A stretch of DNA of 64,000 nucleotides from Hemileia vastatrix (taxonomy: Eukaryota > Basidiomycota > Pucciniomycetes > Pucciniales > Zaghouaniaceae): contig JASXTE010000011.1 of the NCBI GenBank assembly GCA_030280995.1, positions 25,011,817 through 25,075,816 of the forward strand. Direction: 5' to 3'. The position numbers and the translations under genes are program-made. This document shows, piece by piece, positions 1 through 64,000 of the stretch. The notes under the pieces are model-generated. The model was not told the origin of the DNA, ran no database searches, and saw only the letters and a list, made by a program, of their open reading frames with translations. Every line of letters begins with the position of its first letter. Positions within the stretch are counted from its first letter, which is position 1.

Positions 1-117
1 GAAAAGCACAGATGCTACTTCACATACAAAATGAAAATGAAAAACACAGAAGTAAAAATTAATAAGTAGTTAATTATCAAATGAGTAAGCAAACAGTAAA
101 TTATAATTATTCTAACA
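1..117 (-). repeat. Copia 3' LTR, 5' portion, cut by window edge
   Basis: On the minus strand a purine-rich tract (positions 118-124, reading GGGAGGG) is followed at 117 by TGTTAGAATAATTATAATTT, the TG start expected of an LTR directly after the polypurine tract of a Copia element. The pol reading frame ends just before it (stop near 107-109). Only the first 117 bases of the LTR lie in the window, so its end and any target-site duplication cannot be seen. Confidence 0.55.
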
Positions 118-432
118 CCCTCCCATGCTCAATGCTGCAACCAGACAAACACAAATAACCACAAAAATTCTCATGCTTTTGGTGTGACAAAATGTTTTTT
201 AATAAATCAGGCAATATACTATTAGTGGAATAATAGTTTAACTTAATTAATTTATTTTCAATAGCTTCATACAGCAAGTGTAGCCTCATGTTGATATGTT
301 TGGTTTAATATTGAAATAATGAGTTATTCACAAGGGTAATGGCCCTTTGATTGTCATTTTTCAAAATTGGAATGTTGTAGGAAATTGGAAGTCCAGAAAA
401 ATGTTGAAAAAACCTTGCTAAATCTTGACCAT
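107..432 (-). pseudogene. Copia RNase H, C-terminal half (separated fragment)
   Basis: The minus-strand translation has the end of a Ty1/Copia RNase H: a DNQRAI motif, then a run ending in a TKHI-type stretch and an LPDLLKN segment equivalent to the usual LADILTK signature. The N-terminal half of the same domain lies 14 kb away at 14457-14881. The reading frame stops being Copia at 433, where the Gypsy-1 LTR begins. What is seen is one domain in two pieces; that one insertion split it follows from the matching 5-bp flanks. A short frame break separates the two blocks near 290-305, so this copy was already decaying or has decayed since. Confidence 0.8.
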
Positions 433-1644
433 TGTGGTGCACATCTTTCAGTAAGGCAGCAAATGTCTCAGCTCTCAGGAAGGGCAAAAAAGGGGTGGCT
501 AAGAAGGATGGTTAGGGAAGCACAACAAAGGGGTCTTCAAAAGAGCAGAAAAATTAGACTCTCTACACACAGTTTTTTTGTGTACTATGGATATACAAGC
601 CATGGAAAGCAAAAATTAGAGGGAAGTGCATACTAGACTATAAGACAAGAAGGTATGATATGTACCTGAGGAAGCCACCACCAGCACTAGAAGCATAGCA
701 TGGATTAAGGGGTAGCTTCAACAAGGGTAGAGGTTTAACATTTAGATAGAAAAAAACAGTGCTAGAAGAACAAGTGGGTCAATAAGCAGTGCTCAAAAAT
801 AGAAGAAAGAGAAGTGACACTTGAAGGAAGAGTAATTGCTTAGCGTGGAGGGTTTCACAATCAGTAGAAACTCACAGGGAAAGCATGGGATATTACAATA
901 GGTAGGGAAGGCAGTACATTACTTATTATTTATAGAGGGATCTCAAGAAGCATAGGGTATGTAAAAAAGGCAGACTGTCAGGCACAAACAGCTGTACTTG
1001 TATAAATTGTTCAAGTGCTATTAGGACCTAGACTTATGCTAAAAATTTTACATAGATCATTGAGATACTTAGTAACTGTTTGATATTCTTGTATTAGCAC
1101 TAAACTTGTGTAGGAAAACCAGTAGGAAGAAAGAGCATAGGGGAAGGGCGCTGAACATACAGGTATATAAAAGAGCACTCACTTTTAAAAGAGAAGTGTG
1201 AAGAAAGGAGAAAAGAAATTGAAGTAGATTTATTATTAACACGTAGATAATACATTATAGATTTATTTTATTTTTTTGCACAAAACAGGTGTGCATACCA
1301 GAAGTAGCACTGTAGAGTTATTTAATTGCTACAGTAAGGATAGTATTAGATAGAGTACTTCAAGAGGGAGTGACTGAGAATACTAGCACTTACTGAGAAT
1401 ATATATAGCCAAAGATATATTACTTATATTAAAATATATTATCCCTTTCTTTAATGATCTCCATAAATTCATTCTTCTTTCTTGCCCCAAAAATATATAT
1501 ATAGAACCACACTTACAATACATGCTTTCACTGTCTTTTAAATATTAGAGTGGAAGGTACTTCTTTTTAAATTAGTTTTAGAAGGGGAACTAACCCATCT
1601 CAGATTGTATCTATAGCTTAGTATTATAGTAACATCTTTCTACA
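433..1644 (+). repeat. Gypsy-1 5' LTR
   Basis: A 1212-bp LTR. It matches 12187-12359 and 13424-14456, the 3' LTR with an insertion removed, along its whole length. Many differences between the pair are single transitions. It is followed directly by a primer-binding-like sequence at 1645. Confidence 0.88.
1164..1173 (+). promoter_or_regulatory. TATA-like box in Gypsy-1 LTR
   Basis: TATATAAAAG lies in the second half of the LTR and is kept in the 3' LTR copy at 13976. Position and conservation suit the element's own promoter; this is inferred, as no transcript is known. Confidence 0.4.
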
Positions 1645-1668
1645 ATTGGTGTCCCAACAGTGGCAGCC
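1645..1668 (+). other. Primer-binding site of Gypsy-1
   Basis: The sequence TTGGTGTCCCAACAGTGG starts one base after the LTR end. TGG plus a sequence that could pair with a tRNA 3' end is the normal start of minus-strand synthesis. The related Gypsy-2 has TTTGGTGCCCAACGTGGGG at the same place. The tRNA used was not identified. Confidence 0.6.
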
Positions 1669-1872
1669 AGATTGAAAGTATGGTTTTTTTTTGGGTTTTC
1701 AGGGTTTTTTCAAGAGGATGTAATCAAGCCAGTGCTTTGAGGAAGAGTTGAAGAATCTACAACAAATGGATTGAGCCATTTTTGGAGGATAGAATATGGC
1801 TTTATTAGAGAATATAGTTGGTATAAGCTTTTAGTTCTTATTTATTTTTTTATTTTAGTAGTAGAAGGTAGA

Positions 1873-2731
1873 ATGGAACCTACAGCTGCTACTTCTAAAG
1901 TTACTCTGGAGAAGGAAAAATTGCCTAACTCCACAGAATCTTTACCACCTAGGGTTTTGAAAATTATTAGGTGCAAGGATGAAAGCTTGCAATTTACTGG
2001 AATTAATACTCAAAAGTTTTTGAGGAGGTTCAAACAAGCAGCCAAGGTTTATGGAGCCTCAGATTATGATATGGTGATTAAAGTGTTATTTTTTGTCACA
2101 AATGAAGGTAAGAACAATCTAGAAGAATTTTATGGTCATGAGAAACATGATTGGATTGTGCTAAAGTTGAAAATTCTAAAAAGATGGCCTAAAGTTACTG
2201 AGGAAACAAGGTATACAATCAAGGACCTAGATTTTTTGATAAACAGGGTTAAAGCTAAAGGGGGTATCAGAGACCCAAATGACTTTAAAAAATTTCAACA
2301 AGAGTTTCATCAAGTAGTAGATTATTTGATCAGTAACAAGGATTTTAGTGAGACTAGGGTGTCAATACCTTGGTTTTGTGAGGCATTAGTGCCTGAGGTC
2401 AAATATTGGGCAAAGAGGAACCTTGATAATGAAGGGAAATTGGCTAGGGAGAAGAATGGAGATTATAAGTACCCAGGATTAGAGGAAGTGGAAAAAGTGG
2501 TGGAAGCTGAAATGAAGTTGCATGAGGTAGAGCACCAAGCTGCTAGGGTTTCTTTAGAGGATGTAGTGGTGATAGAAGTTTTGTCTAGTACTGGGTCACC
2601 TTCTTCAGTATTGACCCCATAAGCAAAAATAACCTCACAGGATTCAAATTTAGTGATGGTTAGGATTGAGGAATTGGAGAAGAAGTTGAGTGAGGCGGCT
2701 AAACCTAAGCCAAGGTTTACTCCTCAACTGT
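1873..2731 (+). pseudogene. Gypsy-1 gag, N-terminal part
   Basis: The open frame from the ATG at 1873 to a stop at 2620 encodes 249 residues. The start at 1873 is preferred because the upstream 34 codons are LTR-leader-like and the Gypsy-2 gag starts at a comparable place. Similarity to Gypsy-2 gag is visible by eye: both have FTG/FNG, a GAS-x-x-DMV block, a K-DW block and a segment of the DFKKFQ/DFKKLC type. After the stop the frame resumes (shifted) to about 2731, with a charged KKLSEAAKPKPR stretch. There gag is cut by an inverted solo LTR, and it continues at 4002. Role: capsid protein of the virus-like particle. Confidence 0.75.
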
Positions 2732-4001
2732 TGTAGAGAGTTCTAAAGTACTAAGCAGTAGACACAATGAGAGATGGGTTGGTTCTTCTTTTCAATTTCT
2801 AAAAAGAAGTGTCTTCCACTCTTATTTTTAAAGACAGTGCAATAATGTGTAACACTAATATGTGATTAGAAAGTTTATAAGTTGAGAAATGAGTTTTTAA
2901 AAAAAACAAGTATTACTATCTGGATATTTCTATTCTTAACAAGCGCTAATATTCACAGCTACTCCCTCTTGAAGTGCTCTCTTTGAATATGCCTTATTAT
3001 AGCAATAAAATAACTCTAATACAAGTCAATCCTTCTGAATCTATATATTCTCTCTATGTTGCAATCTTTCACTTATACTATAAGAAATACACACACAGAT
3101 GCACGAATGACAAAAAGACTCAAAAAAATCTCTAATATATTCTCAAACAAATGATCGCAGAAAATCTAATATCTTATACTTGACTTCACAATTATTAACT
3201 ATTTGTTTGTTAACTAATTATTTGTCAATTGTTCTCCCTCCTTATTACTAGATGAGATACCCCTTTTTATATTTTTCCAGCACTCAAAACACAGTTCCCT
3301 AGTGGATCTCCAGCGCTGACTCTAGTGCCACATTAGTAAAACAATAACCAATCTATTAGTAAACTACGTACACCGCTTGTAACAACTACAGCACCTAAAC
3401 ACACCCTATTCTTACGAACACTAGTATTAAATTGTTTCACTCATACTCCACATGCGCGCTCCTGACTGTACCTTTATTTTTTTTCAGTGCTACTTCCAAG
3501 TTTTGACTCCTTCTAACGCTGATCTTAGTTTCCTTGACTCTTGGGTAGCTTTGTGATTTAGTCCCTGCTCTCCTTACTTCATTACTAAGTCCATAGTTCT
3601 AACAACTCACTTAACTAGTTAACCTCCTAAATTACCTGTTTCAGTAAGTTACCACACTTGCCGCGGTGAAGTATACTATGCACTTGAGTACTTCCTTAAG
3701 CCATAATTCCTTCCTTAATGCATAACACATGATTATTGGAAAACCCAAATCCATATTGTTCAGTGCTTGCAGTCCTAGATTGACAACACACAATTCCCCA
3801 TTGTGCAGGGCATCCTGCTGCAAAATCTGAGCGCACAGACCCTGAATCTTCTTTCGCGCTTCTATTTCCCTTTGTTCTTGAAACACACAAATATGTATTA
3901 TAGTTTAGCACTACCTACTGTGCTATGAATCCCCTTTGTTCTTCCTGGACTATGCAAGCTGATTGGTCCAAAATCAAACTTCCTGAAAGGCACATACCAC
4001 A
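2732..4001 (-). repeat. Solo LTR of the Gypsy-1 family, inverted, inside gag
   Basis: Read on the minus strand, this 1.27-kb block is an LTR of the same family as 433-1644. The plus strand begins TGTAGA and ends ACCACA, the reverse of the LTR end and start. Internal blocks such as the reverse of the AAGAGGGAGT segment (near 2960) and the region around 2760-2840 align in order. It shows more sequence and indel differences from the flanking LTRs than they do from each other. The gag frame before it resumes after it with a CCHC knuckle, so it is an insertion. No clear target duplication is visible. Confidence 0.8.
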
Positions 4002-4866
4002 CCATCACAATTTTCCTCTATGGTATGCTATTATTGTAATAAAGAAGGCCATACAAGGATGAGATGTAATGTGCTTCAGAAGGATAAAGAAGATTAGGTT
4101 TTTTTTGAAGATGGTACAGTGCTAATGTTAGAGGACTGCACAAAACATTTTATGGATAAATATTGAGGAACGCAAGCTAAATTCATTGTTCATATTAATA
4201 AGAAATCTATAGAAGTCAGGTCTAGTAAGGGCAAGGAGCCTGCAGATAATAATGAAAAATCAGTTAATTTTGCAGTAAACTGTGCAGTATTGGATTTTAA
4301 AGTCAATGAGGGAGCAGTTGCAGCGCTACTTACTATAGTGCAGTTAGAAATGTTTTCAGAAAAACATAAGAAGATGGCTGCACCAACCATTAATAGGCCA
4401 AGGAAGCCTGACACTAAGGACACAAATCCTGAAGACATTAAGGAGGTAGGATATACTACAAGGGAAAATACACCAGTACCACTTGAGGATGTGGAGATGG
4501 AAGACAAATCTGTGAATAAAATGGATTATGATATGGAGAAGTGTATCAAAGAAAAACTATTAGAGGAGTCAGAGGTAATTCAGCAGAGAGAAGTACTGGC
4601 AGAATGAATTCCAGAAGTTAAGCATAATACTCCAAAGAATCCTCCAGGTAGGAAAAAAGCTGGTTCAAAGACAACTCAACCAAAATGGAGGATTCAGCAT
4701 TTATATCATACTGATTTTTCAATAGTGGCTGAAGATTTTGTTGTGCAATGTTTAAAAACAACAATTTCAGCTCCATTGGGGGTGCTAACAGCAGTAGCAC
4801 CAGAAGTAGAAAATAGGATTGTAGATAATTTTAGGAAGCAAAGAACTTCTAATTGTGTTGAATAAG
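4002..4866 (+). pseudogene. Gypsy-1 gag C-terminal part with CCHC zinc knuckle
   Basis: Just after the solo LTR the plus strand encodes CYYCNKEGHTRMRC (from about 4029), a full C-x2-C-x4-H-x4-C zinc knuckle typical of the nucleocapsid end of gag. A long acidic and lysine-rich linker follows (4175-4860), broken by stops near 4097, 4164, 4605 and 4863. The longest intact run is 4290-4607. The linker equals the region between zinc knuckle and protease in Gypsy-2 (about 54420-55440). Role by family: RNA packaging. It cannot make a full protein now. Confidence 0.7.
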
Positions 4867-5423
4867 ATATGGCAGAACATTCATTTCAACCAGTTGTAAT
4901 ATTACTGAGTGTAACACACTTTGCAGGACTATTAGGGTATTTAATGGTTAAAATTAATGGAAAGCAGATCAGAGTACTGGTAGATACTGTTTCTCAGACC
5001 AATTTAGTTTCAGCGTAGGATGCACTTGATTTAGGTTTTCCAGTTAAAGATGGTGAGGGAACTGTCACAGGTATTGGAAGTGGTAGGTTACCAGTTATAG
5101 AGGTAGCTGAATATGTCAAGATTCAAGTTGAAGGAATATCAAGAGATTTAAAATTTTATGTTCCTATGGGTGTAGTAAAATAAGTTTTAAGAACACCATT
5201 TTTAATGGATTATGCAGAAACAATAGATTATTGTTTGAATAAAACAATAGGAATTAGGATTATGGGTGATGATGAGATTCCGGTGACAGCAGTCTTAGTA
5301 GCACCTAAGGATGGTGGCTTGGAAACTAAGTATGTTGGATCTGTGAGTCTAGAGAGTGAAAGAGAGTTTTATGAGGTGGAAGAGAATGGGCCTCCACCAG
5401 GGAGGCTCCAGTCTTTTCATTAG
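4867..5423 (+). pseudogene. Gypsy-1 aspartic protease, degenerate
   Basis: The frame reads KINGKQIRVLVDTVSQTNLV at about 4950-5010. It aligns with TLNGKEVKALVDSGSQINLI of Gypsy-2, where DSGS is the catalytic aspartate motif. Here the motif has decayed to DTVS. A downstream TGIGSG block matches RGIGGH of Gypsy-2, and TPFLMDYAE matches GPFLMDFEA. Stops lie at about 5017 and 5182. Retropepsin-type protease that would cleave Gag and Gag-Pol; inactive as read. Confidence 0.65.
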
Positions 5424-5719
5424 GAGCTGGAATTCTAGGTATTACTATCTCCCAAGATGAGAGGAACCCGGATAGTGAACATTCAGTGCAAGAAGGGATG
5501 CATAAAGTGGGGCTTCACAGGTGTCTTGGTAATACTACTATAGAGTGTATTGTGTCTAGACTTTAGAATTTTGTTGATTATGGATTTTGTTACACTTATA
5601 TTAAAAAGAAAAGACAAAAACACTACGTAGGTGCAACTCAAAGTTATATTTAAAAAGGTGTAATATTAAGTAATGAATGCAGCATCTGGAACTGTCAAGC
5701 ATCAAAGTATAAACAAGTA

Positions 5720-7457
5720 GTGGTTAAAGTTAAACCAGTAAATGTACAAATGCCAGATTTGAACCCTCCTTTGTGGAGGACAGTACTATCAAGAAATCCT
5801 TATGACACACCTTTAACAAATTTTACACCTGAATTTACGCCTACTAATAGGATAGCTTTAGAAAGAACTCAGATGGTTAATTTTGGACCAGAAGATTGGT
5901 TTTTGAAGGAAGAAAAGAATTTATTGTTATATTTTATGGTGCTTAGAGAGAAAGCTATTATGTTATCAGAAGAGGAAAGGGGTTTATTGAAACACTCTTA
6001 TGTGAAACCTCATATTGCTCCAGTTATACCTCATGCCCCATGGCAGAAGAAAGAATTTACTATACCAGTGGCAATAAGAGAAGAATATACAGAATTAATT
6101 AGGGAAAAATTAAGTTCTGGCTTGTATGAACAGTCAATGTCTAGTTACTCAATTCAAGTATTTTGTGTTGTCAAACATAACAGAAATTTAAGTGTGGTTC
6201 ATGATTTAAGAGAGATGAACAAGGTTACAGCTCAGGATGCAGGATTGCCACCAATTCCAGAAGAATTTGTGGAATGTTTTTCAGGACAATAATGTTATGG
6301 ATTTGGAGATATAATGGGAGGATAAAATGAGCAAAATTTAGATATTTCATCAAGACCCATGACTATGTTTGAGAATCCATTGGGGCTCTTTAGGTTAACA
6401 AGGTTACCACAGGGTGCTACAAACTCATTGACAGTGTATCAGGCACAGATAATGTGGCTATTACAGGATGAAATTCCAGGACACGTAGGAATATTTATTG
6501 ATTATGGCGGTATAAAAGGGCCAGTAACTGATTAAGATGGAGAGGTTCTAGAGGAGAACTCAAACATTAGAAGGTTTATTTGGGAATATTCTATTACACT
6601 TGAAAGGGTACTTTTTAGAATAGAAGAGGCTGGTTTGACAGTCTCAGGGTCAAAATTTTATTTTTGCATGCCAGCATTAGGTATTATTGGTCATGTTGAA
6701 TATAGGAGGGGAAGAATCATCACAGAAAAACAGAAAAATAAAGTACTTATGTGTCCAAGACCAAGAAACACTATAGAAGTAAGAGGATTTTTAGGTATTT
6801 GTATATATGTAAAAACTTATATTTGTGATTTTGCCTTGTTATTTTCACCATTAAGGCACTTGACAAGAAAAGATTCTGTATGGGACTGGAAAGAGGAATG
6901 TGAAGAGTCATTCAAATTATTAAAAAGAATTGCAGGAAAAGATATTCTTTTAAAGAAATTGGAATATGGACAAGGCACTGGAAAGATTAATCTAGCAGTA
7001 GATTCAAGTGTGTCTGCAGTGGGCACAGTTTTAATGCAAGAGGATGAGGAAGGAAATGATAGGACTCTCTTTTATGAGTCAAAGACTTTTACAAAGGTGG
7101 AGTCTAGGTATTCACAGTCCAAGTTGGAGTTGTGTGGGGCTGCAAAAGACTTTGAAGAAAATAAAATAGATGCTTTGGGAGAAACATTTTGAGTTACAGG
7201 TTGATGTGCTATCTTTGGTGAAAATGATCAGTAGTCCAAGCTTACCAGATGTGCCAATGACTAGATGGGTAGCACAAATTTATGTATTTTCTTTTAATTT
7301 AGTCCATAAACCAGGAAAATATTTCACAATGCCAGATTCTTTGTCAAGAAGGCTGTTGTGTGAAGAGGATTCTGAGGCAGAAAAATTTGAAGAAGATAAA
7401 AAGTGGATAAGTGGAATAGTCTATTGTTATCAAAGGTTTAGGAAGAAGGTTGTCTGA
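5720..7457 (+). pseudogene. Gypsy-1 reverse transcriptase and RNase H, broken
   Basis: 5720-6292 holds the pre-RT linker (LNPPLWR, FGPEDW) and the first RT block, including VVHDLREMN, the usual (V/R)-x-D-x-R-x-LN motif. 6335-6500 has the PFGLFRLTRLPQGATNS-type block. The YxDD box at about 6495 reads FIDYGG, so the second aspartate is lost. 6720-6990 carries the connection domain (FLGICIYVKTYI, SPLRHLT). 6985-7160 carries RNase H (VDSSVSAVGTVLMQED, then Y-S-Q-x-K-LEL). 7170-7360 ends with HKPGKYFTMPDSLSRR. Several frameshifts separate the blocks (near 6290, 6530 and 7190). Non-functional. Confidence 0.8.
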
Positions 7458-9028
7458 AATATCATCAATACCAAAGGTTGTCTGTGAAGATGTAAAACAA
7501 ATGTCCAGCATAAAGGAAGACAATAGACTACAATCATCTTTAGGCAGTGTCTGCAATGACAATAAACTAAGAAGCTTAAGGAGGAAGTTCTTAATGAAAC
7601 AGATAATGAGGAGAAAAAAGTGCAAGGGTTAGATGTTAGAGCTAATTTAGTAACAAGAAGAGCACCAGATGAAGTGGCTCATGATTCAGATTAAAATGAC
7701 TTGATCACCAGTCAAGAAAGTGATTCTGTATTAGAAGGTGGGTATTTAAATGAGGAATCAACTGAGAAAGTAGATTTGTTGAAAGAGTATCTAGAGGGCA
7801 ACAGTTGACAAGAAAATTGTGACAAAGAAACATGGCGCAAGATAGGGAAGCACACTAAAGAGTATTTTATTAAAGATGGAAAGGTACAAAGGGAATTCTC
7901 TTCCACAACGCAATCAGTTATAGTAGATAGAGGCAGGAAAGAAAAGATTCTTAGAGAATTAAATGAAAATATGGAAAATAGGAGTCAAGATGAAACTTAT
8001 GGAAGAGTCAAGGAGTGATTCTGGTGGCCAAAAATGAGAGCAGAGGTCAAGTATTGGGTTCAATCTTGCCCAGAATGTCAGCATAGGAGTTACAGAAACC
8101 TAAAGGGAAGGAAAAGGCAATGGGTGAAGATACTATTTTTAGCAGGATTAGCTTAGATGGGGCTCATAGTAAAGAAGGACACTTTAAGTACTTGATTGTG
8201 GCCAGTGATGATCTGTCAGGATGGGTCAAAGAAGTGCCTTTGGTAAACCTTAGGGTGAATAATGTAGCTGAATTTCTAAAAAAGGAATGGGTGTATAGAT
8301 ATAAGGTAATGAAAATGGTAACTTTGGATGGTGGTGCTGAATTTTCTATTGAATTCAAAGAAGTTGTTAGAGGAATTGGCACCAAGATTTTAGTTGCAAG
8401 GCCATATTATTGATAGGTGGTAGGTATGATTGGGCAAGGGGATCAAGTGATTAAAGATGCACTAGTTAATCTATGTGGAACTAATGATGCAAAATGGAAG
8501 AGTTATTTTCCTTTAATATTATTTGCAGATAGGATCTCAGTGAAAAGGATGACAGGTTATTCACCTTATGGACTTATGCTTGGCCAAAGGGCTGTATTAC
8601 CAGTTGATCTTGAAGTTGGATCTTTTCTAGGATATGATTGGGATCAAGTGCACTCAACTGAGGATTTAATTCTAGTAAGAGTGGCACAGCTTGAAAGAAA
8701 GGATGAGTTTGTGGAAAAGGCATATGAAAGAATGATGCAAATTAGGGACAAATAAGTTAAATATCCAGATGAAGGCTTAGTGCACAGATTAAGGGAACCA
8801 TTGAAGCCAGGGGACTTGGTATTAATATACAACAGAAGTATTGAAAGTCAATGGGCTAAACTGTTTTCAGACAGATTTAACAGTACTTATAGGATCAGAA
8901 AGCAAATTACTGGAGGAGTTGGATGGTACTGCATGGAAATGATGTGTAGAGGCTTATCAGATCAAAAGATTCTACCCAAGAGGGGTACCAGTAACACAAG
9001 AATTACCTCCAGGAAGAGGATAAACTAA
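7458..9028 (+). pseudogene. Gypsy-1 integrase, broken
   Basis: 7458-8000 is a charged spacer with several stops. The integrase zinc-binding part is seen at about 8010-8090 as FWWPK...SCPECQ. The core follows at 8120-8413, with VASDDLSGW and the LDGGAEFS block (second catalytic aspartate), then RPYY and a stop. 8417-8755 holds the C-terminal core (KDALVNLCG, GYSPYGLMLG). 8780-9028 resembles the GPY-like end (PGDLVLIYNRS...W...F-S-D-RF). Catalysis by family: strand transfer of LTR DNA into the target. Stops at 8412 and 8753 and frame changes make it inactive. No chromodomain was recognised at the end. Confidence 0.75.
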
Positions 9029-9833
9029 CAAAATTATTTACGTTTTCTCCAGAAAGAGTTTAAACTATTATCTACGACAGATAGGGAATTAGCGATGGCA
9101 AAGATACTATGGCTAAACAAGAAGTTGGCATTAGTTCCTAGAGTAGATTTTATGGAATGAAGAATTAATGCTTTACAAGGGGATATGAGGAAGTGGATGA
9201 GCTAGATAGAGGAATGGCTTTCTGTGAAAATCAGCAGGCTACTGGGGACTTAGAAGAAGGCAGTATCTTTAGCTGAAGAAGGTTGGAAGATGGAGCGCCC
9301 AAATTTAGGCACCTTGGTTCTTGAAAAATATCTGATAATGAAGGTTAATTAATGGGGTTGAAGTTATTTAAGGATAGTAGAGGGATCATAGGAAACAACT
9401 CTCTAACTCTCTAAGAAGATGTATATGCAAAAAGGCAAGTGTGTTGCAAGTGCTATGTGCTTTGCTCATGGTTTATGAAGAATTAGGAATTTTTTTCCAC
9501 TATAATTATGGAGTTTAATCATAGTTAAAAAGGGAACTATGTACAATTATTTGAGTTAAAATTCTGATCAGAGGGAAATGAAGGAAGATAATTATTAATA
9601 GGAATCACCATTGAAACTGGAAGGGAATCCTTTCTATTCTTCAGGCATGATGAAGTTATTGGGATCCATGTGAAAGCCAGGTATTGATGAAGAGCTGACT
9701 TTATTCATTAGTTGAGTGATAATTTCAATATGATGGTAATGGGAATTCTACTCATTTTTAGAAAAAGAAGGAGCACAATTTTATGAGGATGAAATGGCCT
9801 CATATATGAGGCAAAGGTGCAAAAAGATTCATA
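9029..9833. other. Gypsy-1 spacer after integrase, no gene seen
   Basis: About 0.8 kb with stops in all frames at short intervals and no recognised motif. It lies between integrase and the antisense ORF described next. Confidence 0.5.
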
Positions 9834-10345
9834 TCAAATGCACAAATGGGAGAGGTTGGGGGACCCATAATAAGCAAATATATTTGTTAAAACCTTTAAA
9901 GAAATTGAAATTAGAAAATATTTTGTGAAAGTAAGTATGGTGGACTTACTAACTAACAGATTTTTAGGCTGTGCAGAAGGGGAAAGCACTCTCATGGTGT
10001 TGGGAGAATATGAAGAAGATGGATGTAACACAACATTTTGTTCAGAAGGTAAAGGGGATTCTGCCTTGGGTTGGATGGAGATTTCTTGCTGAGAATACGT
10101 AGGGAGAGACACACTGTCAGCAGGTAATGATTCAGAAGAATGGTGAGTAGCACTACTGAGACTATCTTTTATAGTAGGAGCACTAGAGGTATCTCCAGAA
10201 GGGAACTGGATATAACCATTAATAAAATTAGGACATTCATAAGAAAAAGTACAAGTCTTCTGAAAGCAAAAGTATTTATCACAAGTGGGTCTAAAGGTAG
10301 CATATCCAAAAGGCTTAGAGAAGTACAGCTAAAATTGTGACAGCA
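9834..10345 (-). pseudogene. Antisense ORF of Gypsy-1, downstream exon (Cys-rich)
   Basis: On the minus strand an open frame follows a good 3' splice site (a T-rich stretch then TTTTAG, near 10345). It encodes about 170 residues. Its first part holds CDKYFCFQKTCTFSYECPNF, four cysteines spaced like a small zinc-binding module. A serine/proline-rich middle follows (DTSSAPTIK, HHSSES, LPTYSQQ), then a hydrophobic end. The frame stays open to about 9834. Its place, between integrase and 3' LTR and opposite to pol, matches the antisense aORF position known in some plant Gypsy lineages. The product is not recognised. The link to the exons at 10990-12027 is inferred. Confidence 0.4.
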
Positions 10346-10399
10346 GCAAAAAGCACAAGACTGATCTCTAGGTAAAGTATGATGTTGGGTCATTGCTAA

Positions 10400-10989
10400 T
10401 TAGAGCTTGTGAAGTTTAATGGATTGGATAAGGAAGAAGAGTGGATTTCAGGCCTATTTATAATAAACCAGGCGCTGTAAGTGAAATAAAGAAAGGCAAG
10501 GGCTGAGTAGTATCCAAGTGGGGACTCTGATGAGCTGAAGAGTAAAGTGTATTGAGGTTAACTGGGAAAGAAGTTTAGCGCTACAGAGTGCAAGATCTTG
10601 TGAAGATCTGAATTTACTTCAAGAATATGAGGTATGAAGAAGATGAGGTGCTAACAAATTAAGTTATGTAGGAAGATTTTTTATTGTCTCAGGACCATAT
10701 CTCAGGAGGAGTCAAGGAAGAGTTTTCATGAGGAATTTTATCTTCCCTAAGAACTAATAATATTCTCTCACTCTCTCAAAATAATAATAGGCAAAGTTTG
10801 GCAATGGAAAAATTTTTTGGGAATAATTTTTTTTTATTATTCAAAAAAAAAATAATACAATAGGTACAACTTTTTTACAGTGAGATACAAATTGGAAAAT
10901 TAGAGAAAAGAAGAAAAGATGCTGAAAAAAAAGAATTAGAAAAGAAGTTAGTATTGTAAGAAAAAATAAGGAAAAGGATGGGTCTTACT
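10400..10989. other. Gypsy-1 spacer, no gene seen
   Basis: A-rich sequence with long homopolymer runs near 10830-10860. On the minus strand it could be an intron of the antisense ORF: the sequence after the exon ending near 10995 starts GTACTA, and a T-rich stretch ending TTTCAG is present near 10920. Nothing else was recognised. Confidence 0.4.
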
Positions 10990-12027
10990 TTAGTACCTAT
11001 CAAGGAAGGTGTACTCCCAATCATAATAGATTTTGTTGTAAGTCAGATTCAGAGTTTTGACTAGGGTAACTTTATTTTGTATATCCTCTTCATTAAGAGC
11101 CAGAGTATTTTTAAGATAGGTGAAAACAGCGTCAAAAGCAGTACTGACGCAATTTATGGTGCAATCATAATGTGACATGACAAATCTATTGAGAACTTGC
11201 CAATCTCCAGGGAAATGGTGGATTTAAGGAGTCTTGTCCTTGAATGTGTCAAATAAGGTTGCAGGAGTAGCAAAACAATTGTCTAATTTGGTAGGCTGTG
11301 TTGTATCCTCTTGTTCAGGACAGGTGAGTTTATCCTCACTAGTGGGTGAAAAGATGGCAACAGGAGTGGTAGCCCAGAATGGGTCTTTTTTGAGACCTGG
11401 TATAATGATATCAATGCAAGGAGTTGTTGGAGTTGCAGTGTATGAGGTATGAGGGACCTCCTAAGTAGAAGAAAGAAGAGTGTCAGTAAAGGAAAAGAAG
11501 TTTTTTTTGGGAGACTTACAGTATGGATTGACTCTTCAGAGAAGAGAAAATGATGAGTAGAGTTTGAAGAGGTGCATGGCATTGGAAAGCAGTGTGTTTT
11601 CTTTTCTCTTTTTGGAGCAGGAGTAGGGGTTTAAGGATAAGGGAACTAAATGGCCAACTGACTCATAAGGGTTGATGTCAATGTATTAGGATTTACAATA
11701 GTGGCAGTAGGAGAAGTAATGGTAGGGGACCATTGTGACTGCATTTATTTTTGCAACTTTTACAGAAGTCACATGACTAACAGAAGGAAAGAAAACAGAA
11801 TTAGTGACAAATAATTAATATAGAAAAGTGAAGGAACTTACAGTGAATAATCCATAACCATAGAAAGCTTTTGAGAAGAATGATGGAGTAATGCTGTTCT
11901 GGGTACAGCGCTGACAACTCTCATCTCCAGTAACAATAGTCTAGACAGTAGGAGAAGTGGCAACAAAGGCTTTTTGGGTGTCAAACGATTGGCAGATAGA
12001 ATTGACAATATCATTATTAGGGTTCAT
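10990..12027 (-). pseudogene. Antisense ORF of Gypsy-1, upstream exons, spliced
   Basis: Minus strand, three exons can be followed. Exon 1, 12027-11842, starts ATG (12027-12025), has 62 codons with one internal stop, contains CQRC, and ends at ACT/GTAAGT. Exon 2 begins after a T-rich acceptor at 11776 (opening CDFCKSCKNKCSHNG, cysteine-rich) or at an alternative AG at 11738; it ends 11520, at ACT/GTAAGT. The intron 11519-11461 has a TTACTGAC branch-like site and a CTACTTAG end. Exon 3, 11460-10990, keeps one frame with a single stop between KDKTP and IHHFPGDW. Phases agree at the joins. Function unknown; the cysteine pairs suggest metal or nucleic acid binding. It is decayed but too coherent to be chance. 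Confidence 0.5.
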
Positions 12028-12186
12028 GATGAAGTAAGTAAGATGATAGAAGATAAGAAGAAAAAATAGTAATAAGAGTAAGGGAAACTAGAATATAGGG
12101 GAAGAGAAGAAGGAGGAAGGAGAAAAAAGTGCAAGATATGCACCTGGTTTCCTAGCACCTGGGAACAGTTGTGAGTAGAAGATGAC

Positions 12187-14456
12187 TGTGGTACACATCT
12201 TGCAGTAATTCAGCAAATGTCTCAGCTCTCAGGAAGCGCAAAACAGGGATTGCTACAAAGGATGGTTATGGAAGCATGACAAAGGGGTCTTCAAAAGCAC
12301 AGAAAAATTAGACTCTTCATGCACAGTTTTTTTGTGTAGTATGGATATGCAAGCCACATTGTGGTTTTCCAAAATTGGCAGAGGCCTTTGTTGGTCTGTT
12401 TGGCACTATTTGTGTATGTCTTAACTGAAATTGGTCAAAGAATTAAGTGTTATTTTGGTTTTATCGAGTGAATTTTGGGACTATGGGTATGTGGGTACTA
12501 CCATTAGATAGCTCCAGCTTTTCTCTATATTTCATGTCTTGATGATATTTTTAACATACCAAGTTTTAAGGGGTCATTTACTCACTTTTCATTTCTAAAA
12601 GATAGCTGTTTAATTTTGTTTTTTGTGTTTTATGGGCTAACCTTAAGTCTTAGGGTTAAGTGCTTAGTACCATTAAGTAAAGCTAATTTGGCTCTATATT
12701 TTATGTCTCAATGTTGTCATAGCTTAATTTTGTGTTTTAAGGGTTTTAGTAGTTGTGGTGGATTTTTCTAAGTATTTTGGGCCTTATTGGAGGTTTTTGG
12801 TGGTTTTCTGGCTTCAGGGAGGTCCCCCTGCCTTGGTTATAGAAGGCTGGGAAGCATTTCTAGAGGGTTTTTATTCAATTTGGCTGTCAAAAGTGCCAAA
12901 TTAATTGCTGTGCATTGATTTTTAGGTAGGTGGTCTGTGTGTACATACTGAATAAGACAGTTTGGGGAAACCTTAATTATCATACAACCATCTGGTAATT
13001 ATATCATTGTTTCTCACTCAGTTTTCACTTTTTTTTGGCCACAATTGGCTGTGTTGGTTTCAAGGTTAGTTCTTCATTTAACTCAACTTTGACAACTGGT
13101 TTCTCTGGTGTAGTTTTGCAACCTGCATCAAGTATTATTTCTATTTTCTGTGCAACAAGTGCACAGTGTTTTGGTTTTCTTGTGTGGATCTTTCTGCATT
13201 TCAGACTCTCTTTGGTCTGTGGTTTATCTAGGCTACTTTCTTGACTTGTTAAGCAGTCAAGAAGTGTGTTGGAAGGTGTATTGTAACAGTCTCTAATTTT
13301 TGGTAGCAAATAAATCTCACCTAGTATTTATCAAAGGGACAGGGGTTTTCTCTCCAGTTTTACTCCAACTCCCTTGGTCAAGGCCTATAGCTAGTACTAT
13401 AGGATTGTCTACAGCGTTTAGTAAAAATTAGAGTAAAGTGCGTACTGGACTATAAGACAAGAAGGTATGATATGTAATTGAAGAAGCTACCAACAACACT
13501 AGAAGCATAGCATGGATTAAGGGGTAGCGTCAACAAGGGTAGAGGTTTAACATTTAGATAGAAAAAAACAGTGCTAGAAGAACAAGTGGGTCAATAAGCA
13601 GTGCTCAAAAATAGAAGAAAGAGAAGTGACACTTGAAGGAAGAGTACTTACTTAGCGTGGAGGGTTTCACAATCAGTGGATACTCACAGTGAAAGCATGG
13701 GATATTACAATAGGTAGGGAAGGCAGTACATTACCTATTATTTATAGAGTGATCTCAAGAAGCATAGGGTATGTACAAAAGGTGAAGTGTCAGGGACTAA
13801 TAGCTGTACTTTTATAAATGTTTCAGGCACTATTAGGACCTAGACTTATGCTAAAAATTTTACATAGATCATTGAGATACTTAGTAACTGTTTGATATTC
13901 TTGTATTAGCACTAAACTTGTGTAGGAAATCCAGTAGGAAAAAAGAGCATAGGGGAAGGGCATTGAACATACAGGTATATAAAAGAGCACTCACTTTTAA
14001 AAGAGAAGTGTGAAGAAAGAGGAAAAGAAATTGAAGTAGATTTATTATTAACACGTAGATAATAAATTATAGATTTATTTTATATTTTTGTACATAACAG
14101 ATGTGCATACCAGAAGTAGCGCCGTTGAGTTATTTTATTGCTATAGTAAGGATAGTGTTAGATAGAGGGCTTCAAGAGGGAGTGACTGAGAATACTAGCG
14201 CTTACTGAGAATAGATCTATCCAACAGATAGATTACATATATTAAAATATATCATACCTTTCTTTAAAGATCTCTATAAATTCATTCTCCTTTCTTCACC
14301 CCCAAAAAATAAATATAACCACACTTACAATAGGTTCTTTCACTGTCTTTAAATGCTAGAGTGGAAGGCTCTTCTTTTTAAATTAGTTTTAGAAAGGAGA
14401 ACCAACCCATCTTGGATTGTTTCAATAACTTAGTATTATAGAACTGTCTTTCTACA
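12187..14456 (+). repeat. Gypsy-1 3' LTR, interrupted by a solo LTR
   Basis: 12187-12359 and 13424-14456 together match the 5' LTR (433-1644). The first part covers LTR bases 1 to about 170 and the second the rest. Between them lies 1.06 kb of a different LTR. The LTR ends TCTTTCTACA at 14456, and the Copia frame resumes at the next base. Confidence 0.87.
12360..13423 (+). repeat. Solo LTR related to the Gypsy-2 LTR
   Basis: 1064 bp, starting TGTGG and ending GTCTACA, absent from the 5' LTR at the same place. Its 3' end (GGACAGGGGTTTTCT, a CCAACTCC block with TTGG, TCTACA) matches the end of the Gypsy-2 LTR at about 53210-53289 in order. A middle block (TTTCTCTATATTTCATGTCT, near 12520) matches 52198-52218. 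Overall it is a diverged relative. No clean target duplication could be read. Confidence 0.65.
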
Positions 14457-14881
14457 CCGTTTTTTGAAATAGCCCAATATTTGGCTTCTGTAGTGGAAAA
14501 GGCAACAACTTTCTGTTTGCTAGATCTCCATCCTAATAATCTATTGTTGAAAACAAAAGCACCAGAATCTGATTTGAAAACAACAGATGAACCCCATTCT
14601 GCATCAGAATAACCTATTAGATCTTTTGAGTGAGTAAGAACACCTAAGGATAGGGAGAAATCACCAGTTTTGCATAAATATCTAAGAATATGTTTGAAAT
14701 GTGATACATGATCATCAGAAAGAGTTTTTAGAAATTTAAAAAGTGAACTAGCCACATAGGCAAAATCTGGACGAGAAAATGAGACTAAATAGTTCAAGAG
14801 TCCAATGGCACAACAGTAATTGAATTCTTTCAAAACTGTATCAGGATCTTTAGGAAACAAATTGGAATTTGAAACCAAATG
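14457..14881 (-). pseudogene. Copia RNase H, N-terminal half
   Basis: The minus-strand frame has SRPDFAYVASSL, the HILRYL-type connection motif, then LIGYSDAEWGSS (the D-A-x-W signature of Copia RNase H), DSGAFVFN, WRSSKQKVVAFSTTEAKYWA (the SKKQ...STAEAEY equivalent) and ISKNG. It stops being Copia at 14457, where the Gypsy-1 3' LTR ends. The domain continues at 432 downward. The catalytic aspartate of SDAEW is present. Confidence 0.85.
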
Positions 14882-14929
14882 TGTTGAAGCCAGACAACAT
14901 TCTTATATATTATATTCTTATAACATATT

Positions 14930-15600
14930 TTTAATATATAATGGTTGAGACAAGTAAAATTCTTTTTTAGTTAGATTTCTGGTAACCTTCATGCCAAGAA
15001 TACATGATACCTCATCTTGATCATCCATTTCAAAAGAATTCATTAATTTCTCTTTAACTTGATATATGTTTTTACTGAAAATCGCCAATTCATCAACATG
15101 AATGAAAATAAAACAAGGTTCATTATTTGAAAAATTAGAGAAGACACATGTATCAGCCAGATTATGATAGAAAGAAATTGTGGAAAAGAAATCTTTGATA
15201 CACTTTTACCAGAATAAATGACTTTTCTTCAGGCCATTCAAATATTTTTTAAGTTTCAGAAAAGAGTTTGCAGATTTTGGACCATTGAAGCCCTCTGGAT
15301 AACAAACAAATATATCTTCTTTGGGAACACCATTTAGAAATACAGTGTGGACATCCATTTGGTGAACTTTTTAGTCTCTTTGAGCTGAAAGACTTTAGAG
15401 GGTGAAAAGCAAAGCAAGGCCTCCAGTTGGGGTAAATGTATCATTTTAATCTATACCTTCAGTTTGAGAAAAGCCTTGGACACATAACTTTGCTATTAAC
15501 TGGGATAAGCTTCAATCACTATTAGTTTTCCTTTTGAAGACCCAAATTGTTCCAAGTAGGTTCCTGTCTTTTGGAATAGGCATCATGCCAAACATTGTGT
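14930..15600 (-). pseudogene. Copia reverse transcriptase, broken
   Basis: The minus strand at about 14930-15125 reads IHVDELAIFS, so the catalytic YVDD box has become HVDE. It continues LMNSFEMDDQDEVSCILGMK and ends YLSQPLYIKNML then a stop. Upstream pieces (15150-15600) show LQMDVHTVFLNGV (the usual QMDVKTAFLNG) and GLNGLKKSHLFW-type fragments with stops between them. Reverse transcription would fail with this active site. Confidence 0.75.
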
Positions 15601-15608
15601 TTAGTAAT

Positions 15609-16672
15609 TTAATTTAATTCTGAGTTGATAGCATCTTTCTGCATGGATGCTTCAGGGCCAGATACAGCGTTTGAGAATTGTTTAGGGACATTACCAAAAT
15701 CAAAAACCATGTTGAAATGAATATCAAGACATTGTGAGTTTGAGAGTTTGTTTTCAGTGTTGATTTCATTGTTGATATTTTTAGGATCTGGAGAATTTTT
15801 GGGAATCCACATATAGTGTTTTCCATCTTTTAGCGAAGTTGAAGGTGGAACGTTTAAGGATTCAGTTGAGGTATCAGGAGGAGTTTGTTGTAAATTCAAA
15901 TTAATATTTGAAGAGAGAGAGTCAAAGATTGGAATATCAGGGAATGGTACAGAGGGTCCTTTAGCACTGAGTTTATGTGATAAAATAAAAGAATTATCAC
16001 AAAACTTAACATCATGGGTGATTATAAAATGGTCCAACTCTGGTGAATATATTTGGTAGTTATGATGTCCTTCAGCGTAGCCAATAAAGATACTTTTTTC
16101 ACCAACAGGTGAGAATTTCAAAAAAATTTTTGCTTTAGGAATATTATACACAACATCACATCCAAAGACATGAAGATTACCATATTTTACAGGAAACTTA
16201 GAATCCCATAGTTCAATCAGTGATTTGTTGTTGATTGTGGAGGAAGGAGTCAAGTTTAATAAGAAATTTTAAGTGCTAATTTCTTCTCCTCACCAAAGGC
16301 CATCAAGTCAAAAAGTTACTAGAATGGCTTGAGCTTTCTCAACTAGAGTTCTATTTCCTCTTTCAGAGATTGGATTTTGTTGAGGGGTGTAAGAATCTGT
16401 AACTAAATTCTCAATGCCCTTGTTAGTAAACAAATGTTCAAATAATTTATTGATCAATTCCCCACCATTGTCAGTGACAACAGCTATGAATTTTCTCTTG
16501 CATTTGTTTTTTTCAAGGTTGACAAAAGATTTGAAGTAATGGAAGGTATCCTATTCTTGACTAGGAAATAGATTGTTCTGAATCTGGAAAACCCATCTAA
16601 TATTTGAAGAAAATATTTACTTCCTCCTTTAGATGCCAGTGTAATAGCGCCACATAAGTCCATATGAATCAT
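15609..16672 (-). pseudogene. Copia integrase, broken
   Basis: 16672-16484 encodes MDLCGAITLASKGGSKYFLQ with ILDGFSRF, the first catalytic aspartate region (D-x-x-SR). 16480-16254 contains stops but shows remnants of the NGGE and QQNP blocks. 16253-15609 is open for 214 codons and holds LHVFGCDVVYNIP, KFSPVGEKSIFIGYAEGHHN and HDVKFCDN, the usual end of Copia integrase, then a serine/proline-rich linker to RT. Role by family: insertion of the element's cDNA. Confidence 0.8.
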
Positions 16673-16756
16673 TGCTAGAGTCTTGTCTGGAACAGAAAAT
16701 TTTCAAGTGAAAGGTAATATGTGGCATTTGGAAACAAGAAAGGGAATAAAAACCAA

Positions 16757-17345
16757 TTAAGAGAAATCCAAATTAGGATACATGATCTTTAAAACAGTGT
16801 TATTTGGATGTCCAGAAGCATTATGAATGATGAAATGATTATTAGACAATTTGAAAGCCAAAATATGGTTCTCAGTGGAAAGAGGAGAAGACAAAATGTT
16901 ATCTTTCAGAGAGAAGTTGAAGACTAGACATCCATTTTTGCATAATAATTTGGCATGAGTACCAAAACCTTTGATCAAATAGTTTTTTTTTTGAGGAACC
17001 AAATAGCTGTTATAAGGGTTCTTTGAACCTCAGGAACACACAATGCATTTGGAATGGTAAATGTATTGTTGTTTATTTTGAAGATTTCAGTTCCAATTCC
17101 TTGAGCAGAAATAATTCCACTGTTTGCCAAGAGTAGAGTTTTTGGAAGAAGGATTTGTTGTTGAACAAAGAGAAGGAGGCACCACTTTCTAAGACAGCAA
17201 AGACTATGTGATCTTGAAGTAGAAACGGAAGGAAGAGCTTTTCCTTCATGTTCCTTTCTTCTTCAATAATAATCTTCACACTTTCCAAGATGTAGCTGAA
17301 AACACTTGTCCTAAGAGTGTGGTGCTTATGGGTTATGATTTCCAT
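16757..17345 (-). pseudogene. Copia protease and GAG-pre-integrase region
   Basis: 17345-17073 includes FAVLESGASFSLFN, where the retropepsin motif D-S-G-A is changed to E-S-G-A, so the catalytic aspartate is lost. 17002-16757 includes a segment ending HNASGHPNNTVLK, the GAG-pre-integrase motif (the usual HxxLGHPS). A stop lies between the two frames. Confidence 0.7.
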
Positions 17346-17522
17346 TTAGACACATTAGTTTTCCTTTGACATTAAAGGCTAAACTTGATTTAGGACTGTC
17401 CCCCTTACTTTGTTTCAAATCTTGTTCAAGTTCAGAAAGAGCCTTTTCAATGGTAGGGGTTCTCTTTGTGACTTTGACGTTGATAAAGAAGAGGTTGGGG
17501 ACATTTCAAAAAGTTTTGGTAA

Positions 17523-18092
17523 TTATTTAAAGGATGTAGAAAGCAATAATAGTTTGAAGGATTTCTCCCATAAAAAAGAAGCAGAGACTTCTTTCAAATT
17601 CTTAAGGGTCGATCTAAAGTCTCTAATTGAGGTGAGAATGTCAGAACCTTCAAATTTGATATTAAACAGTTCAGAAATAATACTGGAACAGTTTTCAGAA
17701 GAGTTTGAGGTGTAATTCTCCTTGATTTGTTCCTGAAGATCAGCAGGATCATAAATGTTGTTTTTGGGTACAAATAGAGTGTGATTTTCTGAGTCAAGAA
17801 ACATTCTTAGAATCATTGCCATTTTCTTGTTTTTAAAGGTGAAAATTTGAAGAGCATCAGTGTTCATAGGAAAAGTGACAGGTTTTAGAAGGAATCTGTA
17901 AAGCTTTTGTATTCTTAGGGCATAGAAAATTTGGCTCATCCATGTGGCATAAATTTTGTTAGAAAGAGTTTCCACCCCTTTGATTTTGGAGAAATGATAA
18001 TCCATGTTTAACCAATTAAAACTTGGATCAGGAACAGAGGTGATACTTAATTTAAATGAGGATTCAGAGTTATTGATAAGTGAATATGCCAT
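17523..18092 (-). pseudogene. Copia gag
   Basis: A 189-codon open frame starting ATG at 18092. It has FNWLNMDYHFSKIKGVETLS and WMSQIFYALRIQKLYRFLLK, the N-terminal gag fold that opens UBN2/Retrotran_gag proteins of Copia, and NFIKEN-like and LTSIRDFRSTLKNLKE segments further on. No zinc knuckle appears before the frame is lost near 17523, so the nucleocapsid end is missing or out of frame. Capsid role by family. Confidence 0.65.
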
Positions 18093-18135
18093 GGTGGATA
18101 ATCAGAAAGGCACTGGGCCCATAACCTTTTTATAT

Positions 18136-18536
18136 GAACCAAAATGTAAATAAGAAAATAAGTAAAACTTTGGCAAAACTCAAATGAAGCAGCGCTGAAT
18201 GAAAGGAAACTTTGAGATAAGAAACTATAAGAAGAAGAAAAAATAAGAAAAAAAATAAGTGAGAAAGAGACAAAAAAATTGAAAAAAATAAATAATGAGG
18301 GATAAAAATAGATGGTTCATTGCAGCAGAAAAGCAGAATAACATAATAAATACCTGAACCAAAATTTAAATAAGAAAATAAGAAAAACATTGACAAAAAT
18401 TGAATAAAGCAGTGCTGAATAAGAGGAAAACTTGAGATAAGAAACTATAACAACAAGAAGAAATAAGAAAAAGAAATAAGTGAGAAATAGACAAAACAAT
18501 TGGACAAAACAAATAATGAGGGATAAAAAGAGATGT
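18136..18536 (+). repeat. Direct tandem duplication, two copies, period 220 bp
   Basis: The block starting GAACCAAAATGTAAATAAG at 18136 repeats at 18356 with few changes. The similarity runs for about 180 bp to AATAATGAGGGATAAAAA in each copy. It lies just upstream of the Copia gag start, so it may be part of the 5' LTR or leader. The minus-strand open frames across it are phenylalanine-rich translations of the repeat, not genes. Confidence 0.75.
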
Positions 18537-18967
18537 TAAAATAATAATTTACACAAGCTCTTTTTATCTACAACACACATGAAAAGCACATTATATTTTG
18601 TTTTACTTTATTATATTTTAAAACACTCATTTTATTTAATACATTACCTCAAATTAAATTAAATCAAATTGTATTGTATTTTATTATATTGAGTTTTATT
18701 TGTTAATAAATTATATGATTTTATTTTATTTTATTGCACTTTATTACATTCTTTTTCAAAATATATAATAATGATTTATTTTGTTTTATCCCATTTTATA
18801 CCATTTGTATTTATATTTTTTTAATTCTAGCTATTATACTCATCTATCTGTCTTTTTTATAATCAATTAAATTATAATAAGTCTAAATTTCATTTAATTC
18901 ATTTTATTAGATTTGATTGATGCTGTTGTATAGCCATGTAGAAGCATTAAGTTGGTTAAACTGGCTG

Positions 18968-19376
18968 GTGAACTCTGATGTACAGACATAGATCAGAGTT
19001 CACTGGTAAAAAATTGGATGTGGTACTCTGATGTATGGCCATAGATCAGAGTCAACATGGATAAAAATGGGTGGTGAACTTTGATGTACAGCCATTGATC
19101 AGAGTTCACACACATCAAATTGGATGTGGTACTCTGATGTACAGCTGTAAATCAGGGTACACATGAATAAAAATGCATGTGGTACTGTGATGTATGGCCA
19201 TAGATCAGAGTACACATGCATAAAAATGGTTGGTGAAACCTGATGTAAAGCTGTAGATCAGAGGCCACATGCTCTATATTGGATGTGGTACTCTGATCTA
19301 TGGCCATAGATGAGAGTACCACATTCATGAAATTGGGCTGTGAACTCTAATCAATAGGTTTACATCAGAGTTCACC
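18968..19376 (+). repeat. Tandem array of eight hairpin units, two alternating types
   Basis: Eight units spaced about 52-59 bp, each an inverted repeat of about 32-36 bp around a TGTAYRGCCATAGATCA-type core. Stems open and close with GTGAAC...GTTCAC (type A, for example 18968-19003, 19073-19108, 19341-19376) or GTACTC...GAGTAC (type B, for example 19023-19055, 19182-19213). Order is A B A B B A B A. Spacers share an AAAAATTGGATGTG-like sequence. A+T-rich arms lie on both sides. No coding potential. Confidence 0.8.
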
Positions 19377-19380
19377 AGCT

Positions 19381-22229
19381 CATTTTGAGAATTCAAAGAC
19401 TTTTATTTGCACATTTAATATCACCTTTTAAAATAAAATGAGATAATAAAAATTAAATTTAGATGTAAGGCAATAAAATATACTAAAATAAAACAAAAAA
19501 AATTTAAATTAAATCAAATTAAATTAAATAGAATAATAGTAAATGAAATGAAATGAAATATACTATATTATAATGCAGTATTATATAGTATGATAGAATA
19601 AAATAAATCAAAATTAGATCAAATTAAATTAAATGAAGTAAAGTAAATATTTTTTTAAAAGGCATCATAAAAATTAAAGAAAATTTATAACTAATTAAAA
19701 AAATTATCAAAAAAATTAACTTTTTTCATGAGCTAGGTTTTTTCAGTGTATTTAAAAGAATATAGATCTACTAATGCATTCAAATATAAACTACCAGCAG
19801 ACCTTGAAGCCTGATAATCTGTTCATCAATATATATAGGGTTGAATAAAATACTTCTTCAGGAATAGGGCTCTTATAGCTCTCATTTTAAAAAAACTGAA
19901 TACAAATGAGTTTAATAGGTCTCTATATTCCCAGATACCTTTTTACTTAAATTTAAAGCTTATCGTTTACATTATATACCAGTCTATTCATTCATAAATT
20001 ATTTTTAGAAAATTCAAAGACATTAAATATGTTTAATGTTTAAGTTAATTTGAAGAATTCTGAGGATGAGATTTGCATTAGAAGTTCAATCAGAGATCCA
20101 TAAAGACTGAGATTAACCTTGCAATAAGATATTAAAAAAATATAAAGATATGACTCTATTAAAAAAATTTTTTTGGAGAAAAATAATTTTACTTAGGAAA
20201 TTGAAGGACAACAAATTAAAAATATATATTTGAATTTATTGAAAATAAATTGAATTAATTATTTGTAGGTGGTTATATAAAAATTAAAGGTTTATGTCCA
20301 AATTTAAAACATGTAAAAAGGTCTTGTATGACATTTTAAATGAAATGGCATGGAGATTAGGAAAAAAATCTGTAACTAACAATCAGTACACTACAGGAGA
20401 TTAAAATTCAGTAATATCATCCCAAAACTCATGTTTACATTTGTGGAATAATATTTAATTATATATTTTAATTAATGTAAATGCCTTCTTCTAATTTTTA
20501 CTAAATATCTTTGAGATTTTTGAGTTTTATTGTAGTTTTTTTTTCTCAAAAAATTTTATAGATAATGAAATTTGACTGATTTTTCAAAGATATTTATAAT
20601 TATTATCCTCACAAAATGAAATTATTGTAAAGAATGAATGTATTAATATTTATTGATTAATTTCAATGTTTCATTAATTTTTATTTCTTCAATTTTATTA
20701 TTGATATAAGTAGTAAAAACTTATGTATCTTGAATTACTGAAGATCTATACAAAGCCTTGAACTAGAATTTAATTTCAGTTAAACTTAAAATGAAGGTCT
20801 TCACTTTATTATAATAGGGCAAAAAATTTAAGACAATAACTCAGTATTCATATGATTGAAATAAAGCTACTTCTGTAGTAAGAAGTATAAGATTAAGGTA
20901 AATTCTGATGTTTGGTAATACAATAGCTTCCACTATCTTAATTGTAAAAACTCTTATTTCAATTTAACTCAACTATTTCTTCTAATTTTCTCACTCTTAC
21001 TAGAATCTTTATATGTGATCATATTTGCTCAAAAAATGGTTTTCTACCTTCCTTTCACCTTTAACTTTTCTCTCTTCCTTTTTCTTTCACTCCCTATCCC
21101 ACAAATTGTAACCTGTTTCTCATCCCATAAAATAGTTCCCCACTCCTTCCAATAACCTTCAATCAAAAATTAAACCCATTCTGATCACTTTTTCTGTTCT
21201 CAATTATATTTACGGCCTCTTTAAACCCATTTTACTTCCCTCTCTGCCACTTTTTTTCAGCCCATATCTCCAATTTTTATCATCACCCTTTTCCTTTTGC
21301 TACACTTAACCTCTCATAAATCTCTTTTCATTTTCTTCTCAAAAAAATCTTTTGGTTTTTATGAACTAAAACAGGCATAAATGTCTGGGGAAGTGATAAA
21401 TAAGGATAGAAAGAGGTGGAAAGGGGTAGGGATGCTTTTAAAGGGTCAGAGAGCATTTGATAGCAGAAGAAAGGGTTTAAAATCATGGAAAAAATTTTGT
21501 TGAGAGAAAAGAAAAGAAATTTCTAACTAGGGAATAATATTAAAGATAAATATTTATGTAAGAGAGAAAGTAGGGATGGAGAGGTAAGTAATAATATTCT
21601 AAAAAATAAAATAATAATAAAACATAAGAAATATGTTATATAGCATGGAAAAAGGAATGGAATCAATTCAAAAAAACAAATAGAAATCAAATAAGCCATT
21701 TTTATACTATTCATCCCCAATGAAATTTCATTTTATGTCTTTCTTTTTTCATATTTTGAAGATTAAGGGTTAATATATTGTAAAAAATACTATTACATGC
21801 ATATATTTTTTATTTACTGAATAGAAAACAGAATAGATATTTATATTGGAGTTTAATTTTATCACCAAAGTATTATTCCATTCATTTTTATAAGTGTTTT
21901 ACATTTTTCAGATATTTTAAATATTAATAATGGTTAGTAAAATCATTTTGAATAATTAGAATTCAATTTTTGTTTAAAATTCTTACTTAGGAAATTTAAT
22001 GGAAGATATTAATTCCCAAAATAATTTTCTTGAATGATTTTCTATAGTGCCTTATAATTTCACCATATATTAACAATTAAGTAAAGTTATTTGAACATTT
22101 AAGATCACTTTTCTTTCTATTCAAATTGGGGTTTGTCTAGCTTTACATGCAACAAAGTATAAAATTATTTATAAACATTTTGTAGCTTTTCAGACTGGCT
22201 TAGCTGTGGGAAGGGCTGATTTCAACATA
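19381..22229. other. A+T-rich stretch without genes
   Basis: Long A/T tracts and short ATTAAAT repeats (19440-19660), no open frame with recognisable content. C/T-rich tracts occur at about 21040-21330. The 65-codon minus-strand frame at 21523-21720 is low-complexity and hydrophobic, with no support as a gene. Confidence 0.6.
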
Positions 22230-24550
22230 CACCACACAATATGGTGGGCAGACTTGCAAGTGAGTCCGCAACCTTGGACCCAAATTCACCACAGATTTAA
22301 CACACATTGAGCTATTGATAAAGGAACCATACAATAAGGGATGAAAACCACTCAGAAGAACAGTTTTAGGTGGGTGTTCAAGTAGAGTTCAGTATGGGTT
22401 CAGTATGAGTTCAGTCTGAGTTCCATCTGAGTTCCATCTGAGTTCAGGTTGAGGACTTGATAGCAAGTCTGAAACCTTGAACCCAAATTCATATCTTTTT
22501 GAGCCCACATTAAATTAGTGATGAAACCACCAAGAAAAAATATTGACATTCTGGCAAACTCTATATGAATACAACTTGAAAATTTAATGAAGTATAGGTA
22601 ATAATACTTTGAACAAATCTTGAGATATTAAGAATGAGATTTTATTATAGAAATTTTAATACAGTGCAGACCACACTCAAATTAATCTGAAAAATACATA
22701 TTTTAAACCATTTAAGCAGTTTTTTTGCAATTTAAAAAAAAGAACACCAATGTATAGATCCAACAAGATACCATCTGACAATATTATATAAGCTTCCTTG
22801 TCCAGAAATACATGGAGAAACTACAATTTTAAATATGTCAATTTGTTCATGAAAGTTTATTTGGTGCATTTATATTATTTATTGTATTATTTTCAAGAAT
22901 TGAAAAAATTATATACTTATTTTATGACTAGATAATATTGAGTATTATAAATCATTAACATATCTAAAGAAGGTGCAGAAATCTTAAAAATGATGTTTTA
23001 AAGACTTTAATTAGACATATAATTTTCAAATTCAATTGACATACTATATTTCACTATTAAATAAAAAAAATTTTATACTAATATTTATTAAAATTTATTT
23101 CCCCTCTTCTTCAAAATTTTCAAAATATTAAAATGTAGATTTTTATTTGAATTAAGTAAATGAAGAGAATAACAGTATAGGAGTTGTGGATTTTTAGAAT
23201 TTAAGGAATTTCTGTGCCCACTCTTTGTAACATATTTTATATATTTTATATTTTTTGTATATTTATTTTGTATTACTATCTTCTTTTCTTGTCTTTTCTT
23301 ACTCCCTCTCAAGAATACCCCACTCTTTTCCCTTTGAAATATTTCTTTATCCTCACCTCATCTATCTCCCCAACCTTTTCACTCCCTTTGTCATCATTTT
23401 CAACCCCTATCCACATTTGCCTCTCCCTCTCCACGCCTCTCTACCCCTCTCCACTCCTCTCCTTCCAGTTTTCTTACCTCCCCATTTCTCCCTAACACTT
23501 TATTTTTATATACAGAAATAGGGACTGAGTTGAAAGGGAGTAAATTGGGGTTCAAGGATTGTGGAGGCGAGGTAAAGGGGAGGAATGAGGCTACAAGGGT
23601 TGGGGAGGCTGAAGAGAGGGGTGAGGAAGGGTATATGGGGTAGGGAAAAGGTTGGGAAAGAGCTGGAAGGGAAGATTAAGGGTTCTGAGGTATTTTGAAT
23701 GAAGAAAAGGGTCAAGGAGAGGTTGAGAGGGGTGAAATGGGTTTCAAAAGTGGATGGCATACAATGGGGCTGGGAGGATAGAGAAAGGGGTGGGGAGGGA
23801 AGACAAGCATGTGTTGATAGAATTGAAAGGGATGGGGATTGGTGCAAACAAAGTGTGAAAATAGGAGGATGGACTCTGTTCTTCAGGTGAAGAACAAAGT
23901 TCACTTCCAAAAAATATTAGCTGAAACATAGTTTTCAATTCTGTAAAAACAGTTGTAAGTAATAGAAAAAGTCACTGATTTTTTTTATATGTAATCTGAA
24001 AGTTTTTAATAAAATTATTGTATTTAAGAATTGTGATATTGTCAATCTATTTTTATTGATCAACTTAATTTAATAAAGTATTATTCAAATAAGTTGCTTC
24101 AAAAAATACTGTGCATTGAGTAGACTCATGGAATAATTTTTTCTGGCTTCCATTCAGTTATTCTCACACTTTCACTATGTTTTCAATATAGATCCATTAT
24201 TATTTGTGTGATACTTCAATTTAAAGTTCAGTATTACTTCAGTCTGAGTTCCATCTGATCTCCATCTGACTTCAAGTTGCGGACTTGCTAGCAAGTCCAC
24301 CCCCCATATTTTGTGGTGTATTTTGTAGTGATACTATTACAAAATTGTGTTTTTAATGCTTGAAAATTGTTTCAAAAAATTCTCACATATACTTCAATAA
24401 ATAATCAAGCTAGCTTCATCAGAGTTTCAATGTATTTTCACACTTTAATCCTTATTATTTCATCACTACCTCAATGTGTGCTCAATTAGATATTAATTTA
24501 GGTTCAAGGTTGCCAACTTGCTAGCAAGTCTGCCCCCATATTATGTGGTG
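22230..24550. mobile_element. Composite inverted-repeat element (CACCACA family)
   Basis: 22230 starts CACCACACAATATGG, followed by a GACTTGC-type palindromic segment and CAACCTTGGACCCAAA. This is the same left end as the compact copy at 40052-40312. The compact copy's inner region is kept at 22330-22465. An inverted right end (CACCACAAAATATGGGGGG on the minus strand) ends at 24318, and an inverted left end (CACCACATAATATGGGGG) ends at 24550. The 1.7 kb between holds A+T-rich DNA and a pyrimidine/purine inverted block, with no transposase recognised. Best read as overlapping or nested copies of one non-autonomous family. Confidence 0.55.
23213..23900. repeat. Pyrimidine-rich then purine-rich block (fold-back)
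   Basis: About 300 bp of CCCCTCTCCACTCC-type sequence is followed at about 23525 by GGGGAGGAATGAGG-type sequence on the same strand, so the halves are roughly complementary. Open frames here (serine/proline/leucine-rich on both strands) are artefacts of this composition. It may form a hairpin or triplex. Confidence 0.5.
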
Positions 24551-25112
24551 ATATAGATAAAAGACAATGTGAAATTTGTTGAAATCAACAAATTCATTTA
24601 TAAACTTAAAGATGAAATATAAAGTGTGATAAGATTTATAAAATTGTGAGAATAAATTAAAAGCTTGAATAATAAATTGAGTTTTAATAACATAAATAAA
24701 CTTCAATAATTTTACTAAACCTTCAAAATTTTATTTTATAACCATTAAATTTAAAGTATTTAATGATTTTTAAGATTTAATAACCCCTCAAAGTTTTAAG
24801 GAAATACTAAGAGCCCTCATTTTCTCTCCCTGGCCCCCTTCTAGCCAACTTCAAGTAAGTTCTGAGTCCCCAGTAAATACAATGAACTTAGATCTACAAC
24901 TTTGGTGTGTTTAATTATAAGCTTAAAGAATATTTACTAGTTGTATAATTATCTTTAATAATTTAGTTAAAGAACAAAAATTTATATTACTTTACTTAAT
25001 GGAATATAATAAATTTAAAGTATAATATAAATTTTTACAATTATTTTAATATTTTTTAGTAATAAAATAAATCAGCACAGTTTTCCTATTTTAAATAAGT
25101 TACTGGCTGACA
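24551..25112. other. Probable Gypsy-3 3' LTR region, boundaries uncertain
   Basis: On the minus strand the Gypsy-3 coding end is followed by a purine-rich GGGTGAGGGAG and then TGTCAGCC at 25112, as expected for polypurine tract and LTR start. The LTR end could not be placed in the A+T-rich sequence to the left. No genes seen. Confidence 0.45.
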
Positions 25113-25767
25113 CTCCCTCACCCTAAAAAAAACCAGTAAAAAAATGTTGATATTTCTTCTTATATTTTTTTAATAGGGTATTTATGTTGGAGATCACTTT
25201 AGCAGTAATTCACCTATAATTTTCACTAGGATTACCTTTATATCTTAATAAATACTCAGTTCCCTTTTCTTTAGTAATATGTCTTTCTTTCAGATTTTTT
25301 TTGATTTCAGGATTTTTATTTATTTCTATAGGTTTTGTTTTTTGTCTACCTCTCCTTTTGGAGAATAAATCAGAATCATTTGATACATAAGGCTTTATTA
25401 AAGAAATTTTAAATACTGGATTTTTTCTATCATATGGTGCATATAATAAAACTTCAACAGCATTATTACCAATCATCTTTTTAACAACAAATAGGCCAAT
25501 AAAAGGATCTTTCAATTTATTTTTTCCTTTTAAATTGAAACTTACTGTAGAAATAAGAACTTCATCTCCTTCTTTATAAGTACATTCTTTATGGGATTTA
25601 TCCCAACTCTTCTTCTCATACTGATATGCATTTTCAATACATTTTTGTGCATGATTTCTACATAATTGTTGCTTTTGAAGAAAAGACTTAGCACAAGGGT
25701 GAATATCTATTCTGGGTAAGTTTTTATTTATTAAGAAGCAGGAATTTTTGGTAAATATTCTAGCCAT
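25075..25767 (-). pseudogene. Gypsy-3 integrase C-terminus with chromodomain-like tail
   Basis: The frame includes HPCAKSFLQ, a lysine-rich helix, then YKEGDEVLISTVSFN, KLKDPFIGLFVVKKMIG and FKISLIKPY, the usual GPY/F-type module at the end of chromoviral integrase. The last part reads EYLLRYKGNPSENYR, then TGA, then ITAKVISNI. A chromodomain normally has Trp at the stop position, so TGA for TGG would explain it. The frame then runs to about 25075. By family, the chromodomain guides insertion into heterochromatin. Confidence 0.72.
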
Positions 25768-26489
25768 AACTAAAAGATTTTCCTATAAGTTACTGAATTT
25801 TCAGTACTTTTATAAGCAAATTGAAGTCCTGGAAGAAGGGTTACACAACCATGAGTAAATCTATTATTATTCTTGAGTTCTAAGACAAAAGCACAATATC
25901 TTCTAATCATGTCTTCTAAGGCTTGTATCATACTTTCAGCTAAACCATCAGTCTGTGGATGGTGTGCTGTAGATAATTTTAAATCACAACCACATATGTT
26001 GATTAATTAATTCCAAAATTCTGAAGTAAATTTTGGATCTCTATCATAAATTGTAGCTTTTAAAAAACCAGATGTATTAAACATATTGCTCCACCATATA
26101 AAAGCCAAATCTTTGGTAGAACCTTATTTATGAGTTGGTATAAATTTACTCATTTTTATAAGTCTATCAACAATGAACCAACAAGAATTAAAGTTATATT
26201 TACTTTCGGTTGAAATACCAGTGACAAAATCCATGCTAATTATTTTCAATGGTGCACTTGGACTTTCAATTTGTTACATTAAGCCTGCTCTTCTACCAGT
26301 TAATTTTTTAAATTTTTGGCATAAATCACAGGAGTCAACATATTGTTTTTCATCTTCAAAAATAGAAGCCCACAAAGCATTACTTTTTAATCTAATGCTG
26401 GTTTTTTTAAAATCAAAATGAACTGCTAATATATCATCATGACACAATTCAAGAATATTTTCTTTTGTGTTTGGAGAGATAACTAACAC
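25768..26489 (-). pseudogene. Gypsy-3 integrase zinc finger and core, broken
   Basis: 26489-26274 encodes an H2C2-type module: ELCHDDILAVHFD then SCDLCQK. The core region (26270-25780) is present on the minus strand only as fragments, for example GVPLTHGLAESMIQ-like and KFTSEFW pieces, with stops between them. Catalytic residues of the DDE triad cannot all be placed. Confidence 0.65.
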
Positions 26490-26656
26490 ATTAACTATTT
26501 TTTATAATAAATAAAATCCTCTTCCAGAGAAAATTCTCCTTTATTCAAAGATTTCTGATACTTAATTTGAAATTTTTTTATCAAAGGTTTTATTGATGCA
26601 TTTCTTGGATTATGAAGGATTGTAGATAATTTAGTTAAATTTCCACAATATTTATA

Positions 26657-27175
26657 TTATTCAACAATATTCCGCATTAATTCATATTCCATATCAACTA
26701 TATATACTCCAAACATATTTCTTATATCTTCTTCTGGTACATGAGCAGGATTAGAATTATCATTTGGTAAAGGTAGTCTTGATAACATATCAACATTTGA
26801 GTGTAATAACCCAGCTCTATGAGGTATTGTCATTCTACCCCTATACTCTTGAACTGCAAGTTGCCATCTAAACATGTGTCTATTTAGTGTTTTCATGTTA
26901 AGTAGTGATTTTAAAGCACTTCAATAAGTAATCAACCCAATCTTTTGGTCTTCCAAGTAATAGTGTAGATTTTCCAAAGCCCATACTACTGCTAAGCATT
27001 CAAAATGAGTTGTACCATATTTTAATTCACTTGGTCTTAAGTTTCTTGAAATATAGCATATAACTATTTCTGATACCTTTTCCTTCATTATTTGTTTTCA
27101 ATGAAGTTCAGCACCTAAAACTACTAAGCTTTCATCAGTATATAATACAAAAGTTTCTGTGAAATAAGGTAATTC
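26657..27175 (-). pseudogene. Gypsy-3 RNase H
   Basis: The minus strand at about 27165-27110 encodes FVLYTDESLVVLGAELH, the RNase H opening; Gypsy-4 has FVLYTDASFIGLSTALH. 26896-26657 gives RHMFRWQLAVQEY, the HRAG motif and VDMLSRLPLPND, which correspond residue for residue with Gypsy-4. A MITE sits just before it at 27181-27627, between RT and RNase H. Confidence 0.75.
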
Positions 27176-27180
27176 TAATA

Positions 27181-27627
27181 GGGGGTATCAATGCTCAGGG
27201 ATCCGCAATTAGGGATCAGGTTTTTTTTTTTTGGGATCAGACATTATTAATTGCAGAAGATTCTTATCCACTAGCCCTGTAGCTAGTGGATAAGGAATTC
27301 ACAATAATGCATTATCCCTCCTCTTATACCCCAATTTCCATTTCTGATTCATGATACCAAACTCATCACATCCATGAGGCATATCCAGAGAGCAGTCCAA
27401 GATGTGGTTATGGCAGAAAGTTGTGCAACATGTGGTTATGACAGAAAGTTTTCCAAGATGTGGTTATGAAAAATTGAGTAGAAAAATGTCAGATAAGAGG
27501 TGAACATTGGCACGTAAAGTGTCTAATAACCCAATTATTAGCAAAAATAATTGCGGAAGATAATTGCGGTATAAGGATTTTTATCCGCAATTAATTTAAT
27601 TGTGGATCAGTCAACATTGATACCCCC
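27181..27627. mobile_element. Harbinger MITE, deletion derivative of 32619-39984
   Basis: 447 bp with ends GGGGGTATCAATG and ACATTGATACCCCC. The 5-bp sequence TAATA is repeated on both sides (27176-27180 and 27628-27632). Its left 200 bp match 32619-32820 and its right 220 bp match about 39790-39984 of the full element, including the subterminal hairpin TTATCCACTAGCC...GGCTAGTGGATAA. Compared with Gypsy-4, the host Gypsy site has the same length once the insert and one TAATA are removed. It has no coding capacity and would need transposase from elsewhere. Confidence 0.92.
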
Positions 27628-27639
27628 TAATATAGGTGC

Positions 27640-28128
27640 TGTTACTAGACATAGTTTCAAATTATCAAGAGCTTTTTTGTCTTTCATCATTCCAGATAAA
27701 AGCAACATCTTTTCTTACAAGATTTTTTAAAGATGCAGAAATTAACTGGTAATTTTTATATACTGTCTATAGTAGCCACACATTCTTAGAAAGGATTTAA
27801 TTTGTTTAAAAGAAGTAGGTACACCAACATTTTGGATGTCTTCCACTTTGTTTTGATCCACACAAACTTGTAGACCTGAAACAACATGTCTGAAAGCTTT
27901 CAAGCAATGAAAACCAAATTTACATTTTTAAGAGCCAGAGTCATATTAATATCATCCATTTTTTGGAAGACTTTAGTCAGGTGTAGAATATTTTCATCAA
28001 AAATTTTTGAGAAAATAATGATATTATCAATATATACCATCAACCACCCTTTCATTATTTCTTTATGGAATGTGTTATCCATAAATTTTTGAAACACTGA
28101 AGATGCATTTTTGGGACCAAATGTCAGC
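27640..28128 (-). pseudogene. Gypsy-3 RT, second part
   Basis: 28097-27900 encodes KFMDNTFHKEIMKGWLMVYI with DNIIIFSK after it. The catalytic YIDD box has become YIDN. DDINMTLALKNVNL follows, and the equivalent of the SFLGMCGYYRQYI block lies at about 27790-27750 in shifted frame. It matches Gypsy-4 at 62090-62440. Confidence 0.75.
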
Positions 28129-29298
28129 CTAGATATCCCTAGGACTGCGTATTTCTTATACTTAAAATAAGATACCCTTAAGTAAATTAAGCTTATATCT
28201 TAAAAATAAGGTTAAAACAATAATATATATGATTATATTACATATATATATATAAATTATTACTCTATTATATAAATTTTAGTAGTTTAAATAGCTTATC
28301 CATATCCTAATAATACTTATTAAGGTGTTAATGGAGTCATAATATACTTATCTTAAGTGATATTAAGTAATTATTGACATACATAAGCTTATATGTATAC
28401 ATAAATCTCATATTCAGTGAAATATGCAATATAATATGTATATTTAGGTATATAAGTGGGTTTTAGCCTCTTAATAGCCTATAAACTTTGTTTTTATGCT
28501 TATTTTAGGTCATATGGACTTATCCAGTGGACTCACAACGCCTAAAGAAGCATAAACATCTATTTCAGGCACATACACTCAGTTTGGACAACTTAATCTG
28601 CTTCCTTGGATGGATATTCACAGATTTATGGGTTGGGAGGTCATTGCTGGGTTAATATGGATGCTTGGGGGTGTTATTGGGGGCTTGGAAATTTCATTTG
28701 TTTCCTTTATATGCTTTGGGTATCATTATATTCTCTTTGGATGAGTTATTTTACCTGTTTCTTTATGGTATCTGCTTTTATCTAGATTTTCTATTTATGG
28801 TATGGGTCTGTGTTATCATTAATTGTGATGGAGGGTCCTTACTGGAGGTCTGGGTGTTGAATCTTCTTGAAGTGGAAGCCATGGGGAGGTGATGGGACCT
28901 CACAGTGCTGTAATTGCCGGGGATAGCAGTGACATCATCTGGATTGAAGGTCTGTGCACTCCAGTCGATTTTGGTATAATTAAGGGATGATTTTGGCGGT
29001 TATTAGACATCACTTACTTACTACAATTCAAATAAACATTATAAAACAATTATTATAATATAGAAATATATTATAAAGCCTTTATAAATTTATATTATCT
29101 TTATATAAGGTATAACTATATTATATTTATCTATTTTCCACCACTAGCACACATTTAAATCCAAGTATTGTGAGTTTTATTTGAGTATAACTGTTTTATT
29201 AGTCTTCCCCTGAGGTTTAATCACTAAATCATTTATTAAAAAGTAGTAGGACCATTAATGAATACTATTAAATCATACTTAAATACTAGATTTATTGA
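28129..29298. mobile_element. 1.17-kb insert in Gypsy-3 RT, long direct repeats
   Basis: It separates RT blocks that are adjacent in Gypsy-4. Flanks GACCAAATGTCAGC (28115-28128) and CACCAAAAGGCATC (29299-29312) both resemble the single Gypsy-4 sequence at this site, so a duplication of about 14 bp is likely. The insert is A+T-rich in its first half and has a G-rich stretch at 28620-28900. It opens TAGATATCCCTAGGACTG, and a related opening occurs at 48714-48735. No coding motif was recognised; the class is undetermined. Confidence 0.5.
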
Positions 29299-29707
29299 CA
29301 CCAAAAGGCATCTTTATATATTTACAAATTCCCATATGAGTAGCAATCAAAAGAGAGTTTGGTGATTATATTTCAACAGGAATTTTATGATAAAGTTTAT
29401 TTCCATATAGACAGATGATATACTTTGATCCTTGTAAGGTTGCATGTATAGAATTTATTCTTGGTAAAGGATAAATATTATCAACTGTATAGGTATTTAA
29501 ATCTCTGTAATCTCCACACAGTCTAGCTTTATCTTTTTCATAAGATATTAGCACTGGTGAAATTACAAAATACTTTGGAGTAACATCTACTTTATCAATT
29601 ATGTTCATAATCAAAAAAAAATTAATTTTATCTTCAATATCTTTTTTTTCTAGGTGAAGCTGGATAAGGCTTCTTTTTAAGGCTAGGTGGAATCTCCTCC
29701 AAATCAC
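29299..29707 (-). pseudogene. Gypsy-3 RT, first part
   Basis: The frame encodes MNIIDKVDVTPKYFVISPVL, EKDKARLCGDYRDLNTYTVD (the R-x-C-x-DYR-x-LN motif) and NIYPLPRINSIHATLQGSKY. The motif is intact here but frameshifted in Gypsy-4. It is cut on its C-terminal side by the 28129-29298 insert. Role by family: polymerase palm and fingers. Confidence 0.8.
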
Positions 29708-29821
29708 ATGTTAGTTGTAGTTTCATTTCATGTTCAACTAATCCTAACTCATGACTTCCATGTAAAAAATCTATTGGAAAAGATTTTACTAGGTCTATAC
29801 TTTTTTCTTTCTCTAATTCAT

Positions 29822-30545
29822 TTAATTGTTCCCCAAAAAAAGTTTTATTAATTTATGAAGAGTACTTATTTCTTCAGATTTTCTTCCTTTTAATTGAATT
29901 AAATTGTGAAATGTATTTTCATGAGGTGAATTTTTTGGTACAGCAGATAATACTTTAAATTTTCTTTTACTATTATTTCCCATGGTAAAGCATTGATTTG
30001 CTGGATCCAATTTTATTCCATATTTTTTAGAATGACATTGTCCATAATAAACCAATTACTCAAATTATCATTTTTCATTACAATAAATTTAAAAACTGCT
30101 CTAACATACCCATGAGTATGTTTAAAGAGAACTGAAGCAGAATATTTTCCAACAGGTTTCAATATTGAACCATATCCACTCTAATTTACTGAAGAAAAAG
30201 TTTCTAGTTTACAACTATAATCATTATCAATATTCTTCAAAGCTGACAAAGAAACAACACTTCCTCCAGCCCCTGTCTCTAAAATAAATTCAGTGTTTAC
30301 ACCATTTATTAAAAAAAGGAATTTTCATAGGTTTAATGATTATAGCATTTTCAGTGAGATCTTTATGACTTTATCATCCTCAACATTAGACAACATCCCC
30401 TCTAATAATGGTAATTCTTTATTAACACATTGGGTATCTGTTTCTAAAATAAAATCACTATTTTCTTAATCATAAGAAATATCACTTTCAATGTCTGTGG
30501 AATTATTTGATTCTTCAGTATCTTCTGGCTCAGTGGTAGCGGTTC
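29822..30545 (-). pseudogene. Gypsy-3 protease and gag C-terminus
   Basis: 30060-30300 reads FILETGAGGSVVSLSALKNI. Gypsy-4 has VFLDSGAGGSVVS, so the catalytic Asp-Ser is changed to Glu-Thr. 30055-29822 gives KKYGIKLDPANQCFTMGNNS, matching Gypsy-4 closely. Stops and one frame change lie near 30340 and 30190. Upstream, acidic sequence (EPEDTEESNNSTDIESDISYD) is the gag linker, and it ends at about 30545, where similarity is lost. Confidence 0.7.
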
Positions 30546-31640
30546 TCTAACAGGTGACTCATATAAAAAAAATCAAACTCAGCATCAGAATCTGGATCAG
30601 ACTCAACCAAAAGATCAAGGGCTAGAGCATCAGTAATTTTTTGAAGCTGTTGACAAAGTGAAGGAGTCATGTTAGTGTTTGGAGGAAAAAAAATAAGAGC
30701 AATAGTAATCAAGGGTTGGAGTATGATGTTAGGGGGACCTAAGACTTGATGCACAGTGTACTGTATGTGTATAAATAAGCTTATAAGGATTAGGTGAAGA
30801 ATAATTTTAAGGTATGTAAGTGTGTATACCTAATGCTGACTAATCAAGTTAAGGGGAAGAATTGCTTGAGGGGCTTGGATATACCCAACAGATGGTGTGT
30901 GTAGGAAAAGCACACTGTTGAAGTATTCCAGTTAATGGGGTATGTAATTTGAATTAAAATGATTTACTTGGTACCTTTTTTGAGGCTTTCTTGAATGGCA
31001 TATATGGTAATGTTTGACACCCCCTAATGTGTAACTTCTGGAGGATTTTAACACTAAGTATTTAAAAATCGTTAATAAGTGTAGAGAAAACATCAATTAA
31101 CAAAGTAAAATATCTTACAACAGCTCTAGCCCACATTTCTGCTAGAGTAGGCATTATGATGAAGAATTCTTGAGGGTTACCAGGAATAACACAGGAATAA
31201 GCATTGGAACTTCCTGTTAAATCTTTATGGGGTGGATGGGATTCCTGGATCAAGCAGATCATATCCAAGTGTTTGGCTTGTAGTTCTGGACCAATTCTGA
31301 TTTCTGGACTTTCATCATCATGCCTTTTAATTGTAGAGTTTGTTACAAGGCTTTGTGAAATTGTCTTATCCTGAATAATAATCAGCCATGCAAAAAAAGT
31401 GAAAAAAATGCTAGCTGAGCTGGCCACTTTGGGTCTGTCTGTTTGAGACAACAATCAATTTTATGACCATCAGTTTTTTTCCAAGCCACATTAAGAAATT
31501 TGATAAACATTTCTTTTAAATCCAATCAAGTGTTTTTCTTTCCAGACTGTATAAATTACAACTGATTTCATGTAACTATCATTTTTCCCTGAGAAACCAA
31601 AAGATCCTTCATTCCAGGATTCATCAGAGTCATTGTTTTC
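30530..31640 (-). pseudogene. Decayed spliced gene of unknown family
   Basis: The minus strand shows consecutive protein-like blocks. 31640-31570 encodes ENNDSDESWNEGSFGFSGKN. About 31520-31405 encodes KFLNVAWKKTDGHKIDCCLK. 31380-31125, after a clean 3' splice site (TTATTATTCAG), encodes HDDESPEIRIGPELQAKHLD, SHPPHKDLTGSSNAYSCVIP and FFIIMPTLAEMWARAVV, and ends at a GTAAGA donor. About 30700-30555 encodes MTPSLCQQLQKITDALALDL and ESDPDSDAEFDFF. The donor before the third block is GC, not GT, and frames shift, so it is broken. I do not recognise the protein. Trp, His and Cys-rich blocks and the intron layout suggest a once real gene, perhaps transposon-borne. Confidence 0.45.
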
Positions 31641-31649
31641 AGGAGGAAG

Positions 31650-32618
31650 GGGATGGGGGATGAAAATAAATTATCTCTTGTCATACTTCAGGGATTTAAG
31701 CCAAGTAAAAAATATTAGAAAATAAACTGAAAAAATAATGAAAAAAAACTCATGGTCAACTGTGTTGGTTGGGGAGAAACTTGTGAGCAGGGTAATTGCG
31801 GAATAAGACAGTCAAGAGGCAGAGTGAGAATTGAATTATATGTGATACCTGGAAAAAAGGAAAAAAATGATGAAAAAAATGAGAATGAGAACAAGAATGA
31901 AATGGGGGGAGGAAAAAATCAATTGATGGTGAAATTGGGGCATCTTTGTTGGGAAAATCACATGTCATAAAAAAAAATTGATTGTCATCTAATGTCAGAC
32001 AGTTGCAACTGGGCTGGCCTGTAGTCAGAATGATTTGACAGTACAAAAAAGTGGCAGCCAGGAGAAAAAAGTAGCAATTATTTTTGCAAAATCACCAAGC
32101 TTTGCTGACTTGGCTGTAAGAAATATGGAAACTCATTATTTCTTTTACATTATTCCTGTAGGTTGATATGCTGAGTGTAGGCTTTGATTCATTACATGAA
32201 AATGTCCGGAATCCTTTTACAAATAAAATGAGGCAGTATTTAATAAATATGAACTGCCCTTAAACTGGTCTTTGCCCCTGTTACCTTTTACAAATTAAAT
32301 GAAGCAGTCATTAATAAATATGAACTGCCCTTAAAATGGTATTTGCCGCTGTTTCCTATTTACAATAAACACAATTTTAATAGACATTAATAACATAATT
32401 ATAATTCAAAAAAATCATTAAACCTGACCTAATTATCAGAAATAAATAATATTAGAGTGAGAAAGAAAAGATGGGCAAAAAGGGAAAACATAGCCCGGTA
32501 TATAAATTAGCATCTCACTCAGTATGAATGAGTATGATTGAATAGAAAAAATAGAAGAATGCCACAATAGATGTGACATGTCTATACACATGTAACATTA
32601 AAATCTACTCTTATAATA
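31650..32618. other. A+T-rich stretch, no gene; one tandem duplication
   Basis: No supported gene. 32217-32288 and 32289-32358 are a direct duplication of about 72 bp (TTAATAAATATGAACTGCCC in each copy). Open frames at 31752-32046 on both strands are charged, low-complexity translations of A/G-rich sequence. Confidence 0.55.
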
Positions 32619-32820
32619 GGGGGTATCAATGTTCAGGGATCCGCAATTAGGGATCAGGAATTTTTTTTCCCGGGATCAGACATTATTAATTGCGGAAGAT
32701 TCTTATCCACTAGCCCTGGGGCTAGTGGATAAGGAATCCACGATAATGCATTATCCCGCCTCTTATACCCCAATTTCCATTCCTAATTCCTGATCCCAAA
32801 CTCATCTCATCCATGATGGA
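32619..32820 (+). repeat. Harbinger left terminal region with subterminal hairpin
   Basis: The terminal inverted repeat is followed by a perfect 14-bp stem, TTATCCACTAGCCC/GGGCTAGTGGATAA, at 32703-32732 with a TG loop. The region aligns with 27181-27380 of the MITE. Conservation of the hairpin in both copies suggests a transposase-binding or processing role, which is inferred. Confidence 0.8.
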
Positions 32821-32997
32821 TTTGCAAGAAAGTCACATGACTCATAATTGCTGATGCCATCCTTAAGTCTTTCCTCACTCTATGCTACTTAATTTTGGTG
32901 GCGAACACTTGAGTTTTTTTTCTATCTACACACCCCAACTGCACATTTGGCGGTGAATTCCCACTTCCCTCATCACATAACCCTTCCACCAGCAACA

Positions 32998-34257
32998 ATG
33001 AAACACCTCTCTACTAGACGGCTACTTCACTCCACTATTAATGCCATCACTTTACTTTTAGTTCTTTACTATAAATCTGACTCTGATTTGGAAGATGCTT
33101 TAGCTTATATGTGTTTTCTTTCCAAAAAGTGTTACATCATCACCAGGGGGCCAAATCTTTATCATGATCCCCGATATGATCTGGCCTCCATTCTCAACAT
33201 TCCTCATTTAAACTTCACGCAACTTTTTAGAACTTCTCCCGATTCTTTCTTCAAACTTTATCAACTCATCTCCGATCATCCTATCCTCCATAACAATTCT
33301 CATAACAAACAGCGTAATCCTGCCATCCAACTTGCTGTTGCTCTATGTTGCTTTGGCTCAAATGGAAATGGTGCTGCCGTAAGACGTTTGGATAATCTGT
33401 TTAACATAGGATATGGTACCGTGATATTATACACCAAGCGCTGTATGATTGCTATCCTTTCCCTCAAGTCTCAAACTCTTGCTTGGCCAGCTCCAGAACA
33501 GCGACTTGAATCCTCTCAAGTAATGCAAGCTGAAGGTTTCCCTGGCTGTATAGGTTTTGTTGATGGCACAACCATCTCTTTGAGTCAAAAGCCAGCTCAT
33601 GATGGCAACCATTATTTTGATCGCAAAAAAAGGTTTCTTCAAAATCTTCTCCAAGTTCTCATCTTTCACAATCTAACTTTTTATCTTCTTTCTAGATACT
33701 CTATTGCCGTTCAACTTGTATGCAATGTCAATAAAAAATTTATTACTTTTCACAGTGGCTGCCCTGGATCATGTCATGACTCTTCCGTCTTCCAAAGAAT
33801 GAGGATTTCTCAATCCCCTGAATCATACTTTGACGAATCTCAGTACCTCCTTGCAGACTCAGCATATGCAAGTGGAAAGTACATTATACCTGCTTTCCGT
33901 GGTGCAACTTCAGAAAATGACCCCAAAACTAAATTTAATTATCACCTTGCACAATCAAGAGTACGAATTGAACATGCTATAGGTATTTTAAAGGGACAAT
34001 TTTCTAGTCTTTGGGAGCTCAGAATCCAATTTCAAAAAAAATTGGAGATCAAAACTGCAAATCATTGGATCTTGACTTGCGTAATACTCCACAATATTCT
34101 AGCTGATTTAAAGGATGAGTGGAATGATCTTTATGAAGAAGAGGATCCTGAACCACCACTGGCACTCCCCTCCCTTGATTCACAAATCATTCAATCAACC
34201 GGCATATGCCCCATTATAATGCCAATTACTCTCCAACATTTCTCTTCACCCTTTTAA
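32998..34257 (+). CDS. Harbinger DDE transposase (DDE_Tnp_4 type), one intron
   Basis: Catalyses cut and paste of the element. Start chosen at the first ATG (32998); the frame is open further upstream but without ATG. The intron 33633-33695 (63 nt, GTTTCT...TTTCTAG, CTAAC branch-like site) has no stop and is a multiple of three, so the frame also reads through unspliced. Removing it turns DRKKR into a normal family stretch, DRKKRYSIAVQLVCN. The spliced product is 398 residues. The catalytic triad is visible: D189 in GFVDGT, D266 in LLADSAY, E304 in RVRIEHAIGILKG. GCPGSCHDSSVF matches the family GxPGSxHDSxVF block. The N-terminal part has a helical region (RTSPDSFFKLYQLI) as in other family members. 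It pairs with the Myb-like protein at 38237-39634. Confidence 0.87.
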   Translation: MKHLSTRRLLHSTINAITLLLVLYYKSDSDLEDALAYMCFLSKKCYIITRGPNLYHDPRYDLASILNIPHLNFTQLFRTSPDSFFKLYQLISDHPILHNNSHNKQRNPAIQLAVALCCFGSNGNGAAVRRLDNLFNIGYGTVILYTKRCMIAILSLKSQTLAWPAPEQRLESSQVMQAEGFPGCIGFVDGTTISLSQKPAHDGNHYFDRKKRFLQNLLQVLIFHNLTFYLLSRYSIAVQLVCNVNKKFITFHSGCPGSCHDSSVFQRMRISQSPESYFDESQYLLADSAYASGKYIIPAFRGATSENDPKTKFNYHLAQSRVRIEHAIGILKGQFSSLWELRIQFQKKLEIKTANHWILTCVILHNILADLKDEWNDLYEEEDPEPPLALPSLDSQIIQSTGICPIIMPITLQHFSSPF

Positions 34258-34259
34258 TT

Positions 34260-34604
34260 TTTAATTTTTATGTTTTCATACTTTCCAAATGTCCTCTTTG
34301 TGTACTTTAATCACTTGGTTTTGTATTTTGGTTTGTTGCATATTCATTGTTTTTTGAATTTACGGTGAATATCTTTTTTTTGGATGGCTCATTGGTTTTC
34401 TTTCACTTCCTCAACATGAAATCGCATATTTTCTTATATCGCATATTTTGTCAGTGATTTTTTTTTCATTCATCACTCATATCCTTTTCATCCTCTCCTC
34501 AAACATCCCTCAAATATTTTGGTTGCATTTATTTTCTCAACTCAACTCACCAGGTAGGTCATTTTTTTTCTTTTTTCATGGTTTTTTATTTACTAATCAT
34601 GATT

Positions 34605-34635
<31 letters not shown>

Positions 34636-34789
34636 TGCTTTTTTTTTTTGCTTTTTTTTTGCTTTTTTTGTTTTTTTTGTAAGTGCTTCTATTATTTTTG
34701 TTCTAGGGTAAACTAATTTTTGTTTTGCTTTTTTCTCTTTTTTATCTTTTTATTTTTTTGTTTTTTTTTCTCTCCTTCACCTCTCTTTA
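34260..34789. other. T-rich spacer after the transposase
   Basis: Poly-T runs with GC interruptions (TTTTTTTTTGC repeats, 34602-34680). Phenylalanine-rich open frames here are low-complexity artefacts. An AATTTTTA-type stretch at the start may serve for polyadenylation. Confidence 0.5.
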
Positions 34790-35520
34790 TCATCCTCAAG
34801 GCCCCCCTTTTTCCCTCTCTTTACCTGTCTCTGACCCCCTTTTTACCCCCTTTTTAGCTGCCTCAAATCCCCCCTTTCCCCCCTCTTTAGGTCCCTCATC
34901 ACCCCCCTTCCCCTCTTTTTAGGTGCTTCAATACACCCCCCTTCCCCTCTCTTTATGTCCCTCAAACCCCCCCTTCACCTCTCTTTTGGCGCCTCAAACC
35001 CCCCCCTTCACCTCTCTTTACCCACATCAAACCCCCCCTTTCCCTCTCTTTAGGCGCCTCAAACACCCCCCCTTCCCCCCCTACCCAATCGTTATATCCT
35101 CCTCTACCCCCCCCCCCCCCCTGTTTATTAATGAACGATTTGTAACCATTGTTTGCTAAGTAATCGAATCGTTAGCGATTCGATTACTTAACGAACGATC
35201 GTTATAGATCGTTTGTTAACAAGGAGGTGGGGGGGGGGTGTAGAGAAAGGGGAAAGGGTTTGGGAGGGGGTAAGGAGAGGGGAATGGGGGGGTTCGAGGC
35301 GCCTAAGGTGAGGGGAATGGGGGGTGTTTGAGGCGCCTAAGGTGAGGGGAATGGGGGGGTTTGAGGCAGCTAAAGAGGGGGGAATGGGGGGGGGGGGGGT
35401 TTGAGGCAGCTAAAGAGGGGGGAAGGAGGGTGATGAGGGACCTAAAGAGGGGGGAAAGGGGGGTATTTCAGGGGGATTTTGAGGCAGGCAAGGAGAGCAT
35501 TTGAGGGGGAAAAGGGGACA
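34790..35520. repeat. Long C-rich/G-rich inverted minisatellite with central palindrome
   Basis: The left arm (about 34790-35120) is a run of units like CCCCTCTCTTTAGGCGCCTC. The right arm (about 35222-35520) has the reverse complement, units like GAGGCGCCTAAGGTGAGGGG. The centre carries a perfect inverted repeat, TAAGTAATCGAATCG/CGATTCGATTACTTA, at 35157-35190 with a TTAG loop. G runs of up to 16 (near 35383) make G-quadruplex structure likely. It lies between the transposase and the oxygenase gene. Confidence 0.85.
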
Positions 35521-36139
35521 TTTATGGGAGATAAAGATGGGTTACCAACTTTCAAATAAAGATACTAACAAATTTTTGTTTGTAATTTTGATTATTTTTT
35601 TTATTTTTTTTGCAGTAATATAGAAAAAAAAAAAAATTCTTTCTGATAAGGACTGTCCCTCTTATTTACAAAACAAAAAAGGTTTATAATTTTATTTTTA
35701 TTTTTTCTATAATTAATTTTTGTGATTTTGATTTTATTTAAATAATTTTTTTATTTTTTATTTTGATTTTACTGATTTTTTTTTTTTCATGATCTTGTGA
35801 GAAGGTTTTTAATAACCAATCTTCAGGTTCACTTTTAATTTTTTTTTTAATTTTTTTTTTTGTGATTTAATTCTTACTGAAATTTTCTTTTTTGAATGAA
35901 TTTAATTATTAATTTTTTTTAATAGGATTTTGCTTTGATTGTGTTTTTTAAAATAAAACCTCAGGTTTTTTTTTTATAAATTTTTTTTTTGGAAAATTTT
36001 TTACTGATTTTTTGGTTTTTTTTCAATTTTATTTTTAAAATAAAAAAACAGCTTTTTTTATTTTTAGGTGGGAATATTTTTTAAAAAAAATTTGAGTTAA
36101 AATTTTATTGACAATTAATTTTTTTTTCAGATCAAAAAA
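35521..36139. other. T-rich leader of the oxygenase gene
   Basis: Long T tracts with several TTTTTTTCAG-like 3' splice sites. The last one (near 36120-36130) is 10 nt before the ATG at 36140, so a 5' UTR intron is likely. No open frame. Confidence 0.5.
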
Positions 36140-37389
36140 ATGTGGTCTTCTTCTGATTCACCCCTTACTTCTCTCTTATCTTCATCTTTATCTTCTTTAT
36201 CCTCTTCATCTTTATCATCTCTATCATCTTCTTTGAAATCAACTCTATCATCTTCTTTGAAATCAACTTCCATACAATCATCTTCTAAATCATCAAAAAA
36301 AATTAAAGATAATCAGTCTCATCAGAAGAAAAGATATTTAAAAAAAAAGTCTCTCTGCAAAAGTTATTTTTGTCATATCCCAAACATTTTTTTTTATAAA
36401 ACTAAAGTAGATAAAAAAAATCAATATCCGAAAAAATTACCAGAAGATATCAAATGTCTAACAGAATTTGGAGATGATCGAGTTGTTGCAGTTATCAGCA
36501 ATGCTTTTAAGCCTCAATTCATTTTGGAAGTTCATTCATTCGATGGTGTAAAAGATGAAGCTTTTAATCAACTATCCGATCTTATCATAACTCTTTATCA
36601 AATGGCTTTGTTTTGGTTACCTATAAGGAATAAGAATTTGTTGGGTGGTATCATGATTGGTTTTGGTTGGAGACCTGGTTTTGTCAAAGGATATTCTCTT
36701 GGTATGTCTAATAATTTTTGTTCCATTCTTAATATCATTTCACTTATTTCAATTATATAGGTATATATTCATTGCTCAATAATATCACTAAAGCACAAAA
36801 AGATAAAGATTTTCGCTTATGGGACACTCTACCCTACTTTAATTCTTTTCTTGCTCTTCGACTCAAAAAGCTCTGTAATAAGGCATTTGAAAAAAATCAT
36901 GAACTTGCAACCAAAGTTGGAATACCGAATTGGTGTGACTCCGAATGGGAAGATATCAACCACGAATATCTTTTATTTTCTAATGTTATTATCACTCATT
37001 CTGGATTCCACAATAGGATTCATATTGATAGGAATGATGCCAATTTTCTTACTTTTGGAATATTCTCATATATCAATCCGATAACTGGCCACCCAATACC
37101 ATCTCCAGCTAAAATCAAAAGACATGGTTTATATTTTCCAGACCACCGGTGCATCATTGATTTTGGTTTGGGAAATGGTATCATTGAAACTATTTGGAAT
37201 TCTTCTAAGGATAATCATCAAACGACCAAAGCTCCTCCTGGTTTGGAATCCTGTCAAGATTTCACTCATTTTGGTTGCTCATTTCAAATCAGTAATAAGT
37301 TGATACAAAGAATCAATAAGGTAAAGAAAGAAGGTAAAGTTATTCGATTTAAAAAAACTTTATCTAGATCCAAAAAGTATGGGGATTAG
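36140..37389 (+). CDS. TET/JBP-like 2OG-Fe(II) oxygenase (transposon cargo)
   Basis: Two exons, 36140-36701 and 36761-37389. The 59-nt intron (GTATGT...ATTATATAG) splits a glycine codon and restores KGYSLG to IYSLLNN. Product 396 residues. Residues 1-60 are Ser/Thr/Leu-rich low complexity, then a basic stretch (KKRYLKKKSLCK). From about residue 95 the sequence follows the rust Tet-like oxygenase family: GFGWRPGFVKGYS, HSGFHNRIHIDRNDANFLTF, YFPDHRCIIDF, GNGIIETIWNS, DFTHFGCSFQIS. The iron-binding H-x-D is H275/D277 and a distal His is at 340 (DNHQTT). The family arginine expected near the FTxxG block appears to be His357, which could weaken 2-oxoglutarate binding. By family it would oxidise 5-methylcytosine or a similar base. 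A distant homologue with another substrate remains possible. Confidence 0.72.
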
Positions 37390-37482
37390 AGTTGTCATCA
37401 AAAAATTTATATTTTTTCATAAATTTTTAATAAATATTTTTTATATATCAATTTTCTCAAATAATGTGATGAGCCATCGACC

Positions 37483-37686
37483 TTGTGTTGTATAACAGGT
37501 AATCATGATAACATTTATTTGTTTCATGGGGTTCCTCTTGCCTATACCTGTAAAAAGTCCCAAACTTTTGTTTCTCGACTTGGTCTGCATTTTGACTTGA
37601 GGGATTGTCATTACTTTAAACTAGGGAAATTGATATATATTAGATATTTATTTAATAATTTATGTAATTATATTAAATTTAGATGA
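37483..37686 (+). CDS. Small ORF after the oxygenase gene, unsupported
   Basis: 67 codons, preceded by a possible acceptor (TATAACAG at about 37490). It includes HGVPLAYTCKKSQTFVSRLG and DLRDCHYFKLGK, better mixed than random A+T-rich frames, but nothing is recognised. It could be a downstream exon or a chance frame. Confidence 0.2.
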   Translation: MCCITGNHDNIYLFHGVPLAYTCKKSQTFVSRLGLHFDLRDCHYFKLGKLIYIRYLFNNLCNYIKFR

Positions 37687-38110
37687 CTTCCACCCCTTAC
37701 TTCAATAAAATGCAGGGGGGGGTATTGCCAAATTTTCAAATCTGACATGTGAAATTGATGACTTAGAAAAATTTTGGTGATACCCACCCCTTGCTTCAAT
37801 AAAATGCAGGGGAGAGTATTGCCAATTTTTTAAACAGATATAGAATTTTTTTGACTTGTAAATATTTTTGTGATACCTGTCCCTTACTTCAATAAAATCC
37901 ATGGGGGGTTGTGCCAAAATTTCTTATAAGACTTGTGAAATTCTTGACATGTAAGAATTTTTGGGATACCGGTAAAATGCAGGGGGTAGTAAAGCCAAAT
38001 TTTCATATAAAACTTTCAAGATTCATGACATGAAAGAATTTTTGTGATACCCACCCCTTACTTCAAAAAAATCCAGGGGTGGGGGATTGTCAAATTTTCA
38101 AAGGAGACTT
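37684..38110 (+). repeat. Tandem array, about five units of roughly 95 bp
   Basis: Each unit has ACCCACCCCTTACTTCAATA or a variant, then AAATGCAGGGG, GCCAAATTTTCA, and ends GACATGTAAGAATTTTTGTG. Units begin near 37684, 37782, 37877, 37970 and 38050. It lies between the oxygenase and Myb-like genes, within the 3' flanks of both. Confidence 0.75.
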
Positions 38111-38236
38111 GAAAATTTTATTTAAAAAAGGAATATTTAACATTAAAATACGATATTTCAAGAAATACAGAAAATAATTGTAAAATTTATGTACAAATAA
38201 ATATGAACACATGAAGTGTGAAAGAAATAAAAGAAA

Positions 38237-39634
38237 CTAGTCAACAAAAAATTTCATTAAATGTTCTATTTCTTCAACAGATTTGTTTGCTTTAATGCAT
38301 TCGATCAAGAAATCTTTCTTTTTAGAACTTTCTTGGAGATCATGCTTATACTTCATCTGTTCCATTAAATTTTGATGCTTGAGTGTTTTTTCCTTATTTT
38401 TGGATTTTTCAATACTAAGAGTTAACTCAAACTTCTTCTCCTCCAAATCTTGGGCCCTACCATCCTTCTGTAAAGAGAGCTCAAACTTCTTCTCCTCCAA
38501 ATCTTGGATCCAATCATCCTTCCGTAAGGAGAGCTCATACTTCCTCTCTTCCAAATCTTGTACTCTGTCATCCCTCCTTAAAGAGAGCTCGTATTTCTTA
38601 TTTTCAAAGCTCAGAGTCTCTTTAGCAATTTCCACTTGTTCTAGAGTGAGAATAAAAATTAACATAAAGTAGAAGAAAAGCAGAGTAAAGTAATAAGAGG
38701 TATGATATCACTTACCAGCATCACGTTTCTCTAAAAACTGTTCCATCAAAGAAAAAGGTGTTTGTGATGAAGTATCACTTTTTTGTCTTCTTTGGGAGAG
38801 GAAATTTAGACTAGTTGAAGCCCTTCTCTTTTTGTTCAATGTAGCATTTTCCTCCTCATCATTGTCACTAGCTTCAGACTCAGTTGATTGAGGATCCTGG
38901 GTTTTTTCATCAGCCTTTTAAGAAATAAGAAAAAGATAAGTAAATAAAAAAATAGAATTGATAAGATAAAAGAAACAGACCTGAGTTAGATTTGGTTGGG
39001 TTAAATCACCTATAGGATCTACAGAAAAGCTATTTAGATATGTCTCATTCAAATGAGGGGAGGCTTGAGTTGAGGAAGAGGATGGGAAAAGATTTGCTTC
39101 GACATCATGTTTGGAGATAGGATCTTCTCCATCCAACATGTTTACAGGATTAACATCGGCTCGCTCTCCAAAAATTGCATCCATCTCTTTAAAGTAAGGA
39201 AATAAAGAATCAAGTTTATTGTCTATGGATTTTATACCCTTAGTTATATCAATGTCAGTAACCCCAAAACCAGTGGAAGATGAAAGAGCCTTTGCCTTCT
39301 TGTATTTTGCTCGATAATGCTTGAAGTGTTCAGACATCTGTTTAGGCAAAAGATCAATCCTTCCCTTGGTCTTATTGCGTAATTCATTTGCCATTAGAAG
39401 ATAGCCATTAACTTTTGATGTGGGGGGCCGTCCTACTTTAGTGGCATACTCAGTACCAAAACAAGAATCATAGTTAGATTTGGTTTTCAGCCAGTTGATA
39501 AGAATGAGATGTTCATCTTTTTTTAATTGAACAGTCTTTGATTTCTTGGCTGAGCGGGGGAAAGAGGAAGTAGTGGGAATTGAAGAACAACTGGGTGATG
39601 GCTGCCTTTGAGAAGATCTAGGATGACGAGGCAT
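38237..39634 (-). CDS. Harbinger Myb/SANT-like accessory protein, three exons
   Basis: Minus strand. Exons 39634-38981, 38914-38716 and 38640-38237; phases agree, giving 418 residues. The start at 39634 (MPRHPRSSQR) is preferred over an upstream ATG in a hydrophobic extension. Residues about 35-130 form a Myb/SANT-like DNA-binding domain with WLKTKSNYDSCFGTEYATKV, GRPPTSKVNGYLLMANELRN and MSEHFKHYRAKYKKAK. A disordered acidic middle follows (STESEASDNDEEE). The last exon is a long coiled coil with an 18-residue motif repeated about four times (KKYELSLRKDDWIQDLEE and variants). By family, this protein binds transposase and terminal repeats and helps nuclear import. Splice sites are GTCTGT...AAAAG and GTAAGT...TCTAG. 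Confidence 0.75.
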
Positions 39635-39789
39635 GTTATTATAAATGAAGATGAAAAGGAGCAGAAACAAGCAGATGAGATAGCAAGATGAAAAGGAGAA
39701 GAATCAAATAGATGAAATGGGGAGAAATTCTGAGTGGATAGAATGAACAGGATGGGATGAGAATGGAAGTGCGCAGCAAGGTAGAAGGC

Positions 39790-39984
39790 TGGGATATCCA
39801 GAAAGTTGTCCAAGATGTGGTTATGAAATATTGAGGATTAAAATGTCAGATAAGAGGTGAACATTGACACGTAAAGTGTCTAATAACCCAATTATTAGCA
39901 AAAATAATTGCGGAAGATAATTGGGGTATGCAGATTATTTTCCGCAATTAATTTAATTGCGGATCGGTCAACATTGATACCCCC
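39790..39984 (-). repeat. Harbinger right terminal region
   Basis: Matches the right 220 bp of the MITE at 27181-27627 (GATGTGGTTATGA, GTCAGATAAGAGGTGAACAT, CCGCAATTAATTTAATTGCG) and ends AACATTGATACCCCC. Several differences from the MITE are CpG changes: the MITE has TG or CA where this has CG. Confidence 0.85.
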
Positions 39985-40051
39985 TAATATGGTAATAAAA
40001 ATAGAAAAATAGAAATTCAACAGAAATAGTGACTTGTTCTTACATTCAATG

Positions 40052-40312
40052 CACCACACAATATGGGGGGCAGACTTGCTAGCAAGTCTGCAACCTTGGA
40101 CCCAAACTCACCACATATTGAACACACATTGAGCTATTGATAAAGGAACCATACAATCAGGGATGAACACCACTCAGCAGAACAGCTTTAGGTGGGTGTT
40201 CAAGTAGAGTTCAGTATGGGTTCAGTATGAGTTCAGTCTGAGTTCCATCTGAGTTCCATCTGAGTTCAGGTTGAGGACTTGCTAGCAAGTCCACCCCCTA
40301 TATTGCGTAGTG
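40052..40312. mobile_element. MITE, compact copy of the CACCACA family
   Basis: 261 bp. The left end CACCACACAATATGGGGGG and the right end (CACTACGCAATATAGGGGG on the minus strand) are inverted repeats of about 45 bp, each holding the palindrome GACTTGCTAGCAAGTC. Short direct repeats (GAGTTCAGTATGGGTTCAGT and TCTGAGTTCCA) lie inside. Related copies are at 22230 and 24318-24550. No flanking duplication could be fixed because another element abuts at 40316. Confidence 0.8.
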
Positions 40313-40315
40313 ATA

Positions 40316-40513
40316 GGGGGTATCAAAGTTAGAAATTTGTAATTATTTAAAAGGCATTTCACAACACAAAAAGAAAGCCACAAACTTGACATTAACTCTC
40401 AATAAAAAGGTGTTTAGGGGGCACAATATGTCATATTTAAAAAAATAGTCATGGTTGATTTGGTGGAAAAAAGAGGTATTTTGAAATGAAAGATTTCTAA
40501 CTTTGATACCCCC
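40316..40513. mobile_element. MITE with GGGGGTATCAAAG ends
   Basis: 198 bp with inverted ends GGGGGTATCAAAGTTAGAA and TTCTAACTTTGATACCCCC. The first nine bases equal those of the Harbinger element at 32619, but the inside is different, so it is a separate family, perhaps mobilised by a related transposase. Flanking repeat not clear. Confidence 0.8.
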
Positions 40514-40589
40514 TATTTTAAGCCTTCGCGTACTGCTATATTGGATGTTTGCTATAAGCAGACCAGAAATGAAAAGTGGGAACTTGTTA

Positions 40590-41078
40590 CAGTCAAACCC
40601 GTCAACATTGAGACAAAAATTGAAATTTTTTTGAAAATTTATTGACTACCCAAAAGTTGAGCTGCAGCATTTTTTTGTCATCTTCAATTTATTTTGTGAC
40701 AATTGGGTTGAGTTCTCTGTTGTTTTGATTGTGGTATGGATGCTGGGCTCAATGGATATAATGGATGATTGTTTTCTGTATATCGCTTCACATTAGTATC
40801 GATAGTATTTAGTTTATATACATACTCTAGTTAGGGTTGTACAGCTATTTGGGAAAAGCTTGCTGTGTTTTTGCGTTCCACTCCCCGCCGAAAACATGAG
40901 TTTAAACCGCTTTTGGCGGGGGATGAGGGGCAAAAAAAGAGCAAGGTTTTCCCAAATAGCTGTAGTATTGCGGCATAGGTGAGTAGGTTTTGACAGTTTC
41001 GCCTCTCTACTGTCACAAAAACTGTCAATAAATTTTCAAAAAAAATCATTTTTATCTCAATGTTTACAGGTTTGACTG
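40590..41078. mobile_element. Tc1/mariner-type MITE
   Basis: Inverted ends of about 55 bp, starting CAGTCAAACC and ending GGTTTGACTG, flanked by TA at 40588-40589 and 41079-41080. TA flanks and CAG starts are typical of the Tc1/mariner group. No transposase frame. It contains another MITE at 40840-40964. Confidence 0.8.
40840..40964. mobile_element. Small nested MITE
   Basis: 125 bp including the TA flanks. Inverted ends are TACAGCTATTTGGGAAAA and TTTTCCCAAATAGCTGTA, with a second inner inverted pair (GCTTGCT/AGCAAG). It sits inside 40590-41078, so it is the younger insertion. Confidence 0.8.
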
Positions 41079-41080
41079 TA

Positions 41081-41927
41081 CAGTGGCTGGACAATAATTT
41101 TCACCTGTTTTTTTTCTCATAAAATCCCTAAATAATCACTCGACAGACATGAGCTTGTACATTTCTAAATCATACGACCATGGAGAATAGGACTGTAACA
41201 AAGACACCAATTCGTAGAAAGATTACATTTTTTGAAAAAACATCATTCTTGAAATTGATAACGAGCAAGCTGACAAGTCTGTGCTTTTCCTTAAGGAAAG
41301 GGATGGGGTTGGTATGAGCATTGAGCAAAAAAGATTAGTGAAAAGTGGACAAAATTGACCAAAAAAAGCGTCACCAAGATGTAGCTTCACTGTTTGCTTC
41401 CCTGGCAGCTTGCACCTTTGAAAGCGAAGATGCAATCAAGTTTCCGAAGTATGGTCGGAAAATTCATCCCAAGCCTACTTAAAGGCATTTAACATAGCAG
41501 GAACTGTCATTGGGTGATAAAATTACAAAACCATATTTTTGAGGTGTTTTCATGTGTTTGCAACAAGGCTTGAATGTGATTGGATTGTGCCAGGAGCACA
41601 GTTTGTGTATTAATTAGAATAGTATGTATATGGTCTAACTATTGTGATCTTCATTTCATGGATGAGATGTTGTTTTCAAGCTGAGGACCCTGTCGTAGTT
41701 TGAGTGAAAATCGGTAAAAAAGGTAAATATTGGATAAGAGATTAATGAGTCAGTTTTGCAGGAAATGAGAAAGAAAGGACATATTACCAAAATGTGAAAG
41801 GTAAATCATAAAATTAATATGATCTTAAGGGGTGCGCAGTGATGGTGGTGGTGTTAGGAAGAAGAAAAAAAAAGGCCGATAACCTGGATTACGCATGCAT
41901 CGGGTGATAATTATTGGCTAGGCACTG
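41081..41927. mobile_element. Tc1/mariner-like element remnant
   Basis: 847 bp between TA (41079-41080) and TA (41928-41929). Ends are CAGTGGCTGGACAATAATTT and, on the minus strand, CAGTGCCTAGCCAATAATTA, inverted repeats with a few mismatches. The inside has short frames with mixed content (for example from the ATG near 41180, with KTPIRRKITFFEK) but no intact transposase. It shares its left TA with the element that ends at 41078. Confidence 0.7.
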
Positions 41928-41929
41928 TA

Positions 41930-42992
41930 CAGCCATACTGGAAACGGTGGTGCAGTTTTGTAAAAAATTTCAAAGCCTTAGGACAGATCGATGGACATTT
42001 GACAGGAAATTCAGATTGCATTCACCAAAAATTTGTCACTTTCACTGTCAAATGTCAATCATTCTGTCTAAATGTTTTGGTTTTTTTTTTCGCATAGGTG
42101 CACCAACCATTGTCGATAGGGTCGTAGAAGATGCCAATCCCTATGTTTGAAGAGACTAAGTTTTTACTAGTCTGCAATACATTTTTCAGACCTTGTGCAT
42201 TCTTTTGTAACACTCAGTGCACCAGTTTGAGTGGCTTCAAATTGTGGTTCATTTTAATTAAAAATGAATTTCGGGATAGGAATCTGCTATCAGGTTTAGT
42301 TGTTTTTTTGTGGTGGCGCTGTAGTTAAATAATGTGCGATGTGAAATCTTCATGTCGATATTGTAAATAGACTCTATTGTACCGATAGAGCATAACAAGG
42401 TTTTTTGTTCACACTCTTTGACGATTGATTTGTGACACTTGTACAACTAGATTGTCTGTAAAAACTATATACATATATGGGGGAAAATAACATGGCAAAC
42501 TAAAGACTTTAATTAGATATAAACAGCCCCCACAATAAAGAAAAAATTACCACATTCCACAAAGGAGAATTCCAGTAGTCGATCCATCACCTTAATTTCT
42601 CGGCTCCCTGATCAGCCAAGGCAATAAGTGTTATAAGTGTTAGCAATAGTTGGAACACGCCTTTAAGACGTGTAATCGTGTAAGTTCGGCTCATATTTCT
42701 GCGCAAGCGATTGTCCTCAGACCCCCAGGAAAAGATTAGAGTTGTGTACTGCCACTAATAAAATATCTTCAGCCCTCATCACCTAACTAGCTAACTGCTA
42801 TCACTATTAAAAACTACATCTCTCAACGGGCCTTTTATTGAGTAGGTTGCGGTTGTGTCTGTCATCGTAGCCCATTTTGTTTTATTTCAGCCAGAGAGTA
42901 TTTCACATTTGGATCGGGTCTATTGTGGGTTGAAGCTTTTCATTTAGTGTAAGTGAGTAGTCGCCTCAATAGTGCACTCACTGGTTGTTCTA
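41930..42992. other. Upstream flank of the transporter gene, no gene seen
   Basis: 41990-42056 holds an inverted repeat (GGACATTTGACAG and CTGTCAAATGTCA). 42490-42992 has more balanced base composition than its surroundings and may hold the promoter and 5' UTR of the transporter. No TATA box could be assigned with confidence. Confidence 0.4.
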
Positions 42993-45805
42993 ATGGCTTC
43001 AATTTGCAGGGCGTTTTGTAAAATGAAGGATTTTATCATTGACCCAAAAGTTAGTCGTTGGAGTTTTTAGATTGGGTGGTGATTTTTACTGGCGCCGCTA
43101 ACTGTGCCTCAACTGACAGCTCGAGGCTGCGCTCATCCGCAAACTGGATCTCCATGTCCTCCCTGGTCTTTCGCTGCTATGGCTGGCTTGCTTCAGTGAG
43201 TCTTAAAATATTTTTTACTTCGGATGCTGGCTAAGTGTTTGTTATTCTTTTTAGTTGACAGAACAAACGTTGGAAATGCAAAGGTAACGTTGGCATCATC
43301 GCTTTGTCCTGGCTGGACCCAAAAAAGATAGTGGTTCTGACATTACATGAACGGCTGATGACACTTTCCAGGTAGCTGGCATGGGACGTGACCTTCACCT
43401 TCATGGACTTCAGTTTAATGCCGCCTTAGCTGTCTTGTAAGGTTTGAGGCTTCTATGGCCCAATTTAGATCATTTTGTCATGTAAATTCATATGCTAATA
43501 AACATTTTCACTTATAGCTATGCCCCATACATTGCCAGTGAACTTCCTTCCAATTATCTCCTCAAAAGGCTTGGGGGAAAGGTAGTTCTCGCCGCTACGC
43601 AGCACATAAAAATTGTATCTGAATATATATATATGCTTTACTTTTTTCTACTTTAGATTTGGCTGCCTTTTTTGGTAATATGCTGGGGTTAGTTTTTTAA
43701 TTCTACGTTATTTACTCTGCGATGAAGATACAACAGGGCTAAACCAAGTTATTGTTCTATGAAAACAGGCATAGTGACCATATTTTCTGGTTTTATGAAG
43801 ACTTACACTCATTTAATTATCGTAAGGCTACTTTTGGGTCAGCATAATTTCACGTGTCATCTTAAATTTTGATTTTTTGGGAGGAAACGTTATGACTGAT
43901 TCTTTTTCTCAAACAGGCCTTTTTGAAGGAGGGCTATTGCCAGGAATGGTGAATATTTGAAAATAATCAATTGTTCTTCACGATGGATGCTCATCATATT
44001 TTTTTCAAGGTCTACTACCTTTCAACTCTGTATAACCACAATGAGCTACAACTTCGAGTTGGAATCTTTTACGCGTCGGCTTCACTTAGCGGAGGTTGTT
44101 TCCATGTATATTTTTGTTGCAAACAATTTCTTATATTTGTGTGTTTTAAATGTAGCTTTTGGTGGTCTACTTGCATTTGCAATCGAAAAAATGGATGGTG
44201 TTGCTGAAAAACCAGGCTGGGCGTGAGTTTTTTTTTTTCAATTCTATGTCTGAAATAGAATCATTCTAATCTTGTTACCAAACATAAACCATTTCACAAT
44301 TTATTGAACCCCGTGGTGATTAGCTGGCTTTTCATCATTGGTAATGTTTTTTTAAATCATTCTGTACTCAATGCCTTACTGGTAACTGATAGCCAAAATT
44401 TTCAGAGGGCCTGGCGACAATTTTAATTGCACTTTTTGCTTGGTGGTATATGCCAGCTAGTGTTCATACCGCTAAATTTCTGACTATTGACGAACGTCAA
44501 TTGGCAGGTAAGGATACAAGTTAATGCAAAAAATCTTCATGTTTCTTTAAGCTGAAAATCTTTCAACCTTAGCTCAGCGACTTAAGGTATCAAGGTCTTC
44601 GAATTCGCTATCCGTGACAACTACAAAAGACGGCCAAGGTTATAATTCCACAGTTACATTACCCCAGAGTGAGGTTGCTCACTTCCCTAGGGTAGATTTA
44701 ATTCCAGAAGAAGAAGAATTTGAATGGCGTGAAGTCAGACGAGGGTTCATGGATCCTCAAGTTTGGCTCACAGGATTTGGATATTTGTCGGCGCTTGTAG
44801 GAATGTACTCTTATAGTTTGTTCCTGTGAGTGACCAGCTATGTTTAATTTTGAGAAGTTTTTCATTCATGACGTATTTGTGGGGTGGCGATTCATCTGCA
44901 GGCCAACAAGTAGGTTATATACTTCACCTTATTCTTGGCCTTAATAATTGCGAAATTGACAATAAAACACTTTTTAAGTTATTCAGGGAATGGGCTACCG
45001 TGGCGCACGTGCTCAATTGTTTTCTTCTTTTCCATACCTACCTGCTTCTGTAGTCACTGTGTTTGTTGCATTTGCAGCAGATAAATTGCAGTTAAGAGGG
45101 CCTATAGTTTTGACATTTCTTCCATTAACAATGGTTGGATGTGAGAATTTTTATTTATGAACAGGTCCCCACTGAGAGTCAAATCATGTGATAATTGTTG
45201 ACTCTTTTTCCAAAATATGTTACAGATATCATGGAAATTGCTAGCACCCAACTCAGTACGCGATATGCTGGGGTGTTTTTAATGGCTCTAGGTATTTCCA
45301 TTGATCAGCTAATTCATTGCTGTCATTTTGATCATTGTATTACCGAACCATTCTAGGAGTTTACCCTTCAGTACCTTCGATTCTCTGCATTCTTCCAAAC
45401 AATACCTCTGGCTATACGAAACGGGCTACTGTGACAGCACTACAACTTATGGTTTATATACTCACTTTTCATCTTTTTTATTTTTGAAGTATCTAATATC
45501 GAAATAATTTTTCCTGCTCTCAAAAATTTTGATAGATCGCAAACTGTGCAGGATTTATTGGAACATTTATTTATAGCTCTGATCAAGCACCATTTTATGT
45601 CCGGGGCCACAGTTTGGCGTTAGCATTTACCATTCTAGCATGGGTACTGATTGGGCTTAATTCTCTGTACTGCGCTTATGAAAATAAGCAAAGAAAAGCT
45701 GGAAAACGGGATCATAATATGACTGATTATCAAACTCTTGTGCATAACGGTAAAACTCGCGCTCCTATCGGAGACCGAGATCCATCATTTCTCTTTACAC
45801 TTTGA
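42993..45805 (+). CDS. MFS transporter, allantoate permease/ACS family, 18 exons
   Basis: Plasma-membrane anion:cation symporter of the Dal5/Tna1-like family; the substrate cannot be told. Exons: 42993-43049, 43120-43195, 43255-43283, 43372-43436, 43518-43581, 43657-43687, 43769-43837, 43917-43948, 44010-44094, 44156-44222, 44324-44340, 44406-44507, 44573-44825, 44902-44909, 44979-45140, 45226-45291, 45357-45451, 45536-45805. All introns are GT-AG and all phases agree, giving 515 residues, normal for the family. Motifs: LIRKLDLHVLPG, DRTNVGNAKVAGM, YAPYIASELPSNYLLKR, GIVTIFSGFMKTYTHL, RLLLGLFEGGLLPGM, YASASLSGAFGGLLAFAI, DERQLAAQRL, LPTIIQGMGYRG, NNTSGYTKRATVTALQL. A second in-frame ATG at 43023 would give 505 residues. 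Exon 14 is only 8 nt. It is the only clear host gene here and is surrounded by transposon debris. Confidence 0.9.
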
Positions 45806-47777
45806 ATAACTAGGGAAGAAAAAGGATTAAAACATCCGGTTTAAGAAGTAGATGGAAAGTTATCTAAGCTCCCCAGAGAGTTGCTTGGAATCTACACATA
45901 TGGTGTTGGATCAGAATTGTAACAGAGTAGTTCAATTTTTTAGTGATTTTTTCGTAATATTTTACTCTCCTTGACCTAATGTTTTGAATATAATCAAAAA
46001 AAAATTTGAATATAATAATATTATAACCACAGTGCTCTTCATTTGCCAAATAAAATATGTGCCAGCCTCGTCCTTTTTGGAGCTGATAGGGTCAGGTAAC
46101 TGAAGCAGTTAAGTCACTTCTCAGGTAAGAAAAAGTTATCAGTGATGAATGAGACAGTGAGGCGTATCCTCTCTTATATGAAAATATAATTGCGCTTAAA
46201 TTCTGTATAACTTAAAATCACAATACTTAAATATATAAAATATGTGATGCGCAGAAGTTTATAACCTATCTTATCTATCTAAAAAATATTAACCAAGTAA
46301 GAATATATGTCTCTGACTAATCCAAGTCAAATATATATATAAACAGTAAAATTACTTCTAACCACACTAAAATGTAATATAAGAGTAATTTCTGTAATTT
46401 TAAGACTATCAACCCTTTGAGAGAGAGTTAAACTCGACCCAATGATCACACTAAAAATGAAATACAAAAATATGCTACACAATAGTTAAATTCAGATTCA
46501 GATAAATACAACTCACTTTATATCCAAGAGGTGGCTATTTTCTTACTATAAGTGTTTAAATGATATTGACTCTCATCTCCTCCCCCCCTCCCCCATCATT
46601 CCTCTAGTATCCAACTTTCTTTTTTTTCCTCCGGTAGATTCCCTAATAATCCCATTCTCTCACAGTAGTCACTTTATTAGCCAAATTTCATTGCCCGTTT
46701 CCTACTCACAAATTTTCTCCCTAATTTGTTCATACTCCCTTAGATTAGTATGGTGTCCTTCATGCCCCACGCTGAAAGAGATTGTAAGGATTTCTAAAAA
46801 AAAAAAAAAAATTAGAGAATTAAAAAAATATGCTATTGAATGCTTAAAAAGATGATTTATTTCCATTGAAATGAACTCCTCTTTATAGTAAAATCCTCTT
46901 CTTCCCTTAGCCCATAGTGCTTTAGAGATCTCTAGAGCCACGAACCCTACTATCTGGCTTTCAGACCCCCCCTAAATACAGTATACCAAAAGATGTCCCA
47001 AGTCTGTGGCAGCTGATTTTTCACCAATATTACTCAGGATGATTCGAGTATGAATCTCCCACACCATGTGCTTACAAGATTCTCATCAGTTATATAACAA
47101 ATCTACAGTAACCTAGTAAGAATAAAATTTGAGAGGAGATAGATTGAAGCAAATATTAGATAAAAGAAATGGAGATAAAAAGATGTGAAACAAATGAAAA
47201 AAGATACAAGATATATGGGTAGAACCAGTGAGAAAAGAAATATAGAGAAATCATTTAATTCATTGATACACCAAAAGTTAGATAAATGAAATGTATTCTT
47301 GTATGTAATTTGTCTTGATGTAACCAACACGATACATCTAAAGCGCCATAGATGTCTCAAAACTTATAAGATTTTGTTTAGACTATTGCACAAATAGCTC
47401 AACTAACAACTAAATGAGATAAATGAATATTTATGATAGAAAAGATGATGAGAAGTTTATGAGAAATAAAAATACAAAAAAAAAACAAAAAATAAATCTA
47501 TAAAGGCTCATTAGAAGCGCCAATTTTAGTCTCAAAATGTTCCAGGCATATAGGTGAGATTTCCAGTAGAAAGGGGGAATATCCAACTGTCTTTTAAGGC
47601 CTTCAGTTTTCATGTGTCCTTCATCCAAGTGGGAGCGGTAGAATTAGTTGATTCAATTGGTTCCAGGAGGTCGTCTTGTGACATCCTATTATTCAATTGC
47701 TAGGAGTATATTATCTAAAAGCTTAGTAAAAAATATTTATATTATTGAAAGTATCTTTCACAGGGGGGGAAATCCCC
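45806..47777. other. Gene-free stretch downstream of the transporter
   Basis: Mixed A+T-rich sequence; a C-rich CTCCTCCCCCCCTCCC run lies at about 46576-46592. Small open frames (45864-46049, 46702-46941, 47103-47360, 47431-47628) are hydrophobic or low-complexity with no motif, so none is called. Confidence 0.55.
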
Positions 47778-48109
47778 GAACTAGATTTCTAGCTCAGTTT
47801 TTGGTTGCAGGGTATGACTCTGGGTCTGATTTGGGGAATGACCCGGTTTGATCCCACCTTATTTTTTTTTTGCTTTTCTGACATTGGAATCTCATTGGTT
47901 CATTTCTTCTAATCTTCATAGATTCATCTGAAGATTCTATTTGCACCTCCTCTTCCCTTCCCTTAACAAGCATATCCACACCACACCACCTTAATCCTCT
48001 TCCAAAGGCAAAAAAAAATGTGGGCTCAAAAAGTCACATTCAATGGTTTGTCACAAAAATGCACCTAGGAATGGAATAGGGTCACAAAACTGAACTAGAT
48101 ATCTAGTTC
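47778..48109. mobile_element. Possible MITE with self-complementary ends
   Basis: The left end GAACTAGATTTCTAGCTCAG and the right end (minus strand) GAACTAGATATCTAGTTCAG form inverted repeats of about 25 bp. The right end also lies in the perfect 20-bp palindrome TGAACTAGATATCTAGTTCA (48091-48110). Inside is coding-free. The target duplication is not clear. Confidence 0.45.
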
Positions 48110-51100
48110 ACCATTTTTTATCCCTGATTTTACTTTAAAAAATTTAATTTATTTGGACATAAACTTTGCAATCAGGTTCATCCAATTAATGGTTTTTAGG
48201 ATTAAATTTTTTCAATAATATTTATCTATTTTGCTTATATCTAGATTTTTATCTTTTAGTAATCTTCTATGATTTTTATATTATTCTTTATTTTAAACTA
48301 TTTGTCTTAATTTGTCCCAATATTGTTTGTTGGAAGTCCAAATAAATCTTCCAGCTAAAAATATGAGAAAAATTTTAAACAAAATGGAAAGAACATTTTT
48401 CAATTTGAAATGTTTCTTATTGGCCGGTTTGTCTAGAAGAAGATAATGAAGAGGAGAAAAGGAATAGAAAGGAGAAGAAGGGGAAATGTAGATTCAAAAT
48501 AAGAGAAAAGACATGAGGACTTAAAGGTGAAATGAAGATGATATAGGAGAGTTTATAGGACTTTTGAAAATGGTTAAAAGGTATTATAACAGTAAGTACT
48601 TTTATCACTCACTGTGTAAATATCAATTACTAATAATTAAAACACTCTCAATGCAACCTTTAAATATTTATTTAACAGTTAAGGGAACAGACACGCTTAA
48701 ACAGTAAAATTGTAAGCCTGGATATCCACAGGACTGAGTAAAAAGTACTTATAAGTTATGTTAAACACATGGAATATACATGGGAGCAATAAATTAAAGT
48801 ACACAAATAGTATACATAAGTAAATTTATGATAAAATACAAAATATGCCATTATAACACCTTATGTACACGCATATATCCACCTTTTATAAGTCTTATGT
48901 ACTTAATATTAAGTTGAAATATGTTAGAGTAATCTTAAGAGCCTTAAATATAAGGCTATATAATTTTTAAGTAGACTCAAAGCTGTTGTTTTCATTATTT
49001 TATGTGAAAAACAAGAAATGTGCTTTAAATCACTTAAAAGTTGACTATATGCACTATAAATTTAATAATATTAAAAATGCACTTTGACAGATCAACTTGT
49101 CTTAATTAGGGCTATTTATCTAGCTACTCAAATGCATAAAAATAACAATTTTTAAAATTTGGTGTTTTTTATGCCAGAAATGGCTTCTGTGTACTGGCCA
49201 CATACTGCCTGCATTTTTCCCATGTGAATAGCTTCATTTTTAGTAAATTTAGCTTTTTCACACTATAATTACCCCACATTCTACTCTCACTGTGGGGAAA
49301 CACACTAAAATAGGCAACAGGTGCTCATTAAGTGTCCTAGTTTAATTATAAATGCATTGACCCTTATTATATGCACTAATTTCATTAATAAACACAAGCT
49401 TGGCACTTTAATTTACTACAATGCTTAAATTTGCCTAAATTAGTCAAGGATTTACCCAAGCAAGTGCCTTCCAAGGACTGCATGTAGTTACCCCACATCT
49501 CACACCCTTTTTTGGGTTTTTAAGTGGTTTCTCAGTCAATTTTGGTTATTTTTGAATGAGGATTTCACGTAGTATAATGTCATGATTAGCTCGATCATTT
49601 CTACTTTTAATCCTCCTTCATATGGGGTAATAATTAGTATTAATTTTCCCTTTTTAGTATTTTATTTTAATGTATTACACGCATATACTCTCTTTTTTTC
49701 TTATTCTTTATTTTGGATGGATTATCCCTATTACTGCAGGATTTTGGAAGGTGATATCATTCTAATTATGTTAATGGTCACTATTTATGTTGTTGAACAT
49801 GTCTATTAGTTGAAATGAGGTGTCATTAACCATGTATAGAGCTGGTAAATCAAGGGGTTCATTGGGGAAGTTATTGGGTATAAAAGGAGGGGGTTTTTGG
49901 TCTTTTTTTCTACATTCTTTATCATTACAATCAAACATATAACCAGTACAATTACAATACATATCAATAGCACTTATAAAGTCTTTGAATAGTATCTGAA
50001 TTATTAAATCTATTTTTCTACCAACTATAAGATTGTAAGCCATATATAATTAGTGAGATTTAAAATACTGAGACCCTTATATTTGAGTTATATTTTAATA
50101 CTTATTGGATTTGTACTACATTATTCATATAGGACCATAAAATCTTATAGACAACTGAATAATCAAGCTAGTTCACATCTTTGTACTTGATCTCAGCCTG
50201 AAAAAAATAGTTAATAATATTTAAAATATGTTACAGTAAAGTAAGTGATCAGAGCCAAAATGGATTACCCAAGGCCCTTTTATAGGCACGGGGTCCTGTG
50301 AAGCACCAAAAAATTGTAAGTACAAAATGATAATAGAATGAAATGAGAAAATGAAAGAATAATAATGAAACCTGGATATTGAGAGAAAAACATGAAACAT
50401 ATAATTAAATCCTCAAATAAGAAATAATTTTCCCATAACAAAGTCCCAATACTAGTTAATTAAAATAGTGAGTACCTATGTAAATTTTTAACAGTGGAAA
50501 CAGTGAGTAATTTATCCAAAATATTCATTACAATGAGACTTAAAATGGTTTTAATTGAACCAATACATTTATGTCATTTTGACACAAACTTTAATGTAAT
50601 CAATTCAACCCAAAACAGAAATTAATAAATAGTTTTAAATATTTCATTTAAGTAATAACTAATTTAAGTGAAAACAAGTAATTACTTTTTAGTGAATTAC
50701 TAATTCAAAATAAGTATTTTAATTTATTTTGTTAAGTAAGTTTCTTAATTTATTAAATAAATTTTCTGACACAATTAAGGGTCAAAAAGTGACCAATATT
50801 TATGGATTATAATGTATGAGAAAGTTTATTTAATATATAAATTTAATTAATTAAATTTTAATTATATTATGATTCAATTACACAAATGTAATTATAATAT
50901 ATGATAATAATCAATTAATCATTAATTTATTATTATTAAATACATTAAAATGAGCCATGATTTATAGAATATAATATATATTATGTTTGATGTAAGTGTA
51001 TAAATAATTTATTTAATAATAAAATTAATATAATATTTATTTTACTTATTTTTAATAAAATTTTATTATGTAATAAAATATTATTTTAACTACATAAAAT

Positions 51101-52071
51101 ACATCACTTTATTCCCTCCAATAGAGTATTATACATTTTACTGGGCTCCTGAGACAGCCTGGCTGACATTTCTAGTCTAGTTGCAAAGCTGATGTTGCAT
51201 GGGACTAATAGTTCTGTGATATTCCTCATTATATTTATTATTTTATTAAAAAAAAGGATCTTTGAAGGTGAATGAAGTTGAATAACATGGAGATGTATTT
51301 GACTTTCCAGAATTTGAAAAGACAATGCTTTCTTAGGGAAGCTAGAGTTTGGAAAGAAGGGAGAAAAGAAAAAAGCGGGTATGAATGTGTTATCAGGAAT
51401 CTCAAAATTCATCTTTACCTTCTTTATCCTATTGAATAGACCAAATTATTATTAATAAAAATAAGAGCATAAAAGTTTAATGAGATTGACACAATAAATG
51501 TCCTAATAATAATAATAATAAATAAATTTAATGAAGAAAGAAGTATTTATATAATAGTGGGTCTCAAACACTAGTATATTTATTCTGTGGGGAGTTCAGA
51601 CTCAAAATGCCATTCATAGAAACCATGAAAAATGGCAGACTTGGGGGTTGAGGTTAGGGGTCTCAAACATAAATTAAAATACTTCTTACTTTTGTGCTAA
51701 GATATGAGGATATGTGAACTAGGTTCATACTACTTATGATAAAGGGATGGAGGTGCATGAATGGAATAGAAGTACCCAAAAAAGGGTGTGTTGAGGTATA
51801 AATTTTCCAGTCAAGTACACCCATCTTGGAATGGTGTAGATTGGGTTGAAAAAGGTCCTAAATATTTTTATGTTTAACAATATCAATTTTTTTTTGAGTA
51901 TTATAAATCACATTATGGGTTTTCTCAGCTCTTAGATTACATAAATAAAGTCAAAAATTGTATTCCTCATACAGATTTATTAAAATTTAAGGTTTTGAGA
52001 AAAATGTAAGAAAAAAATGAGAACAAGACATTGCACAAGGATAAGAATACATTTGGATGAAAAATAGACAC
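48110..52071. other. A+T-rich stretch, essentially gene-free
   Basis: 48714-48735 repeats the opening of the 28129 insert (AGCCTGGATATCCACAGGAC). 50600-51080 is nearly pure A/T with ATTAATTAAAT repeats. 51104-51412 (minus) is a 102-codon frame of mixed content that is not recognised. One further frame is listed separately. No repeats with terminal structure were resolved. Confidence 0.5.
49771..50043 (-). CDS. Hypothetical cysteine-containing ORF, uncertain
   Basis: 90 codons, with MYCNCTGYMFDCNDKECRKK, five cysteines within 18 residues, then KPPPFIPNNFPNEPLDLP. Upstream on the minus strand a TTTTTTTCAG acceptor is followed by GCTGAGATCAAGTACAAAG, which might belong to the same decayed gene. 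Not recognised. It could be a fragment of a transposon gag-like protein or chance. Confidence 0.25.
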   Translation of the reverse strand: MAYNLIVGRKIDLIIQILFKDFISAIDMYCNCTGYMFDCNDKECRKKDQKPPPFIPNNFPNEPLDLPALYMVNDTSFQLIDMFNNINSDH

Positions 52072-53289
52072 TGTGGCATTCCACATCTGGGTATGGAACT
52101 TAGGTTTATTTTTGAAGATTAGTAGCAATTTTCTGGATCATAAGGCTGGATATTTGGAATTTTTGAAAATTATTATTATCATTGGATAGCCCAGATTTTT
52201 CTCTATCTTTTATGCCTTGATGATTTTTTATCATATTTTACTGTTTTCTTAGTGTTTTACTTGATTTAGTGACTTATAGTATTTTTGGTGGATATGGTGT
52301 GCTGATGGAATGGCCACTGAGCTCCAGTGCTCCGGTTTGCTCTGGTGATTTTCTGGTGCAAAAGCGAAGTGTACTGGAAAAATTCTGTCATTGTGGCCAA
52401 GTTTGGTCATGGTGACAAGATTAACTCACTGTGGCAAATTTAGCTCACTCTGGCCAAATGAGCTCATTATGGAAAAAAGAGCTCATTGTGGCAAAATTTT
52501 CTCACAATGGGAAAGTCTGATCACCAGTGCAAATTTTGGTCACTGCAGAAAAGTCTGGGCACTGTGGTAAAGTTTGGTCACTGTAGAAAAGTCTGATCAC
52601 CAGTGCAAAGTTTGGTCTCTGCAGAAAAGTTTGGCTATTGTGGCAAAATTTGGTTAGAATTTATTATGCTTGTTAGATCAATAGTTTATTGTAGATCCTA
52701 TGCATGTAGGGTATTGTTGGAAAGGTCTGGAGTAGGAGAATCAGATAGAGGGGGGAATATTAGTCTTCTGGAGGTTTTTTCTGTCTTTTTAGTTTTTGAT
52801 ATTTAGAGTCTTTTGGGGATTATTAACAACCACTTTCATATTTTTCATTACTCAACAAAATTAAATAAAATTATAATACCCTTATAACATTTATATTTTT
52901 CATAACACTGTTGAAATACAATACAACAATTATATTTTCATCACATATAGGGTATCATTGGAAAGGTCACCATCTCAGGGACTTTTTTTATTGTTAACTC
53001 ATTAAAATAAAATCTTTATAAAAATTTATAAGTCTATCTTTTCAGATCTTTCACTTGTACAGCTTAATTTTTGCCATCAGTATTTCTTTTCCAACAGCTG
53101 CTACTTCAAAATCTCAATAAGCGTTCATAAAATCAGAGTTTCATCTATATTTTAAATCAATTCAAGTAGACTAGTAAGCTTAGTTATTTGAGCAACCCTT
53201 ATTTTACTTAGAAGGACAGGGTTTTCTACGGTTTATCCAACTCCTTTGGATTCTGCTTACAGCAAGGCAACTGTAAGAGTCTACCTACA
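52072..53289 (+). repeat. Gypsy-2 5' LTR
   Basis: Starts TGTGGCATTCCACATCTGGG and ends AGAGTCTACCTACA, 1218 bp, nearly the same length as the Gypsy-1 LTR. The primer site TTTGGTGCCCAACGTGGGG follows immediately (53292 on). The end resembles the solo LTR at 12360-13423. The start is less certain than the end because there is no 3' LTR to compare. Confidence 0.65.
52390..52660 (+). repeat. Minisatellite in the Gypsy-2 LTR
   Basis: About twelve imperfect units of roughly 20 bp, such as TCACTGTGGCAAAGTTTGG and TCACTGCAGAAAAGTCTGG. Some units match in pairs (GAAAAGTCTGATCACCAGTG occurs twice), so higher-order duplication took place. It lies in the upstream part of the LTR, where promoter or enhancer elements could be. 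Confidence 0.7.
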
Positions 53290-53460
53290 TATTTGGTGCC
53301 CAACGTGGGGTTTGAAATCTCTAGCTTTTTCTAGGACTTACTTGGATCTAGGACTTTCTTAGCCTGAAAGAGGCTTATTTTTTGGAACTCTTATTGATTT
53401 ATTAGCCTGCAAGAGGCTTTCTTATTTTAACGGTTTAAACGCTTTTTTTACTTTATTGGG

Positions 53461-55440
53461 ATGTCTTCTGCTGCTGCTTCTGGATCTTCTCTTCCTCTTA
53501 CTACTTCTGTCAGGATTGTTTCTTGGGATGGCCCAAAGTTTAATGGGGAGGAGGTTAAATGGTTCATTAGCAGGTATGAAGCTGCTGCTTCTGTTGATGG
53601 TGCTTCTCATGAGGACATGGTGAAGCAGATTAGGTTTTTTATTGCTGATAGGGAGGTGGAAAAAGAGGTCATTGCTATGCAGGCTTTTAAGGACAAAGAT
53701 TGGGTGAAGTTGTCAAAGGCTATGGTTGATAGATGGGGTGTTAGATTTACTATGTTGGAACTTAACAAAATTGTTGGTGATGGACAGGCAAAGGGTGGAG
53801 TTTCTTCTATGGCTGATTTCAAGAAGCTATGTGTTCAATTTGATGAAGTGGTCGAATATCTTATTCTGGTGGATGAATCGGTTCATGAAAACCAGGCCAA
53901 GGATCTTTTCTGGTCAGCTTGTAGTAGGGATATTTAAATGGATGTCTTGAAGGATCTTTCAAGAAAGGATTTAATGAAGGAACTTCCTAATGGAGAACAA
54001 AAACTGTTGGCATTGGAGGTCATCAAAGAAAACATTCAAGCCCATCTTAAATTAATGGTGTTGGACAAGTATCAGGAGTCTTTCACTCAATATGTCAGCA
54101 AGGTTAGTGAAGTTTTGGCTGAAAATAACAATATCATGGTCAAAGCTCAAGAAGCCAAGAAGGCTCAAATGGGACTACCGGTGGCAAAAGTTGAGGGCAA
54201 TGTGGACAACAAGATGGTTGATAATTTGGCTGATTTGACAAAGCAATTAAAGATTTTTGTCCAAAAGACTCAGAAGGCCAATATTGCCCCAATTGCTTCT
54301 TTGTTGACATCTACTTCTTATCAATCAAGGGAATATGAACGTCAAAATTTTAATGGCAATGGCAATGGTAACCACTTCTCTGGTAATGGTGGTAGTGGTT
54401 ATAGAGGTGGCTATGATGAGCCAAAGGTGTGCTCCTATTTTAATAGGAGGGGGCACAGAGCAGGAGTATGTTTTACTCTTGATAAAGACTTGGATTCTGG
54501 GAGAGTTTTATTTGATGGTAAAGTTTATAAATTTCCTGATGGATTGTTCATCAAGCCCAGTGATGGACAAGCACCTTCTTATTTGGTTAGAAGGAATATG
54601 GCGGCTGAAAGAAGAGCCCAGTTTGAAGAATTGAAGGATGATGATGATAATGCCAAGGGTGGCAAAACTGGTGATAGTAAAAGTGGTGGTAAAGCTGATA
54701 AAGTTAAAGAGAAAGGGGTCAGTAAGGCCACATTTTCAACTTCTTTTGGTGGTTTGGAGCTGGAAACAGTTGCTAGAGTGGAGGGTAACTGTATGGCTGG
54801 CAAATATGATGTTGATGCTGCTAGAAGAGCAGCTGCTACTAAATCTAAAAGTAGAATTCAGAGCCAACTAAAGGCTAAACCTGGAAAGGCAATTAACAAG
54901 TTTAGACCTTACTCTAAGGAAGAAATTTATAGAATGCAGAAGGGTATGGCTGATATGGGGCCTCCTAGTTATGGCAAATTTGATTTGAATGGTGAGCCTA
55001 TGCCAGAAGATGATTTGGATTATGAGGAGGACGTACCTTTGGTGTCACTATCCAGACCAAGTTTTAGTGGTCCCATCCCAATGGAGGGAGTAAGAAGGAC
55101 TAGCAATAGATCAGGATTAGAGAAAGAAGCTGGTGATGGAGCTAGGGTCATCAGTAGTGAAGATGTTATTATGGGGGGTGAAGATGGCAATGTGGGTCCT
55201 CAAGAGGTGCCCAGGGCCAAGGTTGTTAAATTAAAAGTCCAGTATGAGCGGCCAGTAGTGTCCAGTCAAGAGAATGTTATGGATGACGTTTTGAATAGGA
55301 TGAATCAACTTCAGATTCCCTTATCTTTGGGGGAGCTTTTCACTATTAGTCCGGCACTTGCAGAGAAGCAGAAGAAGAATCTGATGATGCGGTGGGTTTC
55401 CACTGGAGAGGTGGAATATATTTGTGAAAATGCTGAGAAG
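53461..55440 (+). pseudogene. Gypsy-2 gag, one nonsense codon
   Basis: One reading frame from the ATG at 53461. It is interrupted by TAA at 53935-53937, after WSACSRDI, and goes on in the same frame from 53938. The N-terminal part aligns with Gypsy-1 gag (FNGEEVKWFISRYEAAASVDGA). At about 54425 the nucleocapsid motif reads CSYFNRRGHRAGVC, a CCHC knuckle whose second cysteine is replaced. Glycine/asparagine-rich (54340-54415) and lysine-rich segments flank it. A change of CAA to TAA would explain the stop. The long acidic linker before the protease is fully open. Confidence 0.8.
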
Positions 55441-56060
55441 TTTGTTGAGGAGGTGGAAACTCATTTTTCTGCACATTTAGGTTGTTTGATGGTAACTCTT
55501 AATGGTAAAGAGGTAAAGGCCTTGGTTGATTCAGGGTCTCAAATTAATCTAATTTCTTTAGAGCAAGCATTGATTATAGGCTTGCCAATTAAAACTGGTA
55601 CTGGGGGAAACCTCAGAGGTATTGGAGGGCATGCAACAGAGCTGATGGGTACAGGAGAGCATGTTAAGTTATGTTTTGGTGGATAAGTTGGAAAGGTTCA
55701 TTTCTATGTGGCCAGAAGGGTGGTTAAAACTGTTCTTGGTGGTCCTTTTTTGATGGATTTTGAGGCCCGGATTGGTTATCAAGCTGGAATGGGTATTAGT
55801 TTGGAGATAACTGGTGAGAATATGAGGAGGCTAAATATGCGGTTGGCACCTCCTGGAGACAAAGGTTGGGAGACATGGCCAGGGATCACTACTCTGTGTC
55901 AGTGTTGTACTTGCATCAAGAAGTGGTGTATTAAATGTACGGCTTCTGGTGGATTGTGTTTAGAGGGTAATTTTGGAGACCCACATTTTTTGGGGTAGTT
56001 GGGGCTTATCACTCTAATGTTGCAATCTCTCCCCAGGATGAGATCCCGGATTGCAATAGG
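55441..56060 (+). pseudogene. Gypsy-2 aspartic protease
   Basis: Encodes LGCLMVTLNGKEVKALVDSG, SQINLISLEQALIIGLPIKT and LRGIGGHATELMG. The catalytic D-S-G is intact. A TAA at 55684-55686 interrupts the frame (again explicable as CAA to TAA), and then VHFYVARRVVKTVLGGPFLM continues in frame to about 55998. A cysteine-rich stretch (CQCCTCIKKWCIKC) near 55900 is shared with no known domain that I recognise. Confidence 0.72.
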
Positions 56061-56069
56061 TCAGCTCAC

Positions 56070-56758
56070 TTGGAGATAATTCAAGTGGATTCTCAATTAT
56101 TTTCTGTTAATAATATTTTAAATTGTTATTATGTCTTCAAATTTTCGGTTTGTCTCACTTCTCTGTCAATTTTTTCAATCACATTCAAGAATGAATCAAG
56201 AGGGAAGATGGGAAATATTATGTTGAATAAAAATTGGAACAGTTTATTTTCTGACCTCCAGCAAGAGGATAAACAGCCAACTTTTTTTACAGGTGATTTT
56301 ATGATGGATAAGGGAATTAAAGGTGTTGGAAAAACTGTTGATAAACTAGACAAGGCAAAAGAGAAAAGGGTTAAATTTAAAAATGAAATAAAATATTTTT
56401 CTACGTATATTGATTCTGATTCTGACAAAGAAGTGAATTCCTTTGATGAAATTTCCAATTGCGATACAAAAATAAATATTTTACCTCAAGTTTATGTAGA
56501 TGTGGAGGCAGAAAAATATAAGAAGGTAGAAAATAAAATCCGACTGATTAATGAACCGCTACCAGCTGAATTAAATCCACCTTTGAGAAGACCAAGGCTA
56601 TCAAGAGATCCTTATGAATTTCCCTTGGTGAAGAATCTGCCCAAGTTTTCTGAAACGTCAAGAATCACTTTTGATAGATTAGGTGTTGTTGATTTTGGAC
56701 CTGATGGTTGGTTGTCTGGAGAAGAGAAGAAGTTGTTGTTAGATGTCAGCCAGGCTAC
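56070..56758 (+). pseudogene. Gypsy-2 pre-RT linker, truncated before RT
   Basis: Open frame with a charged linker (KAKEKRVKFKNEIKYFSTYI, DSDSDKEVNSF), then LNPPLRRPRLSRDPYEFPLV and FGPDGWLSGEEKKLLL. Gypsy-1 has LNPPLWRTVLSRNPYDTPL and FGPEDWFLKEEKNLLL at 5760-5930. The RT that should follow is absent; the sequence becomes unrelated at about 56758. Confidence 0.72.
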
Positions 56759-57984
56759 TAGACTTACCCAGTAAAATAATTAATTATCTTACTGAGATGA
56801 AGCCACACCTTTTAATCCTTATTAACATTTAATTATTTACTAGCTACTTATGTATTACTTACAACTAACTAGCTAAGTACAATAAGTAATGTAAGTAATT
56901 AATAGAAATAAGTAATTGTCACACACATTTTTACTCCCTAACACTGTGTTCAATAATACAGATGAGAGGGAATAAAAATAGTATTAAAAAATATAAAAAA
57001 TATAAAAAGAAGAAAATTTTCAAATTTCTTTATTTAGATTTTGTTGAATCTCCATTTTAAATCAAATGTTTTCTGTACTAAATGTGATGGACCAAGGGAT
57101 TCTAATTTTTATATCAAATAAAATGATACCTTTTATTTACGCACTATTTAGTATATTTTTTATTATTTCACATACACTCTTTATTTAGCTTCTTTTTTTT
57201 CACACCCTTGTATCAAGTGGTGTTAACTCCGTGTCTTTATTTCTCACATCTTTGCCTATAAATGGCCCTCTCTTTTTACTTTTCATGTAGGACTTACTTA
57301 CATTATTAAAAAAATTACTAAATTTAAATATTTATTACTATTTATTATTGTTTTTAGTACTTACAATTACGTAGTTCTAAATCATTTATAATAATAATAA
57401 TTAAAAACCCTACCTCTTATTATTTGAGTAAAGTAATCAAAAGATTAAAGAAAATACGTACAGTGTTAATTTTGAGTCCAATAACCCACTTGAAAACTTG
57501 TAGGACCTCCCAATTTCTCTTCTAGACCAAGGGGACCACCAAAAGTTGGAGGCCTTTCCAAATTGCCAACGGCGCATTGTTATCTTGAGGACCGGAGACC
57601 GTGGGATCATTGCCATTGAGGTACCTATAAGGAAGAGTGGATGACAAAAACAACGAATGTCATATATCACGTGACTTATTTTTTTTTGCTGCAAACGGGA
57701 ATTGAACCGCCCTCCAAAACTTAGGTTCATATATTGACTTTAGTCATATATTTTTGTGGTAATTATATTGATTACTATTCATAGGTCACTTTTCACTCTT
57801 CATACTGTATGTATTTCCTTTTACTCAGCACTATGTAAGTGGCATTAATTTGCTCATTTTACAGGGGGAGTTGACTGGTAAATTGTAATTATTTTTTTAA
57901 AATTTATTTTCCTAGTTGACAAAGATAGAGCAATTGTGTTCTTAGTCCTAGAAGTAATATTTTTTTTTTAAATTAATTGAAATT
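56759..57984. other. A+T-rich stretch, no supported gene
   Basis: No gene called. 57530-57735 is richer in G+C, and on the minus strand contains GGTTCAATTCCCG, a tRNA B-box-like sequence, without a matching A box or cloverleaf. It could belong to the 5' LTR or leader region of Gypsy-4, which was not delimited; a TATAAAT lies at 57258. Confidence 0.45.
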
Positions 57985-58455
57985 ATTTCAGTTGACATTG
58001 AGTCCTGGTAATTAAATATCCTTCAGTTGATCTAAATCCTGATAATTATCATAAATAAATTTTTTAAAATTAAAATTTATTTTTATTTCCTCAGTTAATT
58101 TCTTTTAAATCCTGGTTATAAGATTATTTTAAATTAATAAATAATTGATCATTATTTTCAGTTGATCTTTCTTTTTATTATTATTTTTTTTGTTCCATTT
58201 GACAAATTGCCTGAAAATAAAAATTTTAATTAATAAAAAATAAAACTATACTAAGTTATTTCAGTTGACATTGAGTCCTGGTAATTAAATATTCTTCACT
58301 TGATTTAAATCCTGATAATCATCAAAAATTTATTTGATTAAAAATTATTTTTATTTCTTCAGTTGATTTCTTGTATATCCTGGTTATAAGATTATTTTTT
58401 AAGTAATAAATAATTGATTATTATTTTTCAGTTGATTTTTATCCTGAGGAATTTT
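57985..58455 (+). repeat. Tandem duplication upstream of Gypsy-4 gag, period about 270 bp
   Basis: TTTCAGTTGACATTGAGTCC opens both copies, at about 57987 and 58259. TTTATTTCCTCAGTT / TTTATTTCTTCAGTT and a TCCTGGTTATAAGATTATTT block follow in each. Several CAG acceptor-like sites occur in each copy. It ends just before the gag start, so it is likely leader sequence. Confidence 0.75.
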
Positions 58456-58541
58456 ATAGTTTTTTTTTTCTTTTATAAAGCAAAAATAAAACTGATTCAT
58501 CTGATTGTTTCTTTCCCTCACTTCAGGTTAGATTTAAAACA

Positions 58542-61500
58542 ATGACTGACCAAGGTTTTTCTGCTGCACGTGAAGATGAACTGGATCTGATTGATTATGA
58601 TGAGGCTACTTCTGTGAGTTCTCCTTTAACTACAAAATTAGCTCAAATTAATAAATCATTGAACCAATCAGGAAGTGGAAATGGAGGAAGTGGAGATTCT
58701 GGTAGAGACAAATTCCCAGGAACAAAAACCTTCAATAAACCCCCCAGAAGAGCTTCCAAAAGGCTTCAATATAAAAAAGATGCCCTTAAACCAGCAGGTA
58801 AAAAATATCTCTACTCACATCAAGGAGTTGGGGACAGAAAACCTCAAGCTGAGGTCAAGGATAGACTGTCTAGAAGACAAGGTAAGAAAAGTAGAGTCTT
58901 TTCTTCAAGAGAAGAAGAAACCTCCTCCTCCAAAAGCCCTTCCCCAACTGGCCCCCCAGCAACAAGAAAAGGTGGAAGTCTCAAAGTGGAAGTGGGATTG
59001 GTTGAACACCCAGTGGGATTATCTGTCCCAACAGCAACAGCAACAAGCACCTCAGGCAGGTCCCTCAAGAACAAATCAGTTCAATCCAAAACCTCCTCAC
59101 CCCTATCAAGGAGGAAGAAGGATAAAGAAAAACCACATCCAATTCTTGCCCAAGCCATGGTAAGCCCCTCTATTGAATCTCAAGTACCATTTCTTGTAAC
59201 TGATTCAGTTCCTTCAGGTAATTCAGGAAAAGGAGATGAGACTGTGAGACCTGTAGAGGCTGAGAACAGTAGAAAAATTGCTCATATTTCAAATGTATCT
59301 AATCCTTTAGTTCTAATTTCTACTTCAATGATAAATCCTTATATGGATATTATTGATGAAACACTTGAGCCTGAGTTTTATGAGAATCTGGAAAGTTACT
59401 CTGTTTCCTTATTGAGAAACACTCCAGATGTAGCTAACATTAATGATGAATATTTGAGGGATATTATTGCTAAACAAAATCATACAATAAACAACATGCA
59501 ATTGACTCAGAAATATAATAGTTTGTTAACTGAACAGGGTTATCAAGCATTCAGGAGTGAGTTACAGAGAGTTTCTGATGATTTGTTTCATTACAAAGCA
59601 ACCCATGAAAAGAAAGTAGCTTTATGGCAAAATATCAAAAATGATTTGTCTAAACTGAAAGATACTGTATCTACCTGTTGCCTGGAGCTAGAGGTAGATA
59701 AGATGAACCTGAAAAGATTGAGTGATCATTATTTATCTTTTCAAAATAAAACCCAGTTATCTTTTGCAACAGTCAATGAGAGTTTATCTAGTCTTCCAAG
59801 AGTGAAAACCAGACTAACAACCATTGTAGAAAATTTGAATTCATTGTTTAATGATCAAAAATATTCTGAAATTTCTTTGAAGGAACATATGGTACAGGAT
59901 TCTCCAAGTTTACCTGTTGCTATTTCATCTAAAGTAAAATTAGATTCAGAAATGCCTGTTGATACCACTGAGTTTCCATCAAAAATTGATGATGCACCAG
60001 GATCCTCTACAGAAGTATTAAAAAATGTGATTACTGCACAATTGAAGAAGTTACAGCTGCTTCTTACTCAGAAACAAGCTAATAATAAGGAGGCTCCTTC
60101 AAATCAAAAGAATTGGCCAAAACTTGACCATAACCCAACATTTGATGGTGATTCTTCTTCTGATTGGCAGCAATTCATTTACAGAATTGATAACTTAAAA
60201 AATTCTTACAAGCTCCCAGATGAGGAAATTGTGTCCAAGTTAATTTCTTTGTTCACTAATGTTGCCCTAATGTGGTATGAATCTGTTCTCCTGGATAGGA
60301 ATGACTACTCATGGGAAGATTGGAAAAAATTGATTAAAGCACAGTTTGGTGGCTCCAAGTTCAGGATGGCTCAACAAAGGCAGTATGAGGAAACTAGATA
60401 CAGCTCTTCTACTGATAAACCTATTGAGTTCTTAATGAAACTTGTAAAAATCTTGAGGGCAATGGACCCAAATATGGAGTTTGAGTTATGGAAGGACAGG
60501 ATCCTTTATAAATTGCAAATGTCTTTGAGAGACTTGATAGTGGCTAGGACTGAGTTCTCCAGAGAACCTTCTTCTTTCATTAATACTTGCAATGAGATCC
60601 TTCTAAACAACAAGTATTTTGCCAGAAGATTCATTCCTAGGACCCCTTTGGAGAAATCCTCCACTTACCAACAGAAACCTCTGGAAAAGTTTGGTAAGCC
60701 TTCTTCCCCTGTTGCACCAAAAAAGTATGCAACAAACACTTGCTTCAAGTGCAACAAGCCTTGGAAGAAAGTCCATGTTTGTGACAAGAGGATAAATCTT
60801 GTTGAACAGACTGAGGAGCAGGTTGATGACACAATAGAATGGGATGATACTTCAAGTGATTGTGCCAGAAATATTTCATATGAATCTCAACAAGAAATCT
60901 TGATGCTGGAAGAAGATATTCATTATTTAAATACTATTGATATTGATAATAATGATTTATCTACAGTTGAGGATGCTGAGATCATAAGGAACATTGTGGA
61001 TAGCTCAACTGTTATTGCCCCTCTCAAAGCACCAGTCTTGATCAATGGAACCAGAATTGGAGTTTTTCTGGATTCTGGAGCTGGAGGAAGTGTAGTATCT
61101 GAAAAAGCATTTGCTTCAGTGGATCAAGACTATAAATCAAAACTGATGCCTATCATTTCTGAAAATTGGAAAGGTTATGGCTCTGTTTTGTCCCCCATTG
61201 GTAAATACAAAGCCACAGTGTTTTTTAAATATAACCATTGTTTTGTAAGAGCTATTTGTGATTTTTTTGTCATGAAAAATGATAATTTAAGCAGTTTTTT
61301 CATCATAGGAAATGACATTTTAACCAAATATGGCATAAAATTAGATCCTTCAAATCAATGCTTCACAATGGGGATAAATGGGAAGAGAAAATTTAAGATT
61401 TCCTCCCCAAAAAAATTGTTAAAACCAGAATTGAACACATGTAATTCTATGATTCAATATAAAGGAAGGTCTACAAAGGAAATGCATGCTCTTATTTCTG

Positions 61501-63021
61501 AAATTGACAATGCTTCTTTTGGAGAACAACTTTCTGGTGAGGATAAAGAGTCCATCATTAAATTGATTAAATATTTTCCTATGGCCTTTGCTCATGGGTC
61601 ACATGAACTAGTATTAGTTAAGGAAGAAATGAAACTTTCATTATCTTGTCCATTAATTGACATAACACCTAGTTTGAAGAAGAAGCCTTACTCTGCTTCT
61701 CCCACAAAGAGAAAAGATATTGAGGATAATATCTCTACCCTTTTGAAAATGAATATTATTGAAAAGGTAGTTGAAACAACTAAATATTGTGTTATCTCAC
61801 CTGTCCTAATTTCTTATGAGAAGTATAAAGCCAGTTTATGTGGTTATTTAGAGCATTGAATACTTATACTGTTGATGATATCTACCCTTTACCTAGAATT
61901 AGCTCTATACATGCTACCTTACAAGGTGCTAAATATATAAGCTGCTTGGATGGTAACAAGGGATATCACCAGGTACCTGTTGAGAGGAATCGCCAGAATT
62001 TTCTGATGATTTCTACTCATATGGGTATTTATAAGTATGTTAGGATGCCATTTGGTCCTAAAAATGCCCCTTCAGTTTTTCAAAAAGTTATGGATAACAA
62101 ATTCCATCAGGAGATGATTGAAGGATGGCTGATGGTTTATATTGATGATATCATTATATTCTCAAAAAAATTTGAGGACCATCTCAACCACCTGTGTAAA
62201 GTGTTCCACAAAATGGATGAAATAAATATGACACTTGCTTTGAAGAAATGTAAATTTGGTTTTCATTCCTTAAAAGTGCTGGGTGATGTTGTTTCAGGGT
62301 TACAGATATGTGCTGACCAAAATAAAGTGGCAGCTATACAGCAGGTGAAGGCTCCTACCACAGTTAGAGAGCTCCAGAGTTTTTTGGGAATGTGTGGATA
62401 CTATAGACAGTATATTAAAAATTACCAAGTCATAGCTTTACCCCTTACCCAACTGACTAGAAAGGATGTTGCTTTTGTCTGGAATAGTGAAAGGCAGAGA
62501 GCTTTTGACACTATGAAACACTGTTTGATTTCAGCACCAACTCTTGCTTTACCTGACTTTAATCAACCATTTGTTTTGTACACTGATGCCAGTTTTATTG
62601 GTCTTAGTACTGCCCTCCATCAAAAACAGGTTATGAATCATAAAGTATCAGAAGTAGTAATTTTTTATATTTCAAGAACTTTGAAAAACAGTGAATTGAA
62701 ATATGGTGCCACTCAGCTTGAATGTTTAACCGTAGTGTGGGCTCTAGAAAAGCTACATTATTACCTAGATGACCAGAAATTTGAACTTGTTACTGACTGC
62801 AGTGCAGTTAAATCCCTTTTAAACTTGAAAACACCTAACAGACATATGTTCAGATGGCAGTTAGCTGTTCAGGAATACAGAGGGAAAATGACAATTATTC
62901 ATAGGGCTGGTATTGTTCACTTAAATGTGGATATGTTATCAAGGTTACCTTTACCAAATGATGAATCTAATCCTGCTTATGATCCTGAGGATGAAATTAT
63001 TCATATTCATGGGATAAGTAT
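58542..63021 (+). pseudogene. Gypsy-4 gag-pol polyprotein, frameshifted, cut by LINE
   Basis: The open frame 58542-61859 (1105 codons) holds a disordered N-terminus, a gag domain (about residues 515-690, with WPKLDHNPTFDGDSSSDWQQ, ALMWYESVLL and WEDWKKLIKAQFGG), a zinc-knuckle-like CFKCNKPWKKVHVC (about residue 734), protease VFLDSGAGGSVVS (about 842; DSG intact) and the RT start. One missing base near 61840, in the DYRDLN motif, shifts the frame. The second frame, 61838 on, has LPRISSIHATLQG, MPFGPKNAPSVFQ, MVYIDDIIIFSK (YxDD intact), FLGMCGYYRQYI, RNase H VLYTDASFIGLS and VDMLSRLPLPND. It then joins LINE sequence at about 63022. Integrase is missing. It is the best-preserved relative of Gypsy-3. 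Confidence 0.87.
58675..59163 (+). other. Overlapping 162-codon ORF inside Gypsy-4 gag
   Basis: In the +1 frame relative to gag-pol. It starts ATG and has a clear coiled coil (NISTHIKELGTENLKLRSRI, DCLEDKVRKVESFLQEKKK), then a proline- and glutamine-rich tail (QQQQQQAPQAGPSRTNQFNP) ending PKPW. It reads more like gag sequence than the main frame does here. Either the main frame crosses the old gag between two compensating indels, or both frames are used. No separate initiation signal is evident. Confidence 0.4.
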
Positions 63022-64000
63022 TGCCTTCTCCTCCTACAAGTCCCCCCCTTTCTTTTCCCCAAAGGGCCTCCCTCAAGGGTCCCCTCTCTCCCCATTATTA
63101 TATGTCATTTATAACTTGCAACTCCTCTCCCTCCCCTCCCTTTCTTCTTCCTCCCTGTCACTAGGCTACATTGATTATATTATTTACCTCTCTGCTAACC
63201 CAGATCAGAATTTAGTGCTGAACAAGCTCTCTCTTTTAGGTTCTGAAGCGGTGGCTTGGGGCTTGAAACATGCTGCCATTTTTGATCTATCCAAAACCAA
63301 GTGGATGCTACTGACTAAGTGCTACCCCCTCCTTATCTTTTGATGGGAAAATTATTCCTCCTTCTTCCTCCCTCAAATGGCTAGGTGTACTGGTGGACCC
63401 TACTCTTTCCTTTCAATCCTATGGCAACACACTCATTGCTACTGGCCTTCTAGCTGCGGGAGCTATTCATCGCTTAGCCTCTTTGGGCTGGGGTTTCCCT
63501 CTCAAACAATACATGATCCTCATATCCTTGCTCATCCACTCCCAAAATGACTATGCTGCAATTGTGTGGCATCACCCCAGGAAACTTACACGCACGACCA
63601 GATTACTGCAAGTTGTAGATAATAAAGCTGTTCGTTGTGCTGTTGGATGTTTCCAATCCACCCCCACTTGCATTCTACTCCATGATTCCCATTCTCTCAC
63701 AAGCTTGCAAAGACTTGACCTGGCGGTATACAAAGGCTGGGCTTGTCTCCTAACCGTCCCGTCATCCAACCCCATGGCACGCCTTGCAAAGCTGGTGGCT
63801 GTCTCTTCCCTCCCTAAAGCTCATCTAAACCAATTTCATCTCTTATCCTCCAATAACATCTTCCCTAGCTCCCTTACCCTTGGTAACTTGGACTCCCGTC
63901 TCCCCCTCCCTCTTGCCCCCTGGTTTCCTCCCATATTCAAAAGAGTCATTTCCCCCTCCAAAGAGGAAGCACTGAACAGAGTTCACTCTCTCCTCCAACT
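63022..64000 (+). pseudogene. 5'-truncated LINE (non-LTR) reverse transcriptase, runs off the edge
   Basis: The sequence opens inside RT, at SYKSPPFFSPKGLPQGSPLS, the diagnostic non-LTR RT block, followed by PLLYVIYN. The catalytic box reads LGYIDYIIYLS, where a second Asp is expected after YID, so it is likely dead. SLLGSEAVAWGLKHAAIFDL and SKTKWM follow. A frameshift near 63320 moves the frame; from there it is open to the window end with LKWLGVLVDPTLSFQ, LLIHSQNDYAAIVWH and VDNKAVRCAVGCFQ, the thumb and connection regions. The 5' truncation is the usual result of target-primed reverse transcription. The clade is not determined (I/Jockey or Tad1-like). Confidence 0.82.

What the first reader, a model, noticed from the sequence alone, without database searches (positions are those of the whole stretch)
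36140..37389. TET/JBP-like oxygenase gene inside a PIF/Harbinger transposon
Seen: a two-exon gene with H-x-D (H275/D277), a distal His and rust Tet-like motifs lies between the transposase and Myb-like genes of an element whose two ends match and carry the same TAATA flank. Known: in basidiomycetes TET/JBP genes are reported in association with KDZ (Kyakuja-Dileera-Zisupton) transposons. Inference: here a different superfamily carries one, perhaps to remove methylation from element DNA and so permit excision or expression.
Basis: partly seen in the sequence, partly recalled or inferred. Interest (0 to 1): 0.9.

Follow-up and report, generated by a model that had tools for sequence, protein, structure and literature searches.

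The report
Rust-fungus transposon carrying TET-like oxygenase

Summary
A 7,366-bp element (32619-39984) with matching ends carries a DDE_Tnp_4 transposase, a two-exon gene whose product matches Pfam PF20515 'Tet-like 2OG-Fe(II) oxygenase' (E 4.1e-36; H275, D277, H340), and a third, convergent gene. No terminal repeats above chance bracket the oxygenase, and a 447-bp deletion derivative lies nearby. So the oxygenase is most likely cargo of a PIF/Harbinger-type transposon. The 'Myb-like' label of the third gene is a weak, non-significant lead.

This is not new in kind.

Two details stay open. Both family members in the window are flanked by TAATA repeats, where PHISTA is described with TA. And none of three oxygenases compared has an arginine between the distal His and the end of the next strand, where TET2, NgTET1 and CcTET keep a co-substrate arginine; the co-substrate is therefore uncertain. 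Other genomic copies could not be checked: the genome search did not answer any of 16 requests.

The parts
32619..39984 (.). whole element, 7,366 bp, between the two terminal inverted repeats
32614..32618 (.). left flank TAATA (candidate target-site duplication; TA is the minimal reading)
39985..39989 (.). right flank TAATA
32619..32649 (+). left terminal inverted repeat GGGGGTATCAATGTT..., 28 of 31 bases matching the right end
39954..39984 (-). right terminal inverted repeat
32998..34257 (+). transposase gene, 398 aa after removal of an inferred in-frame 63-bp intron (33633-33695); acidic DDE candidates in FVDG, LADSAY, RIEHA (motif roles recalled)
   Evidence: DDE_Tnp_4 E 5.7e-25; DDE_Tnp_1 5e-07; Plant_tran 7.9e-05
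34774..35463 (.). C-rich then G-rich foldback of 32-33-bp tandem units between transposase and oxygenase genes; function unknown
36140..36701 (+). TET-like oxygenase gene, exon 1 (Ser-rich N-terminus, first part of the PF20515 domain)
36702..36760 (+). intron of the oxygenase gene (59 bp)
36761..37389 (+). TET-like oxygenase gene, exon 2, with H275 (37021), D277 (37027), H340 (37216), H357 (37267)
37690..37970 (.). 93-bp tandem repeats (3.0 copies by TRF; further diverged copies to about 38083) between the convergent oxygenase and third genes
38237..39634 (-). third gene, three exons inferred by hand (39634-38981, 38914-38716, 38640-38237), about 418 aa; weak resemblance to Myb/SANT, C-terminal charged repeats
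27181..27627 (+). 447-bp non-autonomous derivative of the same family: arms 91% (of 198) and 92% (of 186) identical to the element's two ends, also flanked by TAATA

Best explanation
This is a full-length DNA transposon of the PIF/Harbinger group with open reading frames (most likely the rust-specific TET+ 'PHISTA' type) that carries a TET/JBP-like Fe(II) dioxygenase as cargo. The transposase cuts and pastes the element and probably also mobilises short deletion derivatives such as 27181-27627. The oxygenase most likely oxidises 5-methylcytosine on the element's DNA, so that the element is less silenced by CpG methylation and perhaps loses fewer CpGs to deamination. Shown here: anatomy, protein families, iron-binding motif, no detectable separate transposon around the gene, and the deletion derivative. 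Inferred: source organism, mobility, enzymatic activity, role in escape from silencing.
For: PF20515 E 4.1e-36 and DDE_Tnp_4 E 5.7e-25. Matching ends and flanks. No bracketing inverted repeats: best score 14 against a null median of 13, 95% at 16. Deletion derivative with 91-92% identical arms. HxD, a distal HxT and THFGCSFQI in 3 of 3 proteins compared: window, P0002 (P. striiformis), P0003. Asp at HxD+3 in the window and P0003, at +2 in P0002; in CMD1 the Asp at +3 (Asp350) contacts N4 of 5mC, and CMD1 also has Thr two after its distal His (His397, Thr399). Window CpG o/e 0.20, element 0.35. Window GC 33.7% against 33.8% reported for A. psidii, where transposons are hypermethylated at CpG. 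Kojima 2025 describes such elements.
Against: No expression, activity or methylation data. The host species is inferred from composition and homology only; no search returned a protein named as A. psidii. No Arg lies between the distal His and the end of the following strand in 3 of 3 proteins, where TET2 Arg1896, NgTET1 Arg289 and the essential CcTET Arg385 lie, so standard TET chemistry is not assured. Structure prediction failed (mean pLDDT 36.6) and no relevant PDB sequence match was found. CpG retention in the element is not exceptional: 9 of 85 overlapping same-sized windows outside it are as high or higher.
Confidence: 0.72

Rival explanations
1. The oxygenase gene is a separate insertion (its own element, or a retrocopied or host gene) that landed by chance in this one Harbinger copy.
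For: Low-complexity foldback and tandem-repeat DNA flanks the gene on both sides; the deletion derivative in the window lacks the whole interior and so says nothing about it; GC3 of the oxygenase (0.239) is lower than that of the transposase (0.326).
Against: No bracketing inverted repeats above chance, and direct repeats scored no higher (best 14, no null of their own); the gene has an intron, so it is not a simple retrocopy; Harbinger elements with a TET gene are reported from six rust species.
Confidence: 0.1
2. The oxygenase is a decayed or inactive passenger with no current role for the element.
For: No close copies were available to measure selection; no co-substrate arginine is seen after the distal His.
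Against: Intact reading frame across an intron and complete iron-binding motif in the window; the same motifs in P0002 and P0003 at 35-41% identity, which argues for long-term constraint on the family.
Confidence: 0.12
3. The enzyme is a TET homologue with other chemistry (another co-substrate, as CMD1 uses vitamin C, or another base), writing a mark rather than removing 5mC.
For: No Arg from the distal His to the end of THFGCSFQI and a conserved His on that strand in 3 of 3. The corresponding Arg is called strictly conserved in TET2 and NgTET1, and in CcTET (Arg385) its loss abolishes activity. In CMD1 the aligned Arg410 points away, and the authors suggest that this and Trp358 explain why 2OG is not used. 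Kojima 2025 lists CMD1 among the nearest solved relatives and does not exclude other activities.
Against: 2OG-binding residues are not universal across the wider oxygenase superfamily; Lys at +4 (window) or +10 and +13 (P0002) from the distal His could substitute, though P0003 has none; three sequences only, and the strand register is inferred without a reliable structure.
Confidence: 0.15

Closest known systems
TET+ PHISTA (Harbinger) transposons of Pucciniales, Kojima 2025, PMC12730594
   Same: Harbinger-type DDE transposase, TET/JBP gene, a third protein without a significant Myb/SANT match, probably a rust host, flanks compatible with TA
   Different: The two family members in the window repeat five bases (TAATA), not just TA; whether this is the A. 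psidii family of that paper is untested because its supplement and figures were not readable
Canonical PIF/Harbinger and Nuwa elements
   Same: DDE transposase plus a second protein, short inverted repeats
   Different: Here no 3-bp duplication, an extra oxygenase gene, and only a weak Myb/SANT signal
TET+ KDZ elements (Dileera, Zisupton, Kyakuja)
   Same: Transposon-borne TET/JBP gene
   Different: Transposase family and flank length differ: DDE_Tnp_4 here, and 7-8-bp duplications are described for KDZ in Kojima 2025
Algal CMD1 (TET homologue, vitamin C co-substrate), PMC7854593
   Same: HxD...HxT motif and, in the window and P0003, Asp at HxD+3

Membership tests
PHISTA (TET+ Harbinger of rusts) | Harbinger/IS5-type DDE transposase | tested here: met
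   DDE_Tnp_4 E 5.7e-25; acidic candidates in FVDG, LADSAY, RIEHA
PHISTA (TET+ Harbinger of rusts) | TA target-site duplication | tested here: inconclusive
   Flanks end and begin with TA, but TAATA repeats at 2 of 2 family members; 28 of 5464 TA sites in the window would give a 5-bp repeat by chance
PHISTA (TET+ Harbinger of rusts) | TET/JBP gene inside the element | tested here: met
   PF20515 E 4.1e-36 at 36140-37389, between the ends
PHISTA (TET+ Harbinger of rusts) | third protein without Myb/SANT domain | tested here: inconclusive
   Myb_DNA-bind_4 E 0.053-0.11 for exon 1 or parts, none for the whole protein, 0.29 for its relative P0005; all below cut-off
PHISTA (TET+ Harbinger of rusts) | transposase falls in the PHISTA clade | not tested
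PHISTA (TET+ Harbinger of rusts) | host in Pucciniales | tested here: inconclusive
   GC 33.7% and CpG depletion match A. psidii; oxygenase homologue in P. striiformis; no direct species assignment
Canonical PIF/Harbinger | 3-bp target-site duplication | tested here: not met
   The three bases next to the ends are ATA (left) and TAA (right)
TET/JBP dioxygenase | HxD...H iron triad in a TET-like domain | tested here: met
   H275, D277, H340; PF20515
TET/JBP dioxygenase | co-substrate arginine after the distal His (TET2 Arg1896, NgTET1 Arg289, CcTET Arg385) | tested here: inconclusive
   No Arg between residues 318 and 370 of the window protein and none from the distal His to the end of THFGCSFQI in 3 of 3; but the structural position is inferred, not modelled. 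Bears on mechanism more than on homology
TET/JBP dioxygenase | double-stranded beta-helix fold | tested here: inconclusive
   AlphaFold model of P0002 has pLDDT 36.6; not used
TET/JBP dioxygenase | oxidation of 5mC | not testable with these tools
   no activity data
KDZ transposon | KDZ transposase and 7-8-bp duplications | tested here: not met
   transposase matches DDE_Tnp_4; flanks TA/TAATA

The most novel reading that the evidence does not exclude
The rust transposon-borne TET homologues do not use 2-oxoglutarate in the standard way: the co-substrate arginine that TET2, NgTET1 and CcTET share is gone and a conserved His stands near its place, so the transposon may write an unusual cytosine mark or use another co-substrate, as algal CMD1 does, instead of erasing 5mC. 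The element may in addition be a Harbinger variant with a symmetric 5-bp (TAWTA) target duplication.
Probability: 0.12. Interest if true: 0.6.

Novelty: already known. Interest (0 to 1): 0.25.

Why it matters
Transposons that carry a DNA-demethylation-type enzyme would show selfish DNA fighting host silencing with the host's own kind of chemistry. That case was made for rusts, with Harbinger elements included, in 2025. What this copy adds is a clean full-length example beside its own deletion derivative in a CpG-depleted stretch, and a concrete question about the enzyme's co-substrate and the element's target duplication.

Tried and rejected
Nested insertion around the oxygenase: searched 34258-36139 against 37390-38236 for inverted and direct repeats (exact 8-base seeds, so very diverged repeats could be missed); nothing above chance for inverted repeats.

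Fold comparison: two predictions failed (third protein exon 1 alone, pLDDT 40.1; P0002 with three further rows, pLDDT 36.6), so no fold search was run. PDB sequence searches gave no relevant match: none, L-threonine aldolases at E 0.97 and 2.7, centrosomin and cytochrome c6 at E 0.28-0.79.

Weak Pfam rows set aside: for the third gene's last ORF NT-C2 (E 0.0015, below cut-off), SH3_1 and NAD_Gly3P_dh_N; for an 88-aa piece DUF3438 (E 0.23).

Viral contigs: transposase exon 2 and oxygenase exon 2 matched 2 and 6 pattern stretches, none confirmed as relatives. Rfam (gathering thresholds) and tRNA scans of the window: nothing.

Protein searches: 3 of 3 used, each giving one hit. In one search only the 7989 candidates sharing most words were scored, probably swamped by the Ser-rich N-terminus, so few hits do not mean few relatives. 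The transposase was not searched this way.

CpG protection by the oxygenase as an explanation of CpG retention in the element: dropped, since 9 of 85 control windows are as high or higher (the eight listed highest all start at 40001-43501) and element age confounds it.

Reading that section showed the opposite: Arg385 is conserved and essential. I therefore raised the other-chemistry rival from 0.12 to 0.15 and the novel case from 0.10 to 0.12, and lowered the best explanation from 0.75 to 0.72.

Full report
Observation. The element runs from 32619 to 39984 (7,366 bp). Its ends match at 28 of 31 bases and both are flanked by TAATA. Inside are a transposase gene (32998-34257, plus strand), the oxygenase gene (36140-37389, plus strand) and a third gene (39634-38237, minus strand). 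The transposase matches DDE_Tnp_4 (E 5.7e-25) and has an inferred 63-bp in-frame intron. The oxygenase product of 396 aa matches PF20515, 'Tet-like 2OG-Fe(II) oxygenase superfamily', with E 4.1e-36 and 125.4 bits against a cut-off of 27. The intron 36702-36760 has GT and AG borders, and the spliced product aligns to a Puccinia striiformis protein (P0002, 137 of 396 columns identical, 35%) with no gap at the junction. tblastn of the three proteins finds no second copy in the window.

The third gene. Exon 1 or parts of it give Myb_DNA-bind_4 at E 0.053-0.11, below the cut-off, and the whole spliced protein gives nothing. A relative from an unnamed ENA contig (P0005, 60% identity) gives the same family alone at E 0.29. 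That two sequences point to the same family is suggestive but not significant. The single-sequence model was unusable.

Is the oxygenase cargo or a nested insertion? Between the transposase and third genes no pair of inverted repeats brackets the oxygenase above chance: best score 14, null median 13, 95% at 16, from 100 first-order Markov sequences of one side. Direct repeats scored no higher (best 14) and were AT-rich; they had no null of their own. The gene is flanked by a C/G-rich foldback (34774-35463) and by 93-bp tandem repeats (from 37690); neither looks to me like the end of another element. The element has a relative in the window, a 447-bp deletion derivative at 27181-27627 whose arms are 91% (of 198) and 92% (of 186) identical to its ends. 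It lacks all three genes and so cannot tell when the oxygenase came in. The decisive check, other full-length copies, was impossible because the genome search did not answer any of 16 requests.

Target duplication. Both family members are flanked by TAATA on both sides, with different sequence beyond. If the true duplication were TA, a 5-bp match would be expected at 28 of 5464 TA sites in the window (0.5%), so two in a row suggests a 5-bp duplication or a strong site preference. A different small element with similar ends (40316-40513, GGGGGTATCAAAGTT) shows only TA. Two insertions are too few to decide.

Enzyme. The iron-binding candidates are H275, D277 and H340. HxD, a distal HxT and a following THFGCSFQI are present in 3 of 3 proteins compared: window, P0002, P0003. 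The CMD1 paper (PMC7854593, passages) gives His345, Asp347 and His397 as iron ligands, Thr399 (two after the distal His) as needed for activity, and Asp350 (three after the HxD Asp) as contacting N4 of 5mC. The window and P0003 have Asp at +3, and P0002 at +2. The same paper calls TET2 Arg1896 and NgTET1 Arg289, which hold one carboxylate of the 2OG analogue, strictly conserved. The CcTET paper (PMC11040006, section 'Cofactors' recognition' read) says Arg385, nine after the distal His376, is highly conserved and essential. In the three proteins here no Arg lies from the distal His to the end of THFGCSFQI; the window has one Lys at +4, P0002 has Lys at +10 and +13, and P0003 has neither Arg nor Lys in the stretch printed; a His on that strand (357 in the window) is conserved in all three. 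Upstream Arg178 is shared with P0002 (P0003 shows no such motif) and could be the other co-substrate arginine; that is inference. So the iron site looks complete, cytosine recognition is plausible, and the co-substrate is uncertain. The register of the strand is my inference; no reliable model was obtained.

Setting. The window has GC 33.7% and CpG o/e 0.20; the element is at 0.35 and three stretches that I labelled Gypsy-like at 0.02-0.18 (reverse transcriptase or protease confirmed by Pfam for two of them). Passages of two A. psidii genome papers (PMC8063080, PMC12774611) report GC 33.8%, CpG depletion attributed to deamination of methylated CpG, and hypermethylated transposons. I therefore think the window comes from A. 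psidii or a close relative (about 0.8), but no call identifies it. In the aligned arms, the deletion derivative keeps 4 of 10 CpGs of the element, and 5 of the 6 lost are TG or CA there; of its own 5 CpGs, 4 are shared with the element. That is the direction expected of methylated copies, on small numbers. The element's own CpG content is not exceptional (9 of 85 overlapping control windows as high or higher).

Comparison with print. Kojima 2025 (PMC12730594; abstract, introduction, sections 3.1.4 and 3.4, part 1 of 2 of the discussion, the figure-legend section and passages read) describes fifteen TET+ Harbinger families with TA duplications from six rusts including A. psidii, names the Puccinia lineage PHISTA, says the third proteins lack a Myb/SANT domain, and proposes escape from methylation-based silencing. 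My other literature searches showed no further title on TET genes in Harbinger elements; they were listings only, 20 of 1,137 papers, 9 of 9, 20 of 24 and 1 of 1, the same paper. The element here fits that description except for the open duplication question; family identity is untested. The 2014 PNAS paper on TET/JBP expansions (recalled) is not held.

Verdict. A correct and careful observation of something already published in kind. Interest is low to moderate, and rests on the co-substrate question and the clean anatomy.

Noticed in passing
27181-27627: Deletion derivative (MITE-like) of the same transposon family, 91-92% identical arms, TAATA flanks, CpGs partly changed to TG/CA.
   Followed up: yes
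40316-40513: Another small inverted-repeat element with ends GGGGGTATCAAAGTT and TA flanks, 198 bp, related ends but different interior.
   Followed up: partly
40052-40312: Inverted repeat of 45-nt arms (84% complementary) lying between the two elements, possibly a further small element.
   Followed up: no
34774-35463: Large C-rich/G-rich foldback of 32-33-bp units inside the transposon; transcription through it would give a long hairpin.
   Followed up: partly
40001-50900: The 7.4-kb windows starting at 40001-43501 have the highest CpG content listed (o/e up to 0.56). ORFs at 43.9-45.8 kb look by eye like exons of a membrane transporter; Pfam on three single ORFs did not confirm it.
   Followed up: partly
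53938-55683, 58479-63343: LTR-retrotransposon protein remains: aspartyl protease (E 4e-06) in the first; reverse transcriptase (E 4.7e-32) and RNase H in the second, which is nearly devoid of CpG (o/e 0.02).
   Followed up: partly
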